Below are positions 1 through 36,027 of a DNA stretch of 36,027 nucleotides, piece by piece. The stretch spans positions 1 to 36,027 of the IMG/VR virus record IMGVR_UViG_3300020468_000027; one strand, given 5' to 3'. Source of the stretch: a virus. Each line of letters starts with the position of its first letter. Positions within the stretch are counted from its first letter, which is position 1. Position numbers and translations under genes: made by a program. The notes beneath the pieces were generated by a model. That model was not told where the DNA came from. It was given only the letters and a program-made list of their open reading frames with translations, and made no database searches.

Positions 1-248
1 TTGTTTTTTGATTTCTTTGGAATGTCCCAACCATCAGGTCCTGCAATAAATTCTACATTGTGACCTTTTGATTTTGGTAACCATGTAATAGTATCACCTA
101 CGTCTATTCGAGCAACGTCTTGACTGTAGACCATTTTTGCTCCATCGTCTCTTTTGTTTAACATGTCAATTGTCATGTCTGCTCCAAATACTGGAGTAAG
201 CGAAAACACTGCGAATAACAGTGTCATGTAAAGTCCTAATACTTTCAT
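1..248 (-). CDS. Pseudoazurin-like blue copper protein (3' end cut by window edge)
   Basis: Reading from the ATG at 248, the first 82 residues are visible. Residues 1-23 form a signal peptide (hydrophobic core, cleavage probably after VFGA), so the product is periplasmic. The mature start (DMTIDMLNK, then VGDTITWLP and KGHNVEFI) matches pseudoazurins closely. The His of GHNVE is the first type-1 copper ligand; the Cys, His and Met ligands lie beyond the window. Pseudoazurins are small electron carriers that take electrons from the cytochrome c/bc1 level and pass them to copper nitrite reductase or other terminal acceptors. An AGGAA ribosome site precedes the ATG, and a near-consensus sigma70 promoter lies upstream, which suggests early expression. 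It would be an auxiliary metabolic gene comparable to plastocyanin in cyanophages. Family call confident; host role inferred. Confidence 0.85.
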   Translation of the reverse strand, partial: MKVLGLYMTLLFAVFSLTPVFGADMTIDMLNKRDDGAKMVYSQDVARIDVGDTITWLPKSKGHNVEFIAGPDGWDIPKKSKN

Positions 249-277
249 CTCGATTCCTTTTTATGTTTGTATACTAC

Positions 278-309
278 TATATATTACGGGTTGACCCGAA
301 AGTCAACCC
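278..309 (-). promoter_or_regulatory. Sigma70-type promoter with inverted repeat over the -35, for the pseudoazurin gene
   Basis: The minus strand reads TTGACT (301-306), 17 bp, TATATA (278-283), a near-perfect sigma70 promoter. The -35 sits inside an inverted repeat, GGGTTGAC at 288-295 and GTCAACCC at 302-309, with a 6-nt loop. The repeat could be an operator or a terminator for the upstream micro-ORFs. Confidence 0.75.
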
Positions 310-320
310 TTTAAGATGTG

Positions 321-383
321 TTATTTCGTAGCAGGTTTTCTGCCACTTAAGAAGTCTGCTTCTTCATTATTATATGGCCACAT
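321..383 (-). CDS. 20-residue micro-protein (MWPYNN...)
   Basis: ATG at 383, stop TAA at 321-323; the peptide is MWPYNNEEADFLSGRKPATK. It follows the 39-residue ORF by 3 nt and is last in a run of four tightly packed small ORFs. From memory, very short proteins beginning MWP(Y/F) and rich in acidic residues occur in alphaproteobacteria. The stop is followed closely by the pseudoazurin promoter. No function can be assigned. Support comes from the packing and sequence character; it is too short for codon statistics. Confidence 0.5.
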   Translation of the reverse strand: MWPYNNEEADFLSGRKPATK

Positions 384-386
384 GGA

Positions 387-506
387 TTATTTCCAATCGT
401 CAGTCATTAGCTTCCTAGCTTCTTTATGCATACCCATTGAAGTAAGTACAGAAACCGCTCTAGCTCTACCTACTGCTTCAAACCATGTCATGATACATTT
501 CGCCAT
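387..506 (-). CDS. 39-residue small protein
   Basis: The ATG at 506 shares bases with the stop of the DUF3563-like ORF (TAATG arrangement), so translation is probably coupled. The peptide starts MAKCIMTWFEAVGRARA and ends KLMTDDWK. It looks like one amphipathic helix pair with many Ala and Arg residues; a second in-frame Met at residue 6 could be the true start. Function unknown. Confidence 0.55.
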   Translation of the reverse strand: MAKCIMTWFEAVGRARAVSVLTSMGMHKEARKLMTDDWK

Positions 507-664
507 TATATCCACCCTTTCAAGTTTGGATTAACTGTACCATATACAAGTGCTTTTTGCCTTTGTTCTAGGTCTACTAAATCTACTGAATTTGCCAAGT
601 AAGTTTCGATTGGGTCTTTTGTCTCCCAACCAAATTTAAATAGTTTTGAAAAAAAGTTTTTCAT
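506..664 (-). CDS. DUF3563-like small protein, 52 aa
   Basis: ATG at 664 overlaps the TGA of the preceding 51-residue ORF (ATGA), so the genes are coupled. The core ETYLANSVDLVDLEQRQ resembles the signature of DUF3563 proteins, short proteobacterial proteins of unknown function with a Y-L-x-x-S-x-D-L-x-D-L-E pattern. The N-terminus is basic and aromatic (MKNFFSKLFKFGW). No signal peptide is obvious. The family call is from memory of the motif. Confidence 0.6.
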   Translation of the reverse strand: MKNFFSKLFKFGWETKDPIETYLANSVDLVDLEQRQKALVYGTVNPNLKGWI

Positions 665-816
665 TTATTCGGTCCTTTGCCATATTGTTTAATGTGATTA
701 TATGCGAATACCCAATCGTTTGCGTATTCAACTCTAGCCCATATGCGAATGTCGTTATCTTTGAGTTTCTTACTCTCAAACATACTCACAAGGCCTCTGT
801 ATAGCTTTCTTGCCAT
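661..816 (-). CDS. Small basic protein, 51 aa (MARKLYRGL...)
   Basis: The start at 816 is chosen over a longer frame beginning at 855 because AGGAG lies 6-7 nt before this ATG and the upstream part falls inside the structured leader. The protein is basic at its N-terminus (MARKLYRGLVSMFESKK) with an aromatic C-terminal half (IWARVEYANDWVFAYNHIKQYG). It is the first gene of the micro-ORF run and is separated from its late promoter by a leader of about 130 nt. Function unknown. Confidence 0.65.
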   Translation of the reverse strand: MARKLYRGLVSMFESKKLKDNDIRIWARVEYANDWVFAYNHIKQYGKGPNK

Positions 817-950
817 AGTAGTCTCCTTTGTTTTAATGATGCTTGAGGGAAGCAATACCCCGGTCTATTTCCGGCGTCACTAAGTCTTTCCCTAGTGCCA
901 CTCATTTTTTCCGAGCTGAGGTCGCTCTGGGGAACTGAACTGTTCACTGA
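817..950 (-). ncRNA. Structured 5' leader RNA with predicted pseudoknot, upstream of the micro-ORFs
   Basis: Between a CTAAATA late box (951-957) and the ATG at 816 the minus strand folds into several helices: GAGC/GCTC (913-916 with 924-927), CACTA/TAGTG (878-882 with 893-897) and CCGG/CCGG (860-863 with 871-874). The ten-base loop of the CACTA hairpin can pair with GGGAA/TTCCC at 847-851, an H-type pseudoknot close to the ribosome site. The segment is more GC-rich than its surroundings. A riboswitch or translational control element is possible, but I do not recognise a named class. Confidence 0.45.
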
Positions 951-957
951 TATTTAG
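951..957 (-). promoter_or_regulatory. Late promoter box CTAAATA for the leader and micro-ORF operon
   Basis: CTAAATA on the minus strand, the form of the T4-type late box found in marine T4-like phages. Transcription would begin about 6 nt downstream, at the 5' edge of the structured leader. Confidence 0.55.
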
Positions 958-1010
958 TACAGAAAGTCTGTCCTAAGCTATGCGTTTACCACATATCGTG
1001 TGCGTAAAAT

Positions 1011-2105
1011 TTACACACCTGCTCCTGATAATGAAATTTGTGCAAATACTTCGCCGGGTCTTGATTTACTTGGAACAACACTAATGCCAAAACTTTCAAT
1101 TTGATTTGCTTGTCGCATTGTAATAATATCCTGTCCAGTTCTACCCATGGCTGTTTTTTGACGTAAGAAACTAATTACTAGATATGCATCAAAATTATCT
1201 CTAGCTTTGTACCATTCAAAATTTTGTCTTACATATTCAAATTCAATTTCATCTCTATTTTCTGTGTTTGCTAGTTTGTTAGCCATTGCAGTGCCATAAC
1301 TTCTAAATTGTGGCTCCCACAATGCTTTTCCTATTTCTAGTCTGAGTGCTTTGCTATCTGGATTATTAATAGGAGCTTCAGCATTCAGGGCATTGACAAA
1401 TGGACCTATACCAATAGTACCACCCGCTTTAGCTTTAATTCCTGCTATCATGTTTGGCAGTCTATCTTCATACTTGAGTAGTATACCCATTTGTTGTTCT
1501 TGTTGTGGACCACCATCTCCTAGTCTACCACCTTTTGCACTATCACTTGCCGCTGATTTAACTTCAACATCACCAATACCTTCTATTTCAGTATCACCAG
1601 CACCTTCGGCTAGTCTGATCTTATTGCTGAGCATAGCAAGTGCATATTCTCCTGGGCCTTTTGCTTTGGCTTGAACACCATATCCTTTTAGAGCATCAAA
1701 GGCTTTGATAGCAACTGCATCACCACCAAATATTGCATTAAAGCTATTAATAGGTTTTGCGAGTTCGTTGATATTAATTACACCTCCACTTTCAAGTTTT
1801 TTAAGGAAGGCATTCATTGCATTGTAATCGCTGTCTACTCTACTGATAATTTCTGCTACATTTGTTCTATGCTTTTGTAGAGCCGCATCATTCATGTATT
1901 CATCTTTGGTAGGTACTACGAAACTGTTTACAATATTATTGTTATATGATTCTGTATTTAGAACTTTCCAAATACGATCAAGTATTGCCGCCTGTTTTTC
2001 ATCAGCCGCATCTAGTCCACTAATAGTTTTAATGATGTTGGCTTTTTCCTGAGAAAGATCTTCATACTCAGTCAAGCAGTAATTTATGAATTGTTTTGCT
2101 TTCAT
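1011..2105 (-). CDS. Probable PD-(D/E)XK nuclease-like phage protein, 364 aa
   Basis: The middle of the protein carries a GPGEYALAML segment (about 155-164) and, about 20 residues later, GIGDVEVKSA, then GGRLG. An upstream E followed by a D-x-(D/E)-x-K strand matches the PD-(D/E)XK nuclease core as seen in type II restriction endonucleases. N- and C-terminal regions are helical and unrecognised. The ATG at 2105 sits 5 nt from an ATAAATA late box with no ribosome site, so the mRNA is probably leaderless and late. A late nuclease could act in genome processing or packaging, or the fold may be structural. Function inferred only from the motif. Confidence 0.5.
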   Translation of the reverse strand: MKAKQFINYCLTEYEDLSQEKANIIKTISGLDAADEKQAAILDRIWKVLNTESYNNNIVNSFVVPTKDEYMNDAALQKHRTNVAEIISRVDSDYNAMNAFLKKLESGGVININELAKPINSFNAIFGGDAVAIKAFDALKGYGVQAKAKGPGEYALAMLSNKIRLAEGAGDTEIEGIGDVEVKSAASDSAKGGRLGDGGPQQEQQMGILLKYEDRLPNMIAGIKAKAGGTIGIGPFVNALNAEAPINNPDSKALRLEIGKALWEPQFRSYGTAMANKLANTENRDEIEFEYVRQNFEWYKARDNFDAYLVISFLRQKTAMGRTGQDIITMRQANQIESFGISVVPSKSRPGEVFAQISLSGAGV

Positions 2106-2110
2106 AAAAC

Positions 2111-2117
2111 TATTTAT
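2111..2117 (-). promoter_or_regulatory. Late promoter box ATAAATA, 5 nt from ATG
   Basis: ATAAATA, then GTTTT, then the ATG at 2105. T4 late promoters place this box at -13 to -6, so +1 falls on the A of the start codon. No Shine-Dalgarno sequence can fit. Confidence 0.7.
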
Positions 2118-3229
2118 GCATTAAATTGGTTGAACACTTGATTGACCTGTTGAGTACATCTAACAAACGTTGTACATTTGGGCATGTCTTTGATACGTTT
2201 TGCTCCAATGTATGTACAAGTAGATCGCACACCACCTAAAATTTCTGTCAAGGTATCTCCAACATTGCCTTTGAATGGTATGGATACAAGTTTGCCTTCT
2301 GCTCCTCGGTAACCATCTTTACGGGTTCCATGTACAGACATAGCCGCATCTGAACTCATACCATAAAATTCTACAAAGTTTTGTTCTGCAAAATGTGGAA
2401 CATAAGTTCCGCTTTCGGCTTTATATGCTCCTCCAGTTGCAGTATGCTTTGTTGTAATAGTTCCGCCACCTTCTGAATGTCCAGCCAACATACCTCCAAG
2501 CATAACAAAATGTGCTCCGGCTCCAAAGGCTTTGCTTACATCTCCTGGATATACACAACCTCCGTCAGCAACAATATGTCCGCCAATTCCGTTGGCGGCA
2601 TCGGCACATTCAATAATACCTGAAAGTTGTGGTACACCAACACCTGTCATTGTCCTAGTTGTACATACTGATCCAGGACCAATACCACATTTAACAATGT
2701 CAGCGCCTTTAATAATAAGTTCTTCTGTCATCTCTGCTGAAATAACATTTCCTGCAATAATTGTTTTGTCAGGATAAGCATCTCTTAATCTAGCAATAAA
2801 TTCTGCATAGTTCTCATGGTATCCATTGGCTACATCAACAGTAATAAACTTTATATCAGGATACATTTCCAAAACTGTTTTCATTGTAGCATAATCGGGT
2901 GCATCAGGATCCCATATCACTCCAGTGCCTGTGCAAACACTTAGGTACTTCATTTTTACACCTTGACTTTGTTCTTTCCAGTCGTCGACTGAGTAGTGTT
3001 TTCTCATCACAGTGAGCATCTTATGATCTTGCAACACTTTAGCCATTTCAAATGTACCAACGCCGTCCATGTTGCTTGCCATGATCGGTATGCCTGTCCA
3101 TTCGTTACCACTGTTATGAAATTTAAATGTACGGGTTAAGTCTACATCTCGTCGACTCTCAAGTTTACTCCGTTTGGGTTTAAACAGGACATCTTTATAG
3201 TCCAGCTTAACATCATCTTCTATTCTCAT
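2114..3229 (-). CDS. guaC: GMP reductase
   Basis: The 371-residue protein aligns along nearly its full length with bacterial GMP reductase, from MRIEDDVKLDYKDVLFKPKRS to the C-terminal CTYIGAKRIKD and NQVFNQF. GMP reductase converts GMP to IMP with NADPH and releases ammonia. The catalytic loop GPGSVCTTR with its Cys, the preceding GADIVKCGIG and the glycine-rich VADGGCVYPGDV and FVMLGGMLAGH phosphate-binding stretches are all intact. It lacks the CBS domains of IMP dehydrogenase. An insertion of about 20-25 residues relative to the E. coli enzyme (347 aa) lies in the mobile flap before FYGMSS. GAGG precedes the ATG. A TATAAT at the end of clpS could be a -10 element. Its likely role is recycling host guanine nucleotides for DNA synthesis alongside nrdAB. 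Confidence 0.93.
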   Translation of the reverse strand: MRIEDDVKLDYKDVLFKPKRSKLESRRDVDLTRTFKFHNSGNEWTGIPIMASNMDGVGTFEMAKVLQDHKMLTVMRKHYSVDDWKEQSQGVKMKYLSVCTGTGVIWDPDAPDYATMKTVLEMYPDIKFITVDVANGYHENYAEFIARLRDAYPDKTIIAGNVISAEMTEELIIKGADIVKCGIGPGSVCTTRTMTGVGVPQLSGIIECADAANGIGGHIVADGGCVYPGDVSKAFGAGAHFVMLGGMLAGHSEGGGTITTKHTATGGAYKAESGTYVPHFAEQNFVEFYGMSSDAAMSVHGTRKDGYRGAEGKLVSIPFKGNVGDTLTEILGGVRSTCTYIGAKRIKDMPKCTTFVRCTQQVNQVFNQFNA

Positions 3230-3253
3230 TTGAACCTCTATGTTATGTTAATA

Positions 3254-3553
3254 TTATAGTTCTTCAAGATCCATAGCCAGTGGAAAACCTGCTCCACGAC
3301 TTATTGCTATGCTTTCTGCTATTTTTTGTTCTGCTATTTCGTAGTAGTATACACCAGCAACACCTTTTCCATCTTCGTGTACTTTTTGTGTTATCTCGTT
3401 TGCAGTTTCTTGTGTATGATTAAACACAGATTTTAACAAGTCTATAACAAATTCCATAGGTGTGCTATTGTCATTAAACAATATGACACTATACTTTTTT
3501 GGCTTTGAAATATCCAATCTATCAGTTTGTTTTATTTCGACTTCTGTATCCAT
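3254..3553 (-). CDS. clpS: ClpS, N-degron adaptor of the Clp protease
   Basis: The 99-residue protein has a short variable N-terminus and the ClpS core KPKKYSVILFNDNSTPMEFV, followed by the helix with KVHEDGKGVAG and the C-terminal IAEQKI segment. ClpS delivers proteins with bulky N-terminal residues to ClpAP. The Asn-Asp pair, the gatekeeper Met (TPMEF) and the pocket His (KVHEDG) are present, but the third acidic residue of the usual NDD is Asn. The start at 3553 is chosen because the longer GTG-started frame begins inside a GC-rich hairpin. The ATG is 5 nt from a GTAAATA late box, so it is probably leaderless. The phage likely uses it to steer host proteolysis. Confidence 0.88.
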   Translation of the reverse strand: MDTEVEIKQTDRLDISKPKKYSVILFNDNSTPMEFVIDLLKSVFNHTQETANEITQKVHEDGKGVAGVYYYEIAEQKIAESIAISRGAGFPLAMDLEEL

Positions 3554-3558
3554 ACTAG

Positions 3559-3565
3559 TATTTAC
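3559..3565 (-). promoter_or_regulatory. Late promoter box GTAAATA, 5 nt from the clpS ATG
   Basis: GTAAATA, CTAGT, then ATG at 3553. Same 5-nt geometry as five other genes here. The first base differs from the T4 consensus, so it is a weaker call. Confidence 0.55.
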
Positions 3566-3575
3566 CCAATCAAGA

Positions 3576-3593
3576 GGGGGGATTTCTCCCCCC
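3576..3593 (-). terminator. GC hairpin between hsp20 and clpS
   Basis: GGGGGG, a six-base loop and CCCCCC form a strong hairpin 8 nt past the hsp20 stop. No clear U-tract follows on the minus strand (TCTTGATT), so it may act as a pause or 3'-end stabiliser, or as a weak terminator before the clpS late promoter. Confidence 0.55.
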
Positions 3594-3601
3594 ACTTTAT
3601 T

Positions 3602-4036
3602 TTATTTGATAGCGATTGTCTTAGGTTTCTTTTCCTCTGGAATGATTCGCTCTAGTTCAATATAAAGCATACCATTTTCCATTCTAGAACCTTGCACTAC
3701 AATATCGTCTGTAAGTGTAAAGTTACGTTTGAAACTTCTTTGGGCAATGCCTTTGTGTAGCCATTCCCAACCTTTTGGCTCTACTTCACCATCTGGTTTG
3801 TGTTCAATAGTAAGTACACCTTCCGCGACTGTGATCTCTAAATCCTCTTTTGCAACGCCAGCTAGGGCAATTTCAATTTGGAATTTTTCACCGTCTTTTA
3901 CAATGTTGTAGGGAGGGTATCCGCCTGTGCTATTTTGATTGTGTTCGATGTAGTTAAACATGTTGTCAAATACTCTATCGAAGCCTACTGCATAAGGCGT
4001 TAGTTTATTAATGTCGAGGGTTGTTAATCTATTCAT
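3602..4036 (-). CDS. Small heat-shock protein (Hsp20/IbpA family)
   Basis: At 144 residues it matches the IbpA type. It has an N-terminal region with YAVGFDRVFDNMF, an alpha-crystallin domain from about residue 40 (PPYNIVKDGEKFQIEIALAGV, then LTIEHKP, GIAQRSFKRNFTL), the conserved ENGMLYIELER strand and a short tail with an I-x-I-like motif (KTIAIK). These ATP-independent chaperones hold unfolding proteins in the cytoplasm. AAGGAGA precedes the ATG by 8 nt. Hsp20 genes are common in marine T4-like phages and may support capsid assembly. Its leader overlaps the 3' part of the tmRNA-like RNA. Confidence 0.92.
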   Translation of the reverse strand: MNRLTTLDINKLTPYAVGFDRVFDNMFNYIEHNQNSTGGYPPYNIVKDGEKFQIEIALAGVAKEDLEITVAEGVLTIEHKPDGEVEPKGWEWLHKGIAQRSFKRNFTLTDDIVVQGSRMENGMLYIELERIIPEEKKPKTIAIK

Positions 4037-4098
4037 GTGCTATCTCCTTTATTAAGCAAGATTAATGTATGTAGACCCATCATTGGCATCTACATTTT

Positions 4099-4105
4099 TA
4101 TTTAT
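4099..4105 (-). promoter_or_regulatory. Late-type box ATAAATA upstream of hsp20
   Basis: ATAAATA on the minus strand, followed by a leader of about 57 nt with AAGGAGA before the hsp20 ATG. It lies in the A-rich stretch just ahead of the putative tag start of the tmRNA-like RNA, so it may be a promoter, part of the RNA, or both. Confidence 0.5.
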
Positions 4106-4108
4106 CAT

Positions 4109-4132
4109 TTGGGGATTAACCATGATCCCCAA
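4109..4132 (-). other. Strong hairpin TTGGGGAT/ATCCCCAA
   Basis: An 8-bp perfect stem with an 8-nt loop. As part of the tmRNA-like RNA it would stand where pseudoknot 1 precedes the A-rich tag lead-in. It could instead terminate an RNA starting at 4489, although only an A-rich sequence follows it on this strand. Confidence 0.5.
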
Positions 4133-4495
4133 CGAGCTTATTAAGTAGCTACCCTTTTCTTGTATATAGTTTCCCGTTCCAATTTCTTTTCGGGTTTGTT
4201 TTGTACTTATGTGTATTTCTTGTCTCCACACATATTCTTATCTGTAGTGTCTGTCTGTGCCCAATCGCACGACACGTTAAAGTGAGTAGGGAGGACTTGG
4301 GTTTCACCTCCAACCAGGTCGACCGAGATACCATTCTCAAAATCCCCTAGAACTTACTTCCGCTCGGGAGAGCGATGTGATTCTCAGTCGCTAGACCTCG
4401 AACCTGGCTACCACGCCTAAGCAATCAAGTTATGCCTCTTGGTCAGACACATTTCCTTGCACTACTCTAACAAGACCGTCGCCTTATTAATACTT

Positions 4496-4524
4496 AATAT
4501 AATACTTTTTGTTTGCGAAGTCAA
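4496..4524 (-). promoter_or_regulatory. Sigma70-type promoter for the tmRNA-like RNA
   Basis: TTGACT (4519-4524), 17 bp, TATATT (4496-4501). The -35 overlaps the stop codon of the upstream gene. Start of transcription expected near 4489, at the 5' end of the structured RNA. Confidence 0.75.
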
Positions 4525-5285
4525 CCTTTTTTTGCATCTTTTTTTAGTTTTTTATCAATCATTTGACCAACTGCTTTATAACCATTATCAAATTTACTCA
4601 GAGAACTAAATCTGCTTGCTTCAGTTATACGTTGTGTTTCTTTATCATATGGTCTCTGACGTGCGATTAGTTTTTCTCTTTTAAAAGGTATAAGCCAAAG
4701 CCAAGGTTCACCTTGTTTTATTTGTATTGTTTTATTCATCATATGCTTTGGAAAAACCACAGGCACATTTATTTCATGTGAATGATCAGTTCTTATACTT
4801 CCTGCTAACGGTTGTATATCAGTAAAATGATACATCATAGGAAAACAATAACAACTATAACCCATTGGTGTTTTGATACGCCACGGTACATGTGGCTTCA
4901 AACAATTACCCCATTTGGATTGTTCATTTTTTGGTAACCACTTTAAATATTGATCTGGATGATGCCATTCCCAACCAAATTGATCAGTTTCGTAAGCACA
5001 TTCGTATTGATATGAACCATCGTCATTGAAATGTATTTCAAAGTCTGCCCACATAGGAACAACATATCCTGTTGTCATAAACTCAGGAAACACAGGACAT
5101 TTTCTTATAGTAGGTTTGCTGAGATCTTTATCTATATTGCGTGGTACATTCTTAAACCAATCTGGAAAGAAGTTACTAGCAGGTTGAGGCCACAAATAAT
5201 CCAACAAAGGGTCATTGAGAGGATCAAATACACTCCAAAACTCCATGTCTTGTTGTGGCTCTTTTTGCCAAAACTTCCAGTTCAT
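4521..5285 (-). CDS. Conserved marine-phage protein, DUF6065-like, 254 aa
   Basis: A Trp- and Pro-rich protein with the pattern PDWFKNVPR (about 42), IRKCPVFPEFMTTGYVVPMWADF (about 60-82), PWRIKTPMGYSCYCFP (about 132), VNVPVVFP-like (INVPVVFP, about 172) and QIKQGEPWLWLIPFKRE (about 187). This arrangement recalls the DUF6065 group seen in marine phages and bacteria, possibly a beta-sandwich or cupin-like fold. No catalytic residues can be assigned and there is no signal peptide. It follows rpsU by 1 nt, so it belongs to the infC-rpsU transcript and runs straight into the tmRNA promoter. Family name from memory; function unknown. Confidence 0.6.
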   Translation of the reverse strand: MNWKFWQKEPQQDMEFWSVFDPLNDPLLDYLWPQPASNFFPDWFKNVPRNIDKDLSKPTIRKCPVFPEFMTTGYVVPMWADFEIHFNDDGSYQYECAYETDQFGWEWHHPDQYLKWLPKNEQSKWGNCLKPHVPWRIKTPMGYSCYCFPMMYHFTDIQPLAGSIRTDHSHEINVPVVFPKHMMNKTIQIKQGEPWLWLIPFKREKLIARQRPYDKETQRITEASRFSSLSKFDNGYKAVGQMIDKKLKKDAKKG

Positions 5286-5286
5286 T

Positions 5287-5529
5287 TTACCAGTTTTCTT
5301 TATTTTTTTCTTGTTCTTTTATCCAACGTTTACGAGCTTGTTGTTTCTCTCTACGTTTTTTAGCACTTGGCTTTTCGTAGTACTCGTTTTTACGCATGTC
5401 TTTAATCATGCCTTCGTTGTTAAGTAATTTTTTAAGTTTTCTGACAGCACGAGTTACATCATTGTTTCGTACTTCAACATATAGTCCACGTCTATCGTTA
5501 ATATCAGAACTCATTTTAAATCTTTTCAT
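5287..5529 (-). CDS. rpsU: Ribosomal protein bS21
   Basis: The 80-residue protein has the S21 core GLYVEVRNNDVTRAVRKLKK, then NEYYEKPSAKKRREKQQARKRW, a basic helix that contacts the 3' end of 16S rRNA near the anti-Shine-Dalgarno. About a dozen residues (MKRFKMSSDINDRR) precede the usual start. Its ATG overlaps the stop of infC (ATGA), so the two are coupled. bS21 is among the ribosomal proteins most often found in phage genomes, including pelagiphages. A virus-made S21 could replace the host copy and bias initiation toward phage messages. Identity confident; purpose inferred. Confidence 0.92.
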   Translation of the reverse strand: MKRFKMSSDINDRRGLYVEVRNNDVTRAVRKLKKLLNNEGMIKDMRKNEYYEKPSAKKRREKQQARKRWIKEQEKNKENW

Positions 5530-6062
5530 TCTTTCCTCATCAAGATACCGATCATACGGTTTCCGTTTATAGCGGGTTTAGTTTCCCAAACACCAATTTT
5601 AATTTGTTCAATAATACGATCCATTACTACAAAGCCTTGTTGCTTGTTTGCATTTTCTCTGCCTTTGTAACGAATTTGACATTTTACTTTGTTGTTTTTT
5701 TCTAAAAATTTTGAAATGTTTTTACATTTCGTTTCAAAGTCGTGTTGATCGATACCTAATCTAAATTGCATTTCTTTGACTACGATTTGATTTTCACGTT
5801 GCTTTTTAGCAGTTTCTTTTTCTTTACGTTTTTGTTCGTAGAAATATTTATTAGCATTTAATAGTTTTGCTACTGGTGGATTACCATCAGGACTAATAAC
5901 TACTAAATCTGTTTTATGTTCATCTGCTAGTGCAAGAGCTTGTGCTTTGCTCATCACACCCATTTGACCAGTTTCCCCTACCAGTCTAAGCTGGGAAAAC
6001 CTTATTGCGTCATTGACCAAATAATCGTTTGGTTGACGTCTGCTTCTATTAAACTGTTTCAA
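5526..6062 (-). CDS. infC: Translation initiation factor IF-3
   Basis: A full-length 178-residue IF3 (E. coli has 180). The N-domain runs from VNDAIRFSQLRLVG to NANKYFYEQKRKEK, the linker is Lys-rich, and the C-domain includes KEMQFRLGIDQHDFETKCKN and KVKCQIRYKGRE, ending with GNRMIGILMRKE. IF3 binds the 30S subunit, checks start codon and initiator tRNA, and prevents premature 50S joining. There is no ATG at the right place: the frame opens at TTG (6062), inside the last codons of the upstream gene. E. coli infC also uses a non-canonical start (AUU) for autoregulation. The only SD-like sequence is a weak GGA. Overlap with rpsU makes a two-gene initiation unit. Confidence 0.93.
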   Translation of the reverse strand: MKQFNRSRRQPNDYLVNDAIRFSQLRLVGETGQMGVMSKAQALALADEHKTDLVVISPDGNPPVAKLLNANKYFYEQKRKEKETAKKQRENQIVVKEMQFRLGIDQHDFETKCKNISKFLEKNNKVKCQIRYKGRENANKQQGFVVMDRIIEQIKIGVWETKPAINGNRMIGILMRKE

Positions 6063-6477
6063 GACTATCCAACACTATTTCTGCGTAATCTTCAACACTT
6101 TCATATATATTATATTCTCTAGATGTATTCAAAAGTTGTTTCATACCTTTCCTCTTGTTTCCATTATTACTAATTATAATAATATTATTATCATTGTGCA
6201 TTAATGCACATACTATTCCTAGTTCACTAATACTGTCTAAATCAATATAGATTGTATCACTAAATCTCATCATGCTTACAACCCAGGCACTGTTCTTATC
6301 ATTTACATCACCACCAGGATGACATAATGTAATTGGTACAGATTTAAACATATTTTCATATAACAATTCTACATCTCGTAGAAATTGTTTTTTATTGCTA
6401 ATGACAGATATAATAGGGCCGTTATCTGGTAAAAGCATATCTGGTGGAGTAACTGTATAAATTGGATTTTCCCTCAT
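6049..6477 (-). CDS. Conserved phage protein of unknown function, 142 aa
   Basis: I do not recognise a family with confidence. The protein is acidic, with alternating hydrophobic strands (ISVISNKKQFL, VPITLCHPGGDV, DTIYIDLDSI, NIIIISNNGNKR) and a C-terminal helix ending DYAEIVLDSL. The strand order and the Gly-Asn-rich turns suggest a Rossmann-like alpha/beta fold, perhaps nucleotide-binding, but there is no Walker or other diagnostic motif. It precedes infC and overlaps it by 14 nt, so it sits in the same transcript as the initiation factors. Confidence 0.6.
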   Translation of the reverse strand: MRENPIYTVTPPDMLLPDNGPIISVISNKKQFLRDVELLYENMFKSVPITLCHPGGDVNDKNSAWVVSMMRFSDTIYIDLDSISELGIVCALMHNDNNIIIISNNGNKRKGMKQLLNTSREYNIYESVEDYAEIVLDSLETV

Positions 6478-6486
6478 GGGGTTTAC

Positions 6487-8394
6487 TTATTCCTCTTTTC
6501 TTTCGTTCTCTTCAGCTTTTTCTTTAATACTTTTTATTTTAATACTTTTAATCTTTTTTTCTACAGATGGTGCTTTTGGTTGTGCCGCTAACATACCATC
6601 CGGTGAATATAACTTCCTACCTCTTCTTTGTGCTAGTTCATCTTCAGTGAGCTCTTCATCAGTTCTAGTATCAGTATAAGGGTTATATTCCTCTTTGTCA
6701 ACTTCTTTTTCAGAATCTGATTCAGATTCAATTTCTAATTCTTTAGCTACTTCCTCTAATACATCAGGATCAGCTTTTTCTAGTAATTCTTCAATCTCTT
6801 TATCATCATTGAATTCTTCTTCTATCACTTCTTCTGGAACATCTTCGAATGTATCATCTCCCATAACTTCCTCCATCTTTTCGTCTGGAGTTGGTTCTTT
6901 TTTAGGTTCTGGCTCCGGTTGTTTGTCTCCATCATTCTCACCCATAGCATCGACATCTTGTCTTCTCCACTCAAATGTATATTGACTTGCAATAAGCAAT
7001 AGCACTGCTAGTGGATCAAATACAAATATAATAGTAATTATCACCCAACGTACTGCTTTTTCAAGTAAATCCTTTTCAACATTTTCACCGTATATTAGTT
7101 CTGCGATATATTTAATAGGTCCTACTTCAGCTTCAAGTTTTCTATACTCTGCTTCTAGTTTATACTTCTCCTCAGTAAGTACATCTATTTCTGCATTTGC
7201 TTCTTTAATCTTTGCGTTCTGTTCATCAATAATAGATTCAACATCATCGCCGCCGTCAACTTTTATTTTTTCTCTCAGTTGTTGTATTAGTTCATTACTG
7301 GCTTTGACCTGATCATCTGCACTTTTTCTAATTCTAGCAATCTCATCTCTGGCTGTAGCAATTATTGGAGATTCAGTTGCTCGAACATCGTCAATCTTAG
7401 ACAGCATTTGTACTTCTCTGTCTTTTAATGCAGGTATTTGTTTTTCTCTTATATCTTTTACAATAGAACCAAGTCTTGTACGTTCACTGTCAACTGTAGT
7501 TTTTGCTTCAATTCTAATCTCTGCTATTTGATTTTGTAATTCACTTATACGTTCTTTCTGTAAATTAATCCAAGTATTTGCACTACGTCTTGTGTTTGGT
7601 CCTGCTTGTCCGTCTGGATTTGAACCTATTGTTAGTTGTGCTTGTTTAATCTGTTCACTTTCACCACTAGCAATTTGACCTTCTACTTTGTTAATTGTTT
7701 CATTTATATTGGCAATTTGTGCTTGTATTGGTTCTACTGCACTATCGTCTACATTAAGACCAGCTATTTTTTCTTCGTATTCTTTTGCACTTGTTTCTAA
7801 TCTGACTATCTCATCTTTAATATTGGATAGCTGGTCTTCGTAGGGTTTGGTTCTATCACTGTCTGCACTTCTGGCATCAGCTATAATTTTTTGTTGTTCA
7901 TCTATTGCAGGTTGTATTCTAGTGTATGCTGAATCAATACGTTGTTGTTCTTTTTCAATTTGTGCATTAATATCATCATTGCGATTACCTGTACTGCTTT
8001 CAGCTTTTTCAATCTTTTGTTCAGCACGATCAATAATGCTTTGAAATCTTGCAAGTTCCGTTTCTATTCTTTGTACTTGCTCTACACTTTCTTTGCTTGC
8101 TGAAGTTTGCTCAATATGAGCTTTACTAAGGAAACCAAAGATACCCATACTGGTAATAAACATTAATACGACTACGGCTATAGCAAGATAAGTCCTTAAC
8201 CACCATACTGTTCGTTGCCAATACCTATGTAACCATACTGCGGTTACCAATTTACCAATTTCTAATGCTCCACCCATTATCATAATAGGTATAGCCGCGG
8301 CGGCAAATATAGCAACTAAACCTGCTATACTATAATATATTGCTACTGCTGAAATTGATAAGGCTGTTATAAAAACTAATAAACCTAAAAACAT
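6487..8394 (-). CDS. Large membrane-anchored coiled-coil protein, 635 aa
   Basis: Two N-terminal membrane segments (about 3-23 and 25-45) and a third (about 68-90, AIAVVVLMFITSMGIFG) precede a coiled coil of about 340 residues rich in Glu, Lys, Gln and Ala with heptad spacing. A further membrane segment follows (about 443-465, FVFDPLAVLLLIAS), then a strongly acidic tail with runs of Glu and Asp and a basic C-terminus. The coil would span or line the periplasm or cytoplasm between membrane anchors. Similar proteins occur in marine T4-like phages without assigned function. Possible roles are remodelling of the infected-cell membrane, superinfection exclusion or timing of lysis; none is shown by the sequence. 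It abuts the SNase-like gene. Confidence 0.75.
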   Translation of the reverse strand: MFLGLLVFITALSISAVAIYYSIAGLVAIFAAAAIPIMIMGGALEIGKLVTAVWLHRYWQRTVWWLRTYLAIAVVVLMFITSMGIFGFLSKAHIEQTSASKESVEQVQRIETELARFQSIIDRAEQKIEKAESSTGNRNDDINAQIEKEQQRIDSAYTRIQPAIDEQQKIIADARSADSDRTKPYEDQLSNIKDEIVRLETSAKEYEEKIAGLNVDDSAVEPIQAQIANINETINKVEGQIASGESEQIKQAQLTIGSNPDGQAGPNTRRSANTWINLQKERISELQNQIAEIRIEAKTTVDSERTRLGSIVKDIREKQIPALKDREVQMLSKIDDVRATESPIIATARDEIARIRKSADDQVKASNELIQQLREKIKVDGGDDVESIIDEQNAKIKEANAEIDVLTEEKYKLEAEYRKLEAEVGPIKYIAELIYGENVEKDLLEKAVRWVIITIIFVFDPLAVLLLIASQYTFEWRRQDVDAMGENDGDKQPEPEPKKEPTPDEKMEEVMGDDTFEDVPEEVIEEEFNDDKEIEELLEKADPDVLEEVAKELEIESESDSEKEVDKEEYNPYTDTRTDEELTEDELAQRRGRKLYSPDGMLAAQPKAPSVEKKIKSIKIKSIKEKAEENERKEE

Positions 8395-8742
8395 TTAATC
8401 TCCAAAACGTTCAGCAAAACCTAACTCAATAAGTTGCTGATTAACATCAATGCTAGTACCGTCTGTTTTGGTTGTGCTTAACTTACCCATTACTCGACCT
8501 GCTTTGCCTCTTTTATTAACAATAGTTTCACATACAAATTCTGTACCTAAAAGTTCTGTTAATTTTTGTTTACTAGCTACGGCTTGTTGTCTGACTTCAT
8601 CATCACTACTTCTAATGTCTTTTACATTAACACCATAAAGTTTGATACGTTGTCGGATTGTAACATTGAACCCTAAGTCAATGGTAGCATCAACTGTGTT
8701 GCCGTCTATCACTCTAATCGTATTGCATTGATATGTATACAT
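8395..8742 (-). CDS. Staphylococcal-nuclease-like (SNase/TNase) fold protein, 115 aa
   Basis: The pattern RVIDGNTVDATIDLGF followed by RQRIKLYGVNVKDI and later NKRGKAGRVMGKL matches the SNase OB-fold of thermonucleases. In active enzymes the second stretch reads roughly R-L-x-G-x-D-x-P-E. Here the catalytic Arg and Glu positions read Lys and Asp, while the later Arg (AGR) is kept, so activity may be reduced or lost. No signal peptide, so the product is cytoplasmic. AAAGGA lies upstream of the ATG, about 20 nt below an ATAAATA late box. It could be a DNA or RNA nuclease or a non-catalytic nucleic-acid-binding protein. Confidence 0.7.
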   Translation of the reverse strand: MYTYQCNTIRVIDGNTVDATIDLGFNVTIRQRIKLYGVNVKDIRSSDDEVRQQAVASKQKLTELLGTEFVCETIVNKRGKAGRVMGKLSTTKTDGTSIDVNQQLIELGFAERFGD

Positions 8743-8767
8743 TATTGCAAAATCCTTTACTTACACA

Positions 8768-8774
8768 TATTTAT
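8768..8774 (-). promoter_or_regulatory. Late promoter box ATAAATA for the SNase-like gene
   Basis: It overlaps the stop codon of the upstream kinase gene. The leader is about 20 nt with an AAAGGA ribosome site, a conventional late arrangement. Confidence 0.6.
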
Positions 8775-9472
8775 TGTGGACGTTGGTCCGCTAGCCAGGA
8801 TTTTGCTTGTGGTTTACGAGGTGGCGAGCTAATGAATCTCCTAATGGCTTTTTCAACTGCCTCAAAGTTTTCCTTGCGGTTTGGATCTTCCAAACCACCA
8901 CTATTATCTACTATATAGAAATTTTGGTTACCAAACATCTGTTGGAACTTCATCATATTATCTTGTACTGAATGCCACATTTTTATTACCATCTCATCTG
9001 GCAACTGACGTGGTCGCATTTTATTTCTTTCTTGTGCTACATCTATATTAGTGTTCACAAACACCATCATAGTATCATAGCCTAAGTCTTCTAATTTCGC
9101 TTTTTGATCTTGTGTCTTTTCGACATCTTTGGCTGTACCGTCAATAATTAATCCTAGTCTACCGTCTAAGTAATTTCCTTGACGTAGTTTTGTTAAACGT
9201 TTTGCTTTTTCTCTAGCTTCTTGTCCTTGTGGACTTGCTACCACTTCAGGATCGCTTAGATCCAATGGTTCTGGTTTAACCATACTAGCTAATTTTTCAT
9301 ATACCTCATCACTGTTAACTATTTTTAAACCAGTAGTATCTTTACCCATTAGGTTACTTACGACAAAACCCTTGCCGGAACCTGGACCGCCTGCAAGGAA
9401 TATTGCTTTAAAAATGTGAGGATCGTTTGGACCCTCACTCAAGTTATTATTCATAATTTCATTTATTAACAT
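8771..9472 (-). CDS. P-loop kinase, zeta-toxin/polynucleotide-kinase-like, 233 aa
   Basis: The Walker A motif is in AIFLAGGPGSGKG (about 22-34). It is followed by KIVNSDEVYEKL, an acidic substrate site like that of zeta toxins and polynucleotide kinases, then GLIIDGTAKD as the Walker B region, and an Arg-rich lid near QERNKMRPRQLPDE. The C-terminus is basic. Members phosphorylate sugars, nucleotides or nucleic-acid ends. Related proteins in marine T4-like phages lie among structural genes. The ATG is 5 nt from an ATAAATA box with no ribosome site, so it is a probable leaderless late message. Met residues at 7 or 8 are alternative starts. Substrate unknown. Confidence 0.75.
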   Translation of the reverse strand: MLINEIMNNNLSEGPNDPHIFKAIFLAGGPGSGKGFVVSNLMGKDTTGLKIVNSDEVYEKLASMVKPEPLDLSDPEVVASPQGQEAREKAKRLTKLRQGNYLDGRLGLIIDGTAKDVEKTQDQKAKLEDLGYDTMMVFVNTNIDVAQERNKMRPRQLPDEMVIKMWHSVQDNMMKFQQMFGNQNFYIVDNSGGLEDPNRKENFEAVEKAIRRFISSPPRKPQAKSWLADQRPQ

Positions 9473-9477
9473 ACATA

Positions 9478-9484
9478 TATTTAT
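9478..9484 (-). promoter_or_regulatory. Late promoter box ATAAATA, 5 nt from ATG
   Basis: ATAAATA, TATGT, then ATG at 9472. The predicted +1 coincides with the start codon. Confidence 0.65.
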
Positions 9485-9496
9485 GCTAATTTAGGC

Positions 9497-10168
9497 TTAA
9501 TCCCATCTATAAAAAATATGGGATCCGATACGACCAATATGGTTCATACCTCTATCAAAACGCCATTTAGGCTTTACATATGTTGCATGATAGTGTGTTG
9601 CACCTTCAGTGATGCCTCTGTATTTTCCACTGTACATGATATTACCAGCTACATATTGTGCTTGAGCCCAACCTGTTTCATCTCTAGGCTCGTCACTTTT
9701 TCCATCACACCACCAACTAAATTGACACATATTTCTCTTAGGTAGATAAATTCTTTCTGATTCAGGTAAATCTGGATCTTGTTTTGTTTTCCAACTTTCC
9801 TTTACAGGACCTTCTTTTATAACCTCACAAATAGTATTTGGATATCTATCATCATGCATTCTATTTAGAACTACATCAGCGACAGCATATTGTCCTGCTA
9901 GATTATCACTACGACTTTCGTAGTAGATATTCAATGCCATACAAATAGCGGATGGATCTTCGATTACTAATTGGGGAGGAATTTCTTGAACAATTTTTAT
10001 AATTTGAAGACTTTCTTCACCTGTATATAAAGCTTCTTTTGGATCTGGTGCAACCATAGTAGTTACTGAACCAGCTTGACCATCTTCGAAGATTGCTATC
10101 ATAAAAAACCCAAAAAACGCCAACAATGACGCATTTAGGCCTACTGCTAGTACCTTAATTATTTTCAT
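9497..10168 (-). CDS. SleB-type cell wall hydrolase (probable lysin), 223 aa
   Basis: An N-terminal hydrophobic helix (about 7-27, VGLNASLLAFFGFFMIAIF) acts as signal or membrane anchor. A linker is followed by the Hydrolase_2/SleB domain from about residue 75: AICMALNIYYESR with the likely catalytic Glu, then GQYAVADVVLNRMHDDRYP, CQFSWWCDG and THYHATYVKPKW. SleB enzymes cleave peptidoglycan glycan strands (lytic transglycosylase type). The uncleaved N-terminal helix suggests a signal-anchor-release endolysin exported by host Sec, needing only a pinholin. GAGG precedes the ATG, with a possible GTAAATA late box above it. Confidence 0.88.
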   Translation of the reverse strand: MKIIKVLAVGLNASLLAFFGFFMIAIFEDGQAGSVTTMVAPDPKEALYTGEESLQIIKIVQEIPPQLVIEDPSAICMALNIYYESRSDNLAGQYAVADVVLNRMHDDRYPNTICEVIKEGPVKESWKTKQDPDLPESERIYLPKRNMCQFSWWCDGKSDEPRDETGWAQAQYVAGNIMYSGKYRGITEGATHYHATYVKPKWRFDRGMNHIGRIGSHIFYRWD

Positions 10169-10188
10169 TTTTGCCTCACTTACGTTAT

Positions 10189-10195
10189 TATTTAC
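10189..10195 (-). promoter_or_regulatory. Possible late box GTAAATA for the lysin gene
   Basis: GTAAATA overlapping the stop of the upstream 74-residue gene, 20 nt above the lysin ATG, with GAGG between. The first base departs from the consensus. Confidence 0.4.
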
Positions 10196-10416
10196 ACTTC
10201 GCCAAAGACAATACGTTCTTTTACCTTGCCTGAATCGTCGGTGAAAGTAACTACTCCATCTTCGACTTTGCCTTGTTTATTCAAGCCATACCTTTGATTT
10301 GATAATTTTTTCATATGTTTTATAGCTTGATTTCTTGTACTGAAAAGATCACAACTCTTGGTTTGAACACCACCATAGTTGTTGTAAAAAACAGTTTCCA
10401 CTTCATAAGTTGACAT
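10192..10416 (-). CDS. Small protein of unknown function, 74 aa
   Basis: It starts MSTYEVETVFYNNYGG and continues with a helix (RNQAIKHMKKLSNQRYG) and a beta-hairpin-like end (GVVTFTDDSGKVKERIVFG). The beta-alpha-beta pattern suggests a compact domain, but I recognise no family. AGGAG lies 8 nt before the ATG, about 20 nt below a consensus sigma70 promoter, so it is likely expressed early. It is last of the small-gene cluster before the lysin. Confidence 0.65.
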   Translation of the reverse strand: MSTYEVETVFYNNYGGVQTKSCDLFSTRNQAIKHMKKLSNQRYGLNKQGKVEDGVVTFTDDSGKVKERIVFGEV

Positions 10417-10436
10417 AGCAATTCTCCTATAGTTTT

Positions 10437-10465
10437 AATATAGCGACTACTAGTCTAAATGTCAA
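10437..10465 (-). promoter_or_regulatory. Sigma70-type promoter upstream of the 74-aa gene
   Basis: TTGACA (10460-10465), 17 bp, TATATT (10437-10442). The -35 overlaps the last codons of the 58-residue gene. Confidence 0.8.
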
Positions 10466-10631
10466 GCTCTTTTGGAGCATAGTCTGTTTCAAACTTTTCA
10501 ACGACTGCTTTCTTTTCAGCAATCATACTTTCAAGTGAATATATAGCCATTCGCTTTTCATCACTTGCACCTTCAGTTAAATTAATAACTGCACTTTCGA
10601 GTCTTTCAATGTCTTGGATTAAATCGTTCAT
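10455..10631 (-). CDS. Small acidic coiled-coil protein, 58 aa
   Basis: ATG at 10631 with AGGAGACG just upstream; the protein runs from MNDLIQDIERLESAVINL to YAPKELDI. It is almost entirely helical and charged with heptad-like leucine and isoleucine spacing, so a short coiled coil or helical hairpin is likely. It follows the 61-residue gene closely in the early small-gene cluster. Function unknown. Confidence 0.7.
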   Translation of the reverse strand: MNDLIQDIERLESAVINLTEGASDEKRMAIYSLESMIAEKKAVVEKFETDYAPKELDI

Positions 10632-10639
10632 AACGTCTC

Positions 10640-10825
10640 CTAGTCTAGGTCACAGACCCATTCATTGTTAGTCCATTCGCAAACCAATGTATCACCAGTC
10701 CACCAAGGATTTGCTATTCTAAGTTGTGGAGCATTTGTAAACTCATTGAGTTCAGTTGCTACAATATCAACTTCTTTCATTCCATCATCGGTCTTCCAAC
10801 CTCTGTTTATAAATCTAACCAACAT
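10640..10825 (-). CDS. Small protein of unknown function, 61 aa
   Basis: The start at 10825 is preferred over an upstream in-frame ATG because TAGGAGG lies about 7 nt ahead and its ATG overlaps the stop of the preceding gene (TAATG). The sequence MLVRFINRGWKTDDGM is followed by NPWWTGDTLVCEWTNNEWVCDL, which is Trp-rich with two Cys and beta-strand character. No family recognised. Confidence 0.65.
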   Translation of the reverse strand: MLVRFINRGWKTDDGMKEVDIVATELNEFTNAPQLRIANPWWTGDTLVCEWTNNEWVCDLD

Positions 10826-10992
10826 TAACGTCCGCCTCCTACAGGACATACCCATTTTACTACGTCAAATGGATTATCACTTTTAAAAATACTACACACA
10901 AAGCCAGTCTTTTTAGCGGCTTTTTGTGCCAATTCTAGTGTTTTGTGACTGCTATGAGTATATCCAAAATTTACAAGAAACACATCAAACAT
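10825..10992 (-). CDS. Small protein of unknown function, 55 aa
   Basis: ATG at 10992 overlaps the stop of the preceding gene (TAATG) and its own stop overlaps the next start, so four genes are translationally chained here. The protein MFDVFLVNFGYTHSSHKTLE... reads as strand, helix (LAQKAAKKTGFVCSIF) and a C-terminal WVCPVGGG. The end overlaps the ribosome site of the next gene. Function unknown. Confidence 0.65.
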   Translation of the reverse strand: MFDVFLVNFGYTHSSHKTLELAQKAAKKTGFVCSIFKSDNPFDVVKWVCPVGGGR

Positions 10993-11312
10993 TAAGCAAT
11001 CTCCTCAAAACCAAACATTGCAACTTCATATTTTTTAGTACCAACCAACATTTGGTCACCCATTGAAGTTGAACGTAATCCCATTCCACCTTCGTGCAAC
11101 GGAGCCATTACAGTAACGTTTTCGTTATAATCACCGTTTTCTGAACCATCTTCAAAAAACTTTTCTTTGCGACTCCAACTGCCCATAACATTGTTTGTCC
11201 AACGATATGCATAGTCCATTGCTTTTGTATCATCTGTACCATCTGGAACATCAACAAATGCAACTACATGTGGTGTGTCTCCAAATGCGGCGTGTATAAC
11301 TGAAACTTTCAT
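10992..11312 (-). CDS. Conserved phage protein of unknown function, 106 aa
   Basis: The start at 11312 is chosen because AAAAGGAG lies 8-9 nt upstream; an earlier in-frame ATG at 11339 lies within the promoter spacer. It begins MKVSVIHAAFGDTPHVVAFVDV and contains MDYAYRWTNNVMGSWSRKE, a stretch I associate with marine T4-like phage proteins of unknown role. It is first in a chain of small early genes behind a consensus promoter. Such genes often encode host-takeover functions. Confidence 0.7.
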   Translation of the reverse strand: MKVSVIHAAFGDTPHVVAFVDVPDGTDDTKAMDYAYRWTNNVMGSWSRKEKFFEDGSENGDYNENVTVMAPLHEGGMGLRSTSMGDQMLVGTKKYEVAMFGFEEIA

Positions 11313-11341
11313 TCTTAACTCCTTTTTTAACTTATACATAC

Positions 11342-11370
11342 ACTATAACACCAAGATGTCATACTGTCAA
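11342..11370 (-). promoter_or_regulatory. Sigma70-type promoter for the small-gene chain
   Basis: TTGACA (11365-11370), 17 bp, TATAGT (11342-11347). The -35 overlaps the stop of the upstream gene, leaving a leader of about 24 nt with a good ribosome site. Confidence 0.8.
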
Positions 11371-11711
11371 GTCTTTTTTGGAGGTTTTTGGGAAAAATCT
11401 AGATTAAAATGTAAATCATCGCCAGATAATAGCTCGTTTACATCATACTCTACGGTATATGTTTTTGGTTTGTCAGGATCAACGAGTTTTAGATCTTCAA
11501 ATAAACGATCAAGTGCTTCTTCAGACCAGTCAGGACCTAAGTCTTTATAGATCATTCCTTGGAAATTTTGATATTCATAGTAGTTTTGTATATCAATTGG
11601 GTCGCAAGGATTAAATCCTTCAGCTACCATATCTTCTAGTAATGCAGTATCTCTGAGACCACTTTTACGTTTTGCTCGTTCTACTTCAAAATTAAATATT
11701 TCAGCTGTCAT
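11367..11711 (-). CDS. Conserved phage protein of unknown function, 114 aa
   Basis: The start at 11711 is used because the ATG overlaps the stop of the preceding gene (TAATG). The N-terminal half is helical and charged (MTAEIFNFEVERAKRKSG, LLEDMVAEGF), followed by YYEYQNFQGMIYKDLGPDW and an acidic C-terminal half (LDRLFEDLKLVD, VNELLSGDDLHFNLDF). I recognise no domain. Its start coupling ties it to the 96-residue gene upstream. Confidence 0.65.
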   Translation of the reverse strand: MTAEIFNFEVERAKRKSGLRDTALLEDMVAEGFNPCDPIDIQNYYEYQNFQGMIYKDLGPDWSEEALDRLFEDLKLVDPDKPKTYTVEYDVNELLSGDDLHFNLDFSQKPPKKT

Positions 11712-12001
11712 TAGTCGCACTCCGGAAATTTTGCTTTGACCACCTTATGTATAGGTTCAAAGTGTCCGTTCATGTTTTCAGCTACATATAATTTTGGTTC
11801 TTGTGTTCCCCATTTGAATATAGCAGTTTTTGCCATATTAAATATTTCTCGCTTGTTAGCACTTACGAGTGTATCTTTGGGATCGTCATCGTCGATTTCG
11901 TCTAGATAACGTAATGCGTATGTGGCTATATCTTCTACGCTTAATGGGACCTCTACTTTTGCCAGGATCTTTCTACCATCGCCAGTGTCTTTTGACCTCA
12001 T
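11711..12001 (-). CDS. Conserved phage protein of unknown function, 96 aa
   Basis: MRSKDTGDGRKILAKVEVPLSVEDIATYALRYLDE continues into an acidic DEIDDDDPKD loop, then NKREIFNMAKTAIF and a C-terminal HKVVKAKFPECD. Mixed alpha/beta, no recognised family. AAAGG precedes the ATG; it is the first full gene after a consensus promoter and a possible leader peptide. Likely early. Confidence 0.65.
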   Translation of the reverse strand: MRSKDTGDGRKILAKVEVPLSVEDIATYALRYLDEIDDDDPKDTLVSANKREIFNMAKTAIFKWGTQEPKLYVAENMNGHFEPIHKVVKAKFPECD

Positions 12002-12030
12002 TGTTTTGCCTTTCTATTGCCTATGTTTAG

Positions 12031-12063
12031 TTATTCGATGCGCCATGACATCTCTCCATTCAT
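12031..12063 (-). CDS. Possible leader peptide, 6-10 aa
   Basis: Between a consensus promoter and the 96-residue gene, the minus strand holds ATG (12051) reading MSWRIE and stop; an in-frame ATG at 12063 would give MNGEMSWRIE. GGAG lies just before 12051. It may be an upstream regulatory peptide or chance. Confidence 0.25.
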   Translation of the reverse strand: MNGEMSWRIE

Positions 12064-12078
12064 TCTTATAATAGTAAG

Positions 12079-12107
12079 ATTGTATGGCAAGATGACTTAC
12101 TTGTCAA
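12079..12107 (-). promoter_or_regulatory. Sigma70-type promoter upstream of the 96-aa gene
   Basis: TTGACA (12102-12107), 17 bp, TACAAT (12079-12084). It would begin the early small-gene block right after the large late fibre-like gene. Confidence 0.8.
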
Positions 12108-12146
12108 CCAAAAAAGATAAAAAATTAACTTTTCTGCCTGATAATG

Positions 12147-12153
12147 TATTTAT
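12147..12153 (-). promoter_or_regulatory. Late-type box ATAAATA at the end of the 844-aa gene
   Basis: It overlaps the stop codon of the fibre-like gene, about 145 nt above the next start. It could provide late transcription of the small-gene block in addition to the sigma70 promoter. Confidence 0.4.
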
Positions 12154-14684
12154 GCTTGGAGAAAGCTGAGTGAAGCACTCCAGGTAACGTTTTTACCCGA
12201 AGATCCTTTTGCTCTTACACGGAAAGTATTGGAAATTATTTCTGCACTTACAGTCCAACCAGAATATGCTAAAGTCCAATTACTGTTCTGATCCGGACTT
12301 AATTCGCCACTTGAAATAGATGTGTTAGCAGTATATGTATTCAATTCATATTCTACTGTATCACTTGCATTGTAACTAGACATTGGATCCCAACTTGATA
12401 CACCTATATCACTTGTACCACTTCTTTGATAATCTATTTTAGTGTTTGTACCCACAATACTAAAGTTACCGCCTGTATTGGTTACCATACCTTCAATTTT
12501 AAATGCTTGTTTTTCACCCGTGGTTGCTACACCTAATGCTTTTACTTCAAAGAACCATGTTTTGTCTGATGGGGGTTCTGGAGTTGTGCCATTAAATTGC
12601 AATATAGTTGCAGTTCCGTCTGTAGTGTTTAACGGATCACTTGGTATACCGCCCATGCTTGATAGGTTAACTGTATTGCTATTGTTTGTTAGAGTTACAG
12701 TTCCGTCTGTACTTGTAATACTCTTAAATGCAAAATTATCTCCAGTCCTTGCACTGAATATTGTAGACCCTGCTCCTAAATTACTGGCTGTAATACTATC
12801 AGTAATTGTTACATCATCTGTGCCTTGTGTGGCTGTAATACCTGTGCCACCTATAATAGTTCTAAATCTTAAATCAGAGCCAAATGTATCTTTAAATATT
12901 TGACTACCAGATCCTACACTTGTGCCTCCAGTAATACCTGTACTGCTTGTAGTGGTTAGCAAAGACTTCCATGTGGTAGTATCACCAAAATATGCTTCAA
13001 TACTATGGCTATCTGAATTATATCTAATCTCACCTATTTCTGTACTTGGTCTTTGAGCAGTAGTTCCTACTGGTATTTTTAGTGCGGCTGTACCTGGTAT
13101 TCTTGTATTGTCTTCTAGTTCTACTTTAATGTTGCCACCAACACCATCACCGTTACTTACTTTAGTTTGACCTGTTACACCTTCAACACTTCTAGCTCTA
13201 CTTACACCGGCATCTTTAACAATTAATCCACTTCCAGTTTCAACATTAAGATTGTTTAAAAATTCAAGTAATGTACTTGTTGCCTGCTGATAATCAGCAA
13301 GTGTACCAGTAGTACTAGTTGCTGGATCTTTCCTAGTGAATACAGTAAGGATATCACTTCTAACTACGATATCATTTTCATTTGTTGACAAAGCTAATTG
13401 AGCCGCTTCACTGCCAACAACATATAAATTACTTCCTGATCCTGCAAAGTTTTGTATAACAGTTGTACCAGATACAGTTGATCCACTTCCGGATACATTA
13501 CTTGTATCAGTTGAAAATCCACCTGCATTATATCCTGGACTATTTGGTGTTTGAGGATCTGCACCTGCACTTTGCTCAGTTGTTCTTTGTTGATGGTTTG
13601 TTGTAAATCCGATTACATTACCGCAGTAATCATAAACAGGAGTTTGTGTATCTATATTTGGAGTTGGATCGTCTGCTTGCATAATAATATCCAAGAGCTC
13701 TTGATCCAATAATAAATGGAAAATATTAGGAAATTCTACAACTTCTTCACCAAATACCCGGTTACCATCTGCATCATATTGGTGTCCTACATTTTGTTGT
13801 GCAGTACTTGAGCCTAGTGAAAACTGTACAGGATATCCGCCTAATCTATCATATAAACTTTTTAGTTGGCTTGTTAGTCTGGCATTACCTGCAATACCAC
13901 CACTTGCTCCATTGTGCATTACACCTATTTGTGCATTACAACCTGGATCACTTTGTGAAAACTGACTACCACCTCTTGCAAAACTACCACCAATATCATT
14001 TTCAAAAGAAATAAGACCTGAAATTTGAGATCCAATACCTTTAACATCGTCAAGTATTGCATCAAGTTCTGATTGTAAAAAACTACCATTTGTTACTTTG
14101 GACATGTTACTGGCTAGATTACCCAGCAAGCCACCATTGAATACGTTTGAATTAAAACCACTAGAACTAATACATGCACACATATCTGCATCAGATATGC
14201 TACCAATAGCATCAGTTATTGACTTGCCCGCTCCTAAAAAACTACCCATTGCACGTTCAAGCATATTTGGGATAGCAATAGGATCTACAGGTTGACTACA
14301 AAAGTTAATCATATTAGCTACGTTTTGTGCTTCAGCTAATACGCCATTTAACCTACCCAATACTTGGTCAAGTTTTGTGTGATCCATAAATGATTCTAAA
14401 TCACCTTGTAGTTCTGTTAAAGCATCATTGAGTTCACTTTGTAAGCCTTGAATACCAAGCAAAGCGCCAATATTACTATGCAAACATAATTGTACGTTAG
14501 GTAATTTTAGTCCATTACCTGCTAGTAATCCACATAGTAGTTCTCTGAGTGTAAAACTGTATTCAGCACTAACAACACCACGTAGAGCATCAGTACCAGC
14601 GGCTTGTGTTCCACTAATATGATGTCTAGTATCTAAGTAATCGTTTGCACTAGATAAACCTTGACTAAAATCTCTGAATGACAT
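12150..14684 (-). CDS. Large structural protein, probable tail fibre or baseplate-associated, 844 aa
   Basis: Residues 1-350 form a helical, Leu-rich domain (FTLRELLCGLLAGNGLKLPN, LGRLNGVLAEAQNVANMI) with several Cys and Gly patches. From about 390 the sequence becomes low-complexity Ser/Thr/Gly, then beta-rich repeats typical of trimeric fibres. PVGTTAQRPSTEIGEIRYNSD, followed by an EAYFGDTTTWKSLL-type motif, is the segment common in phage tail-fibre proteins. The C-terminal 150 residues (SFLQA end) may be a receptor-binding head. It overlaps the stop of the PAAR-like gene by 1 nt, and that neighbour points to the baseplate or tail spike. No chaperone or peptidase domain seen. Confidence 0.7.
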   Translation of the reverse strand: MSFRDFSQGLSSANDYLDTRHHISGTQAAGTDALRGVVSAEYSFTLRELLCGLLAGNGLKLPNVQLCLHSNIGALLGIQGLQSELNDALTELQGDLESFMDHTKLDQVLGRLNGVLAEAQNVANMINFCSQPVDPIAIPNMLERAMGSFLGAGKSITDAIGSISDADMCACISSSGFNSNVFNGGLLGNLASNMSKVTNGSFLQSELDAILDDVKGIGSQISGLISFENDIGGSFARGGSQFSQSDPGCNAQIGVMHNGASGGIAGNARLTSQLKSLYDRLGGYPVQFSLGSSTAQQNVGHQYDADGNRVFGEEVVEFPNIFHLLLDQELLDIIMQADDPTPNIDTQTPVYDYCGNVIGFTTNHQQRTTEQSAGADPQTPNSPGYNAGGFSTDTSNVSGSGSTVSGTTVIQNFAGSGSNLYVVGSEAAQLALSTNENDIVVRSDILTVFTRKDPATSTTGTLADYQQATSTLLEFLNNLNVETGSGLIVKDAGVSRARSVEGVTGQTKVSNGDGVGGNIKVELEDNTRIPGTAALKIPVGTTAQRPSTEIGEIRYNSDSHSIEAYFGDTTTWKSLLTTTSSTGITGGTSVGSGSQIFKDTFGSDLRFRTIIGGTGITATQGTDDVTITDSITASNLGAGSTIFSARTGDNFAFKSITSTDGTVTLTNNSNTVNLSSMGGIPSDPLNTTDGTATILQFNGTTPEPPSDKTWFFEVKALGVATTGEKQAFKIEGMVTNTGGNFSIVGTNTKIDYQRSGTSDIGVSSWDPMSSYNASDTVEYELNTYTANTSISSGELSPDQNSNWTLAYSGWTVSAEIISNTFRVRAKGSSGKNVTWSASLSFLQA

Positions 14685-14986
14685 TAACTTCCTCCGCCTG
14701 CTCTTACATTCGGGCTGGCACTACTTGCATTTGGAGAACAATGAGCGCCTCCCAATGGAGGGCACAAACTATCAGGTGCTGAAGGATCAGCTTGTAGTAT
14801 TACAGGAATATTTCCTGCACGAACTTTTCCAACAGTTTCAGTTGCCTTAAGAGCTCCTGCACCATGCGAATTAGTATCACCTTCAACACTTATAAATCTA
14901 TTGTTAACTCTGACATTTGTGATTCTAGTCACGGTACTTGCACCGCAGGTTCTACTATCTCGTTCTCTGTGTACTGGTCTTACCAT
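14684..14986 (-). CDS. PAAR-like spike-tip protein (T4 gp5.4-like), 100 aa
   Basis: The protein begins MVRPVHRERDSRTCGAS and has repeated short beta elements (VRVNNRFISVEGDTNSHGAG, VGKVRAGNIPVIL) followed by LCPPLGGAHCSP. The Pro- and Gly-rich texture and the His and Cys residues suited to bind a metal fit PAAR proteins, which sharpen the tip of the tail spike. T4 gp5.4 is the same size class. The ATG lies 5 nt from a perfect TATAAATA late box without a ribosome site. The next gene is fibre-like. PAAR repeats are degenerate here, so the call is moderate. Confidence 0.55.
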   Translation of the reverse strand: MVRPVHRERDSRTCGASTVTRITNVRVNNRFISVEGDTNSHGAGALKATETVGKVRAGNIPVILQADPSAPDSLCPPLGGAHCSPNASSASPNVRAGGGS

Positions 14987-14991
14987 ATATG

Positions 14992-14999
14992 TATTTATA
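14992..14999 (-). promoter_or_regulatory. Late promoter box TATAAATA, 5 nt from ATG
   Basis: A perfect T4 late consensus, then CATAT and the ATG at 14986. The best example of the leaderless geometry in this window. Confidence 0.8.
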
Positions 15000-15345
15000 A
15001 GAGGCCAGTGAGCTTCTCTGTATCTGATCGATCTGGCATTGCAATACCAGTAGACCCTTTCATGTATACATCTGCAATACCTTTAGATGGTTTATACATT
15101 GCTACAATTTGATCTTGGCTAACAGTTACAGTATCTGTACTGTGTACATCTAAGCTCATTAGCCACGGAATAAGCATTGCTTGTCCGTTTTGTGGGTTTA
15201 GTGTTAGTACAGTTGGCTTTACAATGTGTAGTGTTTTTTGATTAGTCGCTGAATCAAACTTATCAAATCGTGCTACAACTTCTTCGCCTGTACTTAATTT
15301 TATGCCTAAAATATCATTTTTCTTATAATTGGATGTCACCAACAT
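14995..15345 (-). CDS. Sm-like beta-barrel phage protein, 116 aa
   Basis: The order NDILGIKLSTGEEVVARFDKFD, then LHIVKPTVLTL, then AMLIPWLMSLDVH and QIVAMYKPS suggests five short strands with a G-E-E-V turn, like Sm/LSm folds. Comparable proteins in marine T4-like phages are small and often near the RNR or structural genes. An RNA-binding role like Hfq is possible but unproven; it may be a virion component. It overlaps the glutaredoxin gene by 23 nt, so it is cotranscribed with nrdAB. Confidence 0.5.
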   Translation of the reverse strand: MLVTSNYKKNDILGIKLSTGEEVVARFDKFDSATNQKTLHIVKPTVLTLNPQNGQAMLIPWLMSLDVHSTDTVTVSQDQIVAMYKPSKGIADVYMKGSTGIAMPDRSDTEKLTGLL

Positions 15346-15598
15346 CTATAACTTCTCCCATGAGTTCTTTTATTTTTTGTGGATCCATTCGAACAAGTGC
15401 TTGACCTCCTCCTTCAACTAGTAGTTTTCCGTTATGATAAATCTGAGGCATAGTTCTATGCCCTTCGCTTATTAAAAACTCTCTAGCTTCAGGATTCATA
15501 TCAATGCGTACTTCTGCCCATTCGAATCCGTGTTTAGTAAGCCAATTTTTAGCCATTTCACAATAACCACACAATGGCTTACTATAAACCGTTATCAC
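15323..15598 (-). CDS. grx: Glutaredoxin
   Basis: A 91-residue thioredoxin-fold protein. MITVYSKPLCGYCEMAKNWL carries the CGYC redox pair, the central TMPQIYHNGKLLVEG contains the cis-proline (TMPQ), and the GG turn of the glutathione site follows. It would supply electrons to the class Ia ribonucleotide reductase encoded immediately upstream; its start overlaps the nrdB stop by 4 nt. T4 carries the equivalent NrdC. Identity confident; glutathione or thioredoxin reductase as partner is assumed from the family. Confidence 0.92.
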   Translation of the reverse strand: MITVYSKPLCGYCEMAKNWLTKHGFEWAEVRIDMNPEAREFLISEGHRTMPQIYHNGKLLVEGGGQALVRMDPQKIKELMGEVIDVGDIQL

Positions 15599-16722
15599 AG
15601 TTTTATTCCAGCAAATGTGCTACCATTGACATCTTGTTTTGTCCCGCCAATTACATAGCTGGAAATCTCTGTTTCCTGTGGTGCTACTTGTACTTCTGCA
15701 CCTGCAATCCATTTTTGTGTCCATGGAAGAGTATTGCCAACACCTTTGTATGGGCTTGGTAGTCCTACCGCAATCATACGTTTATTAGCTGTCCATTCAA
15801 CATATTCACCTAATAGTTGTGCATTTAGTCCAATCATTGATCCGTCTTTGAACAAATAATCTGCCCAAGCCTTTTCTTGGTCTACTGCATCAACAAACAG
15901 TTGCACCATTTCGTCCTGAGTTTCTTCTTGGATACGAGCAAAGTCAGGATCATCTTTGGGCATCAGTTTTAATAGCGTCTGGGTACTACCCAAATGCACA
16001 TTCTCATCTCTACAAATAAGTTTAATAATTTTAGCATTGCCTTCCATCTTCTTAAGTTCAGCAAATGCCCAACTACATGCAAAGCTCACATAGAATCTAA
16101 CACCTTCTAAAATGTTAACACTCATCATTGCTTTCCATATAAGTTTTTTAAGTTCGTACAAGTCAACTTTAATTTTTTTACCATTTACAGTATGTGTACC
16201 TTCACCTAACAAGTTATACCAACTGCCCATTTCAATAAGGTCATCATAGTGTTTGCTAATATCTCCAGCACAGTCTACAATTTCTTGTATATCCATCATT
16301 TCATCAAATATAATACTTGGATTAGAATACACATTTCTAATAATATGTGTGTAACTGCGACTGTGAATAGTTTCATTAAAAGTCCATGTAGTTACCCAGT
16401 TTTCTAGTTCAGGTAAACTTACAAGTGGATTGAAGCTGTCAGCTGGAGCTCTACCTTGCACACTATCCAATAGTATCTGTCGTTTCAAGTTACTGGTAAA
16501 GATATGTTGTTCGTGGTCTGTTAATTCCTTAAAATCTTTAGCATCACGCAACACATCTACTTCTTCTGGTCTCCAAAAGAATCCTAACTGCTTATCAGTT
16601 AGCTTATCAAATTGTCGATACTTTAGTGTATCATACCTCTGGATGTCTACCCCACCATTGGGATCCAAAAACATCAAACTTTCGAGGTGCTTGTTCCTAG
16701 CTTTCGCATTTAATACTGACAT
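15595..16722 (-). CDS. nrdB: Ribonucleotide reductase class Ia, beta subunit
   Basis: The 375-residue protein follows E. coli NrdB. Iron ligands are present: Asp in LLDSVQGR, Glu and His in NETIHSRSYTHI, a second Glu in ILEGVRFY, and Glu and His in CRDENVHLGS. The radical Tyr is the Y of SRSYTHI. The dinuclear iron centre and tyrosyl radical start catalysis in NrdA. The C-terminal tail (GSTFAGIKL) is the part that docks with the alpha subunit. It lies 15 nt after nrdA and overlaps the glutaredoxin gene, so the three form one unit. It converts ribonucleotides to deoxyribonucleotides for phage DNA synthesis. Confidence 0.96.
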   Translation of the reverse strand: MSVLNAKARNKHLESLMFLDPNGGVDIQRYDTLKYRQFDKLTDKQLGFFWRPEEVDVLRDAKDFKELTDHEQHIFTSNLKRQILLDSVQGRAPADSFNPLVSLPELENWVTTWTFNETIHSRSYTHIIRNVYSNPSIIFDEMMDIQEIVDCAGDISKHYDDLIEMGSWYNLLGEGTHTVNGKKIKVDLYELKKLIWKAMMSVNILEGVRFYVSFACSWAFAELKKMEGNAKIIKLICRDENVHLGSTQTLLKLMPKDDPDFARIQEETQDEMVQLFVDAVDQEKAWADYLFKDGSMIGLNAQLLGEYVEWTANKRMIAVGLPSPYKGVGNTLPWTQKWIAGAEVQVAPQETEISSYVIGGTKQDVNGSTFAGIKL

Positions 16723-16737
16723 TTCTCTCTTTCTATC

Positions 16738-19041
16738 TTAAATTACACAACTCTCACAGTCTTCTTCTGTGATATCTTCTTCAGGTACAACAATATTAGT
16801 TGATTCTGCTAATTTGTCAACATCTAATTCGCCTTGTCCATCATAGGTGTTGAAATAATATAACTGTTTACCACCATACTTGTAAAAGATCATTAAGTGT
16901 CTTAGCATCTCACTCATGCTAATTTTTTCATCTTCATAAAACACAGGATTGTAACTTGTGTTTACACTTATGCCTTGGTCAATATACTTTTGTAATACTG
17001 CCATAATTTTTAAATATCCCTCTGGGCTTCTCTGATCCCAAAGTAATTCATACTTGTTTTTTAATTTGTGTATTCTTGGAACCACTTGTTTAAGCACACC
17101 ATGTTTGCTTTGTTTAACACTTACAAGACTGCGAGGTGGTTCAATACCATTTGTAGCATTACTAATTTGTGCAGATGTTTCAGCAGGCATTAGTGCCATC
17201 AGTGTGCTATTTCTAATACCATTTGCTTTGAGCTGATCTCTTAGTTCTCTCCAAGGCATACGTTCTTTGTGTGGTACTAGTTCGTCTACATCTTGCTTGT
17301 ATGTCTGATTAGGAGTAAGTCCATTATGGTATTTGGTTTGGTCACTCCATAAACATGCACCTTGTTCTTCAGCCAAATCTGCACTTGCTTTGATAAGATA
17401 ATAACTCCATGCTTCAGCAAATGTATCTATCATTTCCAAATCAGGCTGTGTGTAAGACATATCATTTTTAGCCATCCAATATGCTAAATTAATAATACCA
17501 ACACCTAGTGGGCGTCTACCATCTGTTGCATTTTTTGCCGCTTTTACAGGATAGTCCTGATATGTGAGTAGTGCATCAAGTCCTCTAACTGCTAGTTCAC
17601 ATGGCTTTGCAAACTCTTTAGGTTTTTTAATTTTACCCCAATTAATAGCACTTAATGTACACAATGCAATTTCACCTTCCTCATCATTGAAATCATTTAA
17701 TGGTTTAGTAGGTAAATCAATCTCTGCACATAAATTACTCTGTCTAATTGGTGCTACTTCTTCTAAGAAACTACTGTGACTGTTTGCATTGTCTACATTT
17801 TGTAAGTATATTCTTCCTGTATTTTTGCGTTCTTCCATAAACATACTGAACAATTCTGTAGCACTAATAGTTTTCTTGCGTAGTCTTGTGTTACGTTCTG
17901 CACGTTCGTATAGTTCTTTAAACTTGTCTTGGTCTGAGAAAAATGCTTCGTACAAACCAGGAACATCGCTAGGAGAGAACAAAGTAATCTCACCATTGCT
18001 GATTAATCTTTCATAAAACAGTTTATTGAATTGCACTCCGTAGTCCATGTGACGTACACGATTATCATCTGTGCCTTTGTTGTTCTTTAACACCAATAAA
18101 TCTTCAACTTCATAATGCCATATTGGATAATATAGTGTTGCCGCACCATTGCGTACACCACCTTGGCTACAACTTCTTGTAGCACTCTGAAACATTTTAT
18201 AAAACGGAATTACTCCTGTGTGATAGGCGTCACCTTTACGGATGGGACTTCCGAGAGCCCTAATACTTCCTGCTCCGATTCCAATTCCAGCTTTAGCGGA
18301 GACATATTTAACAATGCTACTAGTAGTAGCGTTAATGCTATCCAAACTATCATCGCTCTCAATGAGGACACAGCTCGAGAATTGACGTTGCGGAGTTCTA
18401 ACGCCAGCCATAACAGGAGTAGGTAAGCTAATATAAAAAAGTGAAATAGCGTCATAATAATCCTTTACCCATTGCAATCTAGTATCTCTCGGATATTCAG
18501 CAAATAATGTAGCTGAGATCAGCATATACGCCATTTGTGGAGTTTCTTTGATTATATTTGTTACACGATTTTGTACAAGATACTTGCCTCTCCATTGTTC
18601 CATGGCGGCATAAGTCATACTCTCATCACGTTCGTGCTTTAAATGTGAATTTAATTCATCCCATTCTTGTTCTGTATATTTTTCTAATAGAAGCGAATCA
18701 TAAAATCCTTCTTCTACATTTGTCTTAATTAAATCTAGTACATGCCATGGCTCAAATTGACCATAAACCATTTTACGCAGATGATAACAAATCAATCGAC
18801 CTGCTACCCATTGGTAATTAGGTTGTTCTTCACTAATTAAATCTGCCGCACTTTTAATGAGTGTTTCTTGAATCTCACTACTGGTAATACCACTATAAAA
18901 TTGTAAACTGCTTTTTATCTCTACTTCGCTTGCACTAACACCGTTTATATTTTCACATGCATAAAAAACTACCTTGTGTAACTTTTCCAAGTCTAGTGTA
19001 TCTTTATTACCGTCTCGTTTGATTATTTGTATTTCACTCAT
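16738..19041 (-). CDS. nrdA: Ribonucleotide reductase class Ia, alpha subunit
   Basis: At 767 residues it has an N-terminal ATP-cone (about 3-90, IIKRDGNKDTLDLEKLHKVV onward). The catalytic barrel follows with FSSCVLIESDDSLDSI (redox Cys), NLCAEIDLPT (radical Cys and Glu) and YFNTYDGQ near the end (radical-transfer tyrosines). The C-terminal CESCVI provides the shuttling Cys pair that accepts electrons from glutaredoxin. The start MSEIQ at 19041 is preferred over a Met 5 codons earlier because GAAGGAAAC lies just upstream. The intact ATP-cone predicts dATP feedback, unlike some phage enzymes that have lost it. First gene of the nrdA-nrdB-grx unit. Confidence 0.96.
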   Translation of the reverse strand: MSEIQIIKRDGNKDTLDLEKLHKVVFYACENINGVSASEVEIKSSLQFYSGITSSEIQETLIKSAADLISEEQPNYQWVAGRLICYHLRKMVYGQFEPWHVLDLIKTNVEEGFYDSLLLEKYTEQEWDELNSHLKHERDESMTYAAMEQWRGKYLVQNRVTNIIKETPQMAYMLISATLFAEYPRDTRLQWVKDYYDAISLFYISLPTPVMAGVRTPQRQFSSCVLIESDDSLDSINATTSSIVKYVSAKAGIGIGAGSIRALGSPIRKGDAYHTGVIPFYKMFQSATRSCSQGGVRNGAATLYYPIWHYEVEDLLVLKNNKGTDDNRVRHMDYGVQFNKLFYERLISNGEITLFSPSDVPGLYEAFFSDQDKFKELYERAERNTRLRKKTISATELFSMFMEERKNTGRIYLQNVDNANSHSSFLEEVAPIRQSNLCAEIDLPTKPLNDFNDEEGEIALCTLSAINWGKIKKPKEFAKPCELAVRGLDALLTYQDYPVKAAKNATDGRRPLGVGIINLAYWMAKNDMSYTQPDLEMIDTFAEAWSYYLIKASADLAEEQGACLWSDQTKYHNGLTPNQTYKQDVDELVPHKERMPWRELRDQLKANGIRNSTLMALMPAETSAQISNATNGIEPPRSLVSVKQSKHGVLKQVVPRIHKLKNKYELLWDQRSPEGYLKIMAVLQKYIDQGISVNTSYNPVFYEDEKISMSEMLRHLMIFYKYGGKQLYYFNTYDGQGELDVDKLAESTNIVVPEEDITEEDCESCVI

Positions 19042-19094
19042 TATTGTTTCCTTCATCTATCTTGTACTTATTAGTATCTGCTACAGGTTATGTA

Positions 19095-19547
19095 TCAGTT
19101 TTTTATTACATCCGCAATATTTTTACGAAAGCTAATAGACACATTTTTGGTAGGTAGTGTACTTATCGCTCCGTAACTGTAGTTAAGCAGATACTTATTA
19201 TTAATCATTACACATAATCTTTGTATACTGTTTTGTCTATCGGTGACATATAATAACTCATTTGGAATATCTTCGTTAGCATAATATATAGTATAACTCA
19301 TACCTAGTGCAAGACTATTCTCACAAAAATTTCCACTGTGTAGCATTTCCCATGGCGTTGGCCATGTACTACTTTCAACTGGGTCAATGGTCATACTACT
19401 AATTGGTGCCATTTTCCACCAGTCTATAACTGTTTCACAAACATCGATTACGATATCTGTGTTTAAACCGTTACGAAATTGCCGCCAACGGTTAAGTCGG
19501 GTGCTTGGCGATTCAAACCAAGCCTGCTGTATTAATTGCTGTTCCAC
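19095..19547 (-). CDS. Conserved marine T4-like phage protein, 150 aa
   Basis: The frame opens with GTG at 19547, overlapping the end of the preceding gene by 16 nt. The pattern RLNRWRQFRNGL, VIDWWKMAPI, STWPTPWEMLHSGNFCENSLALGMSYTIYY is familiar from T4-like marine phages, where it has no assigned function. The PTPWE and FC residues look conserved enough for an active or binding site, but none is known. It precedes nrdA in the same direction. No clear ribosome site for the GTG, so translation may depend on coupling. Confidence 0.65.
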   Translation of the reverse strand: MEQQLIQQAWFESPSTRLNRWRQFRNGLNTDIVIDVCETVIDWWKMAPISSMTIDPVESSTWPTPWEMLHSGNFCENSLALGMSYTIYYANEDIPNELLYVTDRQNSIQRLCVMINNKYLLNYSYGAISTLPTKNVSISFRKNIADVIKN

Positions 19548-20191
19548 AATTGATATGTATACTTGAATTTCGTTATAAGGTTATCTGCATCGTCATACAA
19601 TAGTTTCATAGTATTTGCTGAAGCAATATCTACACTAAATGTAATTCCTACTGCGGCTGTTTCTGTATAATTATCGGCGATGGTGCTAGTACTTGCACTG
19701 ATATCTGTTCCAAATCGAAGTTGTCCTATCCTAATACCATTAGAGCTTTCTAATGTGTAGTCCATTACAACAACATTATACAATGATGTATCGATTTGAA
19801 ATCCAGTATCAGCCGCCGCACCATTGGCTGGTAAACTAATGACACTAGGCAGTGTTTCATCACTTCTAATCTCTAGTTCACTGTTGAATCCAACGGTAAT
19901 AACACCAGTCGGAGCACTGGCAAATGTCAGTGTAGTTCCACTAATGGTATAGTTAGCAGTATTTTGTGCTACACCATCAACAAATACCGTACTTATAATT
20001 GGTTTACTCATTGATAATGGAAGTGTAAATCCAACGAATACGCCATTTCCTGTACCTACATTTTTAGTATCATTTCCGATGAACAAACGCCTAACGTCTT
20101 TTGCATACCCAAGTTCACCTGGATCTAATACTGGTAAGTCAGCAAGATTGCCTTGTCTAACTCTAATTTTACTGATTCTTGTATCTGCCAT
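19532..20191 (-). CDS. Tail-fibre-like structural protein, 219 aa
   Basis: The N-terminus ADTRISKIRVRQGNLADLPVLDPGELGYAKDVRRLFIGN is the repeat found at the start of many phage fibre proteins (R-x-R-x-G, L-P-x-L, GELGY, RLFIGN). The rest is beta-rich with Thr, Ser and Gly (FTLPLSMSKPIISTVFVDGV, TFASAPTGVITVGF). It is likely a fibre or a fibre attachment module. AGGAGT precedes the ATG by 7 nt and an ATAAATA late box lies 18 nt upstream, so it has a normal leader. Confidence 0.75.
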   Translation of the reverse strand: MADTRISKIRVRQGNLADLPVLDPGELGYAKDVRRLFIGNDTKNVGTGNGVFVGFTLPLSMSKPIISTVFVDGVAQNTANYTISGTTLTFASAPTGVITVGFNSELEIRSDETLPSVISLPANGAAADTGFQIDTSLYNVVVMDYTLESSNGIRIGQLRFGTDISASTSTIADNYTETAAVGITFSVDIASANTMKLLYDDADNLITKFKYTYQLWNSN

Positions 20192-20209
20192 TTCTTACTC
20201 CTGATACAG

Positions 20210-20216
20210 TATTTAT
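20210..20216 (-). promoter_or_regulatory. Late promoter box ATAAATA for the fibre-like gene
   Basis: It overlaps the stop codon of the exonuclease gene. The 18-nt gap to the ATG contains AGGAGT, so this is a late promoter with a conventional short leader. Confidence 0.65.
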
Positions 20217-20887
20217 GACAAGTTGTAGAACTCTTCAACTCTTCGTGCCCACTTTTCTGTCCATGACTCAAATTCTTCTGGGCTTACTTCAAACAGTTGA
20301 AACTCGCATTCTCTACTGCACATAAAAATTGCCGCTCTGTTAATTTTTGTTTCGAATATTTCATTGTGTGCCATACCATATGCCGCGGCTTGCATAAAGT
20401 AGTCATCAATCCATTCACGTTTTTTAGGTTTGTTTGTTTGCTTGAAATCCATAATGTGTGGTTCACCTTTGTACACGCCAACTAAATCAGTTGTGCCTGC
20501 ATACAGTTGTGGATAACACAAGTTAACTTCACTACCCCACACTTCGTCTATATCAGCTTCGATGTTTTGTTTTACAGTATCAGCCATCATTTTAGCTTGC
20601 AAGATACTGTCGCCTGTATACTCTTGATTCTTTACCCAATGCTCCAATATGTTGTGCATGATAGTGCCAACATTGGCGGCTTCGGTAACTATTCTTTGAG
20701 CATTTTCGGGCCCAACCCTCTTCTTCCAACGGTTGAGGGCTTCTCTTTTTTCCTTGGGCTTGGTCTTATCCAGTATAGTGGTGACACTAGGAACCGGATC
20801 GCCATAAGGATTTTCATATAAACGTTTTCCATTTACGCTCTTTCTCTTAAATTCTTTGTAAGGATAGGGTGTGGTGATATTCAACAT
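20213..20887 (-). CDS. RecB/Cas4-like PD-(D/E)XK exonuclease, 224 aa
   Basis: The nuclease core is GTIMHNILEHWV (catalytic-site His region, about 74), LYAGTTDLVGVYKGEPHIMDFKQTN (D and D-x-K, about 128-152) and YFMQAAAYGMAHNE (QxxxY motif, about 163). These are the hallmarks of RecB-family nucleases, here in the single-domain form seen in T4-like marine phages, probably for degradation of host DNA or recombination-linked replication. The ATG follows a sigma70 -10 box by 6 nt with no ribosome site, so an early leaderless message is predicted. Confidence 0.85.
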   Translation of the reverse strand: MLNITTPYPYKEFKRKSVNGKRLYENPYGDPVPSVTTILDKTKPKEKREALNRWKKRVGPENAQRIVTEAANVGTIMHNILEHWVKNQEYTGDSILQAKMMADTVKQNIEADIDEVWGSEVNLCYPQLYAGTTDLVGVYKGEPHIMDFKQTNKPKKREWIDDYFMQAAAYGMAHNEIFETKINRAAIFMCSRECEFQLFEVSPEEFESWTEKWARRVEEFYNLS

Positions 20888-20893
20888 ACACTA

Positions 20894-20922
20894 AATTTAA
20901 CAGAAATCTAGTTTAGTGTCAA
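20894..20922 (-). promoter_or_regulatory. Sigma70-type promoter whose +1 falls on the exonuclease ATG
   Basis: TTGACA (20917-20922), 17 bp, TAAATT (20894-20899), then 6 nt and the ATG at 20887. It overlaps the stop codon region of the upstream gene. Confidence 0.75.
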
Positions 20923-21539
20923 TAGCTAATCGCCCACTTGAACGTTTTATTTGTGCTTGTATTTTTAATACGTTGAATAGTGTAGCCTAAATTTTGGAAG
21001 TATAATACAACTTGATTCATCTGATCTGTTTTTGGTCTGTCAGCAGTATTTCCTTCCCATACATTAAAATAATCAACACTTGTAGGATTTGTTGCTGTAT
21101 TAGTGGCGGCAGTCAATCCTAAGTCAGTATTAGCTGTACCTGTTCCTATTACAAAAGTCCAGGTTGTTGTTTGGCTACATGTAAATGTTAAAACAAGATT
21201 ATCACTAGCATTTTTACTAGCTACTACACCTGTTATACTAGCATCGTTTATATCAGCTATAACTGCATTTAAATTTGTTCCACTAGTTCCTAGTGTAACA
21301 GTCACTCCATCTATTATTACATCAGGTGTACCTGTTATTGTTGGATTTGCAACACTACCAGTAACAATAATATCAGGAGTACTTTCAGTCATTGTAGTTC
21401 CATCTGTAACATTTGTTTCATAAAGTCCATTACCAGCATCTGTAATTACTTGTTTCATAAGGGCTTGTGTTTCATTGAATATAGTAAGATCAGCCCTAGC
21501 CATTAGTCTTGCTTCAGTTTTGTTTATACTATAACTCAT
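20919..21539 (-). CDS. Structural protein, beta-rich, 206 aa
   Basis: A helical N-terminus (SYSINKTEARLMARADLTIFNETQAL) is followed by Thr-, Gly- and Val-rich strands with repeats (TPDIIVTGS, TPDVIIDGVTVTLG), and the protein closes with MNQVVLYFQNLGYTIQRI. This profile suits a virion or fibre-associated protein, perhaps an accessory head or tail protein with an immunoglobulin-like domain. Its start overlaps the stop of the 104-residue gene by 4 nt. No named family. Confidence 0.55.
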   Translation of the reverse strand: MSYSINKTEARLMARADLTIFNETQALMKQVITDAGNGLYETNVTDGTTMTESTPDIIVTGSVANPTITGTPDVIIDGVTVTLGTSGTNLNAVIADINDASITGVVASKNASDNLVLTFTCSQTTTWTFVIGTGTANTDLGLTAATNTATNPTSVDYFNVWEGNTADRPKTDQMNQVVLYFQNLGYTIQRIKNTSTNKTFKWAISY

Positions 21540-21850
21540 TTCTTCATATCCTTATCGATTTGTTTTTGTGCCATTTTGCTAACTGTTTGATCTTCTGGAC
21601 CAGCGTCGGAACGGGGTAACGCTGTATCCAATGTTATATCTTTTTTGTTAGCTGAGCCTACAATAGTAATAGTTGCCAGCATGTCCATTAAACTTGTAAG
21701 ATCAATACTATAACCCATTGCCCGAAGTTTTGCTAATACCATGTTTGTTGGTATCTTTGTTTTAAGACGAGCTTTTGCCCTAGTAAGCAATTCTTCTAGG
21801 TCATTTAAAATATCGCCTTGATCTTCAACTATAACTTCGGTTATTAACAT
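21536..21850 (-). CDS. Small structural-module protein, 104 aa
   Basis: Starts MLITEVIVEDQGDILNDLEELLTRAKARLKTKIPTNMVLAKLRAMGYSID, a helical region with a short hydrophobic strand, and ends in a Lys- and Gln-rich tail. It sits directly after the scaffold-like gene with no spacing and overlaps the next gene. Marine T4-like phages carry comparable small genes here. Role unknown. Confidence 0.55.
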   Translation of the reverse strand: MLITEVIVEDQGDILNDLEELLTRAKARLKTKIPTNMVLAKLRAMGYSIDLTSLMDMLATITIVGSANKKDITLDTALPRSDAGPEDQTVSKMAQKQIDKDMKK

Positions 21851-22960
21851 TTACTTCATTGCCTTTGCAAACGCCATACCTTGTGTATTTCTCTTAGGCT
21901 TAGATGGTCTAAGATCACCAGTTCCACCTGGTTTTGGTCTAACCATGTTTGGCATCGGAGTAGGTTGTCCATAAATTCTGCCTTGGTCCATATAACCCAC
22001 CTCCGGTGGTCTTTGCTTAATGGGAAGTCCATCTTTATGTGTAGCATCTTGTCCTACATCTCCAGTTCCTGATGGATCCCACATTTTCATAATATTTTTT
22101 TTCTGCTGTGCAGTTAGTTCGTTAATAATATTAATAAAATGTTCTTTCGTCATTGCACCACTCTCAACCATTTTAAAGAGCCTGTCCTTACTCTCTATGA
22201 ACTTTTTTTCAGCAAGGGCATCTTTCTCCATATTTGCTAGAGCACTTTCGCCTTTTAGTTCTCTGCCCACTGGATTATCTTCGCCTGCTTCTGCTTCATC
22301 ACCGCCGAATTCATCTGCTGGCATATCCATGTTTGCATCAGCATCCATTGGTGCTTCTGCGTCCATGCCCATGTCTGTTGAAACTGCGCCTCCACCTGGT
22401 ACTGGCTCACCTCTGGCGGCAAGTGTGGCATTCTCTACAGCCTCTTTTGCCGATTTCATTGCATCAAGTAGTGTACCAAGTGCACCATCAGCCGCTGAAT
22501 TATACTGTTCAGCAACATCAAATCCTACTTGCTCTTTCATAGCATCTACAATTGGCATAAGTTTTTGTACTTGCATTTCTGCAACGTCTTCAACCATACC
22601 TTGTAGTTCGTCAACTAGTTCTTGAGCGGCTAGCAATACTTCAGCTTGATCCAAGTCAGCTTCTGTTAATCTGCTTTCTTTTTTCATTTTCTTACCATCT
22701 GATCTAGTTGGTGCAATTTCACTCAAATAAGTTTTGATTTGATGTGCAATTAATCCTAGTTTGTTGTATTGTGGATTTTCCCAATACGTGAGATCGCTCT
22801 CTTTAATCGCTGTCATTTTAGCATTTGTTGTTGTCAACATTCTGTTAAGTGAATCGGTACTCATTTCTGACAGATCAACATCGTGTTCAAAAGTCCTAGC
22901 GAGTATCTTATTCAACTTATCTACATTGTGTCGACTTGAATTTAAATCGTTTAGATACAT
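21851..22960 (-). CDS. Scaffold-like or virion protein, acidic and helical, 369 aa
   Basis: The start at 22960 (MYLNDLNSSRHNVDKLNKI) is preferred over a frame starting 28 codons earlier, because that extension contains the late promoter and AAGGAA ribosome site. The protein has long helices, then a Met-, Ala-, Asp- and Glu-rich low-complexity segment (about 220-260, AEAPMDADANMDMPADEFGG), and a Pro- and Gly-rich C-terminus (PPEVGYMDQGR, GGTGDLRPSKPKR). Composition resembles internal scaffold or prohead core proteins, but there is no recognisable domain. Late expression fits a virion role. Confidence 0.5.
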   Translation of the reverse strand: MYLNDLNSSRHNVDKLNKILARTFEHDVDLSEMSTDSLNRMLTTTNAKMTAIKESDLTYWENPQYNKLGLIAHQIKTYLSEIAPTRSDGKKMKKESRLTEADLDQAEVLLAAQELVDELQGMVEDVAEMQVQKLMPIVDAMKEQVGFDVAEQYNSAADGALGTLLDAMKSAKEAVENATLAARGEPVPGGGAVSTDMGMDAEAPMDADANMDMPADEFGGDEAEAGEDNPVGRELKGESALANMEKDALAEKKFIESKDRLFKMVESGAMTKEHFINIINELTAQQKKNIMKMWDPSGTGDVGQDATHKDGLPIKQRPPEVGYMDQGRIYGQPTPMPNMVRPKPGGTGDLRPSKPKRNTQGMAFAKAMK

Positions 22961-22985
22961 GTTTTTATTCCCGTTCCTTATATTG

Positions 22986-22992
22986 TATTTAT
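22986..22992 (-). promoter_or_regulatory. Late promoter box (T)ATAAATA for the 369-aa gene
   Basis: Full TATAAATA read on the minus strand, overlapping the stop of the upstream gene. The 25-nt gap to the ATG contains AAGGAA. Confidence 0.7.
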
Positions 22993-23468
22993 AGTTTTTG
23001 TAGTATTTGTTGTTTAGCACTATGCAGTCGGTTTTGTGCCGCACTCATCTTTGCTATCATTATATCTTCATTAATGGCTTTCTTAGCTTTTGTTTTATAC
23101 ATATAAACTTCATACAAAGCATTATTATAATCAAGGTCAGATTTAAGCAGATCTTCTACTTTTTTGTGTTTATTAAGCATTAAATTTTTTACAATACCCA
23201 TAGCTGTTTCAAACAATGCAATATCTTTGTGTAAAATTCTTTCATCCTCGCAGATGTTGTAAAAGCGTTTTTGTTTGTCTCCAAACTTTTGTAGTACAAT
23301 ATCAATACGATAATTTTGCACACTTACACTGTCTTTGGTTATTTTTTGATTGATTGCAACATTGAGATCAATATCTCGTTCAGCACGTTCAGCAACTATT
23401 TTAGTTGTTTTGTCCACACCTTTTAGTTTTGTTAAGATGTCGTGCATTTGTTTTGTTTCTGGATCCAT
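22989..23468 (-). CDS. Helical coiled-coil protein, 159 aa
   Basis: Almost wholly helical and charged: MDPETKQMHDILTKLKGVDK, VQNYRIDIVLQKFGDKQKRFYN, AINEDIMIAKMSAAQNRLHSAKQQIL. Heptads suggest a dimeric coiled coil or helical bundle, possibly a scaffold or chaperone. It follows the 74-residue gene by 2 nt. I do not recognise a family. Confidence 0.55.
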   Translation of the reverse strand: MDPETKQMHDILTKLKGVDKTTKIVAERAERDIDLNVAINQKITKDSVSVQNYRIDIVLQKFGDKQKRFYNICEDERILHKDIALFETAMGIVKNLMLNKHKKVEDLLKSDLDYNNALYEVYMYKTKAKKAINEDIMIAKMSAAQNRLHSAKQQILQKL

Positions 23469-23470
23469 GA

Positions 23471-23695
23471 TTACCTCGCATATTTGTTGGTGTTAAGTTT
23501 ATAAGACGTCTTTTTATTTTTAATCTTTCTCTCTAAAACACCTCTGCCAACAAGTGTTTGTGCTATAAATTGTTCTCTCTCAGTTAAGCCTTCTTTGTCA
23601 AGGCTACCTGTTTCATCAAATTTTTCTTCGATAAACTTGTTCTCTCTCACATTGAGCCACGTATACAATCCACCTTTTGTAATCATTGCTTTCAT
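23471..23695 (-). CDS. Small winged-helix-like protein, 74 aa
   Basis: MKAMITKGGLYTWLNVRENKFIEEKFDE leads to LTEREQFIAQTLVGRGVLERKIKNKKTSYKLN, which reads as two helices and a beta-wing with basic residues, as in small winged-helix DNA-binding domains. It may bind DNA or be a virion component. The ATG overlaps the stop of the preceding gene by 1 nt. The fold is a guess from pattern only. Confidence 0.5.
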   Translation of the reverse strand: MKAMITKGGLYTWLNVRENKFIEEKFDETGSLDKEGLTEREQFIAQTLVGRGVLERKIKNKKTSYKLNTNKYAR

Positions 23696-23952
23696 TATTG
23701 TTGACCTCTCGGTGCTTGTGGTTGTTGTGGATTTAATATTCTTTGTGGTATTCCTGTTGCTATTTTTCTTGCTCTTTTTTGAGCAATTCTATTAGCAGAA
23801 GATACTTTTATTTGCTGTTCTCTATTTGTATCCAGTTGTTTATTAATATTACGTTTATTCATATTCGTGTAATCGTCTTGAGAATCTCTGCTTTGTGCTA
23901 TACCACGTTGCATTCCATATCCTCTTTCTGAAATAATGTCCATTATCTTCAT
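23695..23952 (-). CDS. Small basic Gln-rich protein, 85 aa
   Basis: Starts MKIMDIISERGYGMQRGIAQSRD and ends with a basic helix (ANRIAQKRARKIATG) and a Pro- and Gln-rich tail (RILNPQQPQAPRGQQ). Likely disordered in part and able to bind nucleic acid. AAAGGAA precedes the ATG. No family recognised. Confidence 0.5.
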   Translation of the reverse strand: MKIMDIISERGYGMQRGIAQSRDSQDDYTNMNKRNINKQLDTNREQQIKVSSANRIAQKRARKIATGIPQRILNPQQPQAPRGQQ

Positions 23953-23977
23953 ATCAATATTCCTTTACCATTACCAG

Positions 23978-24262
23978 TTATCTCCGTCTATTCAAACGTT
24001 TAAGAGCTTTACTCGCTGGATTAAATCTTTTGGTACGCTGTGCTTTACGAGCCATACGCTTGCCCATTCTAGCTTTGGTTTTTTTCAATGTTAAACGAGC
24101 TTTCAAATTGATTGGAGCACTACATTGTCCAGGTTTACTTACAATCCTACCTCTGCGTTGACCCACAACACAACGATATTTGCGAGTAAGTTTGTTGCCT
24201 TTTCTCGCCCATATAAGTTGTGCTTCGACCACGGTGCTATTATCGAGTTCATTTAAGTTCAT
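23978..24262 (-). CDS. Small highly basic conserved phage protein, 94 aa
   Basis: The N-terminal third is a small beta domain with two Cys (KYRCVVGQRRGRIVSKPGQCSAP). The C-terminal half is a long Lys- and Arg-rich helix (KTKARMGKRMARKAQRTKR, then NPASKALKRLNRRR). I recall the same layout in other marine T4-like phages. It may be a DNA-condensing or capsid-internal protein. The ATG is 5 nt from an ATAAATA late box with no ribosome site, hence a probable leaderless late message. Confidence 0.65.
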   Translation of the reverse strand: MNLNELDNSTVVEAQLIWARKGNKLTRKYRCVVGQRRGRIVSKPGQCSAPINLKARLTLKKTKARMGKRMARKAQRTKRFNPASKALKRLNRRR

Positions 24263-24267
24263 ACAGT

Positions 24268-24274
24268 TATTTAT
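24268..24274 (-). promoter_or_regulatory. Late promoter box ATAAATA, 5 nt from ATG
   Basis: ATAAATA, ACTGT, then ATG at 24262. The predicted +1 coincides with the start codon. Confidence 0.65.
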
Positions 24275-24281
24275 GTGAAAT

Positions 24282-24530
24282 TTAATTCATTATCAGAACG
24301 ATAATGGTTGATAGTATACCAGCACATACTGTAGCGGCGGCACCCAACATTATTTTGTTAGTGCTTTGATGATTTTTCATATTTTCGTCATGCATCCTTC
24401 TCATTTCTGAATGAAGGTCCTTGACTGCTTTTTCAACATTTTCCAAACGTGTTTCCAATCCCTTGTACCTTTCCGCACAAAGATCAACATGGGCTTCTAA
24501 ATTCGTTCGTTCAAGTTCTGTGGTTGACAT
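24282..24530 (-). CDS. Coiled-coil protein with C-terminal membrane anchor (XhlA- or holin-like), 82 aa
   Basis: Residues 5-55 are a coiled coil (CAERYKGLETRLENVEKAVK) and residues 59-81 a single membrane helix (IMLGAAATVCAGILSTIIVLI). This architecture resembles XhlA/hemolysin-associated and some holin or spanin-like proteins. It could partner with the SleB-type lysin, but its position in the structural region is distant from it. The start is preceded by a leader of about 200 nt containing repeats. Confidence 0.55.
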   Translation of the reverse strand: MSTTELERTNLEAHVDLCAERYKGLETRLENVEKAVKDLHSEMRRMHDENMKNHQSTNKIMLGAAATVCAGILSTIIVLIMN

Positions 24531-24740
24531 AGTTCTGCTTTTCCTGTTACTACTGTAACTTTATATTAGCGTCTAGTTATGTTTGCCAGTTTAATCTGCC
24601 TATTGTCTTTCTTATACTACTACTTATCTCGTTTTTTGCTTGGTCAAAATTTTGACGGTGAACAAAATTTGACGGATAAAAATGTTAGAATTTTGACGGA
24701 GCCTATGTGTTGTGCCTAAAGTTATGCCTTTCTACAACAA
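24531..24740 (-). promoter_or_regulatory. Long leader with palindrome and repeats
   Basis: A stretch of about 210 nt without a gene, between a CTAAATA box and the ATG at 24530. It contains the 14-bp palindrome GTCAAAATTTTGAC (24643-24656) and further copies of the half-site AATTTTGACGG or AAATTTGACGG at 24664-24675 and 24688-24699 on the plus strand. Repeated half-sites suggest binding of a dimeric regulator or a plus-strand element. No start signal convincingly points to a plus-strand gene. Confidence 0.45.
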
Positions 24741-24747
24741 TATTTAG
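24741..24747 (-). promoter_or_regulatory. Late-type box CTAAATA at the start of the long leader
   Basis: CTAAATA just overlapping the stop region of the 134-residue gene. It would start the 200-nt leader of the coiled-coil membrane gene. Confidence 0.45.
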
Positions 24748-25148
24748 TGGATATCGGTGTGTTTTTTAAAACACACGTTAATTGGACCATTGGTTTCGAA
24801 ACACTTACTGCTTAGTTCTGCTGTCTCTTCTAGTCCAGTATATACAGGTATTCCATTGCAATCTTGTAATAAAACACTCATATCTTCTAATACCTGCCCA
24901 TGCTCTATACTAAACTGTAATCTCCATACAGTATGTAGTCCATGATACTGTTTTCCGAACCCAAAATTTACTATATCTTGTGCCATAATCACATCAACAG
25001 ATGGATTTAAAGGTTGACTACGCAAGCCAATAGTTTGTACAAGTGTATTGAGATTTTGTTGTTGGTAAAACTTAATATGGTTTCTATTGTGTTTGGATTC
25101 GTTAGTGTTGGTTATATCAACAAGAGTATAAGCGACATAATTTGTCAT
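24744..25148 (-). CDS. Conserved marine T4-like phage protein, 134 aa
   Basis: NHIKFYQQQNLNTLVQTIGLRSQP is followed by QYHGLHTVWRLQFSIEHGQVL, then LQDCNGIPVYTGLEETAEL and NVCFKKH. I associate this arrangement with marine T4-like phages, function unknown. The product is beta-rich and probably a structural or assembly protein. The last codons form a perfect hairpin (24757-24776, GTGTGTTTT/AAAACACAC), which may double as a transcription terminator. Start overlaps the upstream stop by 4 nt. Confidence 0.6.
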   Translation of the reverse strand: MTNYVAYTLVDITNTNESKHNRNHIKFYQQQNLNTLVQTIGLRSQPLNPSVDVIMAQDIVNFGFGKQYHGLHTVWRLQFSIEHGQVLEDMSVLLQDCNGIPVYTGLEETAELSSKCFETNGPINVCFKKHTDIH

Positions 25149-26020
25149 TTTTCTCTCATATTATAACCGTACCCGGGATCATCTTTAAAAGAATATTTGC
25201 CTCTTCTTTGTTGCCACTTATCGCCACCAGCACCAATTCTACCGATTGCTTTACCAAGTGCATAACCACCTGCTATAGTGCCACCAGCAATAGCCAATTT
25301 AGCAAGAGTATCAGCACCTCTCATTCTAGGCGAACCTTCGGCATTGTGTGCATTTTTGGCTTCTAGTCCTTGACTTCTGCTTAGGTCTCTTAGATAACTG
25401 TACAGTTCACTTCTTAATGCTTTTGATCTAAAGTATTGCATCATTCTTGTAATGACCAACTGCTTTTGCATACCTGTTAGTCTAGGCCAATCCTGAGCCA
25501 GTCTTCTAATACTTCGATAATTTGAATTTTGTATATCTAAATCTTTTTCTAAACGCATAAAGAATGTAGGAACACTTTGTATTTTTCTACCTGCTTTCAT
25601 AGTCTGTAGAAATGCTTTAATTTTTACATCATTGAACTTTAGTTTATTATTTTGCAGTTTGTCTTTATCTGTTGAATCATTCATGCTATTCTTAATAGAT
25701 GTTAATGCTATATTAAGATCAGTACCTCCAGCTCTAAACTGGTTAAAGTTACCGTACATTATAGTTCGCTTTGCATAATCTTGTGCGGCTACGGCAAAAT
25801 CATTCTCATTACTGAGTATGTATAATGCTACCATGTTCATCAAAGCAAAATCAGCCATATCTCTTGCTTCTGTTCCTTGAACTTTTGCTTTACTCCTGAA
25901 CATTTTGCTTTCTAATATATCGCCTATAAAACTATATTGCGTCTTGGATGTTTCTGGCATTTCATGTCCACCTTGTATTGCTGACCATTGTTCTAATGTA
26001 TACTGTTTCTTATGTTCCAT
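25145..26020 (-). CDS. Conserved phage protein, helical with C-terminal Gly-rich segment, 291 aa
   Basis: Residues 1-220 are mainly helical (ARDMADFALMNMVALYILSN, LAQDWPRLTGMQKQLVITRM). Near 240-265, LAKLAIAGGTIAGGYALGKAIG is a glycine-zipper-like hydrophobic segment, then a basic tail. A membrane-inserting or DNA-ejection role is possible. The ATG lies 5 nt from a CTAAATA box without a ribosome site, so the message may be leaderless. No family recognised. Confidence 0.55.
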   Translation of the reverse strand: MEHKKQYTLEQWSAIQGGHEMPETSKTQYSFIGDILESKMFRSKAKVQGTEARDMADFALMNMVALYILSNENDFAVAAQDYAKRTIMYGNFNQFRAGGTDLNIALTSIKNSMNDSTDKDKLQNNKLKFNDVKIKAFLQTMKAGRKIQSVPTFFMRLEKDLDIQNSNYRSIRRLAQDWPRLTGMQKQLVITRMMQYFRSKALRSELYSYLRDLSRSQGLEAKNAHNAEGSPRMRGADTLAKLAIAGGTIAGGYALGKAIGRIGAGGDKWQQRRGKYSFKDDPGYGYNMREK

Positions 26021-26024
26021 AATA

Positions 26025-26552
26025 CTATTTAGCCATTCCTCTGTGAGCGAGATTTGTGTATTCGTTCCACCATACGAAATGATGTTCGTTTAACTTTTGC
26101 AAAAACATATCCCATTGCATCCACATAGTTCCATCTGGGTCTACATAAGTTGGTTCACCGTTGTTTACTATTACATTACCTGGAACACCATCTGCATGGA
26201 AAAATACTTTTTGTCTAGGATCAACTTCTTTTGCTTCCATAAACTCGAAATATCTTTTCCAAAGTGCATATCTATGTGTAATACATATGTACCAAAGTTC
26301 TTTTATTTTTGGTTGCTGGTAATTGCGATCCGCGTGTCTCGTCGCATAATCTGACCAATACAAGCCAGGAACTTTATCCATAACAATAATGCCATCTTCA
26401 AAACTATGAACTTTTACTAGACAAGGATTTTGTTCTTGAAAACGTTTATAAGTTTCAAAATCAAATGCATCAGGTTTAGTTTTTTTGATAATGTACTTGC
26501 CATCGTCCCAAACTTCCCTAAAATCTTTTTTGTGTATTAATTTGGTTTCCAT
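26025..26552 (-). CDS. Minimal protein-kinase/aminoglycoside-phosphotransferase-like protein, 175 aa
   Basis: The N-lobe is very short: KDFREVWDDGKYIIKKTKP reads as two strands with the Lys pair in the place of the ATP-binding Lys. Then GIIVMDKVPG looks like the hinge. The C-lobe has FFHADGVPGNVIVNNG, an H-x-D-x(4)-N catalytic loop, and PTYVDPDG as the DFG equivalent. This is the APH/kinase superfamily stripped to its core. The gene overlaps the ligase-like gene by 16 nt, so it belongs to the NTase-ligase-kinase run. The substrate could be a small molecule, a sugar or a protein. Activity likely but untested. Confidence 0.65.
   Translation of the reverse strand: METKLIHKKDFREVWDDGKYIIKKTKPDAFDFETYKRFQEQNPCLVKVHSFEDGIIVMDKVPGLYWSDYATRHADRNYQQPKIKELWYICITHRYALWKRYFEFMEAKEVDPRQKVFFHADGVPGNVIVNNGEPTYVDPDGTMWMQWDMFLQKLNEHHFVWWNEYTNLAHRGMAK
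26026..26032 (-). promoter_or_regulatory. Late promoter box CTAAATA, 5 nt from ATG
   Basis: CTAAATA, GTATT, then ATG at 26020. It overlaps the last codons and stop of the upstream kinase-like gene. Confidence 0.6.
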
Positions 26553-27610
26553 CGATGTCGCGGTACTAGTTTGATCTTATCTCTGGTAGCAACATAACCT
26601 TCGCCACCTCGTTCACCATCTGTACTTGCTGTTACGTCAGCACCTGCGTTGTCCAATTGGTCTATTAGATTATTTTTTATAGTTTGTATTTTGACAACTA
26701 AATCCAGTATAGCATTAAGACCTTTGTCGTCTCCTGCCATAAGTTTTGCTTGTTGTCCTGCACTGACTTTGCTGGTTTTTAGCCAATCGTAAAATCCTGT
26801 CCTGAGTTGGTCTAACTTACCTGTCTTAGTCATTTGGTTAACATAGTTATAGAGTATTGCATCTTTTCTACTCAGTCCCTGCTCCGGCGCTAACCAATTG
26901 TCTATTATTTGTGCGTTCGCATTTGCCGTTGAAACTATATCTTGAACGTCACTTGTATCAACTTTGGGTTGATGTGTTACATAGGTTTGTCCTAATACAA
27001 CCACTGCACTACTGTTTACTCTATTAGTATCTTTAATAGGGGTACCATTTTTATCTCCAAATGCATCATGGTATGTGTGTGCAACAATACCTACTTGACT
27101 ACTTGCAATGCGTTGTCCTAGTTTACTTTTAGGATCAACGGTGTAAGTAACATTATTGGGCGTAAATTGTATGCCCGAATCTGATTGTGTAAAAGGTCTG
27201 CTTGGATAATACAACAAATCTCCATACACATAACCCTTCATATCTTGCGGTGTATTTGCTTCTAGTATCTCAAATATATTGCCCATGCTACTAGCAAAGT
27301 CCTGTCTCCAGTCTTCACCTTTGCCTGTATTCATAATAAAGTCTTGTAGTTGTCCACTGCTGGTTGTTTTGTTTCTTCCCCAGCCATTTTTACCAGTCAT
27401 TACAAATTGACCATCTGGTTCACGACCCCAAAATAATGTTGGATTACCGTCCCACTTGATGCTTACATCTTTAGAATCTTGTCCCAGTCGTGTTAGTATC
27501 TCAGCCGCCTTAAGTGCGCCTTTGCTACCTTCAAATGTTACTAGGTCTTCAAGGTGATTGTATTCTCTGCCTTTTTGTGTAGCTTCTGTGAGTATTTGCC
27601 ATGCTCGCAT
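26537..27610 (-). CDS. Ligase-like nucleotidyltransferase (DUF6267-like), 357 aa
   Basis: The motif KWDGNP (about 53-58, in DVSIKWDGNPTLFWGRE) is the K-x-D-G nucleotidylation site of DNA and RNA ligases and capping enzymes. KGYVYGDLLYY (about 125) could be motif III, and GGEGYVATRDKIKLVPRHR near the C-terminus fits motifs IV and V (EGYV, IKLV). The adenylation core therefore looks complete. The gene starts with TAATG coupling to the nucleotidyltransferase and overlaps the kinase-like gene. In marine T4-like phages this group has been labelled DUF6267 (from memory). RNA or DNA end joining is likely; which substrate is unknown. Confidence 0.72.
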   Translation of the reverse strand: MRAWQILTEATQKGREYNHLEDLVTFEGSKGALKAAEILTRLGQDSKDVSIKWDGNPTLFWGREPDGQFVMTGKNGWGRNKTTSSGQLQDFIMNTGKGEDWRQDFASSMGNIFEILEANTPQDMKGYVYGDLLYYPSRPFTQSDSGIQFTPNNVTYTVDPKSKLGQRIASSQVGIVAHTYHDAFGDKNGTPIKDTNRVNSSAVVVLGQTYVTHQPKVDTSDVQDIVSTANANAQIIDNWLAPEQGLSRKDAILYNYVNQMTKTGKLDQLRTGFYDWLKTSKVSAGQQAKLMAGDDKGLNAILDLVVKIQTIKNNLIDQLDNAGADVTASTDGERGGEGYVATRDKIKLVPRHRWKPN

Positions 27611-28383
27611 TAGTCAAGCTCTTTCCAATTTGGATCGCTACGCAAGTCAGCTAACAATGCATCACCTTTTTCTTTACCCAATGCAGAAATAATAGCTTCT
27701 ACACTTCCTAAATCTTTTCCTGTGGAATTTGGGCCTATTAATCTTTTGGCAATGTCATCTAAGTTACTGCTGATTAATTCATCTGTTTCTCTGTTTACAA
27801 GTCCTTTATAAGGTGACCACTTCATGCCAGCATCTTTAGCTAATTTAGCTATAGTGATCATTTTGTTTACACCTTTAAACTTACTACCATCTGGTATACT
27901 GTGTGTATGAAACTTGCTTGCTGTTTCTGCATTGGCAACAACCATAATATCAACTTGGTGTGTATGATCTGCCATTGGTACTTCTACATGTACACTAGTA
28001 CCACTTTGTGCAGTTTTATACCCTGCTAGGTCAAACTGTTGTCTTAATTTTTTTCTAATAACTTTGGCTTCTTGGTCTGGCATTTTATATGCTTGTTGAA
28101 GATCTGCTAAATCAACAATCATATCAAGGTCACCACTTTGTTTTCCTTTAGTAGGTGTTGCACCACTTCCAATTGGAATTGCTTTGGTATTGGTCTTACT
28201 TAATACACCATTGATGCTTTTCATAATTTCAGGAATCATGTCATGGTCAAAAGGAATAGCATCAGGAAATATTTTACCACCTTCACGTAACGGATTGTGT
28301 AAACTGTCTCCGATTAATCTTGCGATACGACTACCACGTTTTTTACGTTTCTTAGTCCCGCTTATTATGTCTTTTATTTTCAT
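27610..28383 (-). CDS. Pol-beta-superfamily nucleotidyltransferase, 257 aa
   Basis: IPIGSGATPTKGKQSGDLDMIVDL (about 68-91) is the GS-x(n)-D-x-D motif of the Pol-beta nucleotidyltransferase fold, and HQVDIMVVAN (about 138) supplies the third catalytic Asp. Members include CCA-adding enzymes, poly(A) polymerases, and antibiotic or toxin-type transferases. The central region (FHTHSIPDGSKFKGVNKMIT) is unusual. It overlaps the 88-residue gene and is coupled to the ligase-like gene by TAATG, so the two probably act on the same substrate, perhaps as an RNA end-repair unit. Exact substrate not visible. Confidence 0.75.
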   Translation of the reverse strand: MKIKDIISGTKKRKKRGSRIARLIGDSLHNPLREGGKIFPDAIPFDHDMIPEIMKSINGVLSKTNTKAIPIGSGATPTKGKQSGDLDMIVDLADLQQAYKMPDQEAKVIRKKLRQQFDLAGYKTAQSGTSVHVEVPMADHTHQVDIMVVANAETASKFHTHSIPDGSKFKGVNKMITIAKLAKDAGMKWSPYKGLVNRETDELISSNLDDIAKRLIGPNSTGKDLGSVEAIISALGKEKGDALLADLRSDPNWKELD

Positions 28384-28618
28384 CTACTCTACCAATGCCT
28401 CTTTGAAACTTACGTGGATCTTTAGTTCTGATAGCATTTATCAAACGTTTGTTTAAATCTGCCGCAGTTTCCACATCAAAACTTTCATTGATCAAATTTA
28501 TCAAATTGATAGCAGTAACAATCACTTGTTGCCCATTTGATTCAACAATATGCTTTTTGTCACGTTTGGGTGACATTGCATTTATTTCTTCCAAAATTGA
28601 TCGTGTTTTACGCTTCAT
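28352..28618 (-). CDS. Small basic conserved phage protein, 88 aa
   Basis: The start at 28618 (MKRKTRSILEEINAMSPKRD) is chosen over an ATG 12 codons earlier, because a CTAAATA box lies 8 nt upstream of it inside that extension. The protein continues as helices (IVTAINLINLINESFDVETAADLNKRLINAI) with a basic tail. Its final 32 nt overlap the nucleotidyltransferase gene. Role unknown. Confidence 0.6.
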   Translation of the reverse strand: MKRKTRSILEEINAMSPKRDKKHIVESNGQQVIVTAINLINLINESFDVETAADLNKRLINAIRTKDPRKFQRGIGRVDENKRHNKRD

Positions 28619-28626
28619 ATCAATAG

Positions 28627-28633
28627 TATTTAG
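28627..28633 (-). promoter_or_regulatory. Late promoter box CTAAATA, 8 nt from ATG
   Basis: CTAAATA, then CTATTGAT and the ATG at 28618. A very short leader without a ribosome site; it heads the NTase-ligase-kinase run. Confidence 0.55.
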
Positions 28634-28692
28634 TAAATATCTGTGCTGGAGCATTGGTGACTAGCACTTATGGCAGTTGCAAGGAGATTATA

Positions 28693-28767
28693 GTGAACAT
28701 AGGACCCATTAACAATAAGAGCAAAATCATCAATGGCATGCAAACACAAATTACAGGCAAAACATAG
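28693..28767 (+). CDS. Possible plus-strand micro-ORF, 24 aa
   Basis: GTG at 28693 is preceded by AAGGAGATTATA, an excellent ribosome site, and the frame reads MNIGPINNKSKIINGMQTQI and GKT before TAG. It lies in a 200-nt gap on the strand opposite to its neighbours. No promoter was identified. It may be a real small peptide or a chance match. Confidence 0.3.
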   Translation: MNIGPINNKSKIINGMQTQITGKT

Positions 28768-28833
28768 GCTCATAATAATGACTCATTTTTAATACACCGT
28801 GTTTGTAGTTCCGAATAACAAATAATAAAGGAT

Positions 28834-28850
28834 AAGGTACACAGCACCTT
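28834..28850 (-). terminator. Weak terminator candidate after the GNAT-like gene
   Basis: AAGGT, seven bases, ACCTT, followed on the minus strand by ATCCTTTATTATTTG, a partly U-rich tract, a few nt beyond the stop at 28855. Confidence 0.4.
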
Positions 28851-28854
28851 TGCT

Positions 28855-29268
28855 TCAGCAAATTTCATATTCAAAGTTTTGACACTCCTCATTTTTAAAA
28901 ATTAGTTTAGCACCATTTCTTATGTGAAATCTTTCTGCTACCATTGTTAATGGACTTAGTGTAACCAGTCTATCTATATTTCCTAGTTCACTGTGTTGTA
29001 CTTTTTCTAATAATTTGTTTACAATAACTCTGCCTGCACCAGGTTTATAACTCCAAACTGTATATGCTACAAGCACTGAACCTGTATCACTTTTATACTG
29101 TTCTAGTTCTTGTTCAGTTGTCGGAACTTGAGTACAATAACAAACACAAATAACTGCTGATTTATCATCTAGAACATATACTTGTTTTCCTACATCGAGT
29201 TTAGGAACATGTGGACGTACCGGATCACTTAAAAGTAGATCCAGTTCATTCTTACTAATTAATCTCAT
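28855..29268 (-). CDS. GNAT-like acetyltransferase fold protein, 137 aa
   Basis: AVICVCYCTQVPTT, then LVAYTVWSYKPGAGRVIVNKLLEKV (a strand followed by a Gly-rich turn and helix as in the acetyl-CoA site, R/Q-x-x-G-x-G/A) and LVTLSPLTMVAERFHIRNGAKLIFKNEEC give a GNAT-like order of strands. Similar proteins appear beside the helicase in marine T4-like phages. Acetylation target unknown; some residues of the CoA site are atypical. It begins next to the helicase stop and is cotranscribed with it. Confidence 0.6.
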   Translation of the reverse strand: MRLISKNELDLLLSDPVRPHVPKLDVGKQVYVLDDKSAVICVCYCTQVPTTEQELEQYKSDTGSVLVAYTVWSYKPGAGRVIVNKLLEKVQHSELGNIDRLVTLSPLTMVAERFHIRNGAKLIFKNEECQNFEYEIC

Positions 29269-29269
29269 A

Positions 29270-30661
29270 CTAATCCGCTTTTCTCAACAGACTTTTAAGT
29301 CTATCTGTTGCATCTATTTGTGGATCTGCATCCATATTGTTTTCAGTTATATTTTCACCTGCTGGTGCTACTGAACTTTTTGTTTTAAGTTTTTGGTAGA
29401 TACTAGTAGTACTTGTATCTTCTTGTTCATCTTCATCTAAGTCTTCAATACGCAAACTATCTACATTAAATTTAAGATCCAATTTTTGTCCAACTCCGCT
29501 ACTGCTTCTTGTTTTCATAAACTGTATCTGCACTCTGCCTCTTTCACGCATAGCTCTACTGCTAAAGATACCAATCAAATTATCAGCAGTATTGATCTTA
29601 CTTATACCTCCTGCAATATGGCTATGATCAAACTCTATTTCATCAACTGCACTTCTGTTTAACTGACTTGCTGTTACAAACAGTATACCTAATTCAATTG
29701 CCAAGTTTCTCAGTTCTTCACTTACAAACTTGTCTTTGATAAATTGATCATTTGGATTTACTTTTACTGTCACTGGCATCATAAGATCCAGGTAGTCTAC
29801 CAGTAGTGCATCTACTTTGATATTCTTTTGTATTTGAAACTCTTTAAGATATGCTCTAATATCATTGACTGTACAACCATTTTTCATTTGTATAATCTGT
29901 AATCCGCCAGCTTTTTTACTTGCCATCTTAACTCGCAACTCAACATCACTGGCATTTTTCATTACGTCTTTTGTGCCCATGCCAGTAAGCATAGCATCTA
30001 ATCTCATACTAGATAATTCTTCACTAAGTTCTAAACTTATGTACACCACATTCTTGCCCTGTAATGCCCAGTTCAGTGCCAAGTTCTGCATAAACAAACT
30101 CTTACCACTACCACTACCACCAGCAAAAATATTCAACTCTCCAGTGTTAAATCCGCCATATAGATACTTGTCAAATGTTTCCCATCCAGTACTGTTTTGT
30201 CCTCTACTGTCTTTGATATGCTGTATTCTTCCTGCTGGATCTTCCCAATAGTTTGTACCAAAGTCTTTTGCTAATCCAATTTCAACTGCCTCTTTGATAA
30301 TACTTTCAACTGTGCCATACTCTTTGTTCTCAAGTTTGTCAGCACTTTTAAGTATTGCTTGTTCTAATGCTTTATGTCTACAAAACTTTTCAAATTCATC
30401 CATGAACCAGTTTTTGTGTTCATTTGTCATTGTTGCTTTTACATCGGTTACACCAACACTTGCAACTGCATTTACTTGTTCCAACATGGGAACATCTTGG
30501 TATTCTTCTACATGCTTTTTAATAAAGTCTACAGTATCTCTGAATTGTCTATCAAAGTAACTGCTTTCTAATATAGCATTACACCGCACAAAAAGATCCT
30601 TGTCTGCTAACAAGAATTCTATGTATAGTTTTTGTAGTTCGTTGCTATAATCTTCGCTCAT
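29270..30661 (-). CDS. 41: Replicative DNA helicase, DnaB/T4 gp41 family
   Basis: The 463-residue protein has an N-terminal helical domain (about 1-130) and a RecA-like motor: Walker A in IFAGGSGSGKSLFMQNLA (about 177-194), Walker B in VDALLVDYLDLM (about 285), then FVTASQLNRSAV (sensor/Q) and HIAGGISKINTADNLI, and the arginine-finger region with ERGRVQIQFMKTRSSSGVG. DnaB-type hexamers unwind DNA at the fork with the primase. AAGGAG precedes the ATG. The gene follows the primase by 17 nt, as expected for a primosome pair. T4 gp41 is about 475 residues. Confidence 0.93.
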   Translation of the reverse strand: MSEDYSNELQKLYIEFLLADKDLFVRCNAILESSYFDRQFRDTVDFIKKHVEEYQDVPMLEQVNAVASVGVTDVKATMTNEHKNWFMDEFEKFCRHKALEQAILKSADKLENKEYGTVESIIKEAVEIGLAKDFGTNYWEDPAGRIQHIKDSRGQNSTGWETFDKYLYGGFNTGELNIFAGGSGSGKSLFMQNLALNWALQGKNVVYISLELSEELSSMRLDAMLTGMGTKDVMKNASDVELRVKMASKKAGGLQIIQMKNGCTVNDIRAYLKEFQIQKNIKVDALLVDYLDLMMPVTVKVNPNDQFIKDKFVSEELRNLAIELGILFVTASQLNRSAVDEIEFDHSHIAGGISKINTADNLIGIFSSRAMRERGRVQIQFMKTRSSSGVGQKLDLKFNVDSLRIEDLDEDEQEDTSTTSIYQKLKTKSSVAPAGENITENNMDADPQIDATDRLKSLLRKAD

Positions 30662-30678
30662 AATACTCCTTAATTATA

Positions 30679-31698
30679 CTATCTGCATCTAGCTTTTGCA
30701 AGTATTTTAATTTTTGTTGCATTTGTTTCTATACTTTCTAATACAGTTTTAACAGTAAACAATCTACCATATTTAATAACGGCATCACTAGCGTCTTTTA
30801 TATCATCTTCCCATTCAGGAAAACTAACTGCCCATCCATTTTTAACTGCAACATTTACAGTATCTATACCGCTTTTGTCAAAGTCTGGTAAGAGTACTAT
30901 TTGTTTATCTAAATCTTCAATAATTTTACATTGTATACTATTAGGAGTATTACCTGCAAGTGCAACCCCTCCTACTTGTATAGCATCAAACTGTCCTTCT
31001 GTCACAATCACTGTATTGTGTTTATCTTGTTTGTCCAAATTGTAAACAAAGTTTTTAGGCATTTGATTATAATACTTGGGCATTGCATCTGGTCTGTGCT
31101 CTGGAACCCATCTTGCAGTATAACCAACAATTTTTCTTTTATAATAAAATGGAAGTATAACCCTATTTGCAAAATGCATATGAGGTGACCAATGCCAATC
31201 TTCACAAAAGTCTAATCCACGTTTCATAATATATGCACAAGCCAGTGCAAGTTTATCTAGCTGTTTTTTATCTAGTTCTTTTGTTGGATATTCACCAATC
31301 TGATAACTGTTGGGAGGAAGTTGTACAGTGGGCCAGTCTATTTGTACTTTTTGTTCTTTTGGTTTTTCAATATACTGTCCTGCAATATCTCCAGCTTCTT
31401 GTTCTCTGAGAAGTTCTAAATTTACCCGTTGTATATCAGCCGGATCAGTTCCAAAAGTTGTTAACAGCTCTTGTAGTTTTCCACCTATACGTCTACCATC
31501 ACTCCACCCAGTTTTAAATCCACAGTTAAAACAGTTGTACTGAAAATGGTCATCTTCGAAACGTATACCACCTCTACCACGCTTGTCTGGATTGTGTCCA
31601 CGTTTACTGCACATTGGACAGTTACCACTGATCCATCCGCTAGGAGTATGCTTCCAGCCAGCAGGCATTTGCTGGCGAATAAAGTCTAAAACTATCAT
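30679..31698 (-). CDS. 61: DNA primase, T4 gp61 family
   Basis: At 339 residues it has a zinc ribbon at the N-terminus (CPMCSKRGHNPDKRGRGGIR then YNCFNCGFKTG, four Cys). A primase core follows with TARWVPE and a TOPRIM domain in VIVTEGQFDAIQ (Glu), and then VLLPDFDKSGID (D-x-D). It makes RNA primers for lagging-strand synthesis with the helicase encoded just after. The ATG lies 6 nt after a sigma70 -10 box (TAATAT), with no ribosome site, so transcription is predicted to start on the ATG. Confidence 0.93.
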   Translation of the reverse strand: MIVLDFIRQQMPAGWKHTPSGWISGNCPMCSKRGHNPDKRGRGGIRFEDDHFQYNCFNCGFKTGWSDGRRIGGKLQELLTTFGTDPADIQRVNLELLREQEAGDIAGQYIEKPKEQKVQIDWPTVQLPPNSYQIGEYPTKELDKKQLDKLALACAYIMKRGLDFCEDWHWSPHMHFANRVILPFYYKRKIVGYTARWVPEHRPDAMPKYYNQMPKNFVYNLDKQDKHNTVIVTEGQFDAIQVGGVALAGNTPNSIQCKIIEDLDKQIVLLPDFDKSGIDTVNVAVKNGWAVSFPEWEDDIKDASDAVIKYGRLFTVKTVLESIETNATKIKILAKARCR

Positions 31699-31704
31699 GT
31701 TTAT

Positions 31705-31733
31705 ATATTAACTTCTATAGGTGACTTTGTCAA
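31705..31733 (-). promoter_or_regulatory. Sigma70-type promoter whose +1 falls on the primase ATG
   Basis: TTGACA (31728-31733), 17 bp, TAATAT (31705-31710), 6 nt, ATG at 31698. The promoter overlaps the end of the upstream structural gene. Confidence 0.78.
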
Positions 31734-32484
31734 GCGTTCCAGTATTTCCAACAGCAGGCGTATGAACCAATCTAACATAAGTGTACATTCCTATAAATGT
31801 GTGATAATCGACACCAGTTTTTGCAGTAACCGTATAACTTTGTCCAGTAATGTCAAAATAGTCACTGTCTAGTGGTTGTAGGCTCATTGTTGCTTGTAAT
31901 TTGTATGTACCAGTGTAATTTGTTAAATTAACTTGTACAGTATGTAACCCACTCTTGCTACTATTAAGCACAGGACCAGTCATCCTGCCACCTACTCTAT
32001 CATCTCCGTCAGGTGTAAAAACTGTAACTTCTTCACTAGGTCTTAGTTGTGCAACTGCACCATCTCTTACATCTAATACAAAAGTTACTCTATTGTTTTG
32101 ATCACTGCTACTTCCATAACTTCCTACACCATTTGTTAGTGTATAAGTAATTATGAGATCATATAGTTTCTCATCAAGAAGAAGTGTTTCTTCTTGGTCT
32201 AACTTGAGTACAAGTTGACCTTTATCATAATCAGCAGGAGTTAACGATTTAGTAAGTACACTAGCTTTACTAGTTCTATCAAGAATCGTTGCAGTATACG
32301 TTTTGTTATGCAATGATTGTGGTTTACGATCCGTATTTTTAACAAACAGGTCAAAATCTACATTTAAACCTCTATAAGCCACCAATGGCTTGTGATTGTC
32401 TGGACCATAATAAGTTGTACCTCTTCTTTCAGGTACAAGAGCTTCAGCTCTTTGGTTATATTGATATGCGGTTGCTTGATACAT
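31708..32484 (-). CDS. Structural protein, beta-rich, 258 aa
   Basis: Starts MYQATAYQYNQRAEALVPERRG, followed by an all-beta region: GLNVDFDLFVKNTDRKPQ, YDLIITYTLTNG, NRVTFVLDVRDGAV, FTPDGDDRVGGRMTG and LVHTPAVGNTGTL. It reads as two immunoglobulin-like domains, a common virion type such as head-tail connector, sheath-associated or fibre proteins. AAGGATT lies before the ATG with an ATAAATA late box 18 nt upstream. No named T4 counterpart can be assigned. Confidence 0.6.
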   Translation of the reverse strand: MYQATAYQYNQRAEALVPERRGTTYYGPDNHKPLVAYRGLNVDFDLFVKNTDRKPQSLHNKTYTATILDRTSKASVLTKSLTPADYDKGQLVLKLDQEETLLLDEKLYDLIITYTLTNGVGSYGSSSDQNNRVTFVLDVRDGAVAQLRPSEEVTVFTPDGDDRVGGRMTGPVLNSSKSGLHTVQVNLTNYTGTYKLQATMSLQPLDSDYFDITGQSYTVTAKTGVDYHTFIGMYTYVRLVHTPAVGNTGTLDKVTYRS

Positions 32485-32502
32485 TTTTTTAATCCTTACT
32501 AC

Positions 32503-32509
32503 TATTTAT
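32503..32509 (-). promoter_or_regulatory. Late promoter box ATAAATA for the 258-aa structural gene
   Basis: ATAAATA 18 nt upstream of the ATG at 32484, with AAGGATT in between. It lies in the 39-nt divergent gap shared with the plus-strand gene. Confidence 0.65.
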
Positions 32510-32523
32510 TTGACTAAGTATAT

Positions 32524-32907
32524 ATGATGAACAACATTCCCAAAAAATACCAAGACTTATTAGATGAATTTCCATTTCTAACTCTTATAAAATATGGCGG
32601 AAATGAATACGTTGGCATAATACAAAATATGGACAACAATCTAGCTAGCATGTACAATTTTGAAAACATCAAAGATATAAAAGACAAAAAATTATTCTTA
32701 GAAATTGGAGAAGAATGGTGGTGGGGGACCAATCGAATGATTCCCATTAACATAATTTTTAAAAATGATTTTGAAAAATTTAAACCCTGTCTGCTAACAT
32801 TTAGTATCAAAGATTTTGAAGTACTACATGGCCCAACAATAAGTCTAAATAATATAATTCAGAAAAGAGTTAAGCGTAGAAATATTCAACTAGTACGCAG
32901 AATGTAA
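32524..32907 (+). CDS. Conserved phage protein on the opposite strand, 127 aa
   Basis: The only well-supported plus-strand gene. It has a strand- and Trp-rich body: PFLTLIKYGGNEYVGIIQN, KKLFLEIGEEWWWGTNRMIP, then DFEKFKPCLLTF and HGPTISLNNI, ending in a basic QKRVKRRNIQLVRR tail. I recall this pattern as a conserved protein of T4-like marine phages with unknown function. The basic tail suggests RNA or DNA binding, and the body may be an Sm-like or OB barrel. No ribosome site is visible before the double ATG. Its end overlaps the mini-DnaE gene by 18 nt tail to tail. Confidence 0.7.
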   Translation: MMNNIPKKYQDLLDEFPFLTLIKYGGNEYVGIIQNMDNNLASMYNFENIKDIKDKKLFLEIGEEWWWGTNRMIPINIIFKNDFEKFKPCLLTFSIKDFEVLHGPTISLNNIIQKRVKRRNIQLVRRM

Positions 32908-33468
32908 TTGTTCACATAGTAAGTTCATGTGTACAACTACAACCATTGCGTAACTAACTGCATGAGCTTTCTTAAAATAATAAGCCTTGTTATCGTTTAG
33001 TGGTTTTATCCACACTTCTTTCATTATCGTTTGCCACCCTTTGTCCTGAAGATGGCGTTTTGCTGGTCTGATTATTGCCAGTGTTGCCGCCAATTGTTCT
33101 ACCGAGGTAGGCTTCAATTGTTTCAATAGACTGTCGTGTCCGCTGAGATGAAATACTTTGTCTACGAAGTCTTTGTGCTCCAGAAGTTCCCATATTGGTT
33201 CCCTTTCCATTAATTCATTGAGATGATCGTCATCTCTAACATCTTTGTATATACTGACATTCAATAGATCCAGTTTAAAGAATCCATGATTGTCAGCGTC
33301 AGTATGTTCAACCGTACAGATGTCAGTAAAAGGGTTACTTGGTACTCTGTGAAAATATACACCTGTGTTATGCTTGCGTTCTTTTAATTTTGCTGGCGTA
33401 TGTTTGAACAAGGTTAGTGCTTGTGTTCTGTCTGCGAAATCTATATCAATATCTGGAAGATTTGTCAT
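32890..33468 (-). CDS. Miniature DnaE-like (C-family polymerase palm) protein, 192 aa
   Basis: The N-terminus LPDIDIDFADRTQAL matches the PDxDxDF catalytic motif of bacterial DNA polymerase III alpha. GFFKLDLLNVSIYKDV (about 82) matches the K-x-D-x-L-G motif that supplies the third catalytic Asp. YYFKKAHAVSYAMVVVVHMNLL near the end matches the N-K-S-H-x-x-A-Y-x-x-x-x-Y helix. All three Asp are kept, but the protein is one-sixth of DnaE size, lacking PHP, thumb and most of the fingers. It could be a small polymerase, a terminal transferase or a decoy for host pol III. It overlaps the oxygenase gene by 4 nt (ATGA). Confidence 0.7.
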   Translation of the reverse strand: MTNLPDIDIDFADRTQALTLFKHTPAKLKERKHNTGVYFHRVPSNPFTDICTVEHTDADNHGFFKLDLLNVSIYKDVRDDDHLNELMEREPIWELLEHKDFVDKVFHLSGHDSLLKQLKPTSVEQLAATLAIIRPAKRHLQDKGWQTIMKEVWIKPLNDNKAYYFKKAHAVSYAMVVVVHMNLLCEQLHSAY

Positions 33469-34061
33469 AACATTTTTGTTCCTGTTGGAAATTGGTAATT
33501 GAAAGATATACTTATTCGGTATTCATCTATGTCGTTTGGTTCTACACTATGTTTTAACCAACTTGGAAATATTATTAATTTTCCAGTTTCACTTGGATGT
33601 ACCCAACTATAAACATTAAAAGGAGTTAAACAATCTGCGTCAGGATTTTTTATAAAATGTTCTGCGCCGTCATTACGTTCAAAGTAAAATCCTCCTTGTC
33701 CGTGTTTTGCTGACACATAATACACTCCACTGAACATTGAACGTATGTGTGTATGCATTTGGTTGTATCCGCCTTTACCATTTACGTTGATCCAAACATT
33801 GCTAAGATTTACCTGACCCATTCCAACTTGATGACTGGCTGTATTGACCTTATGAGTAATACTGTCCATGAGTTTACCAAATTCGTGATGTTTTCCTGGA
33901 TCCATACCATCACTTTGCCAACCATTTCTATTAGACTTAACAACACCTTTGTCTTTTTTCATAGTATCAAGAGCAAGACTTTTTAGTTTACTATTGTCAA
34001 TATCATCTAATATTGTGGTCCATATGGTTGTTGGAAACCAGTGTTCAGTTTGTAGATCCAT
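33465..34061 (-). CDS. 2-oxoglutarate/Fe(II)-dependent oxygenase, 198 aa
   Basis: QMHTHIRSMFSGVYYV (about 101-116) supplies the first metal His residues, and IIFPSWLKHSVEPND (about 166) the distal His, followed by YRISISFNYQF with the 2-oxoglutarate Arg. This is the short 2OG-Fe(II) oxygenase type abundant in marine T4-like phages. Such enzymes hydroxylate proteins, nucleobases or metabolites using O2 and 2-oxoglutarate. It overlaps the zinc-finger gene by 17 nt and the mini-DnaE gene by 4. Substrate unknown. Confidence 0.88.
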   Translation of the reverse strand: MDLQTEHWFPTTIWTTILDDIDNSKLKSLALDTMKKDKGVVKSNRNGWQSDGMDPGKHHEFGKLMDSITHKVNTASHQVGMGQVNLSNVWINVNGKGGYNQMHTHIRSMFSGVYYVSAKHGQGGFYFERNDGAEHFIKNPDADCLTPFNVYSWVHPSETGKLIIFPSWLKHSVEPNDIDEYRISISFNYQFPTGTKML

Positions 34062-34755
34062 CTATCATCTCCTGTACAAAATTTGCGTCATGTGGATTAA
34101 GTTGTCTCTTCTTACTCCAATAATCTGCATCGATGCAATTTGCTATTCTGTTTACACACTCGTCTGTCATGCCTCCAACGGCATATTCAGCTCGTTTGCT
34201 ACTTATAATAATCCATGGACTTATCTTACCCATTTCAACCCAGTCTGCAATTAGATACCCAGTTGCACTTTCCCAAAATGTTTCAAAGTATTCTGTAGCA
34301 CTAGCATGTTCTACAAATCTTTCTAATGCACGTTCTACACTTTCACGTTTACAATGATCCTGTACAAACAACAGATACATTTTATCAGTGGGCCAATCTT
34401 TTAGTTTAGCTTTATTCTTAATAAGCCAACGTGTAAACTGCTCTTGGTCAATTACTCGAGTGTTAATACAGTATGCACCAAACTTAACAAATGCAGTATA
34501 ATATTGACTGTCTACAAAGTCTTTATATTCTTTGGGTTTACTTTGCATTTCAATTCTATAAAACAAGTCATAGCTAGCAAATCCAACCAAGACATCTTGA
34601 TTATCTTTTGCTTGCCAACGCCTTTTCTTTTCACAACTGTGTGCTAATAGTGTGCTTTCTTTCTGAAAACTCTTCTTGCAATATTCACAAGTATATTTGC
34701 CTTTTGTCACAGTTATATTTCCTAGTTGTGATACTACCTGTTCAGCAGTTGTCAT
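34045..34755 (-). CDS. C2H2 zinc-finger phage protein, 236 aa
   Basis: Residues 21-40 hold YTCEYCKKSFQKESTLLAHSC, a classical finger in which the last ligand is Cys in place of the second His (C-x2-C-x12-H-x-C). The remaining 190 residues are helical with Trp- and Tyr-rich stretches (LFYRIEMQSKPKEYKDFV, TEYFETFWESATGYLIADW) that I cannot place. Zinc-finger proteins of this layout occur in marine T4-like phages. It is probably a DNA- or RNA-binding regulator or a replication accessory, given the neighbours. It overlaps the membrane-protein gene by 4 nt. Confidence 0.65.
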   Translation of the reverse strand: MTTAEQVVSQLGNITVTKGKYTCEYCKKSFQKESTLLAHSCEKKRRWQAKDNQDVLVGFASYDLFYRIEMQSKPKEYKDFVDSQYYTAFVKFGAYCINTRVIDQEQFTRWLIKNKAKLKDWPTDKMYLLFVQDHCKRESVERALERFVEHASATEYFETFWESATGYLIADWVEMGKISPWIIISSKRAEYAVGGMTDECVNRIANCIDADYWSKKRQLNPHDANFVQEMIDGSTN

Positions 34756-34940
34756 TTAAAATTCCTGTCAACTATCTTCTTTGCAGTATATAATAATGCT
34801 ATTGCAATTACTATAACTCCAAGCACTATTGCTTCTAACACTAGGTCTCCTTGACTTGAATCTATCTCAATTCCGTCTTTACCTATTGCTATACGACAGT
34901 CTACACAGGTTGATTCTGCTACACCTTTTCCCCAAAACAT
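34752..34940 (-). CDS. Small single-pass membrane protein, 62 aa
   Basis: The N-terminal half has a C-x-x-C pair (STCVDCRIAIG) and acidic residues; the C-terminal half is one membrane helix (about 33-54, LVLEAIVLGVIVIAIALLYT) followed by a basic end. Orientation is probably N-out. It overlaps both neighbours by a few nt. Function unknown. Confidence 0.6.
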   Translation of the reverse strand: MFWGKGVAESTCVDCRIAIGKDGIEIDSSQGDLVLEAIVLGVIVIAIALLYTAKKIVDRNFK

Positions 34941-35410
34941 TATTTGAATAACTCTTTAATTTGCTTTTTATCCATACCCATTTCTTCAGCTATGTTTTCA
35001 AAGTCTTTTTTGTCATTGTTGGCTACTAACAATTCTAGTTCATCGTCGTTGTATATTGGATACAGTTCTTGTAACCATTTAATTAGTTTTCCAGCTTTAC
35101 CTTTACGTTGTTTGCTGGGTGGTATCCAAGGATGAAATTGATTAGTACCCAACCCAACGCACTGTAACAACTTATGTTGCAGTTGAACATCACGTCTTAA
35201 GATGTTATAGTGCTTGTTTACAAGCTCATTCGTAAGTGCCAAATAATGATACTCTATATCTGGATTCTTTGTTTGTACTGCACTGGTATAACGCATTAGT
35301 ACAAAGATACTAACTTTCTTTTGTTCTTCTTCAGTCAAGCTATCCCACCAACCTCTATCACGTTGGTCAATAGCCCGCATTTCTTCTTTAATGCTTAGTT
35401 TATCTACCAA
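34940..35410 (-). CDS. Possible clamp-loader small subunit (T4 gp62-like), 156 aa
   Basis: The middle section FVLMRYTSAV, then YHYLALTNELVNKHYNIL and LQHKLLQCVGLGTNQFHPWIPP, resembles the F-x-x-x-R-x-x-S ... N-x-x-x-N ... W-I pattern I recall for gp62 proteins of marine T4-like phages. A C-terminal acidic helix follows (NDDELELLV). gp62 with gp44 loads the gp45 sliding clamp. The resemblance is loose and gp44 is not in the window, so the call is tentative. It fits the replication context. Confidence 0.35.
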   Translation of the reverse strand: MVDKLSIKEEMRAIDQRDRGWWDSLTEEEQKKVSIFVLMRYTSAVQTKNPDIEYHYLALTNELVNKHYNILRRDVQLQHKLLQCVGLGTNQFHPWIPPSKQRKGKAGKLIKWLQELYPIYNDDELELLVANNDKKDFENIAEEMGMDKKQIKELFK

Positions 35411-35613
35411 AACCCAAGTACCCTTCCGTTACCAACTATTATAAAGCCACATGTTAAAATATGCAAGACAATCCAGAAGGTTCTAAAAAATAATGCTTTG
35501 AAAACATCATCTTGTGGAATAGGCAAAAACTCCGGCTTGTCTTTGTCATTAAGACCAACAGGCATACCAACAGTTCTACTCCATAATTTTAACCAGCGTC
35601 TTTGACCACTCAT
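35404..35613 (-). CDS. Small conserved membrane protein, 69 aa
   Basis: SGQRRWLKLWSRTVGMPVG is followed by an acidic loop and a membrane helix (about 40-60, ALFFRTFWIVLHILTCGFII) ending GNGRVLGFW. The W-x-R-T-x-G and GNGR-x-LGFW ends look conserved in marine T4-like phages. The role is unknown; it may modify the host membrane. Overlaps both neighbours. Confidence 0.6.
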   Translation of the reverse strand: MSGQRRWLKLWSRTVGMPVGLNDKDKPEFLPIPQDDVFKALFFRTFWIVLHILTCGFIIVGNGRVLGFW

Positions 35614-35954
35614 ACTTTTGTTCCTACAGTACGACGAACTATATCATCATGATTAAATTCAGCCCAATACAATTCAAATGCTACACCATCTTCTAGTCCT
35701 TCAAATTGATGTACTTTGCCCGGCTTTACTTGTGTAAAGTCACCTGCTTCTAGTACGGTTTCATCAACTAAGCCTTGATCCTCTTGCCAAACACGAACTA
35801 GCATTTTACCCGACTCTACAAAAAAGCCATTCCATTTATACTCATGTTTGTGTTCGCTACACTTAAAACCAGCTCTAAAATTAATTCGATGAAACTCTAG
35901 TACATGATTTGCATGTATTACTTCTGTTATTCCCCATATCTTGCCAGCCTTCAT
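35610..35954 (-). CDS. Cupin-domain protein, 114 aa
   Basis: The sequence FKCSEHKHEYKWNGFFVESGKMLVRVW (about 31-57) is cupin motif 1, with two His and a later Glu and Gly. VKPGKVHQFEGLEDGVAFELYW (about 76-97) is motif 2, with PG-x-x-H. The single small barrel resembles mannose-6-phosphate-isomerase-like and capsular sugar-processing cupins. A sugar-nucleotide or cell-surface role is possible. The start overlaps nothing, and AAAAGGAA lies just before it. Metal binding is inferred from the His residues. Confidence 0.8.
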   Translation of the reverse strand: MKAGKIWGITEVIHANHVLEFHRINFRAGFKCSEHKHEYKWNGFFVESGKMLVRVWQEDQGLVDETVLEAGDFTQVKPGKVHQFEGLEDGVAFELYWAEFNHDDIVRRTVGTKV

Positions 35955-36027
35955 TTATATTCCTTTTTTTACAAAATCCTCTAAACATACAAACCCAACA
36001 CCTGGATTTGCTTCTTGTTCTAGTTTA
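35955..36027 (-). CDS. 3' end of an unidentified gene (cut by window edge)
   Basis: An open frame enters from the right edge and ends with LEQEANPGVGFVCLEDFVKK and GI before TAA at 35955-35957, immediately ahead of the cupin start. Only about 24 residues are visible. Too little to name a family; it is likely cotranscribed with the cupin gene. Confidence 0.5.
   Translation of the reverse strand, partial: KLEQEANPGVGFVCLEDFVKKGI

Follow-up and report, generated by a model that had tools for sequence, protein, structure and literature searches.

Phage gene neighbourhoods combining bS21, Hsp20 and Clp proteins have already been published (PMC9723584), and the Sinorhizobium jumbo phage AP-J-162 has been described with IF-3, S21, Hsp20, Clp proteins and tmRNA (PMC11242549). 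At the RNA level, manA RNA is a structured 5' UTR element reported 5' of ibpA chaperones and in T4-like cyanophages (Weinberg 2010, PMC2864571), and E. coli IbpA represses its own mRNA, for which R93 and Y34 are needed (PMC10474464). Phage hsp20 is common (508 phage records matched) and is among the most frequent host-like genes in marine T4-like phages. To our knowledge, no regulation of phage hsp20 has been described; a search of open-access full text, where coverage is incomplete, gave no publication about phage ROSE elements, which does not prove novelty.

Partial versions of the block analyzed here occur in the cultivated jumbo phages PA5oct, Atu_ph07, and Phosso. The genome of Sinorhizobium phage Phosso likewise encodes IF3, bS21, Hsp20, ClpS, and an alpha-type tmRNA, but with the genes spread over ~16 kb, and Agrobacterium phage Atu_ph07 shares IF3, Hsp20, and ClpS. 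Both have a ROSE-type leader at hsp20 and gave no match for manA RNA; unlike in our locus, IF3 adjoins an AAA ATPase in the group of Phosso, Atu_ph07, and AP-J-162, and a thymidine kinase lies between Hsp20 and ClpS. The Pseudomonas phages PA5oct and MIJ3 (Arenbergviridae) combine a ClpX-like AAA protein, bS21, an IbpB-type Hsp20, and ClpS on one strand within ~3.2 kb, together with a ROSE-like leader, but their island is without IF3, has no tmRNA match, and contains an inserted QueD-like gene. Pelagibacter phage HTVC008M resembles our locus in having one small gene between bS21 and Hsp20, a tmRNA elsewhere, a ROSE-like leader (E 0.11), and leaderless-type late genes, but differs in that our searches gave no IF3 or ClpS match. 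An earlier note on this DNA knew of no described phage system with such a set; Phosso, which has all of it, and the published AP-J-162 contradict this.

Our locus lies in a viral DNA stretch of 36,027 nucleotides (the window), for which annotated phage records contained no near DNA match. We interpret it, with a probability of roughly 60%, as the neighbourhood of a marine T4-like myovirus clade in which phage IF3 and bS21 are combined with an RNA-regulated Hsp20-ClpS unit. Its features are as follows:

2114..3229, minus strand: GMP reductase (496 bits with NCBIfam NF003470 against a cut-off of 397), a conserved neighbour on the downstream side
3254..3553, minus strand: clpS, N-degron adaptor, 99 aa from the ATG; the open frame reaches 3595
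3559..3564, minus strand: TAAATA box, exactly 5 nt 5' of the clpS ATG
3576..3593, minus strand: G/C-rich hairpin between hsp20 and clpS, varying in sequence with pairing kept in relatives
3602..4036, minus strand: hsp20, 144 aa, small heat shock protein of the IbpA type, in which residues matching E. coli IbpA Y34, R93, and R97 are present
4031..4095, minus strand: ROSE-type element, hairpin GTAGATGCC-AATGAT-GGGTCTAC, then anti-SD ATCTTGCTT opposite AAGGAGAT directly 5' of the hsp20 ATG
4099..4104, minus strand: TAAATA box of the T4 late-promoter type, predicted +1 at 4093, where the ROSE hairpin begins
4280..4489, minus strand: manA RNA (RF01745), positions 1-192 of 192 matched, the larger part of the supposed tmRNA
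4496..4524, minus strand: sigma70-like promoter at the start of the hsp20 leader, TTGACT-N17-TATATT, 10/12 matches
4521..5285, minus strand: hyp254, uncharacterised phage protein (phrog_7084), 254 aa, between bS21 and the leader RNA
5287..5529, minus strand: rpsU, bS21, 80 aa, N end ~15 residues longer than in cellular bS21
5526..6062, minus strand: infC, IF3 with N and C domains, 178 aa; the listed TTG start at 6062 is uncertain
6049..6477, minus strand: hyp142, three-layer alpha/beta fold, a conserved neighbour whose frame overlaps the start of IF3

IF3 contains both Pfam domains (N and C, E 2e-23 and 2e-25), passes the curated family cut-off (NCBIfam infC TIGR00168, 149 bits against 60), and aligns full-length with solved IF3 chains (E 4e-36). 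Similarly, bS21 passes its cut-off (NCBIfam TIGR00030, 59 bits against 29; Pfam E 6e-17) and also matches bS21 in solved ribosomes. For Hsp20 (Pfam E 7e-18), the best NCBIfam model is IbpA, with 123 bits and thus below the equivalog cut-off of 212. ClpS (Pfam E 1e-25) has 3dnj ClpS as its closest solved chain (E 8e-18), and in an alignment with 3dnj and E. coli ClpS, N34, D35, M40, V43, and H66 are kept and D36 is replaced by N (E. coli numbering); we take these positions to serve the N-degron pocket and the ClpA contact. The four coding calls of the earlier note, placed on the same strand within 2.8 kb, are thereby confirmed through Pfam and NCBIfam, whereas its count of five members within this distance shrinks to four proteins, the fifth, a tmRNA, being rejected. 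Among the neighbours, the hyp142 fold weakly resembles a putative nucleoside deoxyribosyltransferase (TM 0.6-0.7); hyp254 is not at this position in most relatives, and its AlphaFold2 model (pLDDT 38) is too poor for use.

Judged by RNA family matches, the segment from 4037 to 4520, in which the earlier note placed this tmRNA, is a manA RNA followed by a ROSE-type element just 5' of hsp20. The manA RNA match passes the Rfam family threshold (58.7 bits against a gathering score of 55.2, E 1.8e-14) and, being upstream of hsp20 on the same strand, lies in the 5' UTR of an ibpA-type chaperone, a known manA gene type; in contrast to published manA RNAs, it stands in tandem with a ROSE element. Scans run over entire records passed over this match owing to their filters. 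Relatives score 75.6 bits (L008), 56.0 bits (L010), and 39-51 bits (seven others), with most copies of the clade below the gathering cut-off, and the element is optional, being absent from, for example, the short leaders L016 and L018. The idea of a degenerate or unusual permuted tmRNA is favoured by a frame closing with ANDGSTYINLA close to the 3' terminus, the place expected for the tag of a permuted tmRNA, and by a weak tmRNA_permuted match in the window (10.3 bits, E 8.4, against a cut-off of 47). However, ARAGORN found no tmRNA in the window, manA and ROSE account for the segment, the tag-like stretch overlaps the ROSE hairpin, its reading frame is broken in relatives, most of the segment is missing from short leaders, and the real tmRNAs of relatives sit elsewhere. 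We consider this proposal refuted, with a negligible residual chance; two regulatory RNA families can mimic a tag frame when a sequence is judged by eye.

Genuine permuted alpha-type tmRNAs were found in 14 relatives, on the same strand and 3.5-9.4 kb downstream, past the end of this fragment, with 73-152 bits and tags ANDN..ALAA or AMAA (ARAGORN/Rfam). Relatives whose contigs run far enough carry one, and the phage of the window presumably does so as well, with its ribosome-rescue RNA encoded as a separate gene expected some 4-5 kb beyond window position 1. Of the co-occurrence proposed for related phages, infC, rpsU, hsp20, and clpS thus stand, in order, but the tmRNA lies farther on; real phage tmRNAs are nevertheless placed near IF3, bS21, Hsp20, and ClpS.

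The ROSE-type element of the window matches ROSE_3 with 35.6 bits (E 1.1e-5; 1.7e-7 for the record), and 10 of the 34 records have a match at the same place (E 9e-8 to 2e-5), with scores below the Rfam gathering value of 43 in every phage; in 20 cyanophage and other loci, Rfam gave no match at E<=1. Such a leader precedes hsp20, or a small gene before hsp20, in 131 of 136 distinct phage leaders. The anti-SD/SD motif, U(U/C)GCU opposite AGGAG, is located directly 5' of the AUG in 121 of the 136, including the window, and among the other 15, it precedes an inserted small ORF in 10, whereas five, HTVC008M-like, are without the anti-SD. The motif together with the hairpin seed was present in 95 leaders compared to 0 of 197 control genes. 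Furthermore, the upstream hairpin covaries strongly: of 54 distinct sequences, 54, 53, and 45 can form pairs 3, 4, and 5, respectively, compared to 38, 23.5, and 23 after shuffling, and 0 of 1000 shuffles reach the observed values; pairs 1-2 are forced by the selection. The SD hairpin covaries weakly (33/55 against 25 shuffled for x-2/+4; 50 against 45 for n5/-2); these pairs were counted by script, and alignment A2 misplaces the SD arm in short-loop leaders. A model, R1, trained on the leaders of this clade matches the window, itself a training member, at 4033-4093; on 64 held-out loci (271 kb) it gave 46 matches at E<=1, every one of them at the hsp20 start, including those of Atu_ph07, Phosso, and cyanophages, several of the latter being weak singly (E 0.02-0.8). 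The phage elements share with the proteobacterial ibpA/hsp20 ROSE (RF02523) the hairpin GAU-G-CC/GGGUC, the same anti-SD/SD pairing, and a position abutting the sHsp start, but differ in their scores, in a hairpin that begins at the predicted late-promoter +1, and in the manA RNA that may precede it.

Phage Hsp20s also have in common with the self-repressing E. coli IbpA the residues R93 (kept in 143/147) and an aromatic position 34 (Y or F in 147/147); Y34, R93, R97, and K98 of the E. coli reference sequence fit the published numbering. While R93 may be kept for reasons other than RNA binding, the best reading is that of a conserved neighbourhood with an IbpA-like chaperone under RNA-level feedback. 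Most likely, the ROSE element and an Hsp20 with the IbpA RNA-binding arginine would hold hsp20 translation low, with release by heat or, more plausibly at sea, by protein aggregation that draws Hsp20 off its own mRNA. The chaperone may thus report the state of protein folding during infection, and the joint retention of ROSE-type leader and arginine across phage families provides a testable rule.

A classical RNA thermometer, in which warming melts the hairpin and admits ribosomes with no part for Hsp20 binding, would agree with a motif and position as in proteobacterial ROSE, with the almost identical SD hairpin at MAG loci labelled alphaproteobacteria (L267, L269), and with the models of L012 and L024, where SD accessibility rises with temperature. 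However, the SD of the window is predicted to be open at all temperatures, and its hsp20 start is cheap to open (4.3 kcal/mol, compared to 7.5-10.7 for cellular ibpA-type leaders). In nearest-neighbour folding at 20 C, phage hsp20 starts were no more occluded than the starts of other genes of these phages (6.2 kcal/mol as the median cost of opening, against 6.8 kcal/mol; p 0.48), in a method that omits the G.G pair and base triples of ROSE; this result also counts against the feedback reading. Predicted melting was discarded as proof of a thermometer; this function is unproven, and energy modelling lends it no support. Moreover, sea temperatures shift slowly relative to an infection, and we regard the purely thermal explanation as unlikely. 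The other alternative is that the neighbourhood reflects inherited gene order only, each gene acting alone. The order IF3-bS21-Hsp20-ClpS is kept in nearly all relatives and was recovered from both IF3-anchored and ClpS-anchored searches, which indicates more than chance, and pairwise distances of the four proteins correlate at 0.70-0.87, compared to r 0.30-0.42 for GMP reductase, which is not co-inherited with them. The scattered, independently gained genes that the earlier note had named as counterevidence are thus not seen within the clade, and these comparisons support a conserved, co-inherited block of initiation and proteostasis genes. However, the unrelated neighbours nuc115 and hyp142 correlate with the four genes equally well, one cassette of leader RNA, Hsp20, and ClpS (L051) follows capsid-type genes with no IF3 or bS21 upstream, and in Atu_ph07 and Phosso, IF3 is separated from Hsp20-ClpS. 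Against mere inheritance, Hsp20 next to ClpS and bS21 close to Hsp20 are found repeatedly in different phage families, and published counts show such neighbourhoods as well (PMC9723584). Inherited order alone appears a serious, if less favoured, explanation. The joint programme suggested earlier is not established, given the equal correlation of nuc115 and hyp142, and no SmpB was found in 19 records of relatives.

Returning to the RNA-regulated unit, Hsp20-ClpS would be transcribed separately from IF3-bS21. A sigma70-like promoter may read through the manA RNA and the ROSE element into hsp20; a sigma70-type box with 15-19 nt spacing occurs in 29 of 30 RNA gaps (window and relatives), and matches of this kind are no more numerous in the window than expected by chance. 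A second predicted transcript would start from the T4-late-type box at the ROSE hairpin, where we assume T4 late-promoter geometry for the +1. TAAATA is found 11-18 nt 5' of the hairpin GCC in 71 leaders, and within 40 nt in 72 of 102 compared to 6.7 expected. As the second TAAATA box lies so close to the clpS ATG and no Shine-Dalgarno is present, a leaderless late clpS transcript is predicted. ClpS probably starts at ATG 3553 and not at GTG 3595, since the extra 14 codons span the hairpin and TAAATA box conserved in relatives. A link between leaderless late genes and phage IF3 was considered and rejected, as HTVC008M has such genes but gave no IF3 match, and in Atu_ph07 and Phosso IF3 is present and such genes are not.

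During infection, phage IF3 and bS21 would probably join host 30S subunits, and ClpS could then deliver N-degron substrates to ClpAP, with ClpA supplied by the host except in one relative (172 kb) that encodes a ClpA-like protein. More tentatively, several T4-like phage families may share an inherited IbpA-ROSE switch that senses aggregation via its own mRNA leader, which in this clade would be joined with manA RNA, ClpS, IF3, bS21, and a nearby tmRNA as one infection-stage translation-quality programme. With respect to the host, 385 genomes from the class to which L269 belongs were searched with an exact degenerate pattern of the tmRNA tag and gave no match; the permuted tmRNA type and the ROSE similarity hint at an alpha-like host.

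The four proteins named in the earlier note (IF3, bS21, Hsp20 and ClpS) were correctly called, and the island that they form is a real and well-conserved variant of a phage neighbourhood already known in parts. It lies in a linear virus record of 36 kb, from a phage with T4-type replication genes (DnaB-like helicase, primase and class Ia RNR), and comprises the following features.

5526-6062, minus strand: IF3 (family-model matches)
5287-5529, minus strand: bS21 (family-model matches)
Between bS21 and the RNA: uncharacterised 254-aa gene, hyp254 (phrog_7084)
4280-4489: manA RNA (RF01745; 58.7 bits, cut-off 55.2, E 1.8e-14)
4031-4095: ROSE_3 (RF02523; 35.6 bits, cut-off 43, E 1.1e-5)
3602-4036, minus strand: Hsp20 (family-model matches)
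3254-3553/3595 (two start options), minus strand: ClpS (family-model matches)
2114-3229, downstream of ClpS: GMP reductase (NCBIfam NF003470; 496 bits, cut-off 397)

The RNA of the island, previously taken for a candidate tmRNA, is ruled out as such: ARAGORN found no tmRNA in the window, and a sensitive Rfam search restricted to 4000-4560 gave only 10 bits for tmRNA_permuted besides the manA and ROSE_3 matches, the former of which had escaped whole-record scans owing to their filters. Moreover, the tag-like ANDGSTYINLA coincides in part with the ROSE hairpin, and length changes of 2 nt disrupt the tag frame in L010, L012 and other compared loci. manA RNAs were found before ibpA chaperones and in T4-like cyanophages by Weinberg et al. 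(PMC2864571). In some leaders (L012, L043, L044 and L046), the stretch between ROSE and the preceding manA RNA (or promoter) contains an extra conserved inverted-repeat segment of ~100 nt, which runs from near ATACACACC to near GTGTGTAT and is possibly another RNA element; L044 has it without manA.

While the tmRNA claim thus fails for this position, it stands for the phage family. In L003, L006, L008, L012, L018-L024, L036, L043 and L045, ARAGORN and Rfam identified permuted alpha-type tmRNAs on the strand of ClpS and 3.5-9.4 kb downstream of it, whose tags are of the ordinary kind (such as ANDNYAPEMALAA and ANDNFAPSGYALAA); clade loci without one are on contigs that end less than ~6 kb beyond ClpS. 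The distant L027 has a tmRNA upstream (40.5 bits, under the cut-off; ARAGORN positive), and HTVC008M and Phosso encode one as well. A search of 19 records revealed no SmpB, which means that the phages would depend on the SmpB of their host.

Among 236 hsp20 leaders from two anchored scans and further loci, representing 136 distinct 90-nt stretches, an anti-SD [CU][CU]GC opposite the GGAG directly before AUG was present in 121, and 10 more have a small ORF between ROSE and hsp20; the motif is absent in five HTVC008M-like leaders. Such an ORF (~65 codons, MQAQYFNNLVDQIHTQTKTFL...), which ROSE then precedes instead of hsp20, occurs in L010, L012, L015 and L044-L048. Together with a GCC-loop-GGG seed, the motif was found in 95/136 leaders vs 0/197 other SD genes (Fisher p 8e-51, too small a value given that the sequences are related). 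Of 54 distinct sequences, 54, 53 and 45 can form pairs 3, 4 and 5 of the upstream hairpin, respectively (shuffles: 38, 23.5 and 23), with AT, TA, GC and CG exchanges; pairs 1 and 2 were a condition for choosing these sequences. The SD hairpin has an almost invariant core, and covariation outside it is weak.

A covariance model trained on 15 window-clade leaders gave 46 matches at E<=1 in 64 held-out loci (271 kb), all at an hsp20 or ibpA start. These include Atu_ph07 (7e-5), Phosso (1e-4), S-B64 (2e-4), S-CAM8 (4e-3), Syn33 (0.025), PA5oct (0.065), HTVC008M (0.11) and P-SSM4 (0.16), as well as the cellular loci L269 (0.037) and L267 (0.23). In the clade loci (366 kb, partly training sequences), 20/21 matches were at the operon start. 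Since L267 and L269, which are contigs from MAGs with an alphaproteobacterial label, have SD hairpins almost identical to that of the window, the sequences point to a common origin of phage ROSE and cellular ibpA leaders.

E. coli IbpA binds its own 5' UTR and represses its own translation, for which R93 and the aromatic Y34 are required (PMC10474464). The phage Hsp20s have R at the former position in 143/147 cases and Y or F at the latter in 147/147. A ROSE leader could act as a pure thermometer; however, in nearest-neighbour folding the start of the phage hsp20 was not unusually occluded, with an opening cost of 6.2 kcal/mol vs 6.8 for other genes (window, 4.3; cellular-type leaders, 7.5-10.7). 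Given this and the retained residues, we favour protein-assisted feedback, in which the phage Hsp20 would help to repress its own leader as IbpA does, over a pure thermometer. Of all the findings, this pairing of ROSE and IbpA most deserves a test. Two candidate promoters are suggested for the leader: one, TTGAC-N17-TATATT, precedes the manA RNA, and the other is a TAAATA box that lies 11-18 nt upstream of the hairpin GCC in 71 leaders (within 40 nt in 72/102; 6.7 expected). By T4 late-promoter geometry, the predicted +1 from this box is the first base of the ROSE hairpin in the window.

Scanning IMG/VR twice, anchored on IF3 and on ClpS, revealed the same order wherever flanks were long enough: SleB-kinase-nuclease-TM635-hyp142-IF3-bS21-[hyp254]-RNA-Hsp20-ClpS, with GMP reductase coming next in most cases. 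Co-occurrence and order are thus kept in related marine phages except in L027, where ClpS lies 7 kb farther on, and L051, where capsid-type genes precede the RNA-Hsp20-ClpS cassette and no IF3/bS21 lies upstream. In the latter (122-7188), manA-ROSE-Hsp20-ClpS stands immediately after portal, protease, scaffold and capsid genes that appear, from sequence reading, T4-type. Pairwise distances of the four island proteins correlate at 0.70-0.87, but those of the neighbours nuc115 and hyp142 correlate with them equally, and GMP reductase poorly (0.30-0.42). Therefore, of the proposed joint programme, co-inheritance is demonstrated while joint function is not. The window's GMP reductase looks exchanged, as it is ~50% identical to those of all relatives, compared to 70-99% for island proteins in the closest ones. 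The start of IF3 lies within hyp142 (6049-6477) both in the window and in its close relatives; the AlphaFold2 model of hyp142 (pLDDT 86) weakly matches a putative nucleoside deoxyribosyltransferase fold.

Parts of this arrangement recur in cultivated phages: AAA-bS21-hyp-QueD-IbpB-ClpS in PA5oct/MIJ3, CobS-bS21-hyp-Hsp20 in HTVC008M, AAA-IF3 and Hsp20-TK-ClpS in Atu_ph07, and the same two plus bS21 in Phosso. Within ten genes of phage bS21, Chen et al. 2022 counted 127 cases of Hsp20 and, for two Clp proteases, 50 and 47 cases (PMC9723584), and IF3, S21 and tmRNA are found in huge phages (Al-Shayeb 2020, PMC7162821), including AP-J-162 (PMC11242549).

In the phage ClpS, the main pocket residues known from solved ClpS structures are retained. 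A 172-kb relative of L012 encodes, along with ClpS, a ClpA-like ATPase (L257, G008 61000-65000, at 966-3203) that is 746 aa long and scores 868 bits against an equivalog cut-off of 993; ClpA-like double-AAA proteins and ClpP occur in MIJ3, Atu_ph07, Phosso and SCTP-2, and ClpP in records G014 and G018. Between hsp20 and clpS (3576-3593), a putative terminator or processing site forms a hairpin whose pairing is kept while its sequence varies in relatives (GGGGGG/CCCCCC, GGGGGCGG/CCGCCCCC, GGAGGCC/GGCCTTCC).

Furthermore, TAAATA stands exactly 5 nt before ATG, without a Shine-Dalgarno, at 81 sites in relatives (<=9 at any other spacing) and in six window genes:

1011-2105
3254-3553
8771-9472
14684-14986
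23978-24262
25145-26020

This spike is present in HTVC008M and was not seen in the examined stretches of T4, P-SSM4, Atu_ph07 and Phosso. By T4 late-promoter geometry, such genes would be transcribed as leaderless mRNAs.
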